NCBI GenBank assembly: GCA_000746015.1
Contig: JQKK01000020.1
Location: 1-64,000 of the forward strand
DNA from: Lachnospiraceae bacterium MA2020
Lineage (GTDB): Bacteria > Bacillota > Clostridia > Lachnospirales > Lachnospiraceae
Direction: 5' to 3'
Length of the DNA stretch: 64,000 bases
Shown in pieces: positions 1 to 64,000 of the stretch; the first letter of the stretch is position 1; the number at the start of each line of letters is the position of its first letter. The position numbers and the translations under genes were made by a program. Under the pieces are notes generated by a model that had not been told where the DNA came from, made no database searches, and saw nothing but the letters and a program-made list of their open reading frames with translations.

Positions 1-187
1 TGAATAATCTTGACCTGATTGAGCCACCTGTCCGTTAAAAATGAGCCACTATTCCGTTAAAGTATGAGCCACCATTCCGTTAAAGTATGAGCCACCATTC
101 CGGAGCATATTGAGCCAGTTACTTGATCCAATTAAAATGATATTAATGCGCGTACTGCGTAAATTCATTTTAAGGAGGATCACGACT

Positions 188-1732
188 ATGACAAAGTATC
201 GTGAAATTCTCAGACTTTATAGTCTGAAATTCAGTAAGCGGAACATAGCTCTATCTGTTCCATGTTCGCGTAACACAGTGTCTAAAGTCTTGAAGCGTGC
301 CGAAGAATTAAATATATCCTGGCCACTTCCTGAAGGCACTACTGATGCCGATTTGGAGAAACAACTATTCTCATCTCCAACATTAGTATCACAAAAGCGT
401 ATGCCAGATTTTGACCACGTTCGCAAAGAGCTTCTGAAAAATGGCGTTACTAAAAAGCTCTTGTGGACAGAATATATGGCGGATTGTAAGCAAGCAGGTG
501 AAGATCCATTGATGTATTCCCAGTTCTGTTATCACATACAACAGGATGAGAGTAAACGTCGTGCTACCATGCATATCAATCGTAAACCCGGCGAGCAGGT
601 AGAAGTTGATTGGGCTGGTGATACTGCAAAGCTCGTAGATCCATATACTGGCGAAACTACTGAAGCATATATATTCGTCGGTGTAATGACTTACAGTCAG
701 TATGCTTATGTTGAAGCTTTTCCCGACGAAAAGCAACAGTCATGGATTGAAGCTCACGTTCACATGTATAATTATTTCGGTGGTGTAGCCAAAATCCTTG
801 TCCCTGACAACTGTAAAACTGCAGTAGTTCATAACAAAGGGTGGAATGATCAAAAAATCAATGCAGTTTATCATGAGTTAGCAGAGCATTATGGAACTGC
901 CATAATACCAGCAAGAGTCAGGAAACCAAAGGACAAACCCAACGCAGAAGGCAGTGTTGGTAACATATCAACATGGATAATCGCAGCCCTGCGTAATGAG
1001 CAGTTTTTTACCATATCTGAACTTAATGCAGCTATATTTGCAAAGTTGGAAGAATTCAATCATCGTCCTTTCCAAAAGAAAGAGGGTAGCCGATACGAAC
1101 TCTTCCACAACGAAGAATTACCATTACTGACACCACTACCAGCTACCCAATACGAACTGGCTGAATGTAAGCAAGCCACTGTTCAATTCAATTATCACAT
1201 ATCCGTAGATGGAATGCTATACTCAGTTCCATACGAATACATCGGAAAAAAGGTAGATGTCAGAATTACTAACACTATCATTGAAGTTTTCTATAATTAT
1301 ACCCGTATTGCTTCTCACATGCGCTTATACGGGCGTAAAGGTCAATACAGCACCATTACCGAGCATATGCCAAAAGACCATCAAGAATACCTTGAATGGA
1401 ATGGCGAACGCTTCCGTAAGTGGGCAGAAAGGATAGGTAAAAACACAGCCAAAGTCATAGATTCAATCCTCCGTTCAAAACGGGTAGAACAGCAATCATA
1501 CAGAGCCTGCATGGGCCTTCTAAAAATGTCTGATAAATATTCATCAGCACGCTTGGAAGAAGCATGTAGAAAAGCACTTAATTATACTCAGAGTCCTAGC
1601 TACAAGAGTGTAAGTAACATTCTTGCCACTTCGAATAATAATTCAACACAGAGTAAAGACAACAGTGCTGACACCCATAAAGGCAGTTCTAAGAGCATCA
1701 CCAGAGGTGCTGACTACTATAGGAGGAAATAA
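188..1732 (+). CDS. istA: IS21 transposase IstA
   Basis: DDE transposase that cuts and joins the ends of the IS21 element. An N-terminal helix-turn-helix (about residues 15-45, with SRNTVSKVLKRA) precedes an RNase H-like catalytic core. The acidic residues are visible as VDWAGD near residue 140, VPDN near 204 and the E of NAEG near 251. The length of 514 residues is normal for the family. I chose the ATG at 188 because AAGGAGG lies about 9 nt upstream; a longer reading frame from 110 lacks such a site. The stop is 2 nt before the istB start, so the two genes are co-translated. The gene appears intact. Confidence 0.93.
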   Translation: MTKYREILRLYSLKFSKRNIALSVPCSRNTVSKVLKRAEELNISWPLPEGTTDADLEKQLFSSPTLVSQKRMPDFDHVRKELLKNGVTKKLLWTEYMADCKQAGEDPLMYSQFCYHIQQDESKRRATMHINRKPGEQVEVDWAGDTAKLVDPYTGETTEAYIFVGVMTYSQYAYVEAFPDEKQQSWIEAHVHMYNYFGGVAKILVPDNCKTAVVHNKGWNDQKINAVYHELAEHYGTAIIPARVRKPKDKPNAEGSVGNISTWIIAALRNEQFFTISELNAAIFAKLEEFNHRPFQKKEGSRYELFHNEELPLLTPLPATQYELAECKQATVQFNYHISVDGMLYSVPYEYIGKKVDVRITNTIIEVFYNYTRIASHMRLYGRKGQYSTITEHMPKDHQEYLEWNGERFRKWAERIGKNTAKVIDSILRSKRVEQQSYRACMGLLKMSDKYSSARLEEACRKALNYTQSPSYKSVSNILATSNNNSTQSKDNSADTHKGSSKSITRGADYYRRK

Positions 1733-1734
1733 TC

Positions 1735-2511
1735 ATGACCAATCAGGCAACCATAGATAAACTTATCGAAATGAGGCTAACCTCAATGGCTGATGCTTTT
1801 CGCATACAAGTTGATGATCCTTCAATGAAAGAGGTTTCCTTCGAAGATCGTTTTGGACTTCTTGTTGATACTGAATACAGTAATCGCAAGAGTAACAGGT
1901 TGAAGCGTCTCATAAAAAATGCTGAGTTTGACCAACCATCAGCTAGTATAGCAGATATAGACTACACATCAGGACGAAAGCTCAATAAGGATATGATCAA
2001 GCGCCTTGCCACTTGCGAATACATCGTTGATCATAGGAATATCTTTATCACCGGAGCAACAGGTAGTGGTAAAAGCTATATGGCATGTGCTTTAGGCATG
2101 GAAGCATGCAAGCATTACTACAACACCAAGTATGTACGCCTGCCAGATTTGCTCATTGACCTTAAGGCAGCTAAGGAAAACGGCACTTACAGGAAGATTC
2201 TGGCAAAGTACGCAAATCCGATTCTTCTCATTATTGATGAGTGGCTTCTTTTAAAACCTTCACAGGATGAACAGACGGACATTCTTGAGCTTCTCCATCG
2301 AAGAAGAAAGAGATCCTCTACTATCTTTTGCTCACAATACACTAAAGATGGATGGTATGAACAGCTCGGAGGTGATGCCTCGCCTGTAGCGGATGCAATC
2401 CTTGATAGAATCATTCATGATGGTTATGTAATCAACATAGTCCCTATAGATCCGTCAAAGGATTTATCCATGAGAGAAGTATATGGCCTATCAGCAACTG
2501 ACCGTATGTAA
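1735..2511 (+). CDS. istB: IS21 helper ATPase IstB
   Basis: AAA+ ATPase that assists IstA in target capture during IS21 transposition; it is related to DnaC. Walker A is GATGSGKS near residue 107 and Walker B is LLIIDE near residue 164, followed by a sensor-type SQY. The length of 258 residues is typical. The ribosome site AGGAGG is inside the end of istA (TATAGGAGGAAATAATCATG). With istA it forms a complete pair, so the element may still be able to move. Confidence 0.93.
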   Translation: MTNQATIDKLIEMRLTSMADAFRIQVDDPSMKEVSFEDRFGLLVDTEYSNRKSNRLKRLIKNAEFDQPSASIADIDYTSGRKLNKDMIKRLATCEYIVDHRNIFITGATGSGKSYMACALGMEACKHYYNTKYVRLPDLLIDLKAAKENGTYRKILAKYANPILLIIDEWLLLKPSQDEQTDILELLHRRRKRSSTIFCSQYTKDGWYEQLGGDASPVADAILDRIIHDGYVINIVPIDPSKDLSMREVYGLSATDRM

Positions 2512-2529
2512 TTGTTAATGTACAGATAA

Positions 2530-2760
2530 CGCGGTGGTTCATACCTGTCCGGACAGGTGGCTCACGCCACACCGGACAGGCGGCTCCGCCGCAACGGAAT
2601 ATTCATATTCTGGTTTGAGAGAACCATGATTCCATTGGATTGTGGTCCAGATTATTCATTTCCTTAACATGACTGTTGCTGACTGTTCAATCGCAATACC
2701 ATTCACTTAACGGAATTCTATAAACATGTGAATAATCTTGACCTAATTGCTTCTTAATCA
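2530..2760. repeat. IS21 right-end repeats and right copy of the 21-bp direct repeat
   Basis: Noncoding stretch with short self-complementary blocks (CCTGTCCGGACAGG, GTGGCTCACGCCAC, GCGGCTCCGCCGC) and inverted copies of the left-end blocks. The 2729-2749 copy of TGAATAATCTTGACCT-A-ATTG matches 1-21 apart from one base. Confidence 0.6.
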
Positions 2761-2765
2761 ATAGT

Positions 2766-2808
2766 AAAAAATTCCCGTTTTTCCATAAATTGCAAAAACC
2801 GGGAATAA
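2766..2808 (-). terminator. Rho-independent terminator of the polysaccharide operon
   Basis: On the minus strand ATTCCCGGTTTTT pairs with AAAAACGGGAAT across an 11-nt loop and is followed by a run of six T. It lies about 100 bp after the stop of the last gene (cytidylyltransferase), so it probably ends the long operon. Confidence 0.75.
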
Positions 2809-2906
2809 TATGTTGTTTTGAATTTTTCTAGTCGTTTTTATTAAAAATATATCTTATATAAGAGATCATAGATACCCCGTACTATTTGACGGTTAACCAT
2901 ATATGT

Positions 2907-3599
2907 TCAAAGTAGTTTCTCCAAATAAACCTTTGCTATTTCAAAATCCATTCTTTTATCTATATCAATCGATTTCTCACTTGGCATAATATATCCAAAA
3001 CAATTATCAGCATAAAAATTATACGATGTATCCAATATCCTGCATGCATCAACAATATAAATTGCACCATTCTCACGATAGTGTTTTTCCAAATCTTGTC
3101 GACGCATATAATTATACGATGAGGAAGCCAATTCGTTCATACTGCCATTTTCATCCAATTTAAAACACCATTGTACCGGATGATCTACTTCAACAATAGA
3201 TATTACAGCATTAGCTTGTTTATCATCTAATTTTTTAAATGCTCCAAGTATATCATATGCATCTCTTAAAGGTGATGTTGGCTGAAGTAACGCTATCTTG
3301 TCAAACTCTTTACCCACCTTCTTATAATTTTGTAAAACCTCTCTTACTGTATCCCAAGAGCCTGCATTATCAGAAGCCATTTTCTCCGACCTTAAAAAAG
3401 GAACATTTGCTCCACAAGCTCTTGCTATTTCGGCATATTTTTCAGAATCCGTAGATACCATAACTTCGCTGAAACATTCCGATTCCAATGCAGCTTTTAT
3501 TGTATAATACATGAGAGGTTTTCCATTTAATTCCAATATATTCTTATCCTTTAGACCCTTTGAACCACTTCTTGCTGGAATAATTGCAATGTTATTCAT
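2907..3599 (-). CDS. legF: CMP-nonulosonic acid cytidylyltransferase (LegF/NeuA type)
   Basis: Activates a nine-carbon 2-keto acid sugar with CTP to give the CMP-sugar used by sialyltransferase-like enzymes. The nucleotide-binding signature IPARSGSKGLKDKN spans residues 6-19, and the later motif LRSEKMASDNAGSWD fits the family. The length of 230 residues is typical. I place the start at 3599, where an AGGTG site lies about 6 nt upstream and 7 nt after the epimerase stop; upstream in-frame methionines have no such site. It is the last gene of the nonulosonic block. Because LegB-, LegC- and PtmE-like genes are in the same operon, the substrate is more likely a legionaminic-type acid than N-acetylneuraminate, but the sequence alone cannot settle this. 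Confidence 0.85.
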   Translation of the reverse strand: MNNIAIIPARSGSKGLKDKNILELNGKPLMYYTIKAALESECFSEVMVSTDSEKYAEIARACGANVPFLRSEKMASDNAGSWDTVREVLQNYKKVGKEFDKIALLQPTSPLRDAYDILGAFKKLDDKQANAVISIVEVDHPVQWCFKLDENGSMNELASSSYNYMRRQDLEKHYRENGAIYIVDACRILDTSYNFYADNCFGYIMPSEKSIDIDKRMDFEIAKVYLEKLL

Positions 3600-3606
3600 A
3601 TTCACC

Positions 3607-4776
3607 TCAATTTGCCATATCATAAAACTTTTTCTCAATGATCAAATCTGTTTTTTTCAAAAAATCAGATATTATTCTTATTACTTGTTCCGAAGTATTA
3701 CCATTTCCAAAGGGTAGTGTAATATTCTTTATCCTTTTTACAAATTCACTTGAAAGTCCTATCTTTATCGCATTGACAATCGCATCAGTCTCTGCATCAC
3801 ATGATATTACACTATCTGCCATCATTCTCCCTTTTTGTCGATCACCAATATTAATTGTCGGAACTCCCAATGCTGGAACTTCTACAAGCCCACTTGAAGA
3901 ATTTCCTATAACCATACTTGCATATTTTACAGCACTTAAATAGCGCAACATACCTAACGAGTTTACAACAAGCCAATTATCCCTATGCTTAGCTTCTTCA
4001 TCCCATATTTCATTTATTATTCTTCCTCCAGAATCAGCATTTGCTTTGGTAATAACAAAAGACATGTCATTGTATACATCCATTGCATTTATAAGTGCCC
4101 TAACCTGCTTTTCAGCAGTATTATTTTCCATAGTAGCAGGATGAAATGTCACTACACTATAATTACTTTTTATCCCTTCAAATCCAATCTGTTTAGAGAG
4201 TTCTTCTCTAGATAAAAGTTTTATATTTAGACAATTCTCAATACCGGGCTCACCTACATTAAATACTCTGTCAGGCTCTTCTCCCATCTGTATTATCCTT
4301 TTTGCAGACTGCTCACATCCAGGGAAATGAAGATAACTAAGTTTTGTAATACAGTGGCGTATCGCATCATCAACAGCCCCTTCTGTAACATCTCCACCGC
4401 ACATGTGAGCCAACGGTATTCCCATCATATGTGCTGCTATAGCAACCCCAAGCATTTCGTACCTATCTCCAAGAACTACAACTATATTGGGAGATATCTC
4501 TGAAAAAAGCTTTGCAAATTTTTGAGTTGCAGTCCCCGTTGCTATAGCCATACCCTTTTTGCTATCATCATCAAGAGGTAACTCTACTGTAAAAAAATTA
4601 TAAAATCCATCAGCAATTATTTCATTCTGTGTATTTCCAAATTTCTCACTCAAATGAGTACCTGATACAACAAGTTGAAGATTTAGGTCATGTTCATTCT
4701 TTACTTTAAAAATCAAAGGTCTGAGAAGACCGTATTCTGCTCTTGTTGAGGTAACAATACAGACATTGTGCATCAT
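3607..4776 (-). CDS. legG: Hydrolysing NDP-sugar 2-epimerase (LegG/NeuC type)
   Basis: Member of the UDP-GlcNAc 2-epimerase family that removes the nucleotide and inverts C2, giving the free hexosamine condensed by the next enzyme. Visible features are the N-terminal TSTRAEYGLLRPL, the mid-protein LGDRYEMLGVAIAAHMMGIPLAHMCGGD, and the C-terminal GNSSSGLVEVPALGVPTINIGDRQKGR nucleotide-binding block. The length of 389 residues is as expected. Its start overlaps the synthase stop by 4 bp (ATGA), so translation is coupled. Given the neighbours it probably acts on the diamino-sugar nucleotide of the legionaminic route. Confidence 0.87.
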   Translation of the reverse strand: MMHNVCIVTSTRAEYGLLRPLIFKVKNEHDLNLQLVVSGTHLSEKFGNTQNEIIADGFYNFFTVELPLDDDSKKGMAIATGTATQKFAKLFSEISPNIVVVLGDRYEMLGVAIAAHMMGIPLAHMCGGDVTEGAVDDAIRHCITKLSYLHFPGCEQSAKRIIQMGEEPDRVFNVGEPGIENCLNIKLLSREELSKQIGFEGIKSNYSVVTFHPATMENNTAEKQVRALINAMDVYNDMSFVITKANADSGGRIINEIWDEEAKHRDNWLVVNSLGMLRYLSAVKYASMVIGNSSSGLVEVPALGVPTINIGDRQKGRMMADSVISCDAETDAIVNAIKIGLSSEFVKRIKNITLPFGNGNTSEQVIRIISDFLKKTDLIIEKKFYDMAN

Positions 4777-5777
4777 ATTATAATTCCTTCATCTATATTA
4801 AATTCTTTCTTTGCCTTCGTTCCCATAATAATATCCCAAGCATTTGCAGGAAGTCCAACTGAACTCCGTTTAACGCAGATATCGTTCTCTTCGATGATTT
4901 TCCCGACTGGAATATGCCTTTGGGCTACGATTCTCTTCAATACAACTTGCGATATCTCTATTTCGGAATTAGTCGGCATTTTAATACTGGTTCCCATTGC
5001 CTTCTCAACATTCCTTATTGAATCAACCATAGACTTAAACTCATCTGGTTCTGTGCTAGCTATATGATCAGGTCCTTTCATGTTCTTGTCCAATGTAAAA
5101 TGTTTTTCAATTACTTTAGCCCCCAAAGCAACAGCTGCAATAGAAACCTCAATTCCTTCTGTATGATCTGAATAACCAACCGGCAAATCAAATGCAACTC
5201 CAAGCGTTTGCATAGCCTTAAGGTTGACCTTATCCATTAAACAAGGGTAACTTGTCGTACAATGTAAAAGGGTTATATCCTGTGCACCGCCCTCTCTTAA
5301 GGCTCTTACTGCACTCTCAACATCACCAAGTGTGCCCATACCAGTACTTATTATTATTGGGAGATTTTTAGTTCCACAGTATCTAAGAAAAGGAATATTA
5401 TTTAAATCTCCTGAACCTAATTTTATAAAGGGAATACCTAATTCAACTAAAAAATCCAAGCTGACTGTCTCATCAGCAGTCGATGCAAATTGAATCCCAA
5501 TATCATCGCAATATGATTTGATCTCTCTAAATTGATTAAAATTTAATTCTAAAGCCTTCAACATGTCATACTGTGATTGATTACTTCCCGTATTCTCAAC
5601 CTGATAAGCAGCTTGTCTAACATCTCTAGTTATTATTTTTTCCGTGATCCATGTCTGAAATTTTACTACATCAGCACCTGCTTTTTTTGCAGCCAAGCAG
5701 AGTTCTTTAGCTATATCTACACTTCCATTATGATTTACGCCTGCTTCGGCAATAATCATACATTTTTTTTCAGTCAT
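4773..5777 (-). CDS. legI: Nonulosonic acid synthase (LegI/NeuB type)
   Basis: Condenses a six-carbon (di)amino sugar with phosphoenolpyruvate to make the nine-carbon acid. The NeuB TIM-barrel is recognisable from AEAGVNHNGS at the N terminus, STGMGTLGDVESAV, LLHCTTSYP and GYSDHTEGIE, and from the metal- and substrate-binding EKHFTLDKNMKGPDH. A C-terminal SAF (antifreeze-like) domain of about 60 residues follows (RHIPVGKIIEENDI, then PANAWDIIMG). The length of 334 residues is normal. The start overlaps the stop of the upstream fusion gene by 8 bp, so the two are translationally coupled. Confidence 0.88.
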   Translation of the reverse strand: MTEKKCMIIAEAGVNHNGSVDIAKELCLAAKKAGADVVKFQTWITEKIITRDVRQAAYQVENTGSNQSQYDMLKALELNFNQFREIKSYCDDIGIQFASTADETVSLDFLVELGIPFIKLGSGDLNNIPFLRYCGTKNLPIIISTGMGTLGDVESAVRALREGGAQDITLLHCTTSYPCLMDKVNLKAMQTLGVAFDLPVGYSDHTEGIEVSIAAVALGAKVIEKHFTLDKNMKGPDHIASTEPDEFKSMVDSIRNVEKAMGTSIKMPTNSEIEISQVVLKRIVAQRHIPVGKIIEENDICVKRSSVGLPANAWDIIMGTKAKKEFNIDEGIII

Positions 5778-7932
5778 GATAGTCTCCCTGAAGATCTTTT
5801 TCTCTTGTCATAATCACTTCATCATACATAAGCATAATTGAACCTTCATCATAATTTCCCATAGTATCTTGGTTCTCTATTCCACGAATATTATTTTGTA
5901 TCATTTTAGGAAAATCTACACCTGCACCAAATCCATGTAAATATGCACCACCAAATCTCGGATTTATTTCACTTAAATAATAAACTCCATCTCTATAGAA
6001 GAAATCCATATCAACAGGTCCGTAAAATTTAAATTTATTACATATTTCACGAATAAAAGCAAACAGTCGCTCATCCTTAAATGCTATTGTTTTGCTGGCT
6101 CCGCCAATTCTAGTCTCTATTTTCTTTTTTAGTATAGCAGCAACAGCTCTATTAGAAATAGCATCTATATAGACATCTGCGTCGCAATCATCACAATTCA
6201 TCCATTCTTGAATGATGTAATCGTACTTAGGTGCCTCAAATATTTCTTTTAGCATTTCAAACGAATCTACTCTCTCAGCTCCCACACTACCGCTTCCTGA
6301 GCGAGGCTTTATAAATACCGGAAATGAAATCTCTCCTCTGTTAAAGCCTTCAACAAAATGCTGAAAACTATCATAAGTCAACACTGTGGCTATATTCTGT
6401 TCCTGTAAGTATTTAAACATCTCAAATTTATCGAAACATAAATATGCTGTTCTCTCATCTGGACATAAAGGCAGAATTCCCTTGCTCAAAAATTTGTCAC
6501 GATTTCTGGCAAGAATAGATATTTCTGGATCAATACAAGTTGTTACTGCTTTTATTTTCTCTAATTCACATATCTTAAAAACCTCATCCATATAATCATC
6601 ATTATCAATTTTAGGTGTGAGATAATATTTATCAGCAACAAATAATGCGGGAGCGACGCACCAATTGTCAGCAGACACGACATTCGCAGAAGCTCCCAAG
6701 CTCTTCTTGAAATCTTTAATAAGTGTAGCTCTTCTACCAGCATTTAAAAACAAATAGCCTTCAGCTGATGGCATATGTGCCATGATACTTTTTTGGATGA
6801 CCTCAGTTGTATCCCATTTATTTCTAACTAGTTTATAGTTATCCCCATCATATGCATAAACAGCAGGTAAGAAACGTATAAAATTAGGGGTAAGAGCCAT
6901 AGTATATGCTCCCTCCCATTTAAACCTAATACTATCTCCAATTCTAAGCGTTGGCTCATTACTTAAAACAGTTAATATATCATTTTCCAGACAAGTACAA
7001 CCCCCGAGCGTTTGTTCTGCAGCAATATCTCTTTCTCCGTCAACACATAATTCATAACTATATTTTGTTTTATGGAAGAAAGGATCTATATCAAGACGGG
7101 AACCATTGCAGGTCAGAATCCTCTTCTTATCAACTATCTTCTCATCTATTATGGATAAAATATAATCTACCGGAGATGCAAGTAATGCATTACCGGGCTC
7201 CAAAATTACAGTTATATCCTTATTATCAAGATTATCACTAATTGTATTTACATAATCTTCATAACTTGGTTTTCCCGGCATACGACCGTAATATCCACCA
7301 CCTATATCAATATATGATAAATCCAAATCATACTTCTTAATGATTTTATTTGCATATTGGCATAATGCTTTGTATACATCAGTACTGCGCGTTGAGGTTG
7401 TCCGATGAACATGTATACCATTCAATTTAAGTCCTGTCGACCTAATTGTCTCTAGTGCTTCTGCTAATTCGCCATTTTCAGCGTCAAACCCAAACCTACT
7501 GCTATCATTTCCATTAGAATTTCCAGGACACAACTCTCCTAGATTTATGTTAATTCGAATTCCAAGGTTATAATTATCACCATCAAATTCTTTTAACCAA
7601 TCTAATTCCCTCTTTGTTTCAATATTTACATACGCTCCATTTTTTAACGCATCCAAAAAAGAGTCTTTTTTCTTCATCGGACCATTATAAACTATTCGAT
7701 TTTTAGAGAATCCCACATTAACTGCAAGATTATATTCGTCATCAGAAACCACCTCTGCAAATAATCCGCAGGCACAAGCAAGGCTCAAAAGATAAGGTAA
7801 GGAATTTGTTTTAACGGAGTAAGATAACACAGACGACTTAAAGCTTTTACGCAGAGCTTCATTAAATTCATTTACATTATCACAAAACTCTGGTGTATTT
7901 ATAATAAAACATGGTGTTTCTAAATTCTTCAT
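5770..7932 (-). CDS. Fused PLP-dependent decarboxylase / ATP-grasp ligase
   Basis: Two-domain protein of 720 residues. The N-terminal part (about 1-400) is a fold-type III PLP enzyme of the ornithine/DAP decarboxylase family: YSVKTN with the Schiff-base lysine at residue 41, the phosphate-binding DIGGGY, LEPGNALL, and a GCTCLENDIL block like the family's C-x-x-x-D segment. The C-terminal part (about 405-720) is an ATP-grasp ligase: FIKPRSGSGSVGAERV, IIQEWMNCDDCDADVY and the metal-binding LSEINPRFGGA. The start at 7932 has AGGAG 7 nt upstream; a longer frame would overlap ptmE. It lies between ptmE and the synthase, where LegH-type acetyltransferases are often found, and none is present. I infer that it makes and attaches an amino-acid-derived group to the sugar. 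Neither substrate is known. Confidence 0.75.
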   Translation of the reverse strand: MKNLETPCFIINTPEFCDNVNEFNEALRKSFKSSVLSYSVKTNSLPYLLSLACACGLFAEVVSDDEYNLAVNVGFSKNRIVYNGPMKKKDSFLDALKNGAYVNIETKRELDWLKEFDGDNYNLGIRININLGELCPGNSNGNDSSRFGFDAENGELAEALETIRSTGLKLNGIHVHRTTSTRSTDVYKALCQYANKIIKKYDLDLSYIDIGGGYYGRMPGKPSYEDYVNTISDNLDNKDITVILEPGNALLASPVDYILSIIDEKIVDKKRILTCNGSRLDIDPFFHKTKYSYELCVDGERDIAAEQTLGGCTCLENDILTVLSNEPTLRIGDSIRFKWEGAYTMALTPNFIRFLPAVYAYDGDNYKLVRNKWDTTEVIQKSIMAHMPSAEGYLFLNAGRRATLIKDFKKSLGASANVVSADNWCVAPALFVADKYYLTPKIDNDDYMDEVFKICELEKIKAVTTCIDPEISILARNRDKFLSKGILPLCPDERTAYLCFDKFEMFKYLQEQNIATVLTYDSFQHFVEGFNRGEISFPVFIKPRSGSGSVGAERVDSFEMLKEIFEAPKYDYIIQEWMNCDDCDADVYIDAISNRAVAAILKKKIETRIGGASKTIAFKDERLFAFIREICNKFKFYGPVDMDFFYRDGVYYLSEINPRFGGAYLHGFGAGVDFPKMIQNNIRGIENQDTMGNYDEGSIMLMYDEVIMTREKDLQGDYHD

Positions 7933-7946
7933 ACTAATTCTCCTAT

Positions 7947-9002
7947 TTATTCTCCATACATTTTTACTCTCATCTTTTCCAACTCTGGTAACTGCCCCAT
8001 ATCCATCCAATCATTTTCACTCACTGGGAATACGGCCACACGCTTTCCTTTTTGGCGTTCCATCTCAACAATATCCGGAAAACCAATTGATACTCCATCC
8101 TCGATGTCGTCTATAACCTCTGGTTCAACAATATATATACCTGTGTTTGTCAGGAAGGACATCAATGGTTTCTCCTTCATATCCTCTATTGCACCATTTA
8201 AGCCCATCTCTACAACACCGTATGGAATATTAATATTCTTATATGCACAAATCATTGTGATTACATTACCATTTTCCTTATGGAACTTCACCATGCTTTC
8301 ATAATTAGCAGTCAGTAATGCATCACAGTTAGCAAAAAAGAACGTATCTTTGAATTTTCCTCTTAAAAGACTTAACCCACCACCTGTGCCTAGTGGCTCC
8401 TCCTCGTCATACCATGATATATTGTAATCATTTTCATTATCGGCAAAATACGCTTTCATCAAGTCTTTTTTATAATTAACAATAACATGAAACTCATTAC
8501 AGTTATAAGATTGATACTCCTTCATAATATGCTCAATTATTGGAAGATCCCCAACTGGTATAAGAGGTTTCGGAAGAACGCGTGTAAATGGATCCAATCG
8601 AGTTCCTTTACCGCCTGCATTAATAACCACAGGAATATTTAATGAATTACGTTCTTTCCGTGTATTATCACCTGTTTCACCCAAATAAACATCTACTATC
8701 TTCTCATTCTCATCCACTAACGGGATGACTACATAATTTTTCTTGTGATATAGCTGTCGAGCTTCTTCAATTGAATGGGCCACACGCGGAGATTTATTTG
8801 CTGCATCAACTGACATACTATCCATCTTTCCACCCGCTAGAAGAAAACGTCTAATGTCACCGTCTGTAATGCATCCAAAAATCTTCCCGTTACCATCCGT
8901 AAGAAATAATATTCCGTATGAATTAGTATCAATTTTCTGCATTGCTTCAGATACAGTTAAGTTGTCTTTTCCTATAAACTGCTGCAGTTCCCAATTATTC
9001 AT
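7947..9002 (-). CDS. ptmE: PtmE-type glucosamine-1-phosphate guanylyltransferase
   Basis: N-terminal paired CBS domains (about residues 10-115, with GCITDGDIRRFLLAGG) are joined to a nucleotidyltransferase domain starting at VVINAGGKGTRLDPFT near residue 125, with PKPLIPVGDLPI following. This CBS-NTase layout is that of PtmE in Campylobacter, which makes the GDP-amino sugar that enters the legionaminic pathway. The length is 351 residues. The ATG overlaps the legC stop by 8 bp. Its presence argues for a GDP-linked rather than UDP-linked route. Related proteins are also annotated simply as sugar nucleotidyltransferases. Confidence 0.75.
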   Translation of the reverse strand: MNNWELQQFIGKDNLTVSEAMQKIDTNSYGILFLTDGNGKIFGCITDGDIRRFLLAGGKMDSMSVDAANKSPRVAHSIEEARQLYHKKNYVVIPLVDENEKIVDVYLGETGDNTRKERNSLNIPVVINAGGKGTRLDPFTRVLPKPLIPVGDLPIIEHIMKEYQSYNCNEFHVIVNYKKDLMKAYFADNENDYNISWYDEEEPLGTGGGLSLLRGKFKDTFFFANCDALLTANYESMVKFHKENGNVITMICAYKNINIPYGVVEMGLNGAIEDMKEKPLMSFLTNTGIYIVEPEVIDDIEDGVSIGFPDIVEMERQKGKRVAVFPVSENDWMDMGQLPELEKMRVKMYGE

Positions 9003-10173
9003 TAGCCAAACTCCTAAGAAGTGCTTTCACTTCATCTACCACGTACTTAATCTCTTCCTCTGTTATCTGTGTTGTAGAAGGAATGTTGAGAATCCTACTT
9101 GCATAATAAGGTGCTTTTTCAAGCTTGTAGGTCACTTCACCCTCATACGGTTTCTGCTCATTGATCAGCCCCCAGATTGGTCTAGTTTCCATTCCCCGCT
9201 CACGAAGAGCAATAATAATATCCCTCATAGTAGCCTTGATATAATTCCTATCTATGCAAAGGCTGTAAAACCACTTATTAGAAGCTGTTCCTTCTCTAAA
9301 CGGCATGAGTTTACCGTACTCAAAACCAGAAAACAGTTTTTCATACAAATCGTAATTCTTCTGCTTTCTTTTAATGAACTCTGGTAATTCTTCCATCTGA
9401 GCTACACCAAGCGCTGCCTGAAGGTTTGTCATACGATAGTTATATCCAATCTCATCATGAATGTAGTAATGAGGATCTGTTTTAGCCTGAGTTGAAAGGA
9501 ATCTGAGATGGTCTACTACTTCCGGCTTATTTGATGTTACCGCACCACCACCACCGGTTGTTATTATCTTATTACCATTAAAACTATAGCATCCAAAATC
9601 ACCGATAGTACCAGCATACTTATCCTTATATTTTCCCTCTGTGTACTTCGTACCAAGTGCCTCAGTAGCATCCTCTACTACCTTGATGTTGTACTTTTCA
9701 GCTGTTTCCATAATAGATTCCATGTCAGCCATATTGCCGAACACATGAACAACCACAAGGGCCTTAACAGGTGCTCCCTTATAGTTAAGTTTCTCTCCAT
9801 CCCATTCACACTCTTCTTCACAGAACAAGCGAAGCTTAACGGGATCCATGCAAAAACTATCATCACAATCAATAAATACCGGTGTTGCAAACTGATACTT
9901 CACAGGATTTACCGCTGCTATGAAAGTAAGAGGCGGGACTATGACAACATCTCCTGGCTTCACTTCCGCTTCCACAAGACTCAAATGTAAAGCAGATGTT
10001 CCACTTTGACATACAGCCACATTTGGAACATTTAAGAACTCTGCCATCTTCTTTTCCATCTGTGTTACATATCCGCCTACAGTTGATACAAAAGTAGAAG
10101 CAATTGCATCCACTACGTATTTTTCCTCATTTCCCTCAAAATTTGGAATTGACAAAGGTATAAACTTTCCCAC
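8995..10173 (-). CDS. legC: LegC-family PLP aminotransferase
   Basis: DegT/DnrJ/EryC1-type sugar aminotransferase that adds an amino group to a 4-keto sugar nucleotide made by the neighbouring dehydratase. The N terminus IPLSIPNFEGNEEKYV with TFVSTVGGYV resembles the LegC subgroup. PLP contacts are seen as VAVCQSGTSALHLSL, VVEDATEALGT and the lysine-bearing CYSFNGNKIITTGGGG. The length of 392 residues is typical. The start is GTG at 10173, with AAGGATGG 8 nt upstream. A 75-bp gap separates it from the dehydratase gene and nothing notable is seen in that gap. Confidence 0.85.
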   Translation of the reverse strand: MGKFIPLSIPNFEGNEEKYVVDAIASTFVSTVGGYVTQMEKKMAEFLNVPNVAVCQSGTSALHLSLVEAEVKPGDVVIVPPLTFIAAVNPVKYQFATPVFIDCDDSFCMDPVKLRLFCEEECEWDGEKLNYKGAPVKALVVVHVFGNMADMESIMETAEKYNIKVVEDATEALGTKYTEGKYKDKYAGTIGDFGCYSFNGNKIITTGGGGAVTSNKPEVVDHLRFLSTQAKTDPHYYIHDEIGYNYRMTNLQAALGVAQMEELPEFIKRKQKNYDLYEKLFSGFEYGKLMPFREGTASNKWFYSLCIDRNYIKATMRDIIIALRERGMETRPIWGLINEQKPYEGEVTYKLEKAPYYASRILNIPSTTQITEEEIKYVVDEVKALLRSLANE

Positions 10174-10248
10174 GACTTACCATCCTTTCAATGCTTCCTG
10201 ACAGTTTTTTAATCTATATTGTAAATATCTAATTGCTCAAACTTGTTT

Positions 10249-11457
10249 TTACATCTTACTATCAAGTGATTTTCCTGTTTCTATGTGCTCGAAATTTGGA
10301 AGATAGTCTTTCATAATCCTAACTACTTCTTCCTTAGTTGCTTCCCGTTTTTCAAATTCCGCATTAAGCTCTTTGAACAGCTTCTTAACTCTGCTCTTGT
10401 CTGGTATATTCTTTCCAGTGATAACACCTAACGAACTAAAACGATTCATGTCAGCAGTCTCTGTATCTGTTACAAACTCCTCAAATGGCTTCTCACCTGA
10501 TGTATCTGAAGCAGAATAGTGTACAGGATATAAATTGCTACCATTCTTAAGATTTTCAGCTTTCTCAATCGCTTCTTCATCTGAACTACACTCTAACACC
10601 TCATAGCCATGTGCTTTTAGAAGTTCTGTTCCAATTCCATCAAAAGTCATCATTTGTGCTTCTTCAAGCTTAGGGAAGAAAATAGCTCTATTCTCACCAA
10701 GGATACATGATAAAAGGCATATCTGTCCTGATTCCTCTGGGCTCACAAAATAACGACGTACATCACTTGGAGCCGAAAGTGGCTGTAACTTCTGTATCCT
10801 GGCAATGAAACCTGCCGGAAGTGATCCGTTCGAAAATGCCACATTAGCAAAACGTGCAGTCTTCACAGGGAACTTATCAGAATAGCTGAATATAACATCT
10901 TCCATTATACGCTTTGAAGCTCCCATGATATTCACAGGATTCGCAGCCTTGTCTGTAGATACACAAAAGTATTCTTCTGGTGGAAACTCTGATAAAAGAT
11001 CCAATAACAACTTTGCATGGAGAACATTGTTCTGAAGCAATGCCTCTACGCTATATATATCCTTCTCAGATCTTACGTGCTTATGGGCAGAGAAATTACC
11101 AACTATATCGAAACCTCCGCGAGATCGAAACATTTTTTCAAAAACAGGTGATGCAAAATCCATCGGATAAGGGATATAATCATCAGGTACATATATCCCC
11201 TTGGTTGATCTAAGATCTCTTGTAAGCTCTGCTAAGGCATTCTCATTTGTGTCAACCACAACAAGCGTAGCTGGTTTGAACGGAAGAATTGCCTTGATAA
11301 ACGAGGAACCTATTGAGCCGGCACCTCCAATAACTAGAACAGTTTTCTCTTGAATTTTAGATAACAGCGTCTCCTTATGTGACTCTATGTCTGGATAGAA
11401 CATAGAAGAGGAACGTTTTGTAACATATTGATTTATAAATCGATTTAAATTAAACAT
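10249..11457 (-). CDS. legB: NDP-sugar 4,6-dehydratase (LegB-like, CapD/PglF family)
   Basis: Extended short-chain dehydrogenase that turns an NDP-N-acetylhexosamine into its 4-keto-6-deoxy form, the first committed step of bacillosamine- and legionaminic-type sugars. The NAD-binding GGAGSIGSSF occurs near residue 45, VDTNENALAELTRDL follows, FSAHKHV is the family's substrate motif, and VSTDKAANPVNIMGASKRIME supplies the catalytic triad region. It has 402 residues and no membrane segments, unlike membrane PglF or CapD. The start codon shares bases with the flippase stop (TAATG). The match to LegB rather than another 4,6-dehydratase rests on the neighbours legC and ptmE. Confidence 0.8.
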   Translation of the reverse strand: MFNLNRFINQYVTKRSSSMFYPDIESHKETLLSKIQEKTVLVIGGAGSIGSSFIKAILPFKPATLVVVDTNENALAELTRDLRSTKGIYVPDDYIPYPMDFASPVFEKMFRSRGGFDIVGNFSAHKHVRSEKDIYSVEALLQNNVLHAKLLLDLLSEFPPEEYFCVSTDKAANPVNIMGASKRIMEDVIFSYSDKFPVKTARFANVAFSNGSLPAGFIARIQKLQPLSAPSDVRRYFVSPEESGQICLLSCILGENRAIFFPKLEEAQMMTFDGIGTELLKAHGYEVLECSSDEEAIEKAENLKNGSNLYPVHYSASDTSGEKPFEEFVTDTETADMNRFSSLGVITGKNIPDKSRVKKLFKELNAEFEKREATKEEVVRIMKDYLPNFEHIETGKSLDSKM

Positions 11458-12863
11458 TAATTTCTCCTTTTTACAAGGCTTAATATCTTGGTTTTCTTCT
11501 TAATTAACAACATGAAAAATATAGTTATGTAACCAATCACTACAGCATATCTCATAACAAAATTTGAATACAAAAACGATATTAAGAAAGTAATCAAAAT
11601 CATGCTTACAACAACCACTATTACCATTTTATAATTATATGCCTTGCTATAATTTAATCTATATACCAAGTACATATGGACTACTAATAAACATAGATAT
11701 CCTACCAAAGTTGTATATGCAGCAGCTAAATATCCTATTCTAGGAATCATTAAATAGTTTAATACATAATTAACTAATGCGCCCAAAACACTTGCAAAAG
11801 CCATACCTACAGTCTTTTTCTTAAACTGTTCTATATTAACAAACATGGTATACAAAAACTGACATACGCATCCCATCGCAACTGGTGTCATAACATATTT
11901 AGCGTCAGCATACGATTCACCGCCAAGAATATATAACAACTCTGGAGCTATTAACATCAGTCCCATGGCTAAAAATGAAAAAGCCAAAATATAAATTCTT
12001 GAAAATTTTCTAATAGAATAAAAATCATTAGCTGCCAGCTTTTCACCAAGCCATGGTGCATATGCACTGTTCATTGAAACCATCAAAAGTGTAACTAAAG
12101 AACCACATGTATATGCCAGACTATATAATGCAGCATCTTCTGAACCGCACCACTTATTTATCATTATTCTATCCATAGAATTCAATAAATTAAGTGACAA
12201 CAGATGCGGAATATAAGGAATACATATTGGTATAGCGTACTTCCAATAATCTATTTTTATCTTTTTACCCTTTCCTATAAAAAAAATATAGCAAATTGCT
12301 CCAATTATTATCACTGGAACAACAGATCCAAATATACGACCATACAGTTTATCTTTCATTTCCATCACTAATATTACAGATAAAAATGCTGTTCCTAATG
12401 ACAATATTACACTTGTAATCGCGCTAATTTTGTACTCAAAATAATACCTTTCTCGAGCCTGAAACAAAGTAATTGCAGAAAAGAATAATAAATATATCAA
12501 CATTGCATTAATACATATCCTATCCATTCCCAAAAAAGTCTCAAAAAAAGTATAAAAAGAATTTGTTATTATAAGCCACGCACAAGTAGAAGCAGTACTC
12601 AGTGTTAAAACTGAATATATATATTCATCAAACTTATCCTCATAATCATATTTTGCACTTATCAAAGTGGCATCCAGATTTAAAGTAACTATTATTAGAA
12701 ATAGCGATGTCCACGATAGATAATTATTGTAAAGACCAAATTCGCTTTTTGTTAATAATCTAGTAAAAATCGGTGTAGTTATGAGCCCAATACTTCTAGT
12801 AAAAAAATTCGAAAGGGTGTACAACATACCAGACTTTATAGCTTTTTTGTTATTGTTGTCCAT
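11457..12863 (-). CDS. wzx: Polysaccharide flippase (Wzx-like)
   Basis: Integral membrane protein of the MOP/oligosaccharide flippase superfamily that moves lipid-linked repeat units across the membrane. Of its 468 residues a large share form about 12-14 hydrophobic segments. The N-terminal signature SGMLYTLSNFFTRSIGLITTPIFTRLL is typical of Wzx proteins. The start overlaps the end of the polymerase gene by 28 bp, and its stop overlaps the legB start. Together with the Wzy-like neighbour it indicates a Wzx/Wzy-dependent export route. No initiating phosphoglycosyl transferase was seen in this window, so that step must be encoded elsewhere. Confidence 0.85.
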   Translation of the reverse strand: MDNNNKKAIKSGMLYTLSNFFTRSIGLITTPIFTRLLTKSEFGLYNNYLSWTSLFLIIVTLNLDATLISAKYDYEDKFDEYIYSVLTLSTASTCAWLIITNSFYTFFETFLGMDRICINAMLIYLLFFSAITLFQARERYYFEYKISAITSVILSLGTAFLSVILVMEMKDKLYGRIFGSVVPVIIIGAICYIFFIGKGKKIKIDYWKYAIPICIPYIPHLLSLNLLNSMDRIMINKWCGSEDAALYSLAYTCGSLVTLLMVSMNSAYAPWLGEKLAANDFYSIRKFSRIYILAFSFLAMGLMLIAPELLYILGGESYADAKYVMTPVAMGCVCQFLYTMFVNIEQFKKKTVGMAFASVLGALVNYVLNYLMIPRIGYLAAAYTTLVGYLCLLVVHMYLVYRLNYSKAYNYKMVIVVVVSMILITFLISFLYSNFVMRYAVVIGYITIFFMLLIKKKTKILSLVKRRN

Positions 12864-14011
12864 CTGTTATGCTTTCCCTTCCCTTCTGTAGCAATAAAAA
12901 ACATATAAAAAATCACTATGTCACCTATAAAATACGGAAACATAAGATCCCATGCAGCTCTAAGAAAAAAACCTATAATAATCGCAACAAATATAATCTC
13001 TTTTTTTCTTACTAATCTAAAAATGGCTTTTATAACTATTCCAATAATAAGCATACATCCAAAAATCCCATAATGAGCATGAAGTGTCAAATACGAGTTA
13101 TGAAGGTTACTAAAAAAGCCTCTTCCTATATCCATCATATATATATTCGTACCAAATAGAAAATTCTTTACTACACGTAGAGATTTCCAATATATGTTTA
13201 TGTAATATAGTCTTGTAGTACCACTGTCAATGCTCGTTCTTTCTCTACCAATTCCTACAAATCGAGAAAAATAATTTTTCATAATATAATCGAGGTTTTG
13301 GAATACATAAACAGCTATTGCTATAATTAACAGTGTAATCAAACACTTTTTCCAAAGTTTGACCTCATATTTTGCAAAAATGATATATAAAATATAAATT
13401 GCAAGCATTAGACCAGTTGCAATAATACCTCCTCTCCCAATAGCCCAAACCGATGCAACAAAAGCACCTAAAAAAAAAGGTAAAGTCACCTTTTTGGGTA
13501 CTCTGCTCTTTCTAATCACAGATGCATAAACGAATAAACTTAATATTATAAAAACAGATACATAATTTCTGCTTAAATCAGCAAATAGATTGTACCATTC
13601 ACCTCTTCTTAAATTTATAAATCGATTTACGATTACATATATTATAACAAACAAGCTCGCTATCTTCCATACTAGTAAATCGTCCTCCAAAAAATACAAT
13701 GCTCTAGCTACAGCATAATATGAAACAAATATCATTAGGAATGATAAAACTCCCATTGTTCCAGTAAATATTAGGTTAAGAACAGCAGTTGATACAAATA
13801 CACTGTATACCTGTAGCCTATGTTTATCTACTTTTTTCCCTTTTAATAAAAGAAGTGATACAATTAATCCTAATATAATAGAAAATCCCTTAAAATATAT
13901 AGAGCCAAACCTACTATCATTTTCTAAAAATAATATAACAAACAAGAAAGCTGCTAAAAATTGCTCTATATTAAAACTTTTCATACCATCATTAAAATTT
14001 TTAATCCTCAT
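12836..14011 (-). CDS. wzy: O-antigen/capsule polymerase (Wzy-like)
   Basis: Polytopic membrane protein of 391 residues with about ten hydrophobic segments. It has a long polar loop (about 235-290, containing GIGRERTSIDSGTTRLYY and LHNSYLTLHAHYGIFG) in the position of the O-antigen ligase/polymerase catalytic loop. These proteins join repeat units on the outer face of the membrane. Sequence conservation is low in the family, so the call rests on topology, the HNSYL loop signature and the position next to wzx. It overlaps the upstream sialyltransferase-like gene by 11 bp. Confidence 0.75.
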   Translation of the reverse strand: MRIKNFNDGMKSFNIEQFLAAFLFVILFLENDSRFGSIYFKGFSIILGLIVSLLLLKGKKVDKHRLQVYSVFVSTAVLNLIFTGTMGVLSFLMIFVSYYAVARALYFLEDDLLVWKIASLFVIIYVIVNRFINLRRGEWYNLFADLSRNYVSVFIILSLFVYASVIRKSRVPKKVTLPFFLGAFVASVWAIGRGGIIATGLMLAIYILYIIFAKYEVKLWKKCLITLLIIAIAVYVFQNLDYIMKNYFSRFVGIGRERTSIDSGTTRLYYINIYWKSLRVVKNFLFGTNIYMMDIGRGFFSNLHNSYLTLHAHYGIFGCMLIIGIVIKAIFRLVRKKEIIFVAIIIGFFLRAAWDLMFPYFIGDIVIFYMFFIATEGKGKHNRWTTITKKL

Positions 14012-15152
14012 TTTTTACAACATCCCTCATTTTCCCAAAATCCGAAGGTATCATAAAGTATTCACCAAATACAGACTTAAATCCATCAACTGTTTTCTTT
14101 TGTACTTCTGAATAAGTGGTTATTTCTAACAGCATATCCAAAAGTGATATGGTGTTAATGCCAAAAAGTAATTTTGCAGTAACTAGCACTGTACTATCAT
14201 ATCCTATAATATAGTCAGGTTTTCTTTCTAATCTGCTTAGAATAGTCTCCATTGAATATTTACTATTTCTTAATATAACAGCGCCTTCATAATTCACATT
14301 AGAATCATCACGTGGATGCTTTTTTATCAAAACATCATACCCTTTCTCTTTGAATAATTTAATACATTCACCAATAATCTTCTTATTGGCTATATCAAAA
14401 TTTCCATAGATACCATCATCTTGAGCTGTACAAATTATTACATAATGAGAAGAATTATACTCGTCTGTTTGAACATTTAATTTAAATCCAAAATCAGAAA
14501 AAGCATATGCATAATTCGAAAATCTTCGAGAATTTTCAATGATTTTATCATTTATTTTTTTGAATAAAAAATAATCTAATATTTGTCCTTTTCGCTTTAA
14601 TGCCTTTTTTATTATTTTTTCTTCAAGCTCAATTTTCAATGTAGTGAGTATTTTCTTGCCAAAGCCCAATGACATTAATTCCACATAAGCATTGCTATTA
14701 TTTATGTAAGTTCCAATCCCTTCATCTATTGCAACACAAATTATCCTATGCTCATTCAACCTTGCGATACTTAACTTGCTTGCGAGAGCATAATAATATA
14801 ACCCAGGAGACAATATATAAAAATCTTTTTCTTGAATTTTATTTCTATTAAATAAAAATTTCCCAAAAATAAAAGGCTCATACTTTCTGTTTTTAGAGCA
14901 TATCCTAAGGAAAACGAAACTTATACCACTTTTGTCTAAATACTCTGTCGGAATCAGATACCCCCCCCTAGGATTATGCATAATCACAAAAAGACCATCC
15001 GTCGGATTAACCTTACACTCCTCAGAGTTAAGAAATGCAATAGCCGAATGAAGATGCCAAGGAGTATACACAAAGGAGACATACTTGTATTTACTATTAC
15101 TATTAATCAATTCAACTATATCGTCATAAGAATGGTATTCTTCAACATTCAT
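14001..15152 (-). CDS. Putative sialyltransferase-type glycosyltransferase with G8 tract
   Basis: The 383-residue protein shows two motifs shared by bacterial sialyl- and polysialyltransferases (GT52/GT38/GT80 group): a D/E-D/E-G element, seen as DEGIGTY near residue 143, and an HP element, seen as KKHPRDD near residue 278. These are followed by a DSTVL segment near the C terminus where the family has S/T residues. It would transfer the CMP-activated nonulosonic acid made by the downstream genes. The ATG at 15152 follows a GTG codon, and the only clear AGGAG is 16 nt upstream, so the start is not firm. A run of eight G in the coding strand (14961-14968, about residues 62-65) is in frame here, giving a full-length product. 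Subfamily assignment is uncertain. Confidence 0.55.
   Translation of the reverse strand: MNVEEYHSYDDIVELINSNSKYKYVSFVYTPWHLHSAIAFLNSEECKVNPTDGLFVIMHNPRGGYLIPTEYLDKSGISFVFLRICSKNRKYEPFIFGKFLFNRNKIQEKDFYILSPGLYYYALASKLSIARLNEHRIICVAIDEGIGTYINNSNAYVELMSLGFGKKILTTLKIELEEKIIKKALKRKGQILDYFLFKKINDKIIENSRRFSNYAYAFSDFGFKLNVQTDEYNSSHYVIICTAQDDGIYGNFDIANKKIIGECIKLFKEKGYDVLIKKHPRDDSNVNYEGAVILRNSKYSMETILSRLERKPDYIIGYDSTVLVTAKLLFGINTISLLDMLLEITTYSEVQKKTVDGFKSVFGEYFMIPSDFGKMRDVVKNED
14961..14968 (-). repeat. Homopolymer G8 tract (plus-strand C8) in coding sequence
   Basis: Eight consecutive G residues in the sense strand, encoding part of PRGGY. Long G runs are rare in AT-rich DNA and are prone to slippage. 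A change of one base would truncate the glycosyltransferase early. Confidence 0.7.
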
Positions 15153-15207
15153 CACTAATTATTTCGATCTCCTCATATCATTTATTTGCGTAGAATAAAT
15201 CAATTTA

Positions 15208-16116
15208 CTATACATAAAAATTATTTATCCATCCCTGAGCAGAATACGGATAAATAATTTCTCTCTTCAACGGAACAAACGGTCTATTCATAAAATCTCT
15301 TAAACAACTCATGTCATCATACCCAAGTAAAAAAATATTATCTCGACAATAAAAATCATAGTTTACTATATTTATATTACTGGTAAGTAGCTTTTTGCCC
15401 AAAAAAGTTGCTTCAAGAGCCCGGGCTGTGATTCCTAACTGACCTTCTTGCACAATTTCTAATACAGCTTTTGAATTAAGAATATTCTTAAGAACGTCTT
15501 CATAATCAAGATAGTCTTGACGAAGATATTCCTTCCGCTGATAATCATCAATGTTATTAACTACAATATGGAAGTCCGCCTCATATCCTATTTTCTTTAA
15601 CTCTTCAGCAACATCTATCAACATCTTATATCTTCCTTTTTCTTTTCCAACAAAGAAAACTGAATTTGAATCTGAAAACTCATGCTCATCTTGAAAGAAA
15701 AAGAATTGATTGTTATATTTCATCCCATATCTTTTTACATCAGCCTGATTAAATGTCCAATGTTCACAAATACCGTTTGTTTCATCAACAATTTTCTTGT
15801 CCTTCTCCGACAAAACTGGATTCCAGTGCCAAAATATTACTCTTTTATCTGTATTACTACAAATATACTTGAGCATCTTAGATGTGTGCAACGAATCAAA
15901 AACTATTATCAAATCATAATCAGATATTTTTTTCATCCAATCTCCATACCAAATTCTTTCTAACGGTACTCCATAGTGGGTAAATACTTTTCTCAATGGA
16001 CTATCAGACTTATAATAGTGCTGCGCTACAACATTTGTACCTACACTTCCAAGCTTATTCAGATAATATTTTTCAAAAGAATTGTAATTATCCTTAAGTA
16101 TCAATATCTTCCCCAT
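15208..16116 (-). CDS. Putative GT-B-type glycosyltransferase of the surface polysaccharide locus
   Basis: A 302-residue cytoplasmic protein without membrane segments. It has a Rossmann-like alternation of strands and helices (YDLIIVFDS, RVIFWHWNPV, NSVFFVGKEKGRYKML). A late segment, EIVQEGQLGITARALEATFLGKKLLTSN, resembles the donor-site glutamate region of GT-B enzymes. This pattern is common in unassigned glycosyltransferases of capsule loci. The sugar donor and acceptor cannot be predicted. The ATG at 16116 is preceded by GGTAGGATATGGGG. A 120-bp gap separates it from the next upstream gene. Confidence 0.5.
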   Translation of the reverse strand: MGKILILKDNYNSFEKYYLNKLGSVGTNVVAQHYYKSDSPLRKVFTHYGVPLERIWYGDWMKKISDYDLIIVFDSLHTSKMLKYICSNTDKRVIFWHWNPVLSEKDKKIVDETNGICEHWTFNQADVKRYGMKYNNQFFFFQDEHEFSDSNSVFFVGKEKGRYKMLIDVAEELKKIGYEADFHIVVNNIDDYQRKEYLRQDYLDYEDVLKNILNSKAVLEIVQEGQLGITARALEATFLGKKLLTSNINIVNYDFYCRDNIFLLGYDDMSCLRDFMNRPFVPLKREIIYPYSAQGWINNFYV

Positions 16117-16236
16117 ATCCTACCTCATTCTAGGCACTAATTAACCATTATTTATAATACAAACCAAGTAGCTTCTTTGACAATCTAAGAAAAAAATTCA
16201 GCAGGATTCTTTTACGCTATCTTCTACCCATATATA

Positions 16237-17268
16237 CTATTTATGCGTCTTTTGCCATTTACGAATACATCCCATACAATACAAACCCAAAAACATTCGT
16301 CTTCTTATCAAAAATAGAACTATCTTCCTCGATTTTGAGATTCCCTGCTGAGATGAGTTTCTCAAAGCATCATCAACGATATCCTCATTCAAATATTGAT
16401 TACATTTTTCTTTTCTTGTTCTATAGCTATAGTTATTATCAGGATTAAAGTATCCACTAATAACAGAAGAAATTACTGCATATAGAATTCTCGTTCTAAG
16501 TAAATCATACAATTGAAAATTCTCATTAAAAATATTGTCATTCTTAATATACTTAAAACAATCAATTACCATTCTAATTGTCTCTTCACTATACGATGAT
16601 GAAATAGATTCTTCGTTATAGGTATAATGATAAAAAACCTCATTAAGAAAAATTGCTGATTTTACCTTACCAAATAACTGAAATGTAAATACAATTCCCT
16701 CAGCACCTTGTTTTAATTCTTCATTATGCCATATGTCATACATCGCGAAAATATCACGTTTTATCAATTTAGCAGTTGCTGTAGAAATATTACTATTATA
16801 ATTTAGAACTTGCTTTTGAAGCTCTTTACATTCGTTCTGATCATATAAATAATTATCTTTTATATGATATTTATATGGAATACTTTCATTCTTAAAATCT
16901 TTTGTCATCCCAAACATAACAATTTGAGAACCACTTTTTTCTGCAATTTTATAAGCTTCTTCGCAACAATCTCGTTCTATCCAATCGTCACCATCAACAA
17001 ACATTATATATTTCCCTGATGCTGCTTTTACTCCCGCATTTCTAGCCGATGCCAATCCACCATTCGACTTGTGAATTACCTTGATTCTGGAGTCTTCTTT
17101 TGCAATTTCATCACAAAAAATACCAATATCATCCGGAGAACCATCATCGACAACAATTATCTCGATTTTTCTAAGAGTTTGAGCCGACAAACTTAAAAGA
17201 TTTTTTTTTATATATGGTTTTGGTACTTTATATACCGGTACTATAATACTTATGAATGGAATTCCCAT
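16237..17268 (-). CDS. Family 2 glycosyltransferase
   Basis: Inverting GT-A transferase. The N-terminal catalytic domain is clear: SIIVPVYK, EIIVVDDGSPDD, SNGGLASARNAGVKAASGKYIMFVDGDDW with the metal-binding DGDD near residue 95. The C-terminal half carries a region typical of capsule GT2 enzymes. The length is 343 residues. It would add one sugar to the growing lipid-linked repeat unit. The start is 4 nt past the stop of the FrhB-like gene, so these genes are co-transcribed. A C-terminal basic end (RKWQKTHK) may touch the membrane. Confidence 0.85.
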   Translation of the reverse strand: MGIPFISIIVPVYKVPKPYIKKNLLSLSAQTLRKIEIIVVDDGSPDDIGIFCDEIAKEDSRIKVIHKSNGGLASARNAGVKAASGKYIMFVDGDDWIERDCCEEAYKIAEKSGSQIVMFGMTKDFKNESIPYKYHIKDNYLYDQNECKELQKQVLNYNSNISTATAKLIKRDIFAMYDIWHNEELKQGAEGIVFTFQLFGKVKSAIFLNEVFYHYTYNEESISSSYSEETIRMVIDCFKYIKNDNIFNENFQLYDLLRTRILYAVISSVISGYFNPDNNYSYRTRKEKCNQYLNEDIVDDALRNSSQQGISKSRKIVLFLIRRRMFLGLYCMGCIRKWQKTHK

Positions 17269-17272
17269 ACAA

Positions 17273-18451
17273 TCATCCTTTTTTTAGCATATGTTTTAAG
17301 GTCTTATCTAAACCTAATCTATTTAAGATTAGTCTTGCTAACTTCATTATCTTTATTTTAATAGTTGTAGGATAATACTTATTAAGTAAATCATCAAAAT
17401 CCATGTGATTATAATCAGAAAAAAATTCTGATCTTTCATAATGAAGTTGAGGCGAGGACTCAAACTCTTTGCATCCTTCTATTGCAATTTCGTAAGAAAC
17501 TACCTTATATTGAAAATGCTCTTTTATCTCATCAAAAACCAATGAACCTTTTTTTGAATGTATTAATACCCTCGTTGTTCCTTTATCTTCATCAAAACTT
17601 TTATCTAACCTATGAATATTAAAACAATCCCAAATAGTAAAATCACTTACTCTTTTCGGACTTCTGAAAACACATGCCGAGCAAGAAGGTCTTATAGTCA
17701 TACCTGAAAAAAACATCCTTAACCATTGATCTGATTCTATTCCACCTCGTTCCTCTCCACTTTTAGAAGATATATACATTGTAGAATATTGATAACCAAG
17801 TTTCTTATCTCTAAATCTAATTATGCTTAAACTACCAAGCTTTTTCTCCTTCATCTTTATATATCTATTCCACACTCCTGGCGAAGGGACTGCTCTACAA
17901 ACCACATCAACCAATATCAAATTTTGATAGTCTTTTCCTAAATACTTAGTTAAAGCATATACTTGGCAAGGTGTCCCACTAAAGCAAACAATCCTTCCTT
18001 CTTCAAGGAATTTTTTTACATCAACAAATGATGTACCCACATCACTCTGAACATATTTGGAATTCCTAAAACGACATAGCTCATTCTTTGAATCCACGTA
18101 TATATGTTTTACTTTATATTCTTCGTCAATACTTACTCCAAATACGACGCCACCCTTTTCTATAACGTATTCTGCGATTACTGAAAAAAAACCACCTGAA
18201 GTACTCTCTTGAAGTACTGTTTTATCTCTATTCTGAACAATCGCTGCTTCTTGCAAAGAATTTTTAGGTTTAGAATAATTAGATATAGGGCAAACTTTTT
18301 CGCAAAGCCCACAATTCACACAATTTGTCGAATCAATGTCAGGATATGTAAAACCTTCCTCATCATATTTCATATTGATACAATTTTTAGGACAAATATT
18401 GCTACATGCACCGCAACCACAGCAATTCTTTTTATCGTTTATCTGAATCAC
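17273..18451 (-). CDS. FrhB/F420-dehydrogenase-like iron-sulfur protein of polysaccharide loci
   Basis: The N terminus holds two 4Fe-4S ferredoxin motifs (CCGCGACSNICPKNC and CVNCGLCEKVCP), followed by the coenzyme F420 hydrogenase beta-subunit N and C domains (SGGFFSVIAEYVIEKGGVVFG, then CFSGTPCQVYAL and RPSCSACVFR). The length is 392 residues. Such proteins recur next to polysaccharide pyruvyl transferases in exopolysaccharide clusters of clostridia and Bacteroides. The exact reaction there is not established. It overlaps the pyruvyl transferase gene by 4 bp, matching that known pairing. A redox step on the glycan or its precursor is an inference only. Confidence 0.8.
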   Translation of the reverse strand: MIQINDKKNCCGCGACSNICPKNCINMKYDEEGFTYPDIDSTNCVNCGLCEKVCPISNYSKPKNSLQEAAIVQNRDKTVLQESTSGGFFSVIAEYVIEKGGVVFGVSIDEEYKVKHIYVDSKNELCRFRNSKYVQSDVGTSFVDVKKFLEEGRIVCFSGTPCQVYALTKYLGKDYQNLILVDVVCRAVPSPGVWNRYIKMKEKKLGSLSIIRFRDKKLGYQYSTMYISSKSGEERGGIESDQWLRMFFSGMTIRPSCSACVFRSPKRVSDFTIWDCFNIHRLDKSFDEDKGTTRVLIHSKKGSLVFDEIKEHFQYKVVSYEIAIEGCKEFESSPQLHYERSEFFSDYNHMDFDDLLNKYYPTTIKIKIMKLARLILNRLGLDKTLKHMLKKG

Positions 18452-19638
18452 AAATCAGTATCCCTTTCATCACTTAAAGAACTTCTTAAATACTCAAACG
18501 ATTGCCTTCTTACTTTATCTAGATTCTCTTTAACTATCTGATAATCTATTTTTCTGTTAAGACATTCTTTTACATCTTCATCTCCTACAAGTACCCTATC
18601 TTCTACTCCAGCTATTTTAAATAGCGTATCTAACCTACTATTAGTTGAAGAAGCTGTCTTACGAGTATATCTTCGGAAAGCAAAAAACACCTTTTCGTAT
18701 TGCATCGAGAATACAGAACAATGGAAAGAATCTGTACATACTATCTGAGCGTTTCTTATAAGATTTAAAAAATCACCTGGATCTATATCATACGGCATGT
18801 AATCAGCATAAGATTCATCACTTTTAACATATTCATCCAAATGTACTAATGCTACAATCTTGTATCCTGTCTTATTCTTCAATCTTTTAACAAACTCTCT
18901 ATGTGGCGGATTGTTTCCCAAAAAATACACGAAGACGTATGGTTCATTTATAATTGGCTCTTTATCCTGTACTGTCATCCACTCTTCGCTCGTAAACAGA
19001 AGTGTCGGATCACATACTACAGGAACTCTTCTATCAGCAATCTTTTCAACCAATTTTTGACCACTTTCTTCGCGTATTCCAATGTGCTTTATACGTTTTA
19101 GAAAAACTGCTGCTTTTGCTGCAGAATCCTTTGGAAGTGTTGATTGACCAAAACTCGTAGCATAAGCTATTGTATTAATACCATCCGGTACCCAATTCAA
19201 CGTATAATAATTCGCTGCAATGTTACCAGGCAACCAAAGTTGATCTGAGCCAACCAAAACCGCTGAATATCTGTCCTTGCAAAAAACTCCTAACTCCTTT
19301 TTTGAATATTGTGGATTGCTCAGCCTAAAATGCTTTTTACCAAATTGATCAAACTTTTTATTACGTATTCTGGTATTTTTTCCATAATCATTCTTAGATA
19401 TTTTCTTCCTTATTACATTTTTAGCCATACCAATTTTAGAAAACAAAATATCCGAAGTAAGAGCAGCCTTTGCAAAATATAACAGCTTTGCATTCCTTAT
19501 TTCTTTCCTAAAGCCTGAAATATCAATTGTTTCATTATCATATCCCAGCTTATCCAATGCCATTTGAGTTGCCAATGCTTGAAGCATACTGCCATAGTTG
19601 TGTTGGAAATAGCACGACACAATACCAATTTTTTTCAT
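18448..19638 (-). CDS. Polysaccharide pyruvyl transferase family protein
   Basis: Protein of 396 residues of the WcaK/CsaB/AmsJ family, which places ketal-linked pyruvate on sugar residues of polysaccharides. Motifs seen are the N-terminal YFQHNYGSMLQALA, VGSDQLW near residue 137, YATSFG, and the C-terminal TDSFHCSVFSMQYEKVFFAF with the conserved S-H pair. Overlaps of 4 bp on both sides (upstream glycosyltransferase and downstream FrhB-like gene) make these three genes a tight translational unit. Pyruvylation would add negative charge to the polymer, but the family also contains members of unknown activity. Confidence 0.82.
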   Translation of the reverse strand: MKKIGIVSCYFQHNYGSMLQALATQMALDKLGYDNETIDISGFRKEIRNAKLLYFAKAALTSDILFSKIGMAKNVIRKKISKNDYGKNTRIRNKKFDQFGKKHFRLSNPQYSKKELGVFCKDRYSAVLVGSDQLWLPGNIAANYYTLNWVPDGINTIAYATSFGQSTLPKDSAAKAAVFLKRIKHIGIREESGQKLVEKIADRRVPVVCDPTLLFTSEEWMTVQDKEPIINEPYVFVYFLGNNPPHREFVKRLKNKTGYKIVALVHLDEYVKSDESYADYMPYDIDPGDFLNLIRNAQIVCTDSFHCSVFSMQYEKVFFAFRRYTRKTASSTNSRLDTLFKIAGVEDRVLVGDEDVKECLNRKIDYQIVKENLDKVRRQSFEYLRSSLSDERDTDL

Positions 19639-20741
19639 CTTGCCAGCTCCTCATAATAATCTAACAGTTTATTTGCTTCAACAGATGAGTCAAATCCAGC
19701 ATTTCTCACTTTATCTCTATGGTCATGTCTATTTTCCATATTTTTTTTCGTTTCTTCCAAAATCTTATCAGCCCATTCCTCAGCGCTCTTATCTAAACTA
19801 ATAAAAAAACCTATATCTTCACATGGAGACGACTCTCTAGGAATCTCAGTTGAAAAAAACATCGGAAGTCCACAGCACTCGGCCTCAACACCTACCACTG
19901 GAAGTCCCTCATAAAGACTAGGCAGCAAAAAACAATCCATGGCATTATAGAACTGATGAATATCTTCACGTTTCCCTAGATTCATCACCTTGTCTTCTAT
20001 GCCATATTTTTTTACTCTATCCATCATCTCTTCTTCAAGATCACCATGACCTATCATCAAAAGTTTTGCATTTGTCTCTTTTTTAGTAATCTCATTAAAG
20101 ATATCTATAATAAATAATGTATTCTTCTGAGCTGTAAAACGACCTATGTGGCCAATCACAATACTGTCTTCTAGTCCAAGCTCACGCCTACATTTCCCCC
20201 TTAATTCCAGTTCATATCTATGCTTATCTGTATCTATAACTGTCTTGAAAACAGCAACTTTACCAGCATCAAACAACTTATCTCCAAACTGCCATCTTCC
20301 ACACACTTCACCATTTGACATATAATGGGTGGCAAAACACTTTGAAAAAGGCTTTAGCATGTTCTTAAGAATATTCTTCTTATCGCTCTTATGCCCCATT
20401 GAAATACTCTCATTGATTCTAACAGGGATTCCACATTGTTTTCCAGCAAACATGGAAAAAATATTCATAGTGCTATTATATGCATGCAGAATCGGATATT
20501 TATTCTCCCTAAAAATCTTCTTCATGGCTTTCATATTTGCAAAGATATTCTGGTATGGTGGTATCATATAAACCCTCCCCCCCAGTTCTTTTATCTCTTC
20601 CATTGGTACAGAATTTGAATCCGTATCACAAAAAAAGTCAAATTGCACCTTGCTTCTATCAATGTGGCGATAATACTCCATTACTAGGTTTTTCTTTCCC
20701 CCCGCATGCATTTTCCCCATGATAACAGCTACTCGTATCAT
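19635..20741 (-). CDS. Family 4 glycosyltransferase
   Basis: Retaining GT-B glycosyltransferase of 368 residues. The N-terminal acceptor domain starts with MIRVAVIMGKMHAGGKKNLVMEYY. The donor domain has IGHIGRFTAQKNTLFIIDIF near residue 200 and the EX7E-type LPSLYEGLPVVGVEAECCGLP near residue 290. It is EpsF-like and would transfer a sugar within the repeat unit. The coding strand contains a G7 run (plus-strand C7 at 20577-20583) and a G6 run (20698-20703), both in frame and possible slippage sites. The start lies 15 nt after the epimerase stop. Confidence 0.85.
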   Translation of the reverse strand: MIRVAVIMGKMHAGGKKNLVMEYYRHIDRSKVQFDFFCDTDSNSVPMEEIKELGGRVYMIPPYQNIFANMKAMKKIFRENKYPILHAYNSTMNIFSMFAGKQCGIPVRINESISMGHKSDKKNILKNMLKPFSKCFATHYMSNGEVCGRWQFGDKLFDAGKVAVFKTVIDTDKHRYELELRGKCRRELGLEDSIVIGHIGRFTAQKNTLFIIDIFNEITKKETNAKLLMIGHGDLEEEMMDRVKKYGIEDKVMNLGKREDIHQFYNAMDCFLLPSLYEGLPVVGVEAECCGLPMFFSTEIPRESSPCEDIGFFISLDKSAEEWADKILEETKKNMENRHDHRDKVRNAGFDSSVEANKLLDYYEELAR

Positions 20742-20756
20742 TTATATACTCATCCT

Positions 20757-21695
20757 TTATAAATCATAATGTACTTTCATAAACTCCGCGGTTTTCTTAA
20801 TTCCTGCCTCAAGGCTAATAGGATTCAAACTTCCATAAGCCGTTTCAAATCTCCTTATATCAAGATAATTGACTGGAACATCGACCTTACGTGCCTCTGT
20901 ATATTTTATATTTAATTTTATAACTAATGCCTTCTCAATCGTATCAAGAACCTGCTTAATACTTGTTCCGTAGCCACAGCCTAAATTAAATGTATGATGA
21001 AAATCTGTTCCATTAACAATCTTTTGAATTCCTTTAATCGCATCATCAATATAGATAAAATCACGAACTACAGAGCCATCACCATAAACTTGAATCTCTT
21101 CCCCCCTTAATGCCTTATATGTGAAAGTAGTAACTGCCCCCAAAACCCCATTTGGTCTCTGGTAAGGACCATAGGGATTAGCAAGACGAATTATTCTATA
21201 ATCCAATCCGTACATATAATTATAGAGATATAGGAGTTTCTCAATGCTTATCTTCTGAATACCATAAGATGATATTGGATTAGTAGGAGTTTTCTCATTA
21301 AGTGGGCACTTTGATTCTTTACCATACACTGTTCCACCCGAACTGATAAATACCACCTTAGATACATTTTTATTGACACAAGCCTCAAACATGTTCGCAG
21401 AGAGGACTACATTCGCCTTCAATTCCTCTGATATATGCTGGTTGGAAGTAGTGGGGACTGTTGTACTCAAGAGATGATAGACCAATTCATGACCTTCAAC
21501 TAATTCTTCATAATCCGTATCCATTGAAAGATCTGATTCAATAATAGTAATATTTGGTATATTCAACTTGATTAACGGTCCAAAATAGGATCTATCCCTA
21601 TCGACCACCGTTATTTCATTTTCCTTATTTTTCGCCAGCTCAATAACAAGGTTTGTTCCAAGAAAACCGGCTGCGCCTAAAATAATTATTTTCAT
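20757..21695 (-). CDS. NAD-dependent epimerase/dehydratase (GalE-like SDR)
   Basis: Extended SDR enzyme of 312 residues acting on a nucleotide sugar. The dinucleotide-binding GAAGFLG lies at residues 7-13, VVDRDRS closes the second strand, SSGGTVYG carries the catalytic Ser/Thr and YGIQK the Tyr-Lys pair. ANPYGPYQR and FIYIDDAIKGI are typical of UDP-glucose/GlcNAc 4-epimerase relatives. It probably supplies a precursor hexose for the repeat unit. It is the first gene of the uninterrupted run down to 2907. The coding strand has a G6 run near 21111-21116. Confidence 0.83.
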   Translation of the reverse strand: MKIIILGAAGFLGTNLVIELAKNKENEITVVDRDRSYFGPLIKLNIPNITIIESDLSMDTDYEELVEGHELVYHLLSTTVPTTSNQHISEELKANVVLSANMFEACVNKNVSKVVFISSGGTVYGKESKCPLNEKTPTNPISSYGIQKISIEKLLYLYNYMYGLDYRIIRLANPYGPYQRPNGVLGAVTTFTYKALRGEEIQVYGDGSVVRDFIYIDDAIKGIQKIVNGTDFHHTFNLGCGYGTSIKQVLDTIEKALVIKLNIKYTEARKVDVPVNYLDIRRFETAYGSLNPISLEAGIKKTAEFMKVHYDL

Positions 21696-21746
21696 TCAGT
21701 CAATTACCCCATCGGAAACATAGTCCAGTCAAATAAATTCAATATG

Positions 21747-21752
21747 ATTATA
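21747..21752 (-). promoter_or_regulatory. Possible -10 element for the glycosyltransferase operon
   Basis: A perfect TATAAT on the minus strand, about 55 bp upstream of the epimerase ATG, within the 141-bp gap after the small acidic gene. No good -35 is seen at 16-18 bp, so the call is weak. Confidence 0.3.
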
Positions 21753-21836
21753 AAAGTCGTGTAAAAAAAATTGTGCACAAATCTTGTTGGAGCTTATAAT
21801 CACACTTTAGTCATCATCCTCTTGATTACTTTCTCA

Positions 21837-22121
21837 TCAAAAATCTTCATGCTCCATGAATTCTTCATAGCTCTCATTTGGCAACAAGTCAGAAGTATCA
21901 TTCATGTCATCAAGCTCCATTTCTAAGTCTTTCAAATTGTCTTTATCAAACAACACCTTCTTAATATCCTCTGACGATTTTATAGCTAAATTCTTTATGT
22001 ACTCAATCCGTTCAGTCGAAGTTTCAAGTTCACCAAATTCATTGAGACTTATAAAAACTTCTATTTCATCCTCAGATTCATCTTTATATCTAACCGTCAC
22101 ATTAACCTCAAACTCATCCAT
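21837..22121 (-). CDS. Small acidic protein of unknown function
   Basis: A 94-residue, strongly acidic protein (many D and E, ending SYEEFMEHEDF) with no membrane segment or known motif. The ATG at 22121 has AGGAGG 8 nt upstream; a GTG three codons earlier overlaps that site and is less likely. It sits between the MBOAT pair and the glycosyltransferase run, in the same direction. I do not recognise the family. Confidence 0.6.
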   Translation of the reverse strand: MDEFEVNVTVRYKDESEDEIEVFISLNEFGELETSTERIEYIKNLAIKSSEDIKKVLFDKDNLKDLEMELDDMNDTSDLLPNESYEEFMEHEDF

Positions 22122-22198
22122 AAAACCCACCTCCTCATAAATTATTTTTCTTAAACATATTTTTAAACTGTACTTTCTTATCTAAATCAAATTGAAGA

Positions 22199-22357
22199 TT
22201 ACCTATCGGATTGTCCTAATACACCCTTTTTAGTGTTTTTTCCAGTTTCCTTGTTCTTAATTATATGTTCCTGCATTTCTGCAAAATACTCATTCCATAT
22301 GTCATACTCCACAAAAACCAATTGCTCACGTTTCAAGATTCCCGTCAGAACAATCAT
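22199..22357 (-). pseudogene. Short coding remnant (52 codons)
   Basis: An open frame reading MIVLTGILKREQLVFVEYDI and ending GVLGQSDR, with believable codon use but no ribosome site. Just upstream in another frame is ATG AAT AAA CGC with GGAG before it, suggesting a frameshifted or truncated small gene. An 11-bp inverted repeat (22383-22407, AATAAACGCTT arms) lies at its upstream edge. The family is unknown. Confidence 0.3.
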
Positions 22358-22707
22358 GTTCAAATCAGTTTGAAACACACAAAATAAACGCTTATTAAGC
22401 GTTTATTCATATCAAAACTCCAATATAATATTTGTAGTATTAACACAATATTTACCCTTTATATATGTGCCAATGCACGATAACACAGTGTAATCATACT
22501 ATATATTTTAATTACATTTGAGATTTTTCTAATATAATATCATGTTTTCCTATATTATTAAACCCCATTTTAGCGCATTTCATATCCCCCGTATACAAGA
22601 TGTTGTTGTTTATATCAAATAAAGAAACAACAACTCATATTTTTTTGCAACAATTTTGACACATTTTTATCACTATACCCGCTCTCCGATGCCTTATACC
22701 TCTTCTC

Positions 22708-22946
22708 TTATACCTGGTTGCCATTCGCATCATATTCAAATTCACGTTTTGCGTATTCATCTCTATCCATCAGATTTCCTACAGTATCATAGAATTCTTC
22801 ACGTATCATCTTGCTGTTGTCATTGTAATACCGCTTAATCTCTGTAAAGCCATCTGTACGCATGACCTGATTGCCACTCACACCATAGTATTTTACATCC
22901 GTAGTATTTTCCTTGACATCAAGCTCATACTTTTCTGATAAGGACA
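22708..22946 (-). pseudogene. C-terminal remnant of a YD-repeat-like surface protein
   Basis: The minus strand reads without stops for about 79 codons: EKYELDVKENTTDVKYYG, then TEIKRYYNDNSKMIREEFYD and REFEYDANGNQV, ending in TAA. The Y-D-x-x-G-N style resembles RHS/YD-type repeats of secreted proteins. A TGA lies directly upstream in frame and there is no start codon, so only a tail is left. The rest of 22411-23090 shows nothing else I can assign. Confidence 0.45.
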
Positions 22947-23097
22947 GAACGGTGACTGTTAATCATCCAGTTTGTACAGAAGCACAACTGTAATCCTATA
23001 TTCCTTTACACTTTTGCGACAGTTGCAAATTGTTTATTTAGAAAATCGCATTTATCATCAACCAGCTATCTAACTATATCCTTATTTATTACAGCAA

Positions 23098-23128
23098 GAG
23101 AGACAGTGAAATATCTCCACTGTCTCTC
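23098..23128 (-). terminator. Hairpin downstream of the SGNH-like gene
   Basis: A perfect 11-bp stem (GAGAGACAGTG / CACTGTCTCTC) starts 8 bp after the stop of the SGNH-like gene. It lacks a clear T run, so it may be a weak terminator or processing signal separating the MBOAT pair from the downstream genes. Confidence 0.5.
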
Positions 23129-23135
23129 AAAATCT

Positions 23136-24725
23136 TTAGTACAAAAATATATCACTAAAAACATACTTCGAATTTGCACTACCTGTATTATCAATATAAC
23201 CGCCATTAAGTATTACTGTAACATTTCCATCAACGTCAGAAAGATCTATAACATATTGATGTTTCTCATTATCTAAGTCTGTATAGTTCTTTTCTACTGT
23301 ACGGATAACCTCGTTATTTTCATTATAAACATATGCAGTCAGTCTCCCATGATCCGCTATCTTTTGACCATAAAAAGAAAGGTAATTATTGTTCCCATCC
23401 ATGTTCAATACAAACTTTGCCCCAACATACTCAATGTCTCTCATGTAATCTGATATCTTTTCACTACTGGCATCTCGTTTAAGACTTCCCTTACAATCTA
23501 TACCAATAACTTTATTATCACTTATAGCATATTCAGCATTCATCAATTCCACACTAACTGTGTCATCATTAAGCACATCCATTGGCCCCACACCAGTTAA
23601 TTCCTTATTCAATAATGCAGCAGCATAATAATCAGCCTCATAATCAACCTGACCATTGAGACTGAGATAGTCATAATTCGAATAAAAGTCATATTCTTTT
23701 TGCAGATACTCATTATAATTATTCTGTGTGATCTGATACTTTCCTTCGTGCATCCATTTAAGCATTAAACTATTTATCCATGTTGCATAATGTAATGTGT
23801 CTTTGTAATTATTTAAGTCTGTCGTTATATCTGTCCTATTATTAAAAGAAAACAGATGAATATTATTATGTGGCAGAATTAGTTCCGTTATATATCTTTC
23901 TGCCTCAATTTGACGTGTCAACTCATTATGATTATATAAGTCACACCACCACGCTATACTATACGGTGTGTAAAAATAATAAAAATCAACATCCTGGAAT
24001 TTATCTGCAAGACTCGTCACATTCTTATCAATATTTTCTTTAATTATGGCTTTTTCCTCATTAGTTAAATGTACATCTCCACCCTTCATCTTATCTACTA
24101 TAACCCCATCTGGATAAACAGAATTTATACCGAACGCGAAACCACTCTGCCATCTTGAATAATCATCGAATGAAGTTATTCCTGAATTAAAGTCTTCATT
24201 ATTGTTGTTTAATGTAAGCTGATATGCTCTGCCAAATATAATATCCCTATTAAAAAGATATTCAACATCGTTAAAAATATTATTATCATACAAGAACGTC
24301 GGATATTTTCCCAAATCCTCACGCATGCAATCAGAAGCATCAAAGAATCGTCCAATATCTAATCCCCTAAGAATTATTTTCAAATTCTTATTTGTTTTCA
24401 ATGCCCGCTCTATATTATCGTTAATTTCCTTATATGATCCACCAGAAAAGGAAACCTTAATTGAATTACATCCGAAAATTTTATCCATCTCACTCGTTCT
24501 AAAATTTTCCGTCATTGAGGTTCCCGTAATCAATGCTTCATAATCAAAATGTTTACAGATGCCATCATTCTGACTACGCTGATTATTCAATGGATAAAAA
24601 TATCTGTTCAAATCCGGCTTATGATAATGAAAATACGGATCAATTCTGTACACCCAGAATCCTAATACACTTAAGGCTGTTATAACTATTATCAGCCATC
24701 CTATCAACCAACTCTTTACTTTCAT
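23136..24725 (-). CDS. SGNH/AlgX-like partner of MBOAT O-acyltransferase
   Basis: 529-residue protein with one N-terminal membrane anchor (residues 5-27, WLIGWLIIVITALSVLGFWV) and an extracellular body. ALITGTSMTENF near residue 65 resembles the block-I serine motif of SGNH/DHHW-like proteins that work with MBOAT enzymes, such as AlgJ/AlgX or DltD-type partners. The C-terminal 140 residues look like a beta-rich add-on domain. I chose 24725 as the start because GAGGGAAAG precedes it; the longer frame overlaps the MBOAT gene. Spacing of 13 nt after the MBOAT stop indicates one transcript. It likely finishes acyl transfer to the surface glycan on the outer side. Confidence 0.65.
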   Translation of the reverse strand: MKVKSWLIGWLIIVITALSVLGFWVYRIDPYFHYHKPDLNRYFYPLNNQRSQNDGICKHFDYEALITGTSMTENFRTSEMDKIFGCNSIKVSFSGGSYKEINDNIERALKTNKNLKIILRGLDIGRFFDASDCMREDLGKYPTFLYDNNIFNDVEYLFNRDIIFGRAYQLTLNNNNEDFNSGITSFDDYSRWQSGFAFGINSVYPDGVIVDKMKGGDVHLTNEEKAIIKENIDKNVTSLADKFQDVDFYYFYTPYSIAWWCDLYNHNELTRQIEAERYITELILPHNNIHLFSFNNRTDITTDLNNYKDTLHYATWINSLMLKWMHEGKYQITQNNYNEYLQKEYDFYSNYDYLSLNGQVDYEADYYAAALLNKELTGVGPMDVLNDDTVSVELMNAEYAISDNKVIGIDCKGSLKRDASSEKISDYMRDIEYVGAKFVLNMDGNNNYLSFYGQKIADHGRLTAYVYNENNEVIRTVEKNYTDLDNEKHQYVIDLSDVDGNVTVILNGGYIDNTGSANSKYVFSDIFLY

Positions 24726-24738
24726 CTTTCCCTCGCAA

Positions 24739-26187
24739 TTAAAATCCAAAATATACAAATATTGATTCCGAACCTAGGCAAAGTACTCCCCACACAAAAG
24801 CCACAGATGCCAATACCATAGATGTCAATCCAAGCCTTTCTCTATTTTTAAGATTGTTCTCTGGAATAAAACTAGTAATTGCCGCGCCAAGCGTAAATAG
24901 CGTCATTTCTAATCCGCGCATATTTTCAGGCAAATACTTCATATGTAACATATTATAAATAAATTGACTTTCAACTATTTTAAATGAATTTATCATCCCA
25001 TCACTTATCGTTGTATTCTGCATTAGAAGTATCTTTAACAATATAGCCTGCCACTGTTCCACAGTTTCAGAACTAAACAGCAGCCATAAAATACTCACTA
25101 AAATGAACGTACCAAGCCACCTCATCGGCAAAAAGATTTTTTCCTCATATTTGTCAAATGTCCTATCAATACAACTAAGTACGCCATGCAAAAGTCCCCA
25201 TAGGATAAATGTCCAATTTGCACCATGCCATAACCCGCTTACCAAAAATACTATGACAGTATTTATATATGTGAAAGCTTTTCCCCTTCTTGAACCACCC
25301 AATGGAATATAAACATATTTTGTAAGAAATCCTGTCAGAGACATATGCCATCTTTTCCAAAAATCTCTTATAGAAACGGCTTTATATGGAGAATTGAAAT
25401 TCATTGGCAAGTCAATATTCAGCATTGAAGACACACCTACTGCCATGTCACTATATCCACTAAAATCAAAATATATTTCAAATGTATAAAATAAAACAAG
25501 CAAAACACAATCCATTGCCGTTGTTGCATCAATATTCTGATAAGCCCATGATACAGCTTTTGCAAATGTATCTGCGATTAGAACCTTTTTTATTAGACCA
25601 AGGCTAAAAAGTTTTATTCCAACAGTTATATTTTTGACATTAGGCTTTTTCCTATCCCCTTCTCCAATTTGTGATATAAAATCAACAGGATCAACTATAG
25701 GTCCCATCACCAATTTCGGAAAGTAAAGTATATAAGCTAAATAATCCATCAAATCATTATTCTTAAGCTCCCCTCTTTCAGTAGCTACAACATACGCAAT
25801 TTGCTGAAAAGTATAAAACGATATTCCTAAGGGAAGTATGATTTCCCGTAACGGATATTCTTTTCCATAAAACAAATTGATATTAGTTATTGCAAAATTC
25901 AGATACTTAAAATAAAGCAATAAACCAACATTTATTACGATTGGAAATGCCATTACAACTCTATTTCTAATGGACAGCTTTTTTATTAGCAAGACGGAAA
26001 AATAGTTAATTAATATGCTTACCCCTATATACGAAAGCATTTCAATCCGTCCTAGTGAATAAAATATTACACTTGAAATTATAATAACCGCTTTCCCCAC
26101 TACTGGATTAACCTTATTCCCAAAGAAGTATAGCAGCACTGTAAGTGGCATAAAATAAAAAATGAAATCATAGCTATTAAACTGCAT
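24739..26187 (-). CDS. MBOAT-family O-acyltransferase
   Basis: Membrane-bound O-acyltransferase of the AlgI/DltB type, 482 residues with about 10-12 hydrophobic segments. Family signatures are FYTFQQIAYV, FFDFSGYSDMAVG-like YFDFSGYSDMAVG, NFNSPYKAVSIRDFWKRWHMSL with the histidine, and VSGLWHGANWTFILWGLLHG with the catalytic histidine. It moves an acyl (often acetyl) group across the membrane for transfer to a polysaccharide by the downstream partner. It is the first gene after the invertible promoter region. The ribosome site is AAGG about 9 nt upstream. Confidence 0.88.
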   Translation of the reverse strand: MQFNSYDFIFYFMPLTVLLYFFGNKVNPVVGKAVIIISSVIFYSLGRIEMLSYIGVSILINYFSVLLIKKLSIRNRVVMAFPIVINVGLLLYFKYLNFAITNINLFYGKEYPLREIILPLGISFYTFQQIAYVVATERGELKNNDLMDYLAYILYFPKLVMGPIVDPVDFISQIGEGDRKKPNVKNITVGIKLFSLGLIKKVLIADTFAKAVSWAYQNIDATTAMDCVLLVLFYTFEIYFDFSGYSDMAVGVSSMLNIDLPMNFNSPYKAVSIRDFWKRWHMSLTGFLTKYVYIPLGGSRRGKAFTYINTVIVFLVSGLWHGANWTFILWGLLHGVLSCIDRTFDKYEEKIFLPMRWLGTFILVSILWLLFSSETVEQWQAILLKILLMQNTTISDGMINSFKIVESQFIYNMLHMKYLPENMRGLEMTLFTLGAAITSFIPENNLKNRERLGLTSMVLASVAFVWGVLCLGSESIFVYFGF

Positions 26188-26213
26188 TTAATGATACCTT
26201 CCAATCGTCGCTC

Positions 26214-26369
26214 AAAAAGGTGTACCTTTTTGGATTTTTTCTTTTGATAAAACAACGAGTGTAATTATATCACTAAACTGGCTAAATATACAGCCTTATA
26301 AGACTTTTATGAAGCGAACGAAGTGAAAAAATCTTCTAATTTTGCTGTCTTAAAAGGTACACCTTTTTG
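26214..26369. promoter_or_regulatory. Candidate invertible promoter segment (serine recombinase substrate)
   Basis: Two 16-bp sites lie in exact inverted orientation: AAAAGGT-GT-ACCTTTT at 26215-26230 and AAAAGGT-AC-ACCTTTT at 26352-26367. Each has palindromic arms around a two-base centre, GT in one and AC in the other. This is the geometry of crossover sites used by small serine invertases, where the central dinucleotide sets orientation. Recombination would flip the roughly 120 bp between them. The segment lies between a serine recombinase and the MBOAT gene and contains a promoter. Both sites are also followed on the plus strand by TGGATTTTT, which is a direct rather than inverted extension, so duplication is an alternative origin. 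Confidence 0.65.
26264..26272 (-). promoter_or_regulatory. Extended -10 promoter inside the invertible segment, facing the MBOAT gene
   Basis: The minus strand reads TGATATAAT, a TG-n extended -10 with a consensus hexamer (26264-26269). The match to a -35 is only partial (TGTATA, 17-bp spacing). In the present orientation transcription would run towards the MBOAT gene about 70 bp away. After inversion it would point into the recombinase 3' end. Confidence 0.5.
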
Positions 26370-26385
26370 GATTTTTGTATTTCAA

Positions 26386-26994
26386 TTAAACTGATTTTTT
26401 ATACCTGCTAGCCTTGTAATAAAACGTAGACTTTGACATTCCACACATTTTAGCTGCCTCTACAACTGAAATATTCTTACTTTCCCAAAGCCGATATGAT
26501 TCATAGAAATTATCCGGCAATGCATGTGATGGTCTGCCAAATTTAACTCCTCTTGCCTTTGCCACTGCAATGCCTTCCGCTTGGCGCATTTTCAAAACAG
26601 CCACTTCTGACTCAGATGTATAGGACAAAAGTGCTAATACCAAATCACTTATAAATGTCCCCAATAAATTCTTCTCACGTCTTGTATCAAGTAACGGCAT
26701 ATCAATAACTACTACATCTGCACCTTTAACCTTAGTAATGATTCGCCACTGCTCACCTAAGTCCTTATAGCTACGCCCTAACCTGTCTATGGACTTTACA
26801 TAAAGCACTGCATTTTCGTTAAGCCTTCGAAGCATTTTCTTATACTGTGGACGATCAAAGTTCTTACCGGTCTGGCGGTCAATATATATGTTCTTCTCCG
26901 ATACCCCTGCCTCTTTCAATGCAATAATTTGACGGTCAATATTCTGTTCAGTAGTACTAATTCGAACATAGCCAAAAACTCGTTGTTTTTCCAT
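26386..26994 (-). CDS. Serine site-specific recombinase (resolvase/invertase)
   Basis: 202-residue small serine recombinase. The catalytic serine is in GYVRISTTEQNIDRQ (residue 13), and the active-site arginines are in VKSIDRLGRSYKDL near residue 66. The C-terminal helix-turn-helix is at VVEAAKMCGMSKSTFYYKASRY. The size fits DNA invertases and resolvases and is too small for a large serine integrase. ATG 26994 has AGGAGG 5 nt upstream. Its stop is only 18 bp from the right inverted site, which supports local inversion as its job. Resolution of a transposon is the alternative, but no transposase is adjacent. Confidence 0.88.
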   Translation of the reverse strand: MEKQRVFGYVRISTTEQNIDRQIIALKEAGVSEKNIYIDRQTGKNFDRPQYKKMLRRLNENAVLYVKSIDRLGRSYKDLGEQWRIITKVKGADVVVIDMPLLDTRREKNLLGTFISDLVLALLSYTSESEVAVLKMRQAEGIAVAKARGVKFGRPSHALPDNFYESYRLWESKNISVVEAAKMCGMSKSTFYYKASRYKKSV

Positions 26995-27177
26995 GATTTC
27001 CTCCTTGAATCTAAAAAAAAAATTAAAAGTAAAAAAGTATTGGCTGACTGTTACATCTACCAATACTTTTCTATCGACATTATTAAGTTAAATCAACCCT
27101 TATGAGTTTTAACCACTGAACATATTTATTCCTGACAAACTATTACAAATTAACTATATAACTCGTTTATCCCTCAC

Positions 27178-27552
27178 TTACAAATACAACCATTCATCAT
27201 CAGTATCCATACCAATCCCATCCTTCTCTGCTGCATCAGTAAGATTTTTGACCATCATATTACAAAGACGCTTCTTATCCTCTTCATGCTCCAGCTTTTT
27301 TATTTGATCAAAACACATCTCCGCACCAAACGCAAGGTAATCGGCACAAAGGTTATTCTTTTCTTCATTCATTACTAAAGCTTTCTCATAAATATTGCCC
27401 CAATATTTTTCTATTTTTTCTATTTTAAAAGCATACTCAGCTTTCAGCAGAAACAATTCCAACGGATAATATCCGTTGTCACTATTCTCAATAATAAGTT
27501 CTATCATATCTTCCTTGGTAAATGCATCAAGGATTTCTCTAATATCATTCAT
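27178..27552 (-). CDS. Hypothetical protein, paralogue A (truncated by a nonsense codon)
   Basis: 124-residue acidic helical protein of unknown family (NDIREILDAFTKEDMIELII, then ENSDNGYYPLELFLLKAEYA). It is a close paralogue of 37648-38058. At the position where the paralogue has GAA (Glu after DEWLYL) this copy has TAA, followed by decayed but recognisable tail codons, so the last dozen or so residues are lost. The start at 27552 follows GGTGA about 11 nt upstream, matching the paralogue's arrangement. As in that copy, it lies downstream of a different unknown gene and next to a 79-bp repeat. Confidence 0.6.
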   Translation of the reverse strand: MNDIREILDAFTKEDMIELIIENSDNGYYPLELFLLKAEYAFKIEKIEKYWGNIYEKALVMNEEKNNLCADYLAFGAEMCFDQIKKLEHEEDKKRLCNMMVKNLTDAAEKDGIGMDTDDEWLYL

Positions 27553-27652
27553 AATATAATAATCACCTTCCAAGAGATAAACTCTGATACATCTCTCAAT
27601 ATTTCAATAAAATATTTTCATACATGTTACTGCTTCATCTGGCAACTCATAA

Positions 27653-28264
27653 TCAATTATCTAGTCTAGTCCAATTTATATCATATGCCAAGTTTCCAAT
27701 GTTAAGATGCTTCGCATCTCCCTCACTATTAAGTTCTTCCTTAATTTTATCCTGCATGTTCTTATAGTCATCAGCACTCAGTCTTGTCCATAAATACGTT
27801 TTACTTTCTTCAAGTTTATCAAGTATTACACTATCTATAGGGCAATCACATTCCGAAAAGTCAATGTGCTTCGCCCCAAGCAAATCATTAAAAACATACA
27901 TGTACTTAAATGTCATATTATACAATTTTTGAGCTAACCCATATGAATTATATGTACGTTTACCATTTTTTGAAAGGATCTCAACTGTATCCTTAGTCCA
28001 AAAGCATCTACTCGCGATTAATCTTATACTTTCTCTATTAAACCTGTATTTATCACCTTCTAAAATTTCAAAAACTTTCTCTACCCTTTCATTTTGCTTT
28101 TTTATCTTAAATTTTCCAACTGCAAATCTTCCACCAATAAGCATATCTCTATCAGCAAGTTTAATACATTTCCGCAGAACCATGTCAGGATCACTCATTT
28201 CCGTGCTCTGACCAAGTACAGCTTGTTTCAAAAAATCCATTACATATTTTTCCTTATCCAACAT
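27653..28264 (-). CDS. Hypothetical protein, 203 aa
   Basis: No family recognised. It is a soluble, charged protein with one central basic stretch (AVGKFKIKKQNERVEKVF) and a W-R-rich end. ATG 28264 has GGAGG 4 nt upstream, so translation is well supported. It is the upstream partner of paralogue A. The equivalent position before paralogue B (38087-38818) is taken by an unrelated gene, so this looks like a variable partner gene. A toxin/immunity or defence role is only a guess. Confidence 0.5.
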   Translation of the reverse strand: MLDKEKYVMDFLKQAVLGQSTEMSDPDMVLRKCIKLADRDMLIGGRFAVGKFKIKKQNERVEKVFEILEGDKYRFNRESIRLIASRCFWTKDTVEILSKNGKRTYNSYGLAQKLYNMTFKYMYVFNDLLGAKHIDFSECDCPIDSVILDKLEESKTYLWTRLSADDYKNMQDKIKEELNSEGDAKHLNIGNLAYDINWTRLDN

Positions 28265-28328
28265 ATAACCTCCAAAAATTTATACTACCCACTACTCTTC
28301 ATTGTATCATATTTCAAAAATTTAGGAT

Positions 28329-28407
28329 AAAAAAGTCCGTCCCTCACGGTCAAAAACCTAATTGGCAAGCAATGTATGAATACGTCCGTTTTCATACTCG
28401 CTTGTTG
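28329..28407 (+). repeat. 79-bp direct repeat, left copy (R1)
   Basis: Matches 38951-39029 at 77 of 79 positions in the same orientation. It begins AAAAAAGTCCGTCCCTC and ends CATACTCGCTTGTTG. The last 42 bp recur at 34026-34067 with about one mismatch. The three copies lie beside the relaxase, helicase and AAA-ATPase modules. Confidence 0.85.
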
Positions 28408-28434
28408 GGGGCCGTCTCCGTTCCACTCCGGTCC

Positions 28435-28507
28435 GCGCAAAGCCGATGTCCACTGGACATCGTGCGCCCCCAATCCCCTTACAGTTTTTTCAAAACTGGC
28501 TACGCAC
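28435..28507. other. Candidate origin of transfer (oriT-like) next to the relaxase
   Basis: Contains a hairpin GCGCA-CGATGTCCA/TGGACATCG-TGCGC (28435-28467), the 12-mer CCCCCAATCCCC (28467-28478), a second hairpin CAGTTTT/AAAACTG (28482-28498) and GGCTACGCAC (28498-28507). The same order (12-mer, hairpin of different sequence, GGCTACGCAC) occurs at 52930-52975 beside the second relaxase. Conserved motifs around a non-conserved hairpin, 20-80 bp from a relaxase stop, suggest oriT. The nick base is not predicted. Confidence 0.55.
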
Positions 28508-28526
28508 TCTGCGAGTGCTTTTATAC

Positions 28527-29939
28527 CTACAGCACCATCTCCTGCTCTCTTTCTTTGCATGTTCCTCGTTCCTCCATGTTTAAAATTCTATCTACGTCGT
28601 ACTTTGCTGTATGAAATTTCTGCATGTCTTTCTTTGCCTGTCGATACTCGGCATATACCTTGTTCTTATCTTCCATGAGTTTTTCCATCTCTTCATTCAG
28701 CTCTCTGACCTTTGGAATTTTCTTCACTCCAAGTTTTTCAAATGCATCTTTTGCAGCTTTATGTGCAAGTATTGCATCACGATTTTCCTCAAAGAATTTT
28801 TTACTGTACCCTGCTTCTCTGTATCTGATATAAGTATCCCTCGTCCTTGAGTAGTCGAATATAGTTCCACGAAGCTTTTTGATTTCTCTTATCCTCCGCT
28901 CATCTTTCTTTATTCTTTTACTCAGTTCATCAAACTTTGCTGCTGAATTTTTTGTAAGCTCTACCAACTCTTCGTATGAGCTGACACCCTTCTCCTGCAA
29001 AAACATGAGTGCCTTCATCGCGTTCTTCAGATTATATTTCTTTGCCCATATCTCATATCCTTTGCCTTTACCCTTTCGGATAATGTCCTCGATATCAAGA
29101 AGCATGTTAAATTTTTCATCGCTTGCTGTCTTGGTTACTTCAGATTCTTCAACATTTTTTTCAGCATCTTTTGCTACATCACCAAGCTTTTTTCTTATAT
29201 CTTCTTCTCTATAACCATCTCCAAGTGAACGCAGTCTTATAAATCTTTTCTGTCCTTTTCCCTTTAGTGAAGTATATTTTCCTGTCTTAACTTCATACCC
29301 TTGCTCACGAAGTTTATTTAAAAACTCTTCATAACTCTTCGGATTTTTTGCCAGAACTCTATCGACTGTCTCTCTTATCATCTCTCTAGCTGATATACGT
29401 TTTGGATAAACTACTATGTTGTCTCTCTCACGATATGGTCTTGGATTTATGACTGACAGACCATGCTCAAGACATATATAGTCACTGATTCTTTGAAGTA
29501 CAAATGCTGACAAGAAAAAATTTTTGAACTTATGTGTCTCTGAAATATCTACAGCATTGAACAAAATATGACTATGGATATGTGCTCTGTCTGTATGAGT
29601 TGCAACTATAAACGCATGCTTTCCTTTGGTAAATTTCATAGCAGTCTGATATCCTATCCTATTGGCTTCCTCTGCCGTGACCTCTCCAGGCTTAAAGGAC
29701 TGTCGGATCTGATATGCGATCACTTCTCTGTCATAGTGCCGTCTTGCATGCAGCTCATACTGCCTGTGCGATAGAAGGAACTCCTCACTCGCTGTAGCTA
29801 CCTCACAGGCATATGATGTAACAAGTTCCTCATTCCTTGTTTTCTCAGGATTTTTTGCGTATTTCATTCTTGCGTTTAAGCATTGTTTTATGCTCCAGCT
29901 CTTTGATATATGAAGTGGTATAAGTCTTGTTGCTGCCAT
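28527..29939 (-). CDS. MOBP-type relaxase / mobilisation nuclease
   Basis: 470-residue relaxase that nicks one DNA strand at oriT to start conjugative transfer. The metal-binding three-histidine motif is HTDRAHIHSHILFNAVD near residue 120. The catalytic tyrosine is expected in the N-terminal segment, where several candidates exist. The C-terminal half is a long charged coiled-coil region. ATG 29939 has AGGAGG about 10 nt upstream. A terminator-like hairpin separates it from mobC. The gene looks intact, in contrast with the damaged mobC and helicase beside it. Confidence 0.88.
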   Translation of the reverse strand: MAATRLIPLHISKSWSIKQCLNARMKYAKNPEKTRNEELVTSYACEVATASEEFLLSHRQYELHARRHYDREVIAYQIRQSFKPGEVTAEEANRIGYQTAMKFTKGKHAFIVATHTDRAHIHSHILFNAVDISETHKFKNFFLSAFVLQRISDYICLEHGLSVINPRPYRERDNIVVYPKRISAREMIRETVDRVLAKNPKSYEEFLNKLREQGYEVKTGKYTSLKGKGQKRFIRLRSLGDGYREEDIRKKLGDVAKDAEKNVEESEVTKTASDEKFNMLLDIEDIIRKGKGKGYEIWAKKYNLKNAMKALMFLQEKGVSSYEELVELTKNSAAKFDELSKRIKKDERRIREIKKLRGTIFDYSRTRDTYIRYREAGYSKKFFEENRDAILAHKAAKDAFEKLGVKKIPKVRELNEEMEKLMEDKNKVYAEYRQAKKDMQKFHTAKYDVDRILNMEERGTCKEREQEMVL

Positions 29940-29958
29940 CTATATCTTTCCTCCTATT

Positions 29959-30004
29959 AAAAAAGCAGGGATTGCTCAGCACTTTATGCTCTCACAATCC
30001 CTGC
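29959..30004 (-). terminator. Terminator/attenuator between mobC and the relaxase gene
   Basis: Ten-base stem GCAGGGATTG / CAATCCCTGC with a 20-nt loop, followed on the minus strand by TTTTTT and then directly by the relaxase ribosome site. It may limit relaxase expression by attenuation. Confidence 0.8.
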
Positions 30005-30009
30005 CATCT

Positions 30010-30347
30010 TTAGATTGATGCTAGTCTCACAAGCAGCTTTTTGATCTGCTCCACGATTTCTTTCTGCTCAAGTTTGATCTTCTCTATATCTTCTATATAT
30101 ATGCTGCCTGTATTACTTGCCTTTTCCACATACTGATTTAAATTGTCGGTGTTGATGCGAAGGAGGTGCAAGACCTCCTTCACTTCTTCCAGTTCAAGTG
30201 TGATTATGCAGCCCTCTAATGCCATCTTTCGCATATAGGCACTCACATTTGTCACACCTGCACGATACATTTTTCTATGATTGCTTCGTGCTCATCCGCT
30301 GTCACTTTGATGTAAATCCTCTCCGTCCTTTTCTTCTTTTCTTTCAT
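30010..30347 (-). pseudogene. mobC: mobC-like accessory protein with a frameshift
   Basis: MobC helps relaxases at oriT. Translation from ATG 30347 gives KKKRTERIYIKVTADEHEA and then IIEK before it runs out of frame at an A run near 30271. The next frame continues MYRAGVTNVSAYMRKMALEG to the stop at 30010 and matches the usual MobC ribbon-helix-helix layout. One extra A would restore a protein of about 112 residues, so there is a single-base deletion, a programmed slip, or a sequencing error. The ATG overlaps the helicase stop (ATGA), showing translational coupling. Confidence 0.65.
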
Positions 30348-33300
30348 ACCCCCAGCTCCATTTCCATTCCAACAGCAGGTTTGCAGTGTGGCATCTGTCT
30401 GATCTTCTCTTTTTCAATCCTCAGGCTTTCAAGTACTGATGGCTTTTTTACCGGTACGACTTCTGCCACAACCTTCTCTTTCCTGTCCACCTCATCAAAT
30501 GGCTCCACCGAACACTTTTCATCCATGTTTAAGAGTGCATTGAGTTCTGACAGCCGGCTGAGTTTTTCTTGCAGCTCTGCTTCTTTTTCAAATGGCTTGC
30601 CTACTTCCTGCTTTGCTGTTTCAAGCTGACTTTCAGCATTCTCAAGATTCTGCTCAGCTTCCTCAAGTCTTCCCTGCATTCCTTCAAGGTTATTATTTAT
30701 CCTCGTTACATTTCCCAAAGGATCTGCTCCAAGCTGCAAATTATGACTCAGCTCACCCTTAAGCATGAGACTGAATCTCTTGAAGTGAGGCTCAAACTCC
30801 GCCGACATTTTGAAGCCAAGGTACTCACCTACATCAATCGGTCCATCATGACTTCCTGCTCCCTTGACAGCACTCAATATTGCTGCACCTGCTTCCTTAC
30901 GATCTGTATAAGTATTGCCATTAACTATCATTGTGAATTCTTCCTTATCAGCAGGCTTATTGCTTTCATACAGTGCAACATCTTTTTTCAGACCATCTAT
31001 CTTTTCTGTAAGTGACTTTATCTGCTGTGGATATGTCTTTGCTATATCATCCTCAAGACGATACTGTTGGCTTGTATGATTTGCTTTCATAAGCTTTAGC
31101 TTTGACACCTGTATGTCGAGATCCATCTTTTCTTTTATATATGGATTGCCTGTTGCAAGTGCCTTGACCTCTGCATAGGAAAGTGCTGTCTCATCTATAT
31201 CATCACAGCTTCTTACCGGTGACTTACTGGTCATTATCTGTCCTATAAACTTCTGCTTGTTCTCTATAAGCTGATAGCTGTAAGCATCAAAGGTTCCCTC
31301 AGTGATGTATCTAAAAATCTTCACCTTTGGATTTCTGTTACCCTGTCGCAGAATACGACCTTCCTGTTGCTGCAGATCAGATGGTCTCCATGGAATGTCT
31401 GTGTGATGAAGTGCTATAAGCCTGTCCTGCACATTTGTTCCCGCACCCATCTTTGCAGTTGAACCAATTAAAAAACGGACCTGTCCGCTTCTTACCTTTG
31501 CGAACAGTTCCGCCTTTTTTGTTTCTGTATTATATTCATGGATAAACGCTATTTCTTCTCTCGGTACTCCCTTTGCAACAAGCTTCTCTCTGATATCATC
31601 ATAGACATTGAAGCTGCCGTCTCCCTTCGGTGTTGAAAGGTCGCAAAACAAAAGTTGGGTTGACTTATCTTCCTTTGTATCCTGCCATATCTCAAATGCC
31701 TTATTTACGCAAGTATTTATCTTCGAGTTTTCATTATCAGGCAGCATTTCATTCATGAGCCTTTGATCTAATGCGAGCTTTCTTCCATCATTGGTTATGA
31801 GAAGCATGTTATCTACTGTTGCTTCTACTGCATGATTTCTGACTCTCTCTGCCCTTTCTCCTAGTGACTCTACCATCTTTTTCTGTTCCTCCGTTGGCTT
31901 TATAACTACATTCTCATACTCGGCTTCGGGTACAGGAAGATTGAGCATATCAGCGGTCTGTATATCAGCACTCTCTTTGAAAAGTGCGATAAGCTCAGGT
32001 ACATTAAAGAACTTTGCAAATCTTGTCTTTGCCCTATAGCCTGTACCTTCGGGTGCAAGTTCTATCGTTGTCTGAGTCTCTCCAAATGTTGCCGCCCAGC
32101 TGTCAAACTGTCCGAGTCCAAGTCTCTCTAGTGTGTTATACTGTAAATATCGCATATTCGTATAGAGCTCAGTTACGCTGTTCGAAATTGGCGTTCCAGT
32201 TGCAAATGTTATCCCTTTACCGCCTGTCAACTCATCAAGATACCTGCACTTATTGAACATATCCTGTGACTTCTGCGACTCTGTCTGTGATATGCCTGCG
32301 ACATTACGCATCTTACTGTATAAGAAAAGATTTTTGAACGCCTGACTCTCGTCCACAAAGAGCCTGTCTACACCTAATTCTTCGAATGTCACGACGTTAT
32401 CTTTTCTCGTTGTATCATTGAGTTTACTGAGTTTTGCCATGAGTGCCTTTCGGCTTTTCTCCATTTCCTTCACTGTATATCTCTCACCCCTTTCTACTTT
32501 TGCAAGTGCTATTGATACCTCTATGTCATCAATCTGCTTCTGTATTATGGCTTTCTGGCGTTCTATCGACAGCGGTATGCGTTCAAACTGACTGTGACCT
32601 ATTATCACGGCATCATAATCACCGGTCGATATCCTTGAGCAGAATTTCTTACGGTTTGCAGGCTCAAAATCCTTTTTGGTTGCTGCAAGTATATTTGCTC
32701 CCGGATACAGTCTCAAAAATTCACTCGCCCATTGCTCTGTAAGGTGGTTTGGAACTACAAATAATGATTTATTTGCAAGTCCGAGCCGCTTTAGTTCCAT
32801 AGCTGCCGCCGCACACGTCATCGTCTTTCCGGCTCCTACACTGTGAGCTACAAGAGTGTTGTCACCGTATAATATATGAGCTACCGCATTTTTCTGATGA
32901 GGTTTTAGCTCTATATCCGGTGTCATGCCTGGGAACTTTAAGTGTGAACCATCATATTCCCTTGGTCTTGTAGAATTAAATAGTTCATTATATTTTCTTA
33001 CAAGTATCTCTCTACGCTCAGGCTCTCTGAATACCCAATCCTTAAATGCCTCCCTTATCGCCTCCTGCTTCTGACTTGCAAGCATGGTTTCTTGCTTATT
33101 GAGAACACGTTTTTCCTTGCCATCTTCTATTACTATGTCATATATACGGGTATCTTTTAGGTTTAGACTGTCTTCCAGTATCTTATATGCATTTGCCTTG
33201 CCTGTACCGTAAGTCATATACACAAGTGTATTGCCATAATCTGCATTTTTGCCCTTTATATTCCATACCCCCGATACATCTGAAAATCGTACATTGATGA

Positions 33301-33994
33301 TTTCATTTCTGATAAATCTTCTAGGCGTTTTAAATACTTCGCACATGAAGTCCTCTATATAATGAGGTTCGATCCATGTTGCACCAAGTCTCACCGCTAT
33401 CTCTGATGCATCAAGTTCCTTTGGCATTACCTTTTCAAGTGCAGTGACATTTATGGCATACTGAGAATTTATATCTGCACTACGCTTTGCAATATTCAGC
33501 TTTTCTCTTACATTTCCCGACAGATATTCTTCTGCTGCTTCCCATTTTTCAGTTGCAGGATTCTTAAATATGATGCCATACAGTTCGTCCGTTATTTCTG
33601 ACTCAGATTTACCCGTAAGGCGGGACATATATTCAAGGTCAACTCCTGCTTTTTCCGAAAGTGACAATGCTAGTGCTTCACTTGCAGTATCTACGCTTGT
33701 GACTACTTCGGCACGTTTTATGGTACGTTTGTGAAACATATCTGCCTTGCCTACGAATTTACCCTCTTCATCAAGCTTTTCCAGTGAACATAAGAGACAA
33801 TATGATGCATCCTGGTCAAATGCCCTTTTGTTGCCCTGCGAATTGATCATTCCAAACTGCTTATAGAAAGCATCATACTTCTCATTAATTTCCTGCTGCT
33901 TGGGATATTGGTACCGTGTACCTTTAATAGCACTTAAGATCAGTAACAAACATAGCCATTTCTGCATAGAAATATACTCATTTTGTTCAACCAA
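30344..33994 (-). CDS. SNF2/DEAD-like helicase of a conjugative element, N-terminally truncated
   Basis: 1216 residues with a superfamily-2 helicase core: Walker A HSVGAGKT near residue 384, DES box VDESQAFKN near 548, ATGTPISNSVTELY, and the arginine-finger QQEGRILRQGN near 877. A coiled-coil tail follows. Homologues in clostridial integrative elements are much longer, with methylase-like domains before this region. Here the first 23 codons (MVEQNEYISM then a hydrophobic stretch) look unrelated, and the 20-bp junction motif encodes KGTRYQY exactly where recognisable sequence (PKQQEINEKYDAFYKQFG) begins. I therefore read it as the 3' part of a larger gene joined to foreign sequence. No good ribosome site precedes the ATG. 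Confidence 0.75.
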   Translation of the reverse strand: MVEQNEYISMQKWLCLLLILSAIKGTRYQYPKQQEINEKYDAFYKQFGMINSQGNKRAFDQDASYCLLCSLEKLDEEGKFVGKADMFHKRTIKRAEVVTSVDTASEALALSLSEKAGVDLEYMSRLTGKSESEITDELYGIIFKNPATEKWEAAEEYLSGNVREKLNIAKRSADINSQYAINVTALEKVMPKELDASEIAVRLGATWIEPHYIEDFMCEVFKTPRRFIRNEIINVRFSDVSGVWNIKGKNADYGNTLVYMTYGTGKANAYKILEDSLNLKDTRIYDIVIEDGKEKRVLNKQETMLASQKQEAIREAFKDWVFREPERREILVRKYNELFNSTRPREYDGSHLKFPGMTPDIELKPHQKNAVAHILYGDNTLVAHSVGAGKTMTCAAAAMELKRLGLANKSLFVVPNHLTEQWASEFLRLYPGANILAATKKDFEPANRKKFCSRISTGDYDAVIIGHSQFERIPLSIERQKAIIQKQIDDIEVSIALAKVERGERYTVKEMEKSRKALMAKLSKLNDTTRKDNVVTFEELGVDRLFVDESQAFKNLFLYSKMRNVAGISQTESQKSQDMFNKCRYLDELTGGKGITFATGTPISNSVTELYTNMRYLQYNTLERLGLGQFDSWAATFGETQTTIELAPEGTGYRAKTRFAKFFNVPELIALFKESADIQTADMLNLPVPEAEYENVVIKPTEEQKKMVESLGERAERVRNHAVEATVDNMLLITNDGRKLALDQRLMNEMLPDNENSKINTCVNKAFEIWQDTKEDKSTQLLFCDLSTPKGDGSFNVYDDIREKLVAKGVPREEIAFIHEYNTETKKAELFAKVRSGQVRFLIGSTAKMGAGTNVQDRLIALHHTDIPWRPSDLQQQEGRILRQGNRNPKVKIFRYITEGTFDAYSYQLIENKQKFIGQIMTSKSPVRSCDDIDETALSYAEVKALATGNPYIKEKMDLDIQVSKLKLMKANHTSQQYRLEDDIAKTYPQQIKSLTEKIDGLKKDVALYESNKPADKEEFTMIVNGNTYTDRKEAGAAILSAVKGAGSHDGPIDVGEYLGFKMSAEFEPHFKRFSLMLKGELSHNLQLGADPLGNVTRINNNLEGMQGRLEEAEQNLENAESQLETAKQEVGKPFEKEAELQEKLSRLSELNALLNMDEKCSVEPFDEVDRKEKVVAEVVPVKKPSVLESLRIEKEKIRQMPHCKPAVGMEMELGV
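33908..33927 (+). repeat. 20-bp junction motif S, copy 1
   Basis: TTGGTACCGTGTACCTTTAA. It marks the 5' truncation point of the helicase. Exact or near-exact copies are at 35628, 41144 and 49057, all in the same orientation. Confidence 0.85.
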
Positions 33995-34025
33995 ACATCT
34001 ACAATTTCTTTTGCTTCATCTTTAT

Positions 34026-34124
34026 GCAAGCAATATATGAATACGTCCGTTTTCATACTCGCTTGTTTTTTGGGGAGGCAGTCTCCGGTTCGCGCAAAGC
34101 CGATGTCCACTGGACATCGTGCGC
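34026..34124 (+). repeat. Partial repeat R2 plus second copy of the CGATGTCCA hairpin
   Basis: 34026-34067 repeats the last 42 bp of R1, and 34092-34124 repeats the GCGCA-CGATGTCCA hairpin of 28435-28467. The CCCCCAATCCCC / GGCTACGCAC part of the oriT-like region is absent. It fills the gap between the truncated helicase and the DUF3800 gene, so an oriT-linked fragment has been copied or moved here. Confidence 0.75.
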
Positions 34125-34214
34125 CACATGGTTTTGAGTTGATATAAAAAGCTTTCTACTATATAATATATTTTGAATTTATGTATGAATTTCAGTGAAA
34201 AGGACTGGTTATAT

Positions 34215-34934
34215 ATGCAAATAGATTTGTACTGTGACGAAAGTAGACAAGACTTACTTGTAAACAAAGAGGCAATTACCTCAAATAACAGATATGTTTC
34301 TATCGGCGGCCTTCTTGTTCCTAGAGAAAAAAGAGCTTTATTAAAGCAACGAATAAACGAGCTCAAAAAGAAGCATGGGATTGTAAGAGAATTCAAATGG
34401 GGAAACGTATCAGATAACAAGATAGATTTTTATAAAGCCATAGTGAATTTGTTTTTTGATGCAGACTTCCATGATATCTGTTTCCGTTGTGTGGTAATTG
34501 ATGCCTTTGAAATCGACAATGAAAAGTATAATGATGATGATCAGGAACTAGGATACTATAAGTTTTATTATCAGCTTATCCACAATTGGGTAAATTCAAT
34601 AGATACATACTATGTATTCACAGATTATAAAACGAATAAAGAAAAAGACAGGCTTCAAGAATTACGCAGGATCCTCAATCGCCAGTATATTCGAGACAAC
34701 ATCGAAATCATCCAGGCTATCGATTCAGCTGAGTCTGTAATATTACAGTTCCAGAACATTCTTATGGGAACCGTCTCATATAAATATAATTATGGAAATA
34801 ATGGAACATCTACTGCTAAATCACAATTGGTTAGCTATGTAGAGGAAAAGCTCGGCAGAAAAATAGGTGCAACCTATCCGTCCGAATACAAATTTAACAT
34901 TTTCAGAATAAAACTTAGCGGAGGTAACAGATAA
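34215..34934 (+). CDS. DUF3800 domain protein
   Basis: 239-residue protein starting MQIDLYCDESRQD, the acidic D-E-S signature of DUF3800, which is thought to have an RNase H-like fold. A matching acidic residue occurs in FTDYKTNKEKDR near residue 135. Members are common in mobile elements and defence islands; their activity is not established. The ATG at 34215 has AAAGGA about 9 nt upstream. It forms a two-gene plus-strand unit with the next gene (TAATG overlap) in an otherwise minus-strand island, suggesting separate acquisition. Confidence 0.75.
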   Translation: MQIDLYCDESRQDLLVNKEAITSNNRYVSIGGLLVPREKRALLKQRINELKKKHGIVREFKWGNVSDNKIDFYKAIVNLFFDADFHDICFRCVVIDAFEIDNEKYNDDDQELGYYKFYYQLIHNWVNSIDTYYVFTDYKTNKEKDRLQELRRILNRQYIRDNIEIIQAIDSAESVILQFQNILMGTVSYKYNYGNNGTSTAKSQLVSYVEEKLGRKIGATYPSEYKFNIFRIKLSGGNR

Positions 34935-35386
34935 TGAGTTTACCTACGCTTAGGAACTTTGCCAATGAGGCAGAGTGTAAACAATATTTTATTGACAATT
35001 ATTGCAATACCGAAATAAGCACGCATGATGGTATCAAGGTTAAGTTCCACGAGGATATGTTTGAACACGCCTTCTATGTGAGAGCACAAAAGAAATGGAA
35101 ATCCGCGAAAGATCACTTCTCCACAGAACGTGGCGAACGCATAGACTGGATAAAATATGTTCTTAATGATAATACGATTATCCCAAGACAGGGCTATGAT
35201 AAGGCAAGGAAAAGATTTGACAACTCACGTCGAGTAACATTTCTTACCCCGAATAATTATGCTGTAATAATTCAACTCACTGGCAGACGTGAAGCCAGAT
35301 TCGTTACAGCATTTATAGTTGACAGTCAAGATGTCGCAAACAAAATTAATTTGAATCCGGTTTGGAACAGCTCTGATTGGTTGTAA
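34934..35386 (+). CDS. Putative BECR-fold (RelE/barnase-like) nuclease
   Basis: 150 residues. The pattern HEDMFEHAFYVRAQKKW, ERIDWIKYVLNDNTI, then RRVTFLTPNNYAVIIQL and EARFVTAFIVDS resembles phage-barnase-EndoU-ColicinE5/D-RelE-like nucleases, in which a helix is followed by a four-strand sheet ending VTAF. The similarity is by eye and weak. Its start overlaps the DUF3800 stop by one base, so the pair is co-translated. A toxin or defence effector role is inferred from fold guess and context. Confidence 0.4.
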   Translation: MSLPTLRNFANEAECKQYFIDNYCNTEISTHDGIKVKFHEDMFEHAFYVRAQKKWKSAKDHFSTERGERIDWIKYVLNDNTIIPRQGYDKARKRFDNSRRVTFLTPNNYAVIIQLTGRREARFVTAFIVDSQDVANKINLNPVWNSSDWL

Positions 35387-35627
35387 AAAAGGGCATAAAA
35401 AAACCACTGGTTAACCTGGCCCAGTAGTCGAAGCCTTTATAGATCCCAAACAATAAGTAAAGGATTAACTATATAGTACTAGTTCTGGATCCATCTGTCA
35501 ATAGTATACAAACCTTCTTTTACAAAAAAGTTTTTGGAAAAGAATACAAAATAATCTATCTCAGGTTATAGACAGAGTGGTGATTACCCATAATCTCCCA
35601 TAATTGCCACTCTGTTGTATAACCACA

Positions 35628-35647
35628 TTGGTATCGTGTACCTTTAA
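35628..35647 (+). repeat. 20-bp junction motif S, copy 2 (one mismatch)
   Basis: TTGGTATCGTGTACCTTTAA, lying 15 bp after the stop codon of the Abi-alpha-like gene. Confidence 0.8.
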
Positions 35648-35662
35648 TATGTTTTTATATTG

Positions 35663-36475
35663 TTATTCATTAGTAAGATTATTACTGCAACACGCATCTA
35701 TGAATTTCCGTCCAAATTGTGAAATCTCAATCGAGCCTAGCACTTCATCTAATTTTTTATCCTCTTCTAGCTGAGACTCGATACTGGCTTTATACTCATT
35801 ATATTTTTTTATTTTCTTTATATTTTCATATAATTGCATGTCAGAGTACGATGTATCAAGATTTAAATCTATTATCTTTAATCTAGACATGTTTTCCAAT
35901 GAAACCTGTAACATCTCTATCGTATCCACACCGTATTCTATGTAAATAGTAGGCAGTTGTATATATTCATTTTTCCCTTTAAAATTCACCTGAAATCTTA
36001 CCATCGGTATTGCTTTCTGATTTTTCATCCAAAGTATCAGTTTGGCATCATATGATGTAAGTTGCTTTATTATATCCCCATATGATGGATGTACTATTTC
36101 AAACATTTCTTTATCCATAGAATTAGCAATTAGCGTGGAAAACATATTTCTCAATTCGACTTCCTCAACACAATACCTCATACTCTCAAGGGCCGTGCAT
36201 ACTGTATGCGTGTTCGGTTCAAGTCTTCTTTCTTCAGGTATACTCTCAACCTTCTTCTCCAATTCCTTTGAGAACTCCTTCAAAGCAAATGCATATTTCG
36301 CTCTTTTTAATTCTGCCTTTTGACTTATTCCTCCAAACACAAGAAAAAAGCAATCTGAAAGCACCTGCCCTATTGTTTCCGTCGGCTTTCCAGTAAGATT
36401 TTTTACAGCATTATCTATTGATTCTGGCACTTCAATTTTCACTAAAGAATTAGTTACATTTCCATCATTGGACAT
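35663..36475 (-). CDS. Abi-alpha / DUF4393 family protein
   Basis: 270-residue protein with the layout of the abortive-infection alpha family: a hydrophobic stretch near residue 45 (VLSDCFFLVFGGIS), a helical region with PEERRLEPNTHTVCTALES and LRNMFSTLIANSMDKE, and the characteristic HPSYGDIIKQLTSYDAKLILW. Family members are linked with phage exclusion and sit in mobile islands. The start at 36475 is followed by a charged N terminus. The junction motif S lies just past its stop. Confidence 0.7.
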   Translation of the reverse strand: MSNDGNVTNSLVKIEVPESIDNAVKNLTGKPTETIGQVLSDCFFLVFGGISQKAELKRAKYAFALKEFSKELEKKVESIPEERRLEPNTHTVCTALESMRYCVEEVELRNMFSTLIANSMDKEMFEIVHPSYGDIIKQLTSYDAKLILWMKNQKAIPMVRFQVNFKGKNEYIQLPTIYIEYGVDTIEMLQVSLENMSRLKIIDLNLDTSYSDMQLYENIKKIKKYNEYKASIESQLEEDKKLDEVLGSIEISQFGRKFIDACCSNNLTNE

Positions 36476-36884
36476 TGTTATCCTTCCTTCTCTATGTTCT
36501 AATTTATATCATACCTACATTATTAGCGGACCTTCCCCTGTCATCCGCCATAAACAGACATTGCAAAACAAAAACAATTAGTAAATTTCCAGGCCGTGTA
36601 AATCTAGTATAAAACAATTGCGGGATATCTTATGCATTTTTTATATCCTCACACTTCCAAGCCTTATCCCACCATCACCCAAAAGACATTCCCTAGACAA
36701 TGGTACCGCGTGTCTTTAAAATTGTATTAAAATTAAGGCAAAAAGTGTTTAATCAAAACATGTTATCAATTCTTTTCTTAACTTTCCTCTCTTTTGGGAA
36801 ATCTTTCATCAAGAATCCTATTTCAGCATATGATAAATTAAATCCCATATACCCTCACAAGAATTCTACTAGTATTCTTCATCA
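36476..36884. other. Intergenic stretch with a degenerate S-like motif
   Basis: About 400 bp without a credible gene. At 36700-36719 TGGTACCGCGTGTCTTTAAA is a degenerate version of motif S (same orientation). Otherwise AT-rich with no clear hairpin. Confidence 0.35.
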
Positions 36885-37598
36885 CTATAAGTTAATCCCA
36901 CATCTCTCCATATTAGTCTTATTCTCACTGAACAAATGTCCATATGCCCATAATGCCTGATCTACTTTCCGATTATAAGTCATCTCGCCAAGCCACTCTT
37001 TCAACATTTTCGAATATGATACATAATCTTTTGCTACAACTTCGACATTACTTGAATTAAAATGAAACTGCCTCTCGCGCTCTTTTTCAGTAACTATTGT
37101 ATTAAAATCTTTTTCCTGTTTAATAGTCATAAGCGCTATATGTGCGAATCGATCATAAATTGGAAATGTGCCACCTGTGCAAAAATATAAAATAGCAATC
37201 GCATATACAACACCAATCCCCTTAAATTGTATTAATTCCCCCAAATATTTTGAAACTGATCCCTCTGGAATATTTATGTCTATATTCTTTGCAACCTCAA
37301 ACAACTCATCTAGTTCTATTACTCTTTTGTCTAAAGCGCCTACTGTATCAACGTTGTCACCTTTGTTTAAATAAAAATAATGCTTATCAACCTTCCATTC
37401 AAGAAAATCCGCCATCATACTTTGATTAATTCGTACTCCGTCTTTTATATCAGCCAGAATCTTTTCAATTCTTTTTTCTAAGGCTGTGTTTTTGTTCATG
37501 AAATAGTAAACCTGGCTATAGAAGTTAATAAAATTAGTTTTCCCTTCATCTTTACCTTGCTCTATTAAGCTACCATCTGGATAAAAATATCTCACCAT
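36885..37598 (-). CDS. OGG-fold (HhH) DNA glycosylase-like protein
   Basis: 237 residues. The segment LIQFKGIGVVYAIAILYFC is a helix-hairpin-helix, followed by GGTFPIYDRFAHIAL in which the aspartate is placed like the catalytic Asp of HhH-GPD/OGG1 glycosylases. The rest is unlike housekeeping glycosylases and fits the short OGG-fold proteins found in accessory regions. ATG 37598 has GGAG 7 nt upstream; a methionine six codons earlier lacks one. It probably acts on modified bases, possibly in phage DNA, which is inference. Confidence 0.6.
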   Translation of the reverse strand: MVRYFYPDGSLIEQGKDEGKTNFINFYSQVYYFMNKNTALEKRIEKILADIKDGVRINQSMMADFLEWKVDKHYFYLNKGDNVDTVGALDKRVIELDELFEVAKNIDINIPEGSVSKYLGELIQFKGIGVVYAIAILYFCTGGTFPIYDRFAHIALMTIKQEKDFNTIVTEKERERQFHFNSSNVEVVAKDYVSYSKMLKEWLGEMTYNRKVDQALWAYGHLFSENKTNMERCGINL

Positions 37599-37647
37599 AT
37601 TAAAACTCCAAAACACCTAGTAATCTCTACTACTACCACACTATTAT

Positions 37648-38058
37648 TTACTTTTCAATATACTCGTCTATCTTATCTCTCACTTCCAAATACAACCACT
37701 CGTCATCACTATCCATCCCAATACCATCCTTCTCTGCTGCATCAGTAAGATCTTTGACCATCCTATCACACAGGCGCTTTTTATCCTCTTCATTATACAG
37801 CTTTTTTATTTGATTAAGACACATCTCCGCACCAACTGCAAGGTAATCGGCACATAAATTATTACCTTCCTCATTCATTACCAAAGCTTTATCATAAATA
37901 TTGCTCCAATATTTTTCAATTTCTTCTATTTTAAAAGCATAATCTGCTTTCAGCAGGAACAATTCCAACGGATAATATCCGTTGTCACTATTCTCAATAA
38001 TAAGTTCTATCAAATCTTCTTTAGTAAATGTATCAAGAATTTCTCTAATGTCATTCAT
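37648..38058 (-). CDS. Hypothetical protein, paralogue B (intact)
   Basis: 136-residue acidic helical protein closely similar to 27178-27552 (shared NDIREILD, KEDLIELIIENSDNGYYPL, EKYWSNIYDKALVMNEE, AEKDGIGM-SDDEWLYL) with an intact C terminus EVRDKIDEYIEK. GGAGG lies 10 nt before ATG 38058. It is the downstream gene of a pair with 38087-38818. No known family was recognised. The recurring pairing with unrelated upstream genes hints at an immunity or adaptor role. Confidence 0.6.
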   Translation of the reverse strand: MNDIREILDTFTKEDLIELIIENSDNGYYPLELFLLKADYAFKIEEIEKYWSNIYDKALVMNEEGNNLCADYLAVGAEMCLNQIKKLYNEEDKKRLCDRMVKDLTDAAEKDGIGMDSDDEWLYLEVRDKIDEYIEK

Positions 38059-38086
38059 AATGTAATATCCTCCGAGCGACAAACTC

Positions 38087-38818
38087 TTATACGTCTCTAT
38101 ATATGTCACTAAAAATTCTACTTATTCGTATTGCATCTTCTTGAGCCTTTGCCTTGAGGCATTCATTATCATAATGATAATAGACTGCTCTTTTATTCTC
38201 AAAAGCTTCCATGAAGTGCTCTGTAAAATATTTTGCCAACAATGTAGGTTGCTCCACTATTTTTTCAACCAGCTCTCTTTTCCTGCCAAGATCATATTCT
38301 CCGCTCTCATCACACAGATACTTCTTGTCAAGATCATACGTGTAATAATCAAGATAATATTTACACTTGCCGATGAATTCAGAATTATATCCCTCGTTCT
38401 CAAGTTCTTCACCTGCATATTGGCACAACTTCCAATATCCATCTCCATCATATAAGTCACGTGAACATATAATTACCAGTGCTGGAATGAGATGATATTT
38501 TTTATCTTTCTGAATATTGTGAAGCATGACCGCTGTCCTTCCCGGTCCTTTAGGATAAAAATAACTTTGACTCATTGCAGCAAAGGCTACGTCGAGAATT
38601 TCTTCATCATTGTCATAGAAGACAACAAAACCTCTTTCTGCCTCAGCAGCTGTATAACAACAATACTCATCAGAAGAAGTTATTGCATCGTGAAGCATAG
38701 CTGGCAAGATTATTTCCTTGACTATTCTTCCTGATTTATACTTTTCCTCAAGGCAATCTTCTATCGTTTTAACAAGCCTCTTATAATAATCTGCAGTAAA
38801 AATACTATCTTCTATCAC
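38087..38818 (-). CDS. Hypothetical protein, 243 aa
   Basis: Start is GTG at 38818 with GGGGGAGG 7 nt upstream; the TTG seven codons earlier would place the Shine-Dalgarno inside the coding region. The protein is soluble, acidic and tyrosine-rich (YYLDYYTYDLDKKYLCDE), with TAAEAERGFVVFYDNDEEIL near residue 55. I recognise no family. It precedes paralogue B by 28 bp, as the unrelated 203-residue protein precedes paralogue A. Confidence 0.5.
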   Translation of the reverse strand: MIEDSIFTADYYKRLVKTIEDCLEEKYKSGRIVKEIILPAMLHDAITSSDEYCCYTAAEAERGFVVFYDNDEEILDVAFAAMSQSYFYPKGPGRTAVMLHNIQKDKKYHLIPALVIICSRDLYDGDGYWKLCQYAGEELENEGYNSEFIGKCKYYLDYYTYDLDKKYLCDESGEYDLGRKRELVEKIVEQPTLLAKYFTEHFMEAFENKRAVYYHYDNECLKAKAQEDAIRISRIFSDIYRDV

Positions 38819-38950
38819 AGTTGTACCTCCCCCCAACAACTATTCGTACAGAGTCCACTACAGATATTTTACCATAGATCTTATCTTCACCACACATTTT
38901 CATCCCACCCAATCTCTATCCGCCCTATATTTTTCATCAATTTTTCCCTC

Positions 38951-39029
38951 AAAAAAGTCCGTCCCTCCCAGTCAAAAACCTAATTGGCAAGCAATGTATG
39001 AATACGTCCGTTTTCATACTCGCTTGTTG
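38951..39029 (+). repeat. 79-bp direct repeat, right copy (R3)
   Basis: 77 of 79 positions identical with 28329-28407. Together they bracket a 10.5-kb stretch containing relaxase, mobC, helicase, the DUF3800 pair, Abi-alpha, the OGG-fold gene and the paralogue B pair. The hairpin that follows R1 is absent after R3. Confidence 0.85.
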
Positions 39030-39206
39030 AATCTCTACGTTACATTCCGATAAAGGTTGCTCAATAGGCAATAATTCACTAATAACCGAAATTGTTATTA
39101 GTGAAGTTGAAAGCTTATATCTTTTTTTATATAATAATTTATAAATATGAGATTATATGATAGTTGTAACTATACTTATCTTTTTATTTAGATTGGATGG
39201 CGTCAT

Positions 39207-40451
39207 ATGAAATTAAAGGTTAAGAATATAGGTAGAATTCATGACAGTAATACCATTGAAATAAACGGAATTACCATATTATGTGGAGAAAATGGCACAG
39301 GAAAAAGCACCATTGGAAAGGCTTTATACTGTACTTTTAAAACATTCCACAATTATGAAGAGCAGATTGCTAATGAAAGAGTTAATTCTATTTTTAGATC
39401 CGTAAGACTGCATAATCCTGATGTGTTTACGACAAGGAATCTTAATCATTTACGAAAAAAGATAAAAGAGCTTGTAAACCAATATCAGATACAAAAGGAT
39501 GTAGAAATCATAGATAGGCATGTTAAGGGATTTCTTGATACTAATCAAGAATATGATCCTATACTATTCGATAGAATAAAAGATGCATTAAATGCTGAAG
39601 ATAGCGATGTACTTCAGGCTATTTTATTGAGGAATATTAATGCTGAATTCAATTCACAGATAGGGCATATTAATTATTCCGAAGATAATTCTGAATTGGA
39701 GTTGTCGATAAAGGATGAAATTATACGATATTCGATTAACACCAACGGGAAAGTTATCATAGATGAAATGATAAGACTGATAAAAGACATTGTCTATATA
39801 GACGATCCTTTTATCTTAGATGAAATGGCTTATTGGCATTATGGGCGTTCAGTAGGACATAGATTTAATCTTATTAATAAGCTCACATATCGCAGTGATG
39901 ATTTTTCGGCAGTGGATGATGTGATAGCAGGTAATAAGTTGGAGTCAGTATTCAGTAAGCTGGAAAGACTGGGGATAGGAAATTTAGAAGAAGATGCTGA
40001 TTCTGGATTTGTATATGCAGAAAAAGGATTACGTAAGGGAGTATCTATTGTTAATACGTCTACGGGAATTAAATCATTTGTGATTATCAAATCACTATTG
40101 CAAAAAGGATTTTTGGAAGAAAATGGCATTGTCATTTTGGATGAGCCGGAAACTCATTTAAATCCAGAAGGCATGGTTGAGTATGCAGAAATAGTAGTTA
40201 TGCTTCAAGCTATTTTAGGTATTAATTTTGTTATTAGTACACATAGTTCTGAGTTCATCAGCTATATTGAATACTTTACAAAGAAATACAAGATATACAA
40301 TAGGACAAAATTTTATTTGTTAAAAAAGAATACTCAAGATATGACTACTGATATAGAAGATATTAGTGATAATTTGGAATGTATTTATTCAAAACTTTCA
40401 AGACCGTTTTTGATGATAAGTGAGGAGTTAGATTCGTTAGATGAGGCTTAA
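39207..40451 (+). CDS. OLD/AAA-type ATPase
   Basis: 414-residue ABC-like AAA ATPase. Walker A is ILCGENGTGKSTIGKAL near residue 35, Walker B is NGIVILDEPETHLNPEG near residue 308, and the H-switch is INFVISTHSSEFI. A helical insertion lies between them. Such ATPases act as sensors or motors in many two-gene phage defence systems (Septu, PARIS, Gabija-like). There is no TOPRIM domain in this protein. The start has GGATGG 6 nt upstream. It overlaps the next gene by 11 bp, so both proteins are made together. Confidence 0.8.
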   Translation: MKLKVKNIGRIHDSNTIEINGITILCGENGTGKSTIGKALYCTFKTFHNYEEQIANERVNSIFRSVRLHNPDVFTTRNLNHLRKKIKELVNQYQIQKDVEIIDRHVKGFLDTNQEYDPILFDRIKDALNAEDSDVLQAILLRNINAEFNSQIGHINYSEDNSELELSIKDEIIRYSINTNGKVIIDEMIRLIKDIVYIDDPFILDEMAYWHYGRSVGHRFNLINKLTYRSDDFSAVDDVIAGNKLESVFSKLERLGIGNLEEDADSGFVYAEKGLRKGVSIVNTSTGIKSFVIIKSLLQKGFLEENGIVILDEPETHLNPEGMVEYAEIVVMLQAILGINFVISTHSSEFISYIEYFTKKYKIYNRTKFYLLKKNTQDMTTDIEDISDNLECIYSKLSRPFLMISEELDSLDEA

Positions 40452-40992
40452 AGATTTTGATGAATTCAAAGAAAATGGTGCGATGAAAACACTTAAAGCT
40501 ACTTCTTTGAATTCCAATTCTGACAATTATCTGACCAATAATGAAATGTTGGTTGTAGATTTCGATAAAGCAAAAACCAATTATTGTAACAAACTGAAAA
40601 AATCAGAAGAATATGCTTCTTCAGCAGATGCATTGTGCAAGACGGTCTATGAAGATAAGTTCTATTTAATAGAATTTAAGGATGGAGATTTTGAACCAAA
40701 AGAAATTAGGAAAAAGGCAGTAGACAGTGTGTATCTTATAAGTGGGATTACGGATAAAAGTGTGAATTTTATTCGTGAAAATATTACATTTGTTTTGGTT
40801 TATAACGGTAATGTGAAACAATTAGATTCACGTCAAAAAAGAGCATTGGCGTTGGCGTCAAGAGGACGCGAAGATTATGCAATATGGGGATTAGGAAAAC
40901 TTAGAGGATTTTACTATGATGATGTAAAGGTATATGAGAAAAAGGAATTCAACAAGTCGACTGTTTTGAATAAGATTGTGGCGATACAGTAA
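40441..40992 (+). CDS. Putative PD-(D/E)XK-like effector paired with the AAA ATPase
   Basis: 183 residues. SSADALCKTVYEDKFYLIEFKDGDF has the spacing of a PD-(D/E)XK nuclease core (D, then E-x-K as EFK at the end of a strand), followed by a helix with KKAVDSVYLIS. The similarity is by eye only. The gene starts inside the end of the ATPase gene (11-bp overlap) with AGGAG about 14 nt upstream. A defence-type ATPase plus nuclease pair is the best reading, but I cannot place it in a named system. Confidence 0.45.
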   Translation: MRLKDFDEFKENGAMKTLKATSLNSNSDNYLTNNEMLVVDFDKAKTNYCNKLKKSEEYASSADALCKTVYEDKFYLIEFKDGDFEPKEIRKKAVDSVYLISGITDKSVNFIRENITFVLVYNGNVKQLDSRQKRALALASRGREDYAIWGLGKLRGFYYDDVKVYEKKEFNKSTVLNKIVAIQ

Positions 40993-41045
40993 ATTAATAG
41001 GATTATAATAGATGAGAGGTGAGCTCAACTTATATTGTAAAATTT

Positions 41046-41076
41046 CATGGTATCTGTTTTTTTAACAGATACCATG
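41046..41076. terminator. Hairpin after the ATPase/nuclease pair
   Basis: Perfect 13-bp stem CATGGTATCTGTT / AACAGATACCATG with a 5-nt T loop, 54 bp after the stop at 40992. There is no T run on either side, so termination is likely but not certain. Confidence 0.5.
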
Positions 41077-41143
41077 AAGTATTCACCTATACTCACTATA
41101 CACCTCATCATAGCTTCTTTTGCCGTCTATATAATCCGTGACA

Positions 41144-41163
41144 TTGGTACCGTGTACCTTTAA
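41144..41163 (+). repeat. 20-bp junction motif S, copy 3
   Basis: Exact TTGGTACCGTGTACCTTTAA, starting within 10 bp of the stop codon of the lipoprotein gene on the minus strand. Confidence 0.85.
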
Positions 41164-41168
41164 TTTCG

Positions 41169-42251
41169 TTAAAACGGCGTAAAATCCAGCTTCTGATATC
41201 TGTGCTTCTCTAACAACTTTTTCCCCTCATCCTCGGTGATCGGATTAGACTCATCTTCATATGGTTCTTTGTCAGAATGAAACCAGTAACCCTGTGCTTT
41301 TTCATCGTCGTCTGTAAAAACAGATTCGATGATATTGAGTTTTCCATCACTGTAATTATAGTATGCCCAACTGGAATAAGCAGCCCCACTAGAGCCTTCG
41401 TTTGCAATCGAACCATCATCGCACAGATAATAGCGGTTTCTTTCCCAGCCATCAAAAACATGGACTACCTTTCCATTCTTCATGGTGTATAGATCATATA
41501 TAATACTGTCCCATCCCTCATTCGGTCCGCTTCCGTCTGCGGCATTTTCTCCCAGAATCAGTTCTTCTGTTCCGTCTCCATCAAGATCTTTTTTCAGATA
41601 ACCTAAAATCTCATATTCCGGATTATTCATGAAGAAGCATGTAGAAATACCATAAGGAGAGTCCTCGTCTTCATTGAATCCGTTCTTTAGTCCATCTGAA
41701 ATGGTATCAATAATTTCATCATATGATTCTGCTGAAACCACATCGTCTACGGTTTCAGCTATTTCTGAGTCTTCGTAGGTAAATCCTGCTGCCTCCGAGC
41801 TCCAGTCGCTATACACCCGGTCCTTTCCTGTTCCCTTGAATGCCCTGACCTTTATCAGAAAATCAAAATCATCCTGTGCTGATGCCACGTAAAACGGATC
41901 ATTTGTTTCAGTTATTTCCGGTTGGTTGAATTCTTCATCTGAATAATATTTCCCCTGTGAAGAAACTTCATATCCGTCTGCTCCATCAACAGGTGTCCAC
42001 TCAAAATATACTTCTATGCAATCATCACCGGGACGTTTTACTCCATCCTTGACCTCCGGCACCGAAAGCAAAGCTTCAGATGATGTTTCTGAGCTATTTT
42101 CTTCTGCTACTGTTGATTCAACATTTTCTGCTGTAGACTCAACCGTCTCCACTGTACCTTTTTCTTCACCGTCTTTACTACTACCGCATGCCGATATAAT
42201 AACGGCTATCGCTGTTGTAATAATCATGACTTTTAATTTTTTTAATTTCAT
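41169..42251 (-). CDS. Secreted lipoprotein with fibronectin III-like domain
   Basis: 360 residues with a lipoprotein signal peptide: KLKKLKVM, a hydrophobic stretch, then ISACGSS with the lipid-bearing cysteine near residue 22. A Ser/Glu-rich linker follows. Residues about 65-150 look like a fibronectin type III domain (YFEWTPVDGADGYEVS, then FLIKVRAFKG). The C-terminal half has repeated acidic D-x-D-G segments (KKDLDGDGTEELILGE) like calcium-binding or FG-GAP-type repeats. It is probably a surface protein facing outwards; the ligand is unknown. No operon partner is evident. Confidence 0.75.
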   Translation of the reverse strand: MKLKKLKVMIITTAIAVIISACGSSKDGEEKGTVETVESTAENVESTVAEENSSETSSEALLSVPEVKDGVKRPGDDCIEVYFEWTPVDGADGYEVSSQGKYYSDEEFNQPEITETNDPFYVASAQDDFDFLIKVRAFKGTGKDRVYSDWSSEAAGFTYEDSEIAETVDDVVSAESYDEIIDTISDGLKNGFNEDEDSPYGISTCFFMNNPEYEILGYLKKDLDGDGTEELILGENAADGSGPNEGWDSIIYDLYTMKNGKVVHVFDGWERNRYYLCDDGSIANEGSSGAAYSSWAYYNYSDGKLNIIESVFTDDDEKAQGYWFHSDKEPYEDESNPITEDEGKKLLEKHRYQKLDFTPF

Positions 42252-42366
42252 TTACCCTTTACTCCACAAACATCATTATAGTATAACTCGTATGCTCATC
42301 TTATCATAATCCTGCCACAAGAGCATACTGTAATTAGTATGTAAAGATACCATGTTATGTTACCTT

Positions 42367-43014
42367 TTACATCCCCACTGCTAAGTTAGATTTCTCAGCC
42401 ACCATTTCCGTAACAGCTCTTTCAAGCAATGCTGATGGATTACTATTAGGGTTTATCCAATCATCAATGGCATCAAAGGGTAATACGAGTGGCATTCTGT
42501 CATGAATTTTTCTTAACTTTTCTGTCGGTTCTCTTGTCAGGATCGTAAATACAGGGTATTTCAAATCCCTATATTCCTGCATCTGATACAAGCCTGCCAG
42601 ATATGTTACAGACTCACCCACAGGTTGTATGGAATACTTGTCACCCGTTACAGACTTTCCCTTTGAATCAATGTAATGCTCCCATTCGTAATACCACGAG
42701 GCAGGCACAACACATCTGTGAGATTTCCATGCTTCCTTAAAGCTTATCTTGTCTTTTGCTGACTCAACCCTTGCATTGACAATAGGACGCTCTATGCCTC
42801 TGACATTGAAGCCCCACACCATCGGAAACACAGCCTGATTTCCATCTTTATCCGGTGCTATGACAGCAACTATGTTTGTCGGAAATATCTCACCTTCCGT
42901 AATCAACGCTTTTCCAAGCCGGTCTATCATCATGGCTGTTAGCCTGCTTTTCTTAACTTTTTCTGTATATACCCTCAGTTCCGGGGATAACTCCATAAAA
43001 TACCTACAACACAT
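42367..43014 (-). CDS. yedK: SOS response-associated peptidase (SRAP/YedK-HMCES), copy 1
   Basis: 215-residue SRAP protein that forms a thiazolidine crosslink with abasic sites in single-stranded DNA. The catalytic cysteine follows Met1 (MCCRYF). NARVES supplies the conserved Asn and Glu, RCVVPASWYYEW the core, and HDRMP the catalytic histidine. The sequence is nearly identical to 61520-62167. Grouping with a Y-family polymerase and a YolD-like protein suggests an SOS or translesion cassette carried by mobile elements. Confidence 0.92.
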   Translation of the reverse strand: MCCRYFMELSPELRVYTEKVKKSRLTAMMIDRLGKALITEGEIFPTNIVAVIAPDKDGNQAVFPMVWGFNVRGIERPIVNARVESAKDKISFKEAWKSHRCVVPASWYYEWEHYIDSKGKSVTGDKYSIQPVGESVTYLAGLYQMQEYRDLKYPVFTILTREPTEKLRKIHDRMPLVLPFDAIDDWINPNSNPSALLERAVTEMVAEKSNLAVGM

Positions 43015-43027
43015 ATTCCATCACCTA

Positions 43028-43252
43028 CTATTGATTCAACCGCGAAAATTCATCTTCACTTGTCCTGATTTTTTCATCAAATCCTGCCAGTGCGTCAAAT
43101 GGTGCATATATCTTCGCCCACCTCGAAACCGGCATAGGCGGGTGCTTTATGCTGAAATCATCCCATTCATCATGTTTATTTCTTCCCTTCAAATAAACTT
43201 CCCTGTACCTGAAATTAGGTGGCATTTTCATAAAACCTATTTCATCTGCCAT
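43028..43252 (-). CDS. YolD-like small protein, copy 1
   Basis: 74 residues. HPPMPVSRWAKIYAPFDALAGFDEKIRTSE matches the RAAQFxPFxAL-type motif of YolD-like proteins that accompany UmuC/DinB genes in Firmicutes. GGAG lies 8 nt before the ATG. It sits between the polymerase and SRAP genes and probably works with the polymerase; its mechanism is not known. Confidence 0.7.
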   Translation of the reverse strand: MADEIGFMKMPPNFRYREVYLKGRNKHDEWDDFSIKHPPMPVSRWAKIYAPFDALAGFDEKIRTSEDEFSRLNQ

Positions 43253-43270
43253 ATCAATATCTCCAATATA

Positions 43271-44600
43271 TCACGCAAGATGTCCGCCTATCTGCCTGTT
43301 TCTTTCAAGCTGAGTCGCACCTTCAAGCATATTTTTTCCCTTAAAAAGAACATTCGCCCCATACTTTGAACGCAGCTCCAAAACAGCGCGTTTAAGCCGT
43401 CTTTCCCTCTCAAGCTTATTATAATCCGTAAGGAAGCTAAGCTGATAATAGCCCTCATCAGACACAACACTCTCAGCGCATACTCCAAGCCTCCTATAAA
43501 GCAGCCTGTGATCTGTCTTCGCATCAAACGACTCAAGCAAACGCGGCAGAATAATAATTCCTGAATTTGTATCCGTCGGCATTCTTACCGTACCATTACT
43601 ATGCTTAGGGTGCAGTCTGCCGTAATAATCCTTAACCACCTCTCCGTCATATAAAGGAAACTCCTCTAAAGATTTGTAGTCATACGATACCCACCATGAA
43701 AACTTAGGTGCTACAACGGCTTTGGCAAACATTTCCTCGCAAAGATTATCAACCATCTCCGAGAACACATTTCTTGCTTCCCCATACTTATATGGACGTG
43801 GCAGGACCTGACCGTTTGAAAGACTATGATTATCCGTATGATAGTTTTTGATATCATATATACCAACGGGATCTTCTCCCCATGCATGGGCAATCATAAT
43901 TTCACCGTCAATACCGAATTTTTTATAAAACCATTCCTCGTCCCACTGTGATTTCTCAGCAATATCCCCCATGGTGGTAAGACATGCTTTCGGCAATCCT
44001 TACTCCATCTTTATCCGGAAGTGCCTTCTTTGCAACGATATCCATTGCGACTTTTGCAAGATAAAGATTAGTCCCGATACCAACTGTCGCAGTGATGCCG
44101 GTTTTCTTCAGCACCTCCCTTATCATGGTCATTGCCATTAGATGAGCTGGGTGTATTCCCAATTTCTCAGCTTTATCTCGATAAAGGTGCAGATAAGGAG
44201 TAGCATCAATAAAACTTTCATCAATACTATATACATGCACATCCTCTGGTGCTGCATAATGGAGGATAATTGAATAAATCTGTGCTGATACACTTTCATA
44301 AAGCGACATGCGTGGAACCGCTGTTATATAATTCACCTTTGTATTATGTGATTTCTCATATTTTTCTATTGCAGTTTTTGCCTCAAAGAGTCTCGGTCTG
44401 CCTGGTACTCCGATTGCTTTCAAACTCGGAGAAACCGCAAGGCATATCGTTTTATCTGTTCTCGTGTTGTCAGCCACGAGCAGATTAGTTGTAAGCGGGT
44501 TCATTCCTCTGGCAACGCATTCCACCGATGCATAAAACGATTTCATGTCAACTGCAATGTAGCTCTTGGATTCACCAAAATTATTGCCGCTTATCGCCAT
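43271..44600 (-). pseudogene. dinB: Y-family DNA polymerase (DinB/UmuC), inactivated copy
   Basis: Compared with the intact copy (62424-63848) this gene lacks 95 bp between two GCAATC hexamers, seen at 43990. The deletion shifts the frame: the N-terminal part ends RIAESMSYHHGGYC and the C-terminal part reopens with a TTG-type start at about 43996. About 31 residues at the thumb/finger boundary are lost. The palm motifs (VDMKSFYASVE and YSIDESFID) remain in the N-terminal fragment, but neither half should polymerise. The start at 44600 has GGGGTGA 7 nt upstream. Confidence 0.9.
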
Positions 44601-44736
44601 AAACACATCACCCCTTACTCGTTTGTTACATAAAGGATTTTAATAATCGAACTATAGTTCTTTTAATCAAATATATCATTAGGAGAACATATGTGTCAAT
44701 CGAACATGGGAAAATTCTTATAAAGAAAATATAAAA

Positions 44737-44769
44737 GCAGGAGATGTAAGATAATTCCTACATTCCTGC
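44737..44769 (-). terminator. Terminator of the NTase toxin-antitoxin operon
   Basis: GCAGGAATGTA pairs with TACATCTCCTGC (one mismatch) and is followed by TTTTAT on the minus strand. A similar hairpin ends the related operon at 57747-57778, and the start of another copy is seen at the right edge of the window. Confidence 0.7.
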
Positions 44770-44810
44770 CTAAAGCTAAGCCTTTTTAACTGCTCGTAAT
44801 TCAAATATCA

Positions 44811-45029
44811 CTACATTTTTTCAAATTCCTTGTGGCATGCCACAGCCTCTTTTGCCCGGCGTTCTTTTTTTGTTTTCGAAGCTTCTTCCATAAGTGGACG
44901 CAATCTTTCCTTTGCTTTATCACATATTTCTCTCTGCCTTTTTACCCTTTCAGCCTTTTCATCAATCCATTTTGAAGCTATTTCCAAATCTTTAGGATTG
45001 TCACTGATCTTAAAAATACTTTTCTCCAT
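44811..45029 (-). CDS. Small charged coiled-coil protein
   Basis: 72 residues, very rich in K, E and R (EKAERVKRQREICDKAKERL), predicted to be helical. GGTGG lies 5 nt before ATG 45029. It follows the nucleotidyltransferase gene by 15 bp and so is the third gene of that operon. The family is not recognised; it may be a remnant or an accessory part of the toxin-antitoxin unit. Confidence 0.5.
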   Translation of the reverse strand: MEKSIFKISDNPKDLEIASKWIDEKAERVKRQREICDKAKERLRPLMEEASKTKKERRAKEAVACHKEFEKM

Positions 45030-45044
45030 AATGTCCACCTTGTT

Positions 45045-45788
45045 TTACAAATACTTTGTCCTAAATATATCCAGTGCTTCTTCCATTGAAACCTGTATGC
45101 CAAGTTGTTCTGTTCTTACAGGTTCTGTGGTTATCTCAGATAAAAATGTTGTTATACTTTCACTCACAAGTCCTTCCGAGTATATTTTTTCTTCAGGATC
45201 TACAATCTGAAGCAGCCTAAAAACATCATTCTTATGCTTCTTATAGTCCCGTTCGTTTACATGCTCACCATTTTGCTTTCTTCTCCTTAGTTCTATCCAT
45301 GCATACATTTTGAACGGAATAATATAATCTGCTCCTAAAACACTTATTCCATCTACTACTCTGCGTCCCCTCAACATAAAATTGTAGAAGTCATCGTTAA
45401 GCAATATTGCCGAGAGGCTTGAGATAGCATCATCAATATGTATAGGTATAATACCTTCCTCAACTTCAAGATGGTATCCCGGTCTCCTTGAAAATAATTC
45501 TATCATAACCGGATATCCCGCATTAGGTTCCGTAAATCTGTAAAAATGCATAACATCGCTGTTCTTCCATCCACACTTATAACCGCCCTCTTTAATATAT
45601 TCCCAGAAAGTTCTAGCAAAATCTTCCTTTTTATCTTCAAGTATGAGAATCATATCAACATCTTTAGTAAGTCTAAAATCAAGATCTGCTTCTGTCATAA
45701 GTATATCACATGCGGCTCCACCAATTACCGTATAGCAGTCCTCATATCCTGCAAATTTTTCTCTGAATGTTTCTATTCCTTCTACCAC
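45045..45788 (-). CDS. Nucleotidyltransferase-fold protein (type IV toxin-like), system 1
   Basis: 247 residues. The NTase signature VIGGAACDIL with TKDVDMILIL (G-G, then D-x-D) near residue 23-50 matches polymerase-beta-type nucleotidyltransferases of the AbiEii/MenA group. The remaining parts are helical. These toxins modify tRNA or other targets in known members; the target here is unknown. The start overlaps the upstream HTH gene by 7 bp, as in co-translated antitoxin-toxin pairs. Confidence 0.65.
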   Translation of the reverse strand: MVEGIETFREKFAGYEDCYTVIGGAACDILMTEADLDFRLTKDVDMILILEDKKEDFARTFWEYIKEGGYKCGWKNSDVMHFYRFTEPNAGYPVMIELFSRRPGYHLEVEEGIIPIHIDDAISSLSAILLNDDFYNFMLRGRRVVDGISVLGADYIIPFKMYAWIELRRRKQNGEHVNERDYKKHKNDVFRLLQIVDPEEKIYSEGLVSESITTFLSEITTEPVRTEQLGIQVSMEEALDIFRTKYL

Positions 45789-46741
45789 TTATATTCCTCC
45801 AGATACGTCTGTAACTCTCCATGAACTCTTTCGTCCGTATTATCCTCGAGACTCATTGCAAGCGATATTGGATCTACTTCTCCATTTATAGCAAATAGAC
45901 CAGGATCATATTTCCATAATTCCACGCAGCAAATATTTGATTTCTCCTGCCACTTTGAATCTACTTCTTTAAGGCTTTTTGCAAAAGAGTTATTTTTATA
46001 GATTGCATATGTTTCCTCTTTCGGAGCCGATAGCATACTATGTTTACTTAGTGTACTCTCTCCCGCAATATAAAGCAGATTTTCCGTAGGCATTTCAACA
46101 TGCATAGTCTTCTGCACAGGATTAATTAAATGTGATTTTGCCATTTGATACAGTTCAATCCCCTTTGCCAACGTAAACATTTGAATTTCTTTTCCAACGC
46201 TTTCTTCTCGTATAAGTTTCATTTGCTTCAACTGTGCGGAGGCTCTGGTAATTGATGTCTTTGTAAGTCCCAGTTCAATTGCGGTCATGCTTTTAGTCAC
46301 ATAATCATTGTCTGCATGATACATCAAATACAAAAATAGACATTGTGCCGCCGGCATCATTTTTTCTCCTGATACCATCATCTTTGTTTTAAATCTATTA
46401 CTGAGAATGGTACCTAAGAAGGGAAGATATATCTGATCCGGAACTGACACAAATGGAATTCCCTTTGATATTAACGCGTCTCTTTGTGTTCTATTTAGGT
46501 TTTCAAAATAAAAAGCAACATTGAGAGCTGTTTTCTCATAATACAAACTAAGCTGCTTGCTTAAAGCCACCACTCCAAATTTATCATTTTCAGAAAGATT
46601 CACTATCAAAAATGATATTTTCTCCATATCAACCTTATAAAATTTTCTTCCTGAAACCAAGTACAGCGGCAAACCTTTGAGTTTTATTTCTTCAATATTA
46701 CAATTCAATCCAAAGTTGTTTCTCAATGCATCTTTTAGCAT
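45782..46741 (-). CDS. HTH antitoxin-like partner, system 1
   Basis: 319 residues with a winged-helix region near residue 150 (TAIELGLTKTSITRASAQLKQM) like MarR-type DNA-binding domains. It precedes the NTase gene and overlaps it, the order expected for an AbiEi-type antitoxin that represses its own operon. A palindrome (46772-46792) stands directly upstream of the ATG as a likely operator. The N-terminal 140 residues are not assigned. Confidence 0.6.
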   Translation of the reverse strand: MLKDALRNNFGLNCNIEEIKLKGLPLYLVSGRKFYKVDMEKISFLIVNLSENDKFGVVALSKQLSLYYEKTALNVAFYFENLNRTQRDALISKGIPFVSVPDQIYLPFLGTILSNRFKTKMMVSGEKMMPAAQCLFLYLMYHADNDYVTKSMTAIELGLTKTSITRASAQLKQMKLIREESVGKEIQMFTLAKGIELYQMAKSHLINPVQKTMHVEMPTENLLYIAGESTLSKHSMLSAPKEETYAIYKNNSFAKSLKEVDSKWQEKSNICCVELWKYDPGLFAINGEVDPISLAMSLEDNTDERVHGELQTYLEEYKW

Positions 46742-46752
46742 AAAACCACCTC

Positions 46753-46815
46753 GGTAACATTTTTATTTTACAGTAACATAATTTATGTTACTATTCAATA
46801 TTTATGTTACTATTC
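46753..46815. promoter_or_regulatory. Palindromic operator upstream of system 1
   Basis: AGTAACATA-att-TATGTTACT (46772-46792) is a perfect 9-bp inverted repeat, followed by another TATGTTACT half-site (46803-46811) and preceded by GGTAACAT (46753). Position just upstream of the antitoxin gene suggests autoregulation. Confidence 0.6.
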
Positions 46816-46889
46816 AAGAAATAAAAGGGCAGAGTACAATTACTCCGCCCGATACAAACAATCTTATCCGTAATCACGAAAAATTTTCA

Positions 46890-47280
46890 TCAACCTTCTG
46901 CGCAAGTGTTCCATAGGTGTCCCTTAAATTCTTTCTCCTCACCGGTTTCCTTATCGATGTATTTACCGCCATCTCTGAGCAGTCTGAAATCAGCCAAAGA
47001 TATACTTGTAACTTCCATAAAGACTTTGTCTGGAATAATCTTATCAAAAGTTGCCAGTGTTACACTTTCATCCCCATAAGCCATTTGAACCTTCCGGTCC
47101 TATGGAAAGCGATTCATACTTCTCATTAACCTTGCTGATATCATGCCTCCTACAGTCAAGCGGCATCTTGATACGCTTCTCCAATTCATTGAGCAGCTTA
47201 TCCCTAAACTCCGACTTAAACTCATCAAAAGACTTCATGATTCCGCCATTCTCCATGCTTGTACCTCCAATTTTTCGCAT
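46890..47280 (-). pseudogene. Remnants of conjugative-element genes
   Basis: Two overlapping short frames. The upstream one (47068-47280) reads MKSFDEFKSEFRDKLLNELE and on to KYESLSIGPEGSN, like the N terminus of DUF5688 proteins found in clostridial integrative elements. The second (46890-47084) reads TLATFDKIIPDKVFMEVTSI and ends GHLWNTCAEG. Neither is complete. Upstream of 47280 the frame also stays open to about 47360 with no start. The whole looks like a deletion product of an element gene cluster. Confidence 0.4.
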
Positions 47281-47636
47281 AAGAAAAGCGTCATACTCAT
47301 AACCCCTTTTCTGAGCTACAAGCTGACGCTTTATGTTGAAATATTTACCTTTTTGCCACAGATTGTTTCTTGCTTCGCTTTATCACAATCAGGCATTTTC
47401 TTTTGCAAAAGAATGAACCAAAAAATTCAAGTTTTTTCTCCTTGCCTTTTCTTGGTTCATTATAAGTATATCATGCTTAAAATCGGATTGAAATAGACGA
47501 GACATCACATTTCATCAACCAAAAATCACAAAAGTTGAACGAAACATCACAAAACATCACATCACAAAATATTTGGAGTATTTCCGTCGATGTAGTATTA
47601 TTCTATGTAAAAAAATAAAGAATGAGGATGATGTAA
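47281..47636. other. Intergenic remnant region
   Basis: About 350 bp without an intact gene. The minus strand keeps short open stretches that continue into the remnant at 47280. The tail at 47500-47560 contains CATCACA/ACATCAC repeats of no clear function. Confidence 0.3.
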
Positions 47637-48308
47637 ATGAAAAACCGCAAAGAAATCATTATAGGTTGGATGAAGATTATTGCTGGATTGATTGTATTTG
47701 CCCTCGGAGTGCATTTTACCATATATGCAAATATAGGACTTGCCCCCTGGGATTGTCTTGGCATGGGAATATCATATCATACACCGTTAAACTACGGACT
47801 ATCAATGACAATCATTGCAGTGGGAGTTCTTATAATTGACCTTATACTGAAAGAGCGTATCGGATACGGGACTCTTATAGATACCTTTTTTACCGGTAAT
47901 TTCGTCTATGCTTTTAACAGACTGAATCCCTTCCCGGAGAATCATAATACATTGACAGGAATAATTATAATGCTTGTCGGATTTGTCTTTATGGCAATAG
48001 GAATGGCAATATATATGAGTGCGGAGCAATGCTGCGGACCAAGAGATTCACTCCTTGTAGGTTTCGGTAAGAGACTACCACATATACCCATTGGATTTGT
48101 CGAAATCCTGCTATGGGCAATCGTTCTTCTGATCGGCTGGCTTTTGGGAGGTCCCGTCGGAATTGGAACGCTTATCAGCACTTTCGGTGCCGGTATCGTC
48201 ATGCAACTTGTTTATTCTGTCATCCACTTTGAACCGAGGAAAATGAAACATAAGAGTGTTGCTGAAACAACCAGATTGTTGCTAAAAAAGGAAATGAGTG
48301 TAGAATAG
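47637..48308 (+). CDS. YczE/YitT-family membrane protein
   Basis: 223-residue integral membrane protein with about five hydrophobic segments. The N-terminal FALGVHFTIYANIGLAPWDCLGMGIS and central GYGTLIDTFFTGNFV are typical of the YczE/YyaS family, which is predicted to transport or regulate but has no proven substrate. GAGGATG precedes the ATG at 47637, and a strong terminator follows. It stands alone on the plus strand. Confidence 0.8.
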   Translation: MKNRKEIIIGWMKIIAGLIVFALGVHFTIYANIGLAPWDCLGMGISYHTPLNYGLSMTIIAVGVLIIDLILKERIGYGTLIDTFFTGNFVYAFNRLNPFPENHNTLTGIIIMLVGFVFMAIGMAIYMSAEQCCGPRDSLLVGFGKRLPHIPIGFVEILLWAIVLLIGWLLGGPVGIGTLISTFGAGIVMQLVYSVIHFEPRKMKHKSVAETTRLLLKKEMSVE

Positions 48309-48322
48309 TTTTCCTAAATGAC

Positions 48323-48356
48323 GAAGTGGCGAGCATAATGCCCGCCACTTCTTTTA
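48323..48356 (+). terminator. Rho-independent terminator of the YczE-like gene
   Basis: GAAGTGGCG pairs with CGCCACTTC across an 11-nt loop and is followed by TTTTAT. It ends just at the stop of the convergent gene, so it may serve both. Confidence 0.85.
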
Positions 48357-48358
48357 TA

Positions 48359-48805
48359 TTAGTATTGGTCAAGACACTCCGAGAGTACCTTGTAGAAGTT
48401 CTTTACCTGAGTCTCCTTATTGTAATCATAAATCTCATCAAACCTATCTGCTAAAGACTCTATAATCTCATCCATGTGTTCACTGCACTTACTATCCTTG
48501 TATTTTTTGAACACGCCTTTTCCGCTTTGAATTGCAACCTCAAGAACGGCAAATAACGTTTTCTCTGCATGGACTCTAACATCATTTGCCATTTCAGATA
48601 CTTCATCAACTCTAATGCTCACTTCCATTATTGATGGAGAAGTTTTATCAACAATACCATGAAGCCAGTTTTCAGTTTCATATAACTCCGCAACTTCATC
48701 CGTATATTCTACTATGTCATCAAGTTCAGATGATATGTGCTGAGACTCTACCCAGTAGCAGATTACATCCTCAAATGTTTTTACGTTGTATTTAATCTTC
48801 ATCAT
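48359..48805 (-). CDS. Hypothetical acidic protein, 148 aa
   Basis: Soluble acidic helical protein (VESQHISSELDDIVEYTDEV and more) with no recognised motif. The ATG at 48805 has GGGGAAG just upstream; the longer frame to 48829 has none. It is convergent with the YczE-like gene. The function is unknown. Confidence 0.5.
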   Translation of the reverse strand: MMKIKYNVKTFEDVICYWVESQHISSELDDIVEYTDEVAELYETENWLHGIVDKTSPSIMEVSIRVDEVSEMANDVRVHAEKTLFAVLEVAIQSGKGVFKKYKDSKCSEHMDEIIESLADRFDEIYDYNKETQVKNFYKVLSECLDQY

Positions 48806-49047
48806 TCTTCCCCATTCTAATACAGTCAAGATAAATATTAACAGTTTTCTGGCTACATTAATTATATTATATCACTACATTTCATTAACCATACATAACA
48901 TGTTTTCTGATTGATACAATTTACCCTGAGATTTTGCCGTTGTATCATCTCCGCGTTAATGATAAAATGAAGTTAACCTAATAGAAAGACATATACAAAT
49001 GAGCGATTATAAGAAAACCCAATGGCATCCGCCATTTTGTGCAGCAG

Positions 49048-49380
49048 TTAAAGATATTGGTACCGTGTACCTTTAAAAACCAACATAGATCCTGCTTTGA
49101 TTGCATCATCGAGCATAAGAAGATGAAGCTCTTCCTTGCCATCTACTGTACAAACTGCGGACAGAAGCATGCCGTGTGACTCCATTCCCATCATAGCTCT
49201 TGGCGGAATATTTACGATAGCCACAAGCGTCTTGCCAACAAGCTCTTCAGGCTCATAGTAAGGATGCATACCACTAAGGATAGTACGATCTGTTCCTGTA
49301 CCATCATCCAAATCTTCCTGTGTCATTCCGCATTTCTTTCGAAGAACTGCGATACGTCTTCCCAAAGTCATTTTCTCCAT
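49048..49380 (-). pseudogene. Chimeric remnant: HTH N terminus fused to MetRS C-terminal domain, ended by motif S
   Basis: The first 24 residues (LGRRIAVLRKKCGMTQEDL) are the start of an XRE-type helix-turn-helix. They run into TILSGMHPYYEPEELVGKTL and MLLSAVCTVDG, the tRNA-binding C-terminal domain of methionyl-tRNA synthetase. The last residues KGTRYQYL come from the 20-bp motif S. Translation signals are good (GGGAGG 6 nt before ATG), so it may be expressed, but both parts are fragments. It is a clear recombination product. Confidence 0.7.
49057..49076 (+). repeat. 20-bp junction motif S, copy 4
   Basis: Exact TTGGTACCGTGTACCTTTAA. In reverse it encodes the KGTRYQYL end of the chimeric remnant. 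Confidence 0.85.
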
Positions 49381-49654
49381 TGCATACCTCCCAATTCAGC
49401 TATGCTAACGCCATGATTCCCAATCTCTAAACTTATGAACCTCTGGCGAAATAAACCATAAGTCGAATGCTATGGATACTGATGCAGCGCTGCTATCTGT
49501 ATCTGTCTTACACTATTAATCTTAATTTATCTATTCCGGGAAGTCTGTATCACGATTGACACGAAATCAGATGAAAAACGTGTCATATTGACACGTTTTG
49601 AAATACAGTATGCAATTCATGATTTTAGTGAAGGTGAGTGAGCACGTTTTCAGT
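49381..49654. promoter_or_regulatory. Intergenic region with a perfect 11-bp operator-like palindrome
   Basis: AAAACGTGTCA-tat-TGACACGTTTT at 49575-49599, with an extra half-site TTGACACGAAA near 49556. This looks like an operator for a dimeric repressor whose own gene may have been lost, since only an HTH stub remains at 49380. The rest of the stretch shows nothing clear. Confidence 0.45.
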
Positions 49655-49690
49655 CCAAAAAAATTCCACCAGCAATAAGCCAGTGGATTT
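49655..49690 (-). terminator. Terminator of the AbiE operon (system 2)
   Basis: On the minus strand ATCCACTGGC pairs with GCTGGTGGAAT across a short loop, followed by seven T. It lies about 30 bp after the toxin stop and is nearly identical in sequence to the terminator at 51378-51406. Confidence 0.8.
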
Positions 49691-49719
49691 AAGACAATAT
49701 ATTCTGATCGGACTAACAG

Positions 49720-50628
49720 TTATTTCTTATATTTGAAAATATCCATACCCGCTACAATCTCAATGCCCTTGGAAACAGCCTCCTCATAACTAACATCCTC
49801 ATAAAGCAGTTTCTTAGTAATGTTATTATAATCAGCCTCATAAAAACGACTATCGATGATTTCCCTAAGCATATCCGGAATATCATGTTCCGGCTGCGCC
49901 GCAGGATTATTTTTAGACAGCATTCTGTCTTCGCGTACATCATCAATAAGAGCATCCAGCTCAGACGTTATTTTAATTTCCGGCAATAACTTTGCTATAT
50001 CATACAGATGCCTCGAATCCCTGTCCTGCATATTCTGCAGACGATAATCACATACGGCAAATACCTTATCAATAAACGTGCGCTCCAATGACTGAACCTG
50101 CATCTTTACCGTTGAAGCATCAAAAGGAATCGGAAGTTTGATCCCCCGCTTTATGCAAAATCTTCCAACAAAGCTGTTCACATCGCAAATTTCTACCGGA
50201 TATACCTCCTGGTAAAAACTGGTTTCAACGATCAGTTCAAGTGGAATATCGCTGAATAACGATTCATATTCAAAAATATACTTGTTGTAACTGTGCCTCG
50301 ACTGAATATCATCTGGATTTGATAACACAAATCCCAGATCATCAGCTATACCACAGATAAGTAATTTTGTTTTCTTCTTCTCGGATTCTGTGGGCTTACG
50401 ATTCATAGAGAGGTCAATGTCTTCAGAAAATCTGTCTATCAATCCATACGCCTTGGATAATGATGTCCCACCTTTAAATACAAATGGCAGTTCACTATAT
50501 GAAAGTCCCAAGAGTATCATAGACTGAATTGTGTCTTTTTCTACCATTTGTGTCGTCCGATGTTCTTCTGCTGCGACAGTTTCTATTATTTCTTTCCATT
50601 GATCCTTATATTCTTTATACCAGCTCAC
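49720..50628 (-). CDS. abiEii: AbiEii/AbiGii nucleotidyltransferase toxin, system 2
   Basis: 302 residues. The NTase motif FVFKGGTSLSKAYGLIDRFSEDIDLSM (G-G-T-S, then D-x-D) near residue 50-73 is characteristic of AbiEii. FIDKVFAVCDYRLQ and the RDSRHLYDIAKL block further match the family. These toxins transfer nucleotides, in known cases to tRNA or as a phage-exclusion effector. The start overlaps the antitoxin gene by 14 bp. The full type IV pair appears intact. Confidence 0.85.
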   Translation of the reverse strand: MSWYKEYKDQWKEIIETVAAEEHRTTQMVEKDTIQSMILLGLSYSELPFVFKGGTSLSKAYGLIDRFSEDIDLSMNRKPTESEKKKTKLLICGIADDLGFVLSNPDDIQSRHSYNKYIFEYESLFSDIPLELIVETSFYQEVYPVEICDVNSFVGRFCIKRGIKLPIPFDASTVKMQVQSLERTFIDKVFAVCDYRLQNMQDRDSRHLYDIAKLLPEIKITSELDALIDDVREDRMLSKNNPAAQPEHDIPDMLREIIDSRFYEADYNNITKKLLYEDVSYEEAVSKGIEIVAGMDIFKYKK

Positions 50629-51232
50629 CCATCAAGCCTCCTTCGTAAATATTTCGGTAAACACGATCCGGGTATAATGGCAGATATCTCTTAACCACCG
50701 AAAAATCAAGTGAAACCATATTCACATACTTTTTAAGTTTGTTCACAAGTTCAGCACCCCTAATTTCACTGTATTTATCCAACATGGACATTAGATCCAA
50801 AAACTGCAAAGCAGTCTTGTTTTCCTCTGTAACATCAGCAACAGGCTTATATACAACGATGGTATTTCCATCGATTTTCTGTTTTCTCTGCTTTGTACTT
50901 GCTTCATTACTACACACTTCATAGCAGGCAGGGTTCTGTGTTGTAAAGCCGTATTTATTGGCTAACTGAAGACCTGTTATATATCCACATGCTTTTCCAT
51001 CAGCCACCAAGTATTTCTTTTCGATATATTTATCTACCGATATCTTTCCCTTTGTTCCAAGAATCGTTAAATACGAAAGAAAATAGACACCATTATATAA
51101 GCGCTCAAGTTTTCCTTCGTCAACCAGCTTTTTCATCTCCTGACGAAGATAATCTTTGGATTCCCCCGGGAGTTCGCTTAAAAATATCGGCTCTCCATTT
51201 TTGTAATTTTCAACTATATATTCATATACCAT
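50615..51232 (-). CDS. abiEi: AbiEi-type antitoxin (DUF6088), system 2
   Basis: 205 residues with an N-terminal winged helix (residues about 10-60, IFLSELPGESKDYLRQEMKKL, then RLYNGVYF), typical of AbiEi antitoxins that repress their promoter. GYITGLQLANKYG is also shared by the family. The ATG at 51232 has GAGGTGG 5 nt upstream and is about 40 bp from a near-consensus promoter. It overlaps the toxin gene. Confidence 0.8.
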   Translation of the reverse strand: MVYEYIVENYKNGEPIFLSELPGESKDYLRQEMKKLVDEGKLERLYNGVYFLSYLTILGTKGKISVDKYIEKKYLVADGKACGYITGLQLANKYGFTTQNPACYEVCSNEASTKQRKQKIDGNTIVVYKPVADVTEENKTALQFLDLMSMLDKYSEIRGAELVNKLKKYVNMVSLDFSVVKRYLPLYPDRVYRNIYEGGLMGELV

Positions 51233-51273
51233 TTCGCCCACCTCACAAATACGAAACAACATATTTCACTTTT

Positions 51274-51302
51274 ATAATACTATTCTCACAACACTTTGTC
51301 AA
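51274..51302 (-). promoter_or_regulatory. Sigma-70-type promoter of the AbiE operon
   Basis: TTGACA (51297-51302), a 17-bp spacer and TATTAT (51274-51279) on the minus strand, ending about 40 bp before the AbiEi start. Confidence 0.75.
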
Positions 51303-51372
51303 TTTCAGGGGGATGAGTTCACTTAAGCTCCATTACCTCTTTTCAGAAAGTCGTTAGATCAATTTTAAGCGT

Positions 51373-51406
51373 AAAAAACTCCACCAGCACTATGCCAGTG
51401 GAGTTA
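51373..51406 (-). terminator. Terminator of the XRE regulator gene
   Basis: AACTCCACTGGC / GCTGGTGGAGTT stem with a 5-nt loop followed by TTTTTT on the minus strand, about 60 bp after the XRE stop. Confidence 0.85.
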
Positions 51407-51464
51407 AAACATCTTATTTGAGTTGTATTTATATTTGTACACAATAAACATTTTATTTTACCGC

Positions 51465-51854
51465 TCACGAATTACATGAAGAATCATATTGATTTTCTTC
51501 ATCTTTCTCTTTTCTCATTTTCTGATCCAGTTCCACAGCCTTTTCAACCTGTGCAAGAATCATATTCTTAACATCTTCCGATTCTACAGATTTCCACAGC
51601 TGCATTAATTTATCCAACAGTGGATCTTCCGGTTCCTCGCCCTCCAATATAAAATTTATGCTGCTCCCGAGCACCTTTGCAAGTTCTAAAGCTAATTCCC
51701 CTGATACTGCCCTTCTGTTTGTTTCATATGATGACACACTTGCACGGTTCTCAAGATTCAGCAACTCAGCCAGCTCGTCCTGTGACAACCCTGCCTGAGT
51801 TCGTAGGTGCTTTATCCTTCCACCTACCGTAGTTATGTCAACTTTCCCCTGCAT
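51465..51854 (-). CDS. XRE-family transcriptional regulator
   Basis: 129 residues. The helix-turn-helix spans about residues 11-66 (GGRIKHLRTQAGLSQDELAELL, then ASVSSYETNRRAVSGE). A helical, charged tail probably mediates dimer formation. GGTAAG precedes the ATG. It is a single-gene unit with its own terminator. It resembles the regulator at 59778-60116 in layout, so both may be element-specific repressors. Confidence 0.8.
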   Translation of the reverse strand: MQGKVDITTVGGRIKHLRTQAGLSQDELAELLNLENRASVSSYETNRRAVSGELALELAKVLGSSINFILEGEEPEDPLLDKLMQLWKSVESEDVKNMILAQVEKAVELDQKMRKEKDEENQYDSSCNS

Positions 51855-52165
51855 ATATACTTACCCTTCAGAAGTATTACATTTTGCAGTTAGAAAACAG
51901 ATTTTACCCTTCATCTCTAATACGATTTAGAAAACCGAAAGGTTACATATCTTCACAGATTAAGAAAAACTTAAGAAGGTCACTATTTGCTCTCGTTTTG
52001 CCTTCACTTTCATCAGAAGCAACGTTTCAGCAACTTATAAATATTTTTTATATCCCCTTCTTTAATTTTACGATTGTAAAATTTATTTTGTTACGTAAAC
52101 CATCAAACTTAAAAAACAATTAAGAATGCATAATAATTGCTTCGACAATTCTTCCCTATTTTCAT
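51855..52165. other. Intergenic, no credible gene
   Basis: About 310 bp of AT-rich sequence upstream of the XRE gene. I see no good promoter or palindrome. Confidence 0.3.
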
Positions 52166-52204
52166 AAAAAAGAACGGGGTCATCATTGATCCCGCTCTTC
52201 TTTC
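52166..52204. terminator. Bidirectional terminator-like hairpin
   Basis: AGAACGGGGTCA-tcat-TGATCCCGCTCT (one mismatch) flanked by A6 on the left and TTCTTTC on the right. It argues against the open frame that crosses it being a gene. Confidence 0.65.
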
Positions 52205-52481
52205 TATATTGATGTATATTAACTTTCAGTTTACATAATACAGCATATTCATTTTTGTCATAACCATTGCCTGTCATTTTCATTTTTGAAATTTGAAATT
52301 TTGTATATTTTGCCATTTTTATTATATCACCAATTAACCATATGCGGGAATTTCTATTGCGGATTGGGATGTTTATTAATTGATACACTTCTATATATGT
52401 AGTATTAGAGTCTCTTGCTATTTTTATTCTTTGTTGTCCAGATCTTCTACACTCGCTTTTACTAAACTCCACCCGGTATTC

Positions 52482-52873
52482 GTTATACCGAATTATGAGT
52501 TATACCGAATACTGATAAAATCCTTAGTATCAAAGAGATTTCTTATGATTTTATTCGGTATAACAATTTACTGAGTTAGAAGCAAATTTGCGTTCTTTAT
52601 CCTTTTTTCATTTCACATTTCGGTATAACTTTTTTTACTGCGGAACACATCATATTGTATGTTTTTGTCAAGATATTGAAATCTCTGTACTATATCTGAA
52701 TAAAACCAAGCCAAATAATTATACCGAAAACTGTTCGGATATCTGAGATTCAGATCATAAATATGAAAGGATGTGTGAAATAGTTATACCGAATTTTTTC
52801 AAAAAGAATCATTTAATTCGTGACCTTTTTAATTGTATTCGGTATAACCATATTTATCCCGAATTCGGTATAG
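52482..52873. repeat. Array of eight iteron-like GTTATACCGAAT boxes
   Basis: Copies or near copies lie at 52482, 52499, 52718 and 52783 (forward) and 52553, 52618, 52837 and 52863 (reverse), within 392 bp of AT-rich DNA that has no gene. Core ATACCGAA is kept in nearly all. Mixed orientation and AT-richness fit a replication origin (iterons) or a multi-site operator of a mobile element. It lies beside an oriT-like region and a relaxase remnant. Confidence 0.7.
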
Positions 52874-52929
52874 TATTCGCAAGCAGTGCCCTCGTACGGA
52901 TGAGGGCTCTTTGCTTGTTGGTGGGTACT

Positions 52930-52975
52930 CCCCCAATCCCCCAGAAGCTGACCGCGAGACGGTCAGGCTACGCAC
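52930..52975. other. Second oriT-like region
   Basis: CCCCCAATCCCC (52930-52941), hairpin GACCG/CGGTC (52950-52964) and GGCTACGCAC (52966-52975), the same order as at 28467-28507. It is adjacent to the second relaxase gene's 3' end. Confidence 0.55.
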
Positions 52976-53015
52976 CCACTTCGTGTGCGCTGAATGCTTT
53001 TGAATCTGCCGCAAT

Positions 53016-53060
53016 AAAAAAAGCGGGTGAACAGCATCTGTATAAATGCCATCCACCCGT
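53016..53060 (-). terminator. Terminator of the relaxase remnant
   Basis: CGGGTG / CACCCG stem with a 24-nt partly paired loop, followed on the minus strand by TTTTTTT, directly after the stop at 53065. Confidence 0.7.
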
Positions 53061-53064
53061 AGTA

Positions 53065-54018
53065 TCATCTTTCTTGCTCTTTCTTATTTTTGTCTTCTCT
53101 CTGTCGCTGCTCTTCGTCGATTTTCAGGAACTTATCTATGTCCTGTTTTGCAATCTGATAGTCCATCATCTCCTTCTTTGCTGTGCGATACTCCTCATAG
53201 ATTTTTTTCTTTACCGCTAGAATCCTTCCATATTCTTCAGATAATTCTTTCCACTTCGGAAGTTTCTTCAGCTGCATCCTGTCAAAAGTTTCCTTTGCTG
53301 ATTTATGAATCAATATATCTTCCCCATGCTTCTCGAAAAACTTTTTGCTGTATCTAGCCTTACGATAATCAGCATAAATATCTTTTGTCTTTGAGTAATT
53401 TCTTATAGCAGTTTTCAATTCAGCAATCTCTGACAGCCTTGCTTCTTTTAATTTTATCGAATCCGACAGCTCATGAAATCTGTCGGAACTGCCCTTTGCC
53501 TTTTGAGCCAGATCTTCATAATCTCTTATTCCATGTTCCTGCAAATACAATAATGCTTTTGATACCTGCTTCACATTGTAGACATTTGCCCAGCGTTCAT
53601 AACCTTTGCCTTTTCCCTCTTGCATCTTTTTATTGATGTCGATAAGAAGGTCAAATTCACGTTTTGGTCTTTCCGCTCTCTGATCCGACTCGTCTTCTCC
53701 GGTAATCCGCTTTCGTATTTCTTCCTCAGAATACCCTTTTCCCAGAGACCTTAATCTGATAAATCGTTTCTGTCCTGCGCCTCTGATCGATACGTGCTTA
53801 CCGGATTTTATTTCATATCCGGCTCCGGCAAGCAGTCTCAGAAATTCCTCATAATTATTGGGACTCGCAGAAATGATCTCATCTATTTTTGTACGAGCTA
53901 CACTTCTGAAAGATACTCTGTGATAAGGACTATGATTATCACGCTCCGATGGTTTTCGAGGGATTATAACAGACAACGCATGCTCAAGGCAGACAAGATA
54001 TCCAATTACGCCTATATA
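53065..54018 (-). pseudogene. MOBP relaxase, C-terminal remnant
   Basis: Homologous to the C-terminal two thirds of the relaxase at 28527-29939 (CLEHALSVIIPRKPSERDN aligns with CLEHGLSVINPRPYRERDN; RGAGQKRFIRLRSLGKGYSEEEIRK is shared). The reading frame is open upstream only to about 54018, where it meets hicB sequence. The N-terminal nuclease domain with the tyrosine and three histidines is absent, so no nicking activity is expected. Any start inside the remnant (for example TTG 53976) lacks a clear ribosome site. Confidence 0.85.
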
Positions 54019-54028
54019 AAAAAACTAT

Positions 54029-54376
54029 TTATCCCTCAGCAATATCCAACTCTTTATCAATAGCTCTTGATACAAATTGGTTTATAGTTATCCCTTCATT
54101 TGCAGCACATAAAGCTACTTTTTTGTGCTGCTCAGGCTTTATGCGAATATTAAAAGAACCCTTAAATTCACGTTCCGGTTGTTTTCCAATCTGTCTACAG
54201 TAATCTAAATAATTATCGATGCAGTCATGCATTGATTGAGTAAGCTCTTTAACAGACTCTCCATGAAAATTCAAAGAATCATTAATACCTAAGACATGTC
54301 CTACAAAAATCTCATCTTCTTGATCAAACTCTACTTTTGCATGATATCCATTATATTCCATCAACGAACTAATCAT
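54029..54376 (-). CDS. hicB: HicB antitoxin
   Basis: 115 residues. The N-terminal partly degraded RNase H-like domain (YHAKVEFDQEDEIFVGHVLGI, then FHGESVKELTQSMHDCIDNYLDYC) and the C-terminal ribbon-helix-helix (GSFNIRIKPEQHKKVALCAA) make a standard HicB. It neutralises HicA and binds the operator. It overlaps hicA by 4 bp (ATGA). Its 3' end abuts the relaxase remnant. Confidence 0.92.
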   Translation of the reverse strand: MISSLMEYNGYHAKVEFDQEDEIFVGHVLGINDSLNFHGESVKELTQSMHDCIDNYLDYCRQIGKQPEREFKGSFNIRIKPEQHKKVALCAANEGITINQFVSRAIDKELDIAEG

Positions 54377-54633
54377 TTTATTTCACCTACTTCCTTCAAA
54401 AAGGCGATAACCATCTTTACATGATACCTATAGAGTTCATTCCCAGGATGAGGTCCATCAAATTGAATAATACGCTTTGTCTCAGCATGATAATAACCAA
54501 TTCCTGATCCTCTTCCACCTTCGAACTTTTCACATCCACATTGTTTCATGAGAGAATCAAGTTCACGAATAGTAAAACTTGTTGGTACTGGTTTGGATAA
54601 TAGTTTTTCCAGTAATTTAGATTTCTTTGGCAC
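54373..54633 (-). CDS. hicA: HicA mRNA interferase toxin
   Basis: 86 residues with the double-stranded RNA-binding fold of HicA. The FEGGRGSGIGYYH segment replaces the usual G-S-H loop, and the family's terminal FDGPHPGNELYRYHVKMVIAFL is clear. It degrades mRNA when free of HicB. It is slightly longer than the 60-80 residues of most HicA proteins. Transcription starts upstream near an operator-like palindrome. Confidence 0.88.
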   Translation of the reverse strand: MPKKSKLLEKLLSKPVPTSFTIRELDSLMKQCGCEKFEGGRGSGIGYYHAETKRIIQFDGPHPGNELYRYHVKMVIAFLKEVGEIK

Positions 54634-54646
54634 ATAGTCACCTTTA

Positions 54647-54667
54647 TGTAACTATTTTCTAGTTACA
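54647..54667. promoter_or_regulatory. hicAB operator
   Basis: TGTAACTA-ttttc-TAGTTACA, a perfect 8-bp inverted repeat just upstream of hicA, as expected for HicB autoregulation. Confidence 0.65.
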
Positions 54668-54840
54668 ATATAGCATTATTCATTAACACTGTCAATTATG
54701 TTTTCTCATAAACATTATGACCCCATATTGTTTACATTTAGCTATTCTCTAACTAAATAACTATAGTGGATATATGAAATAAGCCGTGGGCCGTGTTTTA
54801 TTCTGTTTACTATGAAACAAAAAGTTTTAGGAGGACGTAT

Positions 54841-55157
54841 ATGAAAATCGATTACAAACTATTAGGTGAACGTATACAGGAGTTACGGAAGACCAGAAAT
54901 ATCAAGCAATATGGTCTTGCCGAGTCTGTAGGTTTATCAGGGCCTTTCATGAGCCAAGTAGAAAATGGCAAAAAACAGCTTAGTCAAAAGTGTATCAAGA
55001 TTTGCCAGAAACATCCCTAAGAGTATTTACTGATGAAGAACCAACTATTCTTCCGAATTCCCACGAAGCATCATCCGGAGATTTTGACCTCAGGGGATTT
55101 GAAATAACAAAGAGTCATTTCCTAAACGTACTAGGAAATGACTCTTTAGTTGCTTAA
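54841..55157 (+). pseudogene. Frameshifted XRE regulator
   Basis: ATG 54841 with AGGAGG 7 nt upstream gives an HTH (GERIQELRKTRNIKQYGLAES, FMSQVENGKKQLS) that stops at 55020. The next frame continues sensibly from LPETSLRVFTDEEPTILPN to NDSLVA and a stop at 55157. A deletion or frameshift between about 54985 and 55010 thus breaks a regulator gene. The end overlaps a strong hairpin. Confidence 0.7.
55109..55147. terminator. Strong 16-bp hairpin
   Basis: AAAGAGTCATTTCCTA / TAGGAAATGACTCTTT is a perfect 16-bp stem with a 7-nt loop, terminator-like, just downstream of the broken XRE gene. Confidence 0.75.
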
Positions 55158-55429
55158 ACCCGCATAAATACTGGCTTTTTTAATTAAGACTCTTCAAAGT
55201 AGGGAGAATTCTCCCATTACGCCTTATCTAGCCCTAACCATCCTGGCGTATTAGGTTTGAGCATTTTCCGATTTTCCCTTTCCTGCCTTGTCTAACCCTA
55301 CTCAAACCGATTCTTTTACTGTCAATTCACTGTCAAATTGATTTTTTGCTGTCAGCTCTAATTTATACAAGAGAAAGAATAAAAACATCACGAATCATTC
55401 CTGAACCTATAACGTAAAGTTTTTTCTTT
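55158..55429. other. Intergenic region beyond the integrase, possible attachment site
   Basis: Contains two related blocks, CTTATCTAGCCCTAAC (near 55224) and CTTGTCTAACCCTAC (near 55288), and TGTCAATT / TGTCAAAT repeats near 55320-55340. Integrase attachment or arm sites are often found here, but no tRNA gene or flanking partner repeat was seen. Confidence 0.3.
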
Positions 55430-56668
55430 CTAAAACATTCCTTGTAATTGATCTGAAAGTAACTCGAACACCTCCTTATTCTTATCCTCAGTTGCCTCTG
55501 CATAAATGTCAAATGTTGTAGTCACACACTTGTGCCCCATAACATACTGAATGACCTTTTGGTTAGTACAGGAATTGCAAAGCCTTGTTGCAAATGTATG
55601 TCTCAGATGATGACAAGAGAAATCCGGAAGCATAAGCGGCTCTCTCTTTTCACACTTTGCATCAAGCTCCTCTTCGTGATTATAACTTGCAATTATACGC
55701 TTGATTGCCCGATTCACCGATTGAGGACTCATTACATTTCCAAATCTGTTCAAAAAGAGAAATCCCGTCATCCCTTCAAGCACCGGAGATGTTATATCCT
55801 GCTCCTCTTGCTTATCCTTAATCATCTGAAGGGCAATCTTGACAACTTCCAGCATTGGAATATGTCTTATGCCGGCTTCTGTCTTTGGCTTGTGAATCCA
55901 AAGTCCCGACACATCAGTCTCCGGATGCTTATAATATGCAATCGAGTGATTAACGGATATTAGATTAGTATCAAAGTTTACATCATTCCATGTTAATCCA
56001 AGACATTCACCAATACGCATTCCCGTTCCAAGCAGTACTACTAACAGTGGCCACCACTCATTATAAATCGGATGATCTGACACATAAGTCATAAAAGCCG
56101 TTTGCTCATCTTTAGTAAGTGCATGTCTTATGCCCTTATTCTTACCTGAGCTTTTTGAAATTTCTGCAATTACTCCATCCGATGGATTTTTTCTTATGAT
56201 GTCATCACGAACTGCAAGCTGCAACGTTGGATGAATAACACAGTGTATAGAATCAAGTGTGCCAAGTGCTAAGTTGCACTCTTTTAACAGATACAGATAA
56301 AACTGAAGTACATCAGAATATTTAATGTCCGCAAGTTTCTTATTTCCAAAAGTATTTCTCACATAGTGTTCATACGAATAAGCATATCCCTTGATTGTAG
56401 AACCTCTGAGATTAACTTTTGTAGAAATGTAGCGGTCATAAGCAGTGTTTAAAGTTGCCTGTCCTCTGACATAAACATCAAGTCCATCAAGTTGATCCCT
56501 TTTAATCTCATCTTCCTTTTCTCGAAGTTTGATCAGGTCTCTGCTATATATGGTCCTGCGTCTTCCAAGCGGATCTGTGTAGTCATAAGCAATACGCCCA
56601 TCACTGCTTCTGACATACTCACCTTTCCTTAAAATGCGTCCATCGCTATCTTTTCTAACTGCTGCCAT
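55430..56668 (-). CDS. int: Tyrosine integrase of Tn916 type
   Basis: 412 residues. N-terminal arm-binding domain (about 1-60), SAM-like core-binding domain, and catalytic domain with GTGMRIGE near residue 218, HHLRHTFATR near 354, MGHKCVTTTFDIY with the histidine near 380 and nucleophilic tyrosine near 389. It integrates and excises a conjugative or mobilisable element. The full length and intact motifs suggest activity. It follows the excisionase gene by about 150 bp. Confidence 0.93.
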   Translation of the reverse strand: MAAVRKDSDGRILRKGEYVRSSDGRIAYDYTDPLGRRRTIYSRDLIKLREKEDEIKRDQLDGLDVYVRGQATLNTAYDRYISTKVNLRGSTIKGYAYSYEHYVRNTFGNKKLADIKYSDVLQFYLYLLKECNLALGTLDSIHCVIHPTLQLAVRDDIIRKNPSDGVIAEISKSSGKNKGIRHALTKDEQTAFMTYVSDHPIYNEWWPLLVVLLGTGMRIGECLGLTWNDVNFDTNLISVNHSIAYYKHPETDVSGLWIHKPKTEAGIRHIPMLEVVKIALQMIKDKQEEQDITSPVLEGMTGFLFLNRFGNVMSPQSVNRAIKRIIASYNHEEELDAKCEKREPLMLPDFSCHHLRHTFATRLCNSCTNQKVIQYVMGHKCVTTTFDIYAEATEDKNKEVFELLSDQLQGMF

Positions 56669-56815
56669 ATGCTGCTCCTTAAAAGAAAGGACATGACATT
56701 TTAAGAATATAAGATGGTTCGTCCACCTTCATTATGACTCTATTTCAGGATTAAATCAACTAAAATCTTATCATGTCATATCCTATGATTTCACTTTTTT
56801 CTTTACCATCTACTG

Positions 56816-57022
56816 TCATAATTCGTATACTATGAAGGAATCAATATATGCCTGCATTACCTCCATTTTGATAAGAACCATGTTGGAAACCTTCCTCATC
56901 GCTCCTGCCTTTACAGCAAGTTTCTTTATCGTATCCTCGTTCATGCTGAAAGCTTTAGGTGCATCCTTTAGACGTATATAAACCGTTTTTCCCTGATAAG
57001 GTTGAACTTTTGGTGTTGCCAT
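56816..57022 (-). CDS. xis: Excisionase (Tn916 Xis-like)
   Basis: 68 residues with a winged-helix-like DNA-binding region (APKAFSMNEDTIKKLAVKAGAM, then VLIKMEVMQAYID), the usual size and position of an Xis upstream of int. GGGAG lies 6 nt before ATG 57022; a longer frame runs through the sigma-like gene and is not used. Confidence 0.7.
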   Translation of the reverse strand: MATPKVQPYQGKTVYIRLKDAPKAFSMNEDTIKKLAVKAGAMRKVSNMVLIKMEVMQAYIDSFIVYEL

Positions 57023-57045
57023 AAATGTCTCCCTTCCGTGCAGGG

Positions 57046-57597
57046 CTATTTGCCAGACAGAAACGGTATTGCTGTTTTTCTGACAAAAGCCTTGCATCTG
57101 TAAACTCTCGTCCTTAATGAACCAATGCTTATATGTTCCTCTTCCGCAATCTGTACAGTATCCTTTTTCCCACTGAGATAATTCATATAAAAAGCATAAT
57201 CTTTGCCGGGAAGCATCCCGCAAGCCTCTTTTACCTTTTCATAATCGATTCTCATACCCTTAATAATCTCAAGCTCTCTTTGGTATTTGAACCTGTCATC
57301 AGTTCCTTTTACCGCTGTCTCGTAGTCATCATTCAACAGAGCCCTATCAATTTCTTCATTTTTGATAGCGGTATTGCAGGTAATATCGCTAAATCCTGAT
57401 GTCTGTACACGTATCCCGCATTCCCCATAAGAAGATCTGGCATTAGAACTCCGCTCATCACATATTTTATCTCTGATACAGTTCTCATAGCTGTCAATGA
57501 TGCGGTTGAAATAAGGGAAATTATCAAGAATGATGTTAACTCGATTACCCATATTTGCTTCATCGTAAATCTCAATAAAACTTTTCCGTTCTGACAT
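57046..57597 (-). CDS. Sigma-factor-like regulator of an integrative element
   Basis: 183 residues. The C-terminal region (GKKDTVQIAEEEHISIGSLRTRVYRCKAFV) looks like a sigma region 4 helix-turn-helix, as in small sigma-like proteins in Tn916/Tn1549-type elements. The N-terminal half is unassigned. GGAGG lies 3 nt before ATG 57597. It is directly upstream of xis and int and may control the excision module. Confidence 0.6.
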   Translation of the reverse strand: MSERKSFIEIYDEANMGNRVNIILDNFPYFNRIIDSYENCIRDKICDERSSNARSSYGECGIRVQTSGFSDITCNTAIKNEEIDRALLNDDYETAVKGTDDRFKYQRELEIIKGMRIDYEKVKEACGMLPGKDYAFYMNYLSGKKDTVQIAEEEHISIGSLRTRVYRCKAFVRKTAIPFLSGK

Positions 57598-57746
57598 TTG
57601 CCTCCCTCCTGCGTTATATACTTGGCTCTGAGCCACAACTTTTTTCTTTTGTCTTAAGACACCTTTATTATAAGGTATGAATAGACTCTGTAGTGTACAC
57701 GATACGTGACACCTGTTCACAATATGAAACACCCAAAAACAAAAAA

Positions 57747-57778
57747 CAGAAAATGTAAGATAACCCTACATTTCCTGC
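57747..57778 (-). terminator. Terminator of NTase system 3
   Basis: GCAGGAAATGTA pairs with TACATTTTCTG and is followed by TTTTTTG on the minus strand. It is close in sequence to 44737-44769. Confidence 0.75.
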
Positions 57779-57800
57779 TTAAATAATGACTGTTAAATAT

Positions 57801-58928
57801 TTATTTTTCTTCTCCTGCTACTCTTTCCAACGAACGGTTTTGGACATGCTCCTGCAAACGCTCGTAATCATCGCCCAAAAGTGCAACAGCCTCCTTCAGA
57901 TATAATCCTGCGGTTTTATTTGCCTTACGAATATATCCAATTGCTCTTGATACCTTATTATTACCAATATCAATCTTATCCTTGGTATCCGCTTTCATCG
58001 AATTATCGCAAGTATCAGTGTCTCTATAAATACATGAACAAAGATACATTAACTCACAGGCACTGTACGCGATAGTATTTCTGTTTAGATCAACATCAAA
58101 TAAGTGTCCCTGAATGCGATCAATTCCAGAGTTGTAAATATCATATTCGGGTGCATTAATTCTACCATTTCCTATAATACACATACAGCTCTCTATCGCA
58201 TCTTCGAGAATATCTTCTGGCTTGATTTTAAGATTTCTATATGTCATTTCTGTATTTGCTACAGCTCTAAAGGTCTCCTTAACCTCAGAAAAATCATCCA
58301 TAGCATGAAACAGAGTTGTACAGTCATGAAACTGTTTTATAATTTCCATGTCTTTATCTATCATAAACGGTATTCCGGTGGTATGCGGTGCAAACGCAGT
58401 GAGTTTGTCACCCAGGATACAATTTACATTTGGCATCTTAACGTATAAAGGTTCATTTGCAGTCAGAATAAGGCTGCTCTCTATTGGTCTTTCAATAACA
58501 GAAGCATAATGTTCTTTCTCATAAAGAACATCAAGAAGAATTGTTATAGTATCATCCATTATCGGCGAATTATAGAAAAACCTAAAATGTCTTTTTTCTA
58601 TATTTCCATGACCGGGACGAATGCTTTCCTGATAATCTACAAATGGAAAAATTTTTCCAGCTTCCTCTATGTAATGCTCCACATCAGTTCCAGGATCCAC
58701 CATAATATCTATATCTGTAGACAGTCTCTTAGGATTATCAAGCAAAAGCATAAGACAGCTTCCACCCTTGAATGTAAATTTGAGCCCGGTCCTACTAATC
58801 GCTTCTAATAATCCAAAAGCATACATTGCCCTTTCTGCAATGAATCTGTCACTCCCATATCTCTTTGCAAGCCCATCAATATGCTCAAGAGAATAGTTTT
58901 CAGGTAATATCAATTTCCATTCCTCCAT
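57801..58928 (-). CDS. AbiEii-like nucleotidyltransferase toxin, system 3
   Basis: 375 residues with FTFKGGSCLMLLLDNPKRLSTDIDIMVDP, the G-G-S / D-x-D signature of AbiEii-type NTases, near residue 52-80. A family K-L block is seen as CILGDKLTAFAPHTTGIPF. It overlaps the partner gene by 29 bp. The C-terminal 100 residues form a helical extension not seen in system 2. The target is unknown. Confidence 0.8.
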   Translation of the reverse strand: MEEWKLILPENYSLEHIDGLAKRYGSDRFIAERAMYAFGLLEAISRTGLKFTFKGGSCLMLLLDNPKRLSTDIDIMVDPGTDVEHYIEEAGKIFPFVDYQESIRPGHGNIEKRHFRFFYNSPIMDDTITILLDVLYEKEHYASVIERPIESSLILTANEPLYVKMPNVNCILGDKLTAFAPHTTGIPFMIDKDMEIIKQFHDCTTLFHAMDDFSEVKETFRAVANTEMTYRNLKIKPEDILEDAIESCMCIIGNGRINAPEYDIYNSGIDRIQGHLFDVDLNRNTIAYSACELMYLCSCIYRDTDTCDNSMKADTKDKIDIGNNKVSRAIGYIRKANKTAGLYLKEAVALLGDDYERLQEHVQNRSLERVAGEEK

Positions 58929-59631
58929 CAGTCATAATTCTCTTTATTTCTTGGAACTTTCCCCGCCTTCTGGCATATCTGAAAAGTTTCTTTGTATCAA
59001 TATAGTATTTATCATTTGCTATGTGCAGCATTTCCGGATACTCACTTTTGCTGTACATATTCATAAGTGCCACGTCTGCAATAAGATCAACAAACAATTT
59101 CTCTAAGGGAGTATCATACCTTTTTTCCTTACCACGTGGTGCTTCACTAATTCTGTCAACTATTATGATAGTATCAGGTTTCCAGTATTTCCTAAGATCA
59201 TCTTTCTTAGGCTTAAACAGGATATTCTCTACTATCAAATCTGACATATCTCTGAAAACAAATTCACTTAATTCCTTTTCAACATATAGAAAAACAGTAT
59301 TCTTTGCAATCTGATGATTAAGAAATTCATTCAACATAGATGTTTCAAATAATGAATATTCCGTATCTGAATAATTATTCTCCATAAATGCAATTATTTC
59401 TTCCGCTCTCTCAGAATATTTTGAAGTATAGTTCTTCCTATCAGTATTGCCAATCTTATATGAATTCCTGCCACTCCTATAAATTTCTCCACCGGCAAGC
59501 ATACGCTGCAGATCCCAGTTAAACGAATTATAAGAATATTCAGCCATATCATCTGCAATCAAGTTATATAATTCGCGTCTCGTGTACTGTTTTTCATTAT
59601 TAATTTTCTCCAAAAAAGCCATATTCTTCAT
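58900..59631 (-). CDS. DUF6577-like antitoxin, system 3
   Basis: 243 residues. An N-terminal winged-helix part (FLEKINNEKQYTRRELYNLIADDMAEYSYNSFNWDLQRMLAGGEIYRSGRNSYKI) resembles AbiEi-type DNA-binding domains, and the C-terminal part is typical of the DUF6577 partners of NTase toxins. The ATG at 59631 has GGGTGG 5 nt upstream. A palindrome about 65 bp upstream is a likely operator. Confidence 0.65.
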   Translation of the reverse strand: MKNMAFLEKINNEKQYTRRELYNLIADDMAEYSYNSFNWDLQRMLAGGEIYRSGRNSYKIGNTDRKNYTSKYSERAEEIIAFMENNYSDTEYSLFETSMLNEFLNHQIAKNTVFLYVEKELSEFVFRDMSDLIVENILFKPKKDDLRKYWKPDTIIIVDRISEAPRGKEKRYDTPLEKLFVDLIADVALMNMYSKSEYPEMLHIANDKYYIDTKKLFRYARRRGKFQEIKRIMTDGGMEIDIT

Positions 59632-59698
59632 ATAATCCACCCTAAATATGAATACCCATGTCGTATATAAAGTATAGCATTTGCTGACTTTTGCATCA

Positions 59699-59738
59699 AT
59701 ATATATCGGCAATTTTTTAATTTATTGCCGATATATAT
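59699..59738. promoter_or_regulatory. 15-bp palindrome upstream of system 3
   Basis: ATATATATCGGCAAT and ATTGCCGATATATAT are separated by a 10-nt T-rich spacer. Position between the antitoxin start and the XRE gene suggests an operator. Confidence 0.6.
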
Positions 59739-59777
59739 AATCTTAATAGATGGAAAAAGCACAATAAAAAGATACTA

Positions 59778-60116
59778 TTATAGCCGCATAAGTGCCTTAA
59801 TCTGTTCTATTGCTACTTTTCTCAAAGCTTTAGAACGCAGACTTTCGAATAGTAAAACCAATTCCTCTGTCTCATCAAAAGCATATTCCGAGTCACCGAT
59901 GCCGCCTTTAAGTATCCAATCCGTTGATACTTCAAAAAGTTTGGAATATTCAATAGCCGCATCAGTTGTTAATGCTCTCGCTCCCGACTCATAATTTGCC
60001 ACACTTGTACGGCTTCCGCAATGAATCTTTTCTGCTACCTCCTGTTGGCTCATTCCTGCATCAACCCTAAGCTGCTTAACTCTTTCCGCGATTCCCATGA
60101 TACTGCTATTTTCCAT
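59778..60116 (-). CDS. XRE-family regulator
   Basis: 112 residues. The HTH (ERVKQLRVDAGMSQQEVAEKI, TSVANYESGARALTTD) is followed by a segment VSTDWILKGGIGDSEY and a helical tail. The start at 60116 has GGAG 6 nt upstream; earlier in-frame codons overlap the operator-like repeat. It likely represses its own promoter. Confidence 0.8.
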   Translation of the reverse strand: MENSSIMGIAERVKQLRVDAGMSQQEVAEKIHCGSRTSVANYESGARALTTDAAIEYSKLFEVSTDWILKGGIGDSEYAFDETEELVLLFESLRSKALRKVAIEQIKALMRL

Positions 60117-60124
60117 TTTCATCT

Positions 60125-60147
60125 CCGTTTCCGAAATCCGAAAACGG
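60125..60147. promoter_or_regulatory. Operator-like repeat at the XRE gene start
   Basis: Imperfect palindrome CCGTTT-CCGAAATCCGA-AAACGG directly before the ribosome site, with a further TTTCCGTTTT half at 60226-60236. Confidence 0.5.
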
Positions 60148-60229
60148 AAATATAACAAGAGCCCAGCACCGGGATTTGCATAAAGAGCCTGCAAAACATA
60201 GTGAAATAAACCATCATATGGTTACATTT

Positions 60230-60420
60230 CCGTTTTGCAGACTTCTTCGTGCTATCCAATAGACAACCTACTCAGCGCTGGGCAAACTCTTGACACGTGT
60301 GCATCCCCCTTTCGACTTACACCTACCCACTACATGTCGTAGCGTCCTGGCGCTCAGGCCATGATGCGATACAGTTCTGAACACACTATCTCATTCTATT
60401 CAGTTTTCAATATGCAAAAT
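60230..60420 (-). ncRNA. Structured, GC-richer noncoding region of unknown role
   Basis: About 190 bp clearly richer in G+C than the surroundings with no open frame. On the minus strand it begins TTGAAAACTGAATAG, a phrase common in leader regions of Firmicute mobile elements, and contains short stems (AGCG/CGCT near 60340, CTACxxxxGTAG near 60331, CAGCGCTG near 60271). A leader RNA or element-specific noncoding RNA is possible, but I cannot name one. Confidence 0.3.
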
Positions 60421-60440
60421 CCCTTATAATACAAATAACG

Positions 60441-60719
60441 CTAATCAAGAATAATCACTAATCCGATACTTATCAGATAACGCATCAACCGGCTGTTCAT
60501 CAACTCTTTTTCATCAGGATCCGAAACCGTTGCCTTCCCCTTCTTGATAAGTACCTTCTTGAATCTTCCACAATTCGGACATATTACTATGCCGTCAGCA
60601 ACCTGTACTTCCCCCATAGGAAATCCGCACGAATTACAACATGCTACAAGTGCATTATTACAAGTCTCTGAGCTTGGTAGTGAAAACCCTTCCCTAGTCA
60701 ATTTCACAAAGTTCTCCAT
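60441..60719 (-). CDS. Small zinc-ribbon protein
   Basis: 92 residues. CNSCG and CPNCG knuckles about 25 residues apart form a zinc ribbon, preceded by CNNALVACC. The C terminus ends in a hydrophobic segment (MRYLISIGLVIILD) that could be a tail anchor. ATG 60719 follows GGAGG by 8 nt. The function is not known; such proteins occur in conjugative-element accessory regions. Confidence 0.55.
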   Translation of the reverse strand: MENFVKLTREGFSLPSSETCNNALVACCNSCGFPMGEVQVADGIVICPNCGRFKKVLIKKGKATVSDPDEKELMNSRLMRYLISIGLVIILD

Positions 60720-61035
60720 AACTTTGTCCTCCACTCATCATTTATAGTATGACTTTCGCATATATGTATTTCCTATCCCCTTTCGTAATTTTTTGTTAAT
60801 ATTATTGTATCACATTTAACATATTTTTGTACTGTTTTTCGTCCAAATTAAGACAAATTTTAGAATTGCGCGCAATATATATGCTGTCAAATAGATATTT
60901 TAATACAAAGGCAGCGATATTTTTATGAAATATTTGTAATATTTTGCTTGATAATATCATTCTCAACATAAAAATCCCCGTTTTGCTTGCAGTTCTCTCA
61001 ATCACCTGGTATAAATATTCCAAAGGAGACATGTT

Positions 61036-61464
61036 ATGGCAGATAATATAATACATATGGAACGTCAGAGTGTGTGTATGGGAGATGATGCTAATGCACC
61101 AAATGCAAGGAATTTAAGTTTCGCTTCAGGCATGATGCTATCGGATTTTTTGGATGTAATTGCTGGAAACATTCCTTTGCGCTTTAATGGTCAGCATACA
61201 ATTTGGGGTGTAGAAAATGATGGGCATCCGGTTGCTTTATTAGAAACAGATGTAAATGGTAACTATACAAATGAACTGCTAATTGAAGATATATTATTAA
61301 AAGATTTGAATAGTAAAGAAGTATACTGTCATTATTTTTATGACTATAAGGGAAATTTGTGTTCTTCTTTGTCTCATTATGAAGATGGAAAATGGAAGGA
61401 TAATCATCCAGAGTGCAGGACTCTTTCTGATAAGGTGAAAGCGTTTTATCAACTTGAGATATAG
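61036..61464 (+). CDS. Hypothetical protein, 142 aa
   Basis: Well-supported start (AGGAG about 7 nt before ATG 61036). Soluble, acidic, with aromatic strand-like segments (GQHTIWGVENDGHPVALLETD, YCHYFYDYKGN). No family recognised. It stands alone on the plus strand just outside the second duplication copy. Confidence 0.55.
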   Translation: MADNIIHMERQSVCMGDDANAPNARNLSFASGMMLSDFLDVIAGNIPLRFNGQHTIWGVENDGHPVALLETDVNGNYTNELLIEDILLKDLNSKEVYCHYFYDYKGNLCSSLSHYEDGKWKDNHPECRTLSDKVKAFYQLEI

Positions 61465-61519
61465 AATACAGCCATAAGGACATAACATAGTATCTAAAGA
61501 TACCATGTTATGTTACCTT

Positions 61520-62167
61520 TTACATCCCCACTGCTAAGTTAGATTTATCCGCCACCATTTCTGTAACAGCTCTTTCAAGCAATGCCGATGGATTGCTATT
61601 CGGGTTTATCCAATCATCAATGGCATCATAAGGTAATACGAGTGGCATTCTGTCATGAATTTTTCTTAACTTTTCTGTCGGTTCTCTTGTCATGATCGTA
61701 AATACAGGGTATTTCAAATCCCTATATTCCTGCATCTGATACAATCCTGCCAGATATGTTACAGACTCACCCACAGGCTGTATGGAATACTTGTCACCCG
61801 TTACAGACTTTCCCTTTGAATCAATGTAATGCTCCCATTCGTAATACCACGAGGCAGGCACAACGCATCTATGTGATTTCCATGCTTCCTTAAAGCTAAT
61901 CTTGTCTTTTGCTGACTCAACCCTTGCATTGACAATAGGATGGTTTATTCCTCTGACATTAAAGCCCCACAGCATCGGGAATACTGCCTGATTCCCATCT
62001 TTATCCGGTGCTATTACTGCAACCATATTTGTCGGAAATATCTCACCTTCCATGATCAGTGATTTTCCAAGCCGGTCAATCATCATGGTTGTTAGCCTGC
62101 TTTTCTTTACTTTTTCTGTATATACCCTCAGTTCCGGGGATAACTCCATAAAATACCTACAACACAT
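61520..62167 (-). CDS. yedK: SOS response-associated peptidase (SRAP), copy 2
   Basis: 215 residues, nearly identical to 42367-43014, with the same MCCRYF N terminus, NARVES, and HDRMP histidine. The few changes (for example TTMM for TAMM, FPML for FPMV) are conservative, so both copies are probably functional. It repairs or shields abasic sites in single-stranded DNA. Confidence 0.92.
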   Translation of the reverse strand: MCCRYFMELSPELRVYTEKVKKSRLTTMMIDRLGKSLIMEGEIFPTNMVAVIAPDKDGNQAVFPMLWGFNVRGINHPIVNARVESAKDKISFKEAWKSHRCVVPASWYYEWEHYIDSKGKSVTGDKYSIQPVGESVTYLAGLYQMQEYRDLKYPVFTIMTREPTEKLRKIHDRMPLVLPYDAIDDWINPNSNPSALLERAVTEMVADKSNLAVGM

Positions 62168-62180
62168 ATTCCATCACCCA

Positions 62181-62405
62181 CTATTGATTTAACCGCGAAA
62201 ATTCATCTTCACTGGTCCTAATTTTTTCATCAAATCCTGCCAATGCGTCAAAAGGTGCATATATCTTCGCCCACCTCGAAACCGGCATAGGCGGGTGCTT
62301 TATGCTGAAATCATCCCATTCATCATGTTTATTTCTTCCCTTCAGATAAACTTCCCTGTACTTAAAATCAGACGGCATTTTCATAAAGCCTATTTCATCT
62401 GCCAT
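62181..62405 (-). CDS. YolD-like small protein, copy 2
   Basis: 74 residues with the APFDALAGFDE motif. I use the ATG at 62405, which has GGAG 8 nt upstream as in copy 1; an ATG two codons earlier arises from a base change in this copy. It is the probable partner of the polymerase. Confidence 0.7.
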   Translation of the reverse strand: MADEIGFMKMPSDFKYREVYLKGRNKHDEWDDFSIKHPPMPVSRWAKIYAPFDALAGFDEKIRTSEDEFSRLNQ

Positions 62406-62423
62406 ATCCATATCTCCAATATA

Positions 62424-63848
62424 TCACGCAAGATGTCCGCCTATCTGCCTGTTTCTTTCAAGCTGAGTCGCACCTTCAAGCATATTTTTTCCCTTAAAAA
62501 GAACATTCGCCCCATACTTTGAACGCAGCTCCATAACGGCACGTTTAAGCCGTCTTTCCCTCTCAAGCTTATTATAATCCGTAAGAAAGCTCAGCTGGTA
62601 ATAGCCTTCATCAGACACAACACTCTCAGCACATACTCCAAGCCTCCTATAAAGCAGCCTGTGATCTGTCTTTGCATCAAACGACTCAAGCAGGCGAGGC
62701 AGAATGATAATTCCTGAATTTGTATCCGTCGGCATTCTTACCGTACCATTACTGTGCTTAGGGTGCAGTCTGCCGTAATAATCCTTAACCACCTCTCCGT
62801 CATATAAAGGCAGCTCCTCCAAAGATTTATAGTCATACGATACCCACCATGAAAACTTTGGTGCTACAACGGCTTTGGCAAACATTTCCTCGCAAAGATT
62901 ATCAACCATCTCCGAGAACACGTTTCTTGCTTCCCCATACTTATATGGACGTGGCAGCACCTGACCGTTTGAAAGACTATGATTATCCGTATGATAGTTT
63001 TTGATATCATAAATACCAACGGGATCTTCTCCCCATGCGTGGGCAATCATAATTTCACCGTCAATACCGAATTTTTTATAAAACCATTCCTCGTCCCACT
63101 GTGATTTCTCAGCAATATCCCCCATGGTGGTAAGACATGCTTTCTGCAATCTCAAGGCTTTGCCTGCCCCTATCATCCAGAAATCAGTAATGGGCTCATG
63201 ATTCCACAATAAAAACTTATAGCTGTCCTCATTAAGCTCGGCAATCCTTACTCCATCTTTATCCGGAAGTGCCTTCTTTGCAACGATATCCATTGCAACT
63301 TTTGCAAGATAAAGATTAGTCCCGATACCAACTGTCGCAGTGATGCCGGTTTTCTTCAGCACCTCCCTTATCATGGTCATTGCCATTAGATGAGCTGGGT
63401 GTATTCCCAATTTCTCAGCTTTATCTCGATAAAGGTGCAGATAAGGAGTAGCATCAATAAAACTTTCGTCAATACTATATACATGCACATCCTCTGATGC
63501 TGCATAATAGAGGATAATTGAATAAATCTGTGCTGATACACTTTCATAAAGCGACATGCGTGGAACCGCTGTTATATAATTCACCTTTGTATTATGTGAT
63601 TTCTCATATTTTTCTATTGCAGTTTTTGCCTCAAAGAGTCTCGGTCTGCCTGGTACTCCGATTGCTTTCAAACTCGGAGAAACCGCAAGGCATATCGTTT
63701 TATCTGTTCTCGTGTTGTCAGCCACGAGCAGGTTGGTTGTAAGCGGGTTCATTCCTCGGGCAACGCATTCCACCGACGCATAAAACGATTTCATGTCAAC
63801 TGCAATGTAGCTCTTGGATTCCCCAAAATTTTTGCCGATTATCGCCAT
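62424..63848 (-). CDS. dinB: Y-family DNA polymerase (DinB/UmuC), intact
   Basis: 474 residues. Palm catalytic residues are in IAVDMKSFYASVE (near 15-27) and VYSIDESFID (near 120). The thumb/HhH region contains LQKACLTTMGDIAEK, and a little-finger domain and C-terminal tail follow. It makes error-prone translesion DNA synthesis. GGGGTGA lies 7 nt before the ATG. The region missing from copy 1 (NEDSYKFLLWNHEPITDFWM onwards) is present here. The group with SRAP and YolD-like genes forms an SOS-type cassette. Confidence 0.93.
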   Translation of the reverse strand: MAIIGKNFGESKSYIAVDMKSFYASVECVARGMNPLTTNLLVADNTRTDKTICLAVSPSLKAIGVPGRPRLFEAKTAIEKYEKSHNTKVNYITAVPRMSLYESVSAQIYSIILYYAASEDVHVYSIDESFIDATPYLHLYRDKAEKLGIHPAHLMAMTMIREVLKKTGITATVGIGTNLYLAKVAMDIVAKKALPDKDGVRIAELNEDSYKFLLWNHEPITDFWMIGAGKALRLQKACLTTMGDIAEKSQWDEEWFYKKFGIDGEIMIAHAWGEDPVGIYDIKNYHTDNHSLSNGQVLPRPYKYGEARNVFSEMVDNLCEEMFAKAVVAPKFSWWVSYDYKSLEELPLYDGEVVKDYYGRLHPKHSNGTVRMPTDTNSGIIILPRLLESFDAKTDHRLLYRRLGVCAESVVSDEGYYQLSFLTDYNKLERERRLKRAVMELRSKYGANVLFKGKNMLEGATQLERNRQIGGHLA

Positions 63849-64000
63849 AAACACATCACCCCTTACTCGTTTGTTACATAAAGGACTTCGGTAATCGAAC
63901 TATAGTTCTTTTAATCAAATATATCATTAGGGGAACATATGTGTCAATCGAACATGGAAAATTTCTTATGAAGAAAATATAAAAGCAGGAGATGTAAGAT

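Follow-up and report, generated by a model that had tools for sequence, protein, structure and literature searches.

A probable phase-variable promoter switch beside a serine recombinase gene in Lachnospiraceae, with recombination sites that may double as a split terminator

The serine invertases Hin and Gin act on inverted sites with palindromic arms and a 2-bp centre, and Hin also moves a promoter. In Bacteroides, the small serine recombinase Mpi flips many scattered promoters of surface genes. In the account of the E. coli fimS switch given in PMC9993118, inversion connects or disconnects the operon promoter and the terminator of fimE. For cwpV of Clostridioides difficile, the description in PMC2784873 places a predicted intrinsic terminator, present in the OFF orientation only, at the junction between repeat and segment, and reports genomic DNA that is mostly OFF. 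A survey of invertons in gut strains ties groups of them to tyrosine recombinases, the word "serine" being absent from its main text (PMC11892184), and a read-based survey lists inversions in Clostridia of eight families (PMC5903667). For the Lachnospiraceae cassette analyzed here, a search of titles and abstract openings in the open-licence literature returned no description, which is weak evidence of absence.

We analyzed a stretch of 64,000 nt (the window) on contig JQKK01000020.1 of Lachnospiraceae bacterium MA2020, whose genome is 3.72 Mb. The recombinase, the sites and the genes next to them are the following:

26386 to 26994, minus strand: small serine recombinase, presumed invertase (202 aa; PF00239, E 1.8e-25)
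26352 to 26369, unstranded: proximal recombination site, nearer the recombinase, one arm of an 18-nt perfect inverted repeat, centre AC at 26359-26360
26213 to 26230, unstranded: distal recombination site, the other arm of the repeat, centre GT at 26222-26223
26223 to 26359, unstranded: invertible segment, about 137 bp from centre to centre, in the ON orientation in the window
26264 to 26272, minus strand: predicted extended -10 promoter TGATATAAT with a weak -35, facing the MBOAT gene, called from sequence
24739 to 26187, minus strand: MBOAT O-acyltransferase, first gene behind the switch (PF03062, E 5e-37)
23136 to 24758, minus strand: partner gene, a 540-aa ORF overlapping the MBOAT gene by 20 nt

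We consider it highly probable that this locus is a phase-variable switch, in which the recombinase flips the 137-bp segment, the promoter drives the MBOAT gene and its partner when ON, and a hairpin is assembled when OFF. The serine recombinase would recombine the two inverted sites at their central dinucleotides. In the ON state, which is the present orientation, the segment promoter would fire across the distal site into the two genes. In the OFF state it would point back toward the recombinase, while the proximal site would gain a T-tailed half-arm and so form a hairpin flanked by a T-run on either side. Such a hairpin would keep transcripts of the recombinase from running on into the target genes and, in the other direction, antisense transcripts from entering the recombinase.

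As with Hin and Gin, the window cassette combines a serine recombinase with inverted sites that have palindromic arms and a 2-bp centre, but its recombinase gene lies outside the segment, and membership of the Hin/Gin family by closest sequence was rejected, the protein being nearer to Sin and Tn3 resolvases. Unlike the many promoters flipped by Mpi, the window site pair is the only one in its genome; the 25-nt site sequence occurred at two places in the 3.72 Mb with up to 3 mismatches allowed, and both are the window sites. Membership of the Mpi family (NF009949) was likewise rejected, with 35.8 bits against an NCBIfam equivalog cut-off of 272. The likeness to fimS and FimE is that one segment shifts a promoter together with the terminator of the adjacent recombinase gene, as set out in PMC9993118 and as proposed here. 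The same account describes tyrosine recombinases, a Rho-dependent terminator and a 314-bp segment, whereas the window cassette has a serine recombinase, and its hairpin, of intrinsic type, would be the recombination site itself. With cwpV as presented in PMC2784873, it would share the making and breaking of a terminator by inversion and the prevalence of the OFF orientation, seen here in 44 of 57 assemblies. For cwpV, the promoter is external to the segment and the tyrosine recombinase RecV is unlinked (PMC2784873), whereas in the window the promoter is inside and the enzyme adjacent. By analogy, the window cassette would work like a blend of fimS and cwpV. What may be new is the unequal tailing of the half-arms, the joint shift of promoter and terminator with a serine recombinase, and the use of the recombination site as a hairpin.

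The inverted repeat at 26213-26230 and 26352-26369 is 100% complementary over 18 nt, with 121 nt between the arms, and the recombinase ORF ends 16 nt from its proximal arm. The sequence-only reading of this DNA had reported a 16-bp site with an exact inverse about 120 bp away, 18 bp from the recombinase, so that the repeat proved slightly longer and slightly closer; the palindromic arms and the GT and AC centres that it had also described were seen as such, both sites being near-palindromic around the central dinucleotide. When the sites were aligned as direct repeats, 23 of 25 positions matched and both mismatches were the central dinucleotide. A deletion between direct repeats was rejected on account of these mismatched centres. 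In the real 64 kb we found one perfect inverted repeat of at least 18 nt with a loop of 30 to 300 nt, against none in 40 dinucleotide shuffles.

Within the segment, TGATATAAT at 26272-26264 on the minus strand points to the MBOAT start at 26187, as had been claimed, and it is kept as TGATATAAT in the related locus L054 and as TGGTATAAT in the same-genus genome G033. Its -35 is poor (TGTATA). A general promoter scan gave 33 promoter-like sites against 35.9 expected by chance and did not list this one, so that the call depends on the extended -10 and on its recurrence in L054 and G033. We infer promoter function from these elements, and inverted repeats bounding a segment with such a putative promoter correspond to a promoter inverton.

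The segment was found inverted between genomes. The comparison set held one genome per species, and orientations were compared between genomes only. In G033, the recombinase (72% identical), the switch, the MBOAT gene (73%) and the partner gene (65%) occur in the same order as in the window, and the inner segment matches that of the window on the opposite strand (77%, E 1.3e-5, with a second alignment of 74% over 50 bp). After computed inversion, the window, L054 and G033 segments align throughout, promoter included; the segment is thus reversed in G033 relative to the window and L054. A second case is a related cassette, in which L058 and L061 show no difference over 400 nt upstream and 44 shared nt downstream, while the segment of one is the exact reverse complement of the other; L060, L062 and L063 share one common sequence over the cassette region, in agreement with L061. 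These two cases supply the reversed segment that the sequence-only reading had proposed to look for in related genomes. The L058 to L063 contigs are listed as representatives of different species, yet their cassettes are practically the same, which may reflect recent transfer or a binning error. Neither alone would yield the exact inversion between L058 and L060-L063.

Segments were aligned among 78 loci with an inverted-repeat score of at least 18 of 30 (62 after removal of identical copies). Between loci, 13 of the 22 segment alignments of at least 50 bp fell on the opposite strand, including the acyltransferase cassettes L028 and L073 and the cassettes of Big_2 proteins L102 and L114, the flanks of which align in the usual way. 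Judged by sequence comparison, both orientations are found in nature, between genomes.

The association of recombinase and sites was also seen across relatives. A site pair lay directly 3' of the recombinase in 57 of 92 distinct loci, against 1 of 90 upstream controls and none of 1840 mononucleotide shuffles. This survey required matching centres, recombinase matches of at least 480 nt and at least 330 nt of downstream sequence, and identical recombinases were counted once. At the other 35 of the 92 recombinase loci no site pair was found, and some of them show single or degraded cores. When the survey was repeated with the arms only being scored, a pair exceeded the threshold in 57 of 99 distinct loci. 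The centres of these arms-only pairs were complementary in all 57 (GT/AC in 37, CT/AG in 3 and the self-complementary AT in 17). Complementary centres are a requirement of recombination by serine recombinases with a two-base overlap.

Sites with the core GTATAC make up 17 of the 57 pairs. This core does not set the direction since its AT centre is self-complementary, and inversion rather than deletion there needs another explanation. At L076, two convergent recombinase copies flank one switch region (286-1600), with long inverted repeats at 382-749/1225-1592 and 760-929/1045-1214. A phage origin was considered and set aside: a scan of viral contigs gave three relatives, none of them among the arms-only site pairs.

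The proposed OFF-state hairpin would be built from two half-arms that are brought together by inversion:

26361 to 26376, plus strand: outer proximal half-arm with T-tail (an A-run on the recombinase-sense strand), half of the proposed OFF-state hairpin
26224 to 26239, plus strand: promoter-end half-arm with T-tail, on the segment, meeting the outer proximal arm only in the OFF orientation

Behind the window recombinase, the hairpin has a computed energy of -4.1 kcal/mol in the orientation present and of -17.1 once the segment is inverted computationally. The corresponding stretch of G033, as found, reaches -17.6 (z -2.93), against a z of -0.18 for the window as found. We oriented 57 cassettes by a simple promoter score alone, OFF being a promoter that faces the recombinase and ON one that faces away; this set left out L039 and L076, which have no GTNNAC core, and three loci with a promoter margin below 0.5. 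As called, 44 cassettes are OFF and 13 ON (p 5e-5). A related cassette in the assembly of Extibacter muris DSM 28560 was likewise scored OFF. The caller makes errors, as L054 was scored OFF by a margin of 0.8 yet is ON by homology to the window; it was kept among the 10 contrary cases of the hairpin comparison. The recombinase-proximal hairpin was stronger in the OFF orientation in 45 cassettes, weaker in these 10 and tied in 2 (p 2e-7). The 57 retain near-identical pairs (L061/L063 and L103/L107), and counts by cluster are therefore also given: with recombinases merged at 80% identity, the hairpin was stronger in OFF in 28 clusters versus 4 of 32 (p 1.4e-5), and at 70% in 11 versus 1 of 12 (p 0.003). 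The loci are related, and clustering corrects for kinship only in part. The rule holds less often in ON-called loci (8 of 13) than in OFF-called ones (37 of 44), and it is weak for sites with the centre AT, with 10 for and 6 against of 18, compared to 32 for and 4 against of 36 with GTGTAC.

Terminator-like structures were also counted, defined by a stem score of at least 10 with at least 5 T in 11. Among the 57 cassettes, 26 have one at the proximal site in the OFF orientation, compared to 4 at the proximal site in ON, 4 at the distal site in OFF and 2 at the distal site in ON; promoter and terminator calls are both simple in-house scores. The four half-arms have about 11 nt in common (consensus near ACTTTTTCGAA), and a T-run beyond this shared part is seen in the consensus of just two of them, the outer proximal and the promoter-end arm, with mean T counts of 4.5 and 4.2, versus 2.6 and 2.2 for the other two. 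The promoter end has the higher T count in 38 cassettes, the lower in 9 and an equal one in 10 (p 2e-5), and in 22 versus 4 of the 32 clusters at 80% identity (p 0.0005). At 70%, neither this excess (7 versus 2 of 12, p 0.20) nor the longest T-run (5 versus 5, p 0.90) was significant, and a coarser count of T-tails gave 19 versus 8 (p 0.03) at 80% and 5 versus 4 (p 0.45) at 70%. A general terminator scan of 20500-27300 returned 2 sites versus 2.2 in shuffles, one of which is the distal site on the plus strand. Across the family, the half-arms are unequally tailed. A terminator-like hairpin tends to be put together behind the recombinase in OFF and is broken up in ON. From the sequence, the switch may move promoter and terminator together.

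We give an even chance to the broader proposal that the switch is widespread in Lachnospiraceae and that its recombination site acts as a split bidirectional terminator, assembled in OFF and dismantled in ON. In OFF, this terminator would separate the recombinase from the target genes and shield it from the flipped promoter; in ON, it would be taken apart, and transcription of the recombinase and of the targets may be joined. A credible competitor, which we rate somewhat below even, is that the segment simply flips with its promoter and that the hairpin difference is a by-product of the half-sites bound by the recombinase, with no role in termination. The 11 nt or so common to all four half-arms mean that some hairpin is expected anyway, and the loss of significance of the T-tail test at 70% clustering fits this explanation; the confinement of the consensus T-runs to the outer proximal and promoter-end arms, and the 26 terminator-like proximal OFF sites compared to 4, 4 and 2 elsewhere, argue against it.

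Whether the segment flips by promoter alone or as a split terminator, it could also have inverted formerly or in relatives and be locked in this strain. Only a single orientation is known for the strain, the window recombinase (P0001) departs from the family consensus around residues 127-136, and the recombinase match of the relative G040 carries internal stops. We nevertheless regard such a relic as unlikely, given the perfect 18-nt repeat and the intact recombinase frame with its conserved residues. In an alignment of 37 relatives, S13 of the resolvase catalytic domain is nearly invariant and R71 invariant, and further residues are equally or almost as constant; we take these to be of the catalytic type of serine recombinases. 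The window gene is also the single match at E 1e-30 or better in its own genome. Presumably, this recombinase is the one that inverts the segment, and does so in this strain.

For the genes under control, we favor the two behind the switch. The MBOAT protein also matches a DltB model, below the cut-off of that model, and is 73-75% identical in G033 and L054, where it lies behind the same switch. The partner protein is 65-66% identical in the two, and no family was found for it in Pfam or NCBIfam. The partner gene is followed by a structure that is a probable transcript end, as predicted from sequence:

23098 to 23128, minus strand: hairpin after the partner gene (-20.9 kcal/mol, z -3.96), with no long T-run

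The partner gene and the next gene run at 21695 are about 1.4 kb apart, and this gap holds a single small ORF with a Shine-Dalgarno-like sequence of its own. Six genes tested within 16237-22130 had no match in an 18.5-kb stretch of G033 in which the MBOAT and partner genes do match. Because of the hairpin, the gap and these unmatched genes, the likely target is a two-gene MBOAT acylation module, and surface acylation would vary with the switch. Control of the whole polysaccharide and nonulosonic locus is very improbable. It is made conceivable by the common strand of all these genes and by the presence in the locus of genes for NeuB, a LegC-type aminotransferase, a glycosyltransferase and a flippase, with the nonulosonic genes at 3607-10173, but it is opposed by the hairpin, the gap with its separately equipped ORF and the six genes tested in 16237-22130. 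Of the original proposal that a recombinase-driven invertible promoter controls the surface locus, the inversion is well supported, through G033 and through L058 versus L060-L063, while control of the nonulosonic and polysaccharide genes is not supported, since the MBOAT and partner genes are the only ones that turned up with the switch in both G033 and L054. For the MBOAT homologues in G003, G027 and G044 (41-55% identity), flanks of 1.5 kb to either side contained no recombinase of this kind; the switch therefore does not invariably accompany this acyltransferase family.

The recombinase sequence was compared with solved structures and matched Sin best (E 6.5e-22), followed by the Tn3 and gamma-delta resolvases (1.6e-18 to 1.3e-17), with weaker matches to the DNA-invertase entries 3uj3 and 4m6f (1.3e-12). 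Its predicted structure (mean pLDDT 80.7, pTM 0.49) has helices at 163-171, 177-184 and 188-201 after a long helix at 110-147, a model in which a short C-terminal helix-turn-helix DNA-binding domain can be recognized. The best full-length Foldseek matches of this model were Sin, a gamma-delta/Hin chimaera and Tn3 resolvase, at TM 0.42-0.50, so the packing of the domains is uncertain. It is extremely improbable that the sites serve resolution, deletion or integration of a mobile element instead of inversion: the closeness to Sin and the resolvases over 3uj3/4m6f and a nearby relaxase gene would fit, but the centres mismatch when the sites are read as direct repeats, relatives show inversion, and the relaxase and the gene at 27653-28264 have no match in the G033 stretch that keeps recombinase, switch and MBOAT gene. 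The relaxase gene, of MobA/VirD2 type, lies upstream of the recombinase at 28527-29939, and a mobilisable element may border the switch.

We examined which genes the cassette precedes in other loci, taking as downstream ORF the longest one starting within 700 bp, in some loci a later gene than the first. Of 56 such ORFs, 50 were searched against Pfam (all but those of L024, L025, L052, L059, L063 and L103), and 30 of the 50 had a family at E 1e-5. These comprised MBOAT (3), Acyl_transf_3 (2), flagellin (4), glycosyltransferases (3) and LicD (1), as well as BspA-type LRR (2), Big_2 (2) and EcoRI-type methylase (2). The variety of these genes suggests that the cassette is a portable module. For rumen and gut Lachnospiraceae, this points to a compact, self-contained phase-variation cassette recognizable from sequence, which precedes acyltransferases, flagellins, glycosyltransferases, surface-repeat proteins and DNA methyltransferases. 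Its orientation can be read from a genome, so that gut genomes and reads already available could serve to test which surface genes are on or off. If the terminator part holds, one short site would combine recombination with transcription insulation, and the split arrangement would allow tight OFF states and possibly feedback on the recombinase.

In two loci (L072:4780-5787 and L089:4799-5785), the cassette lies upstream of the genes for EcoRI-type adenine methylases and could make DNA methylation phase-variable. At L029:648-1190, the cassette is followed by a protein with a NusG domain, and the switch could reach a distant operon if this protein is a specialised antiterminator.
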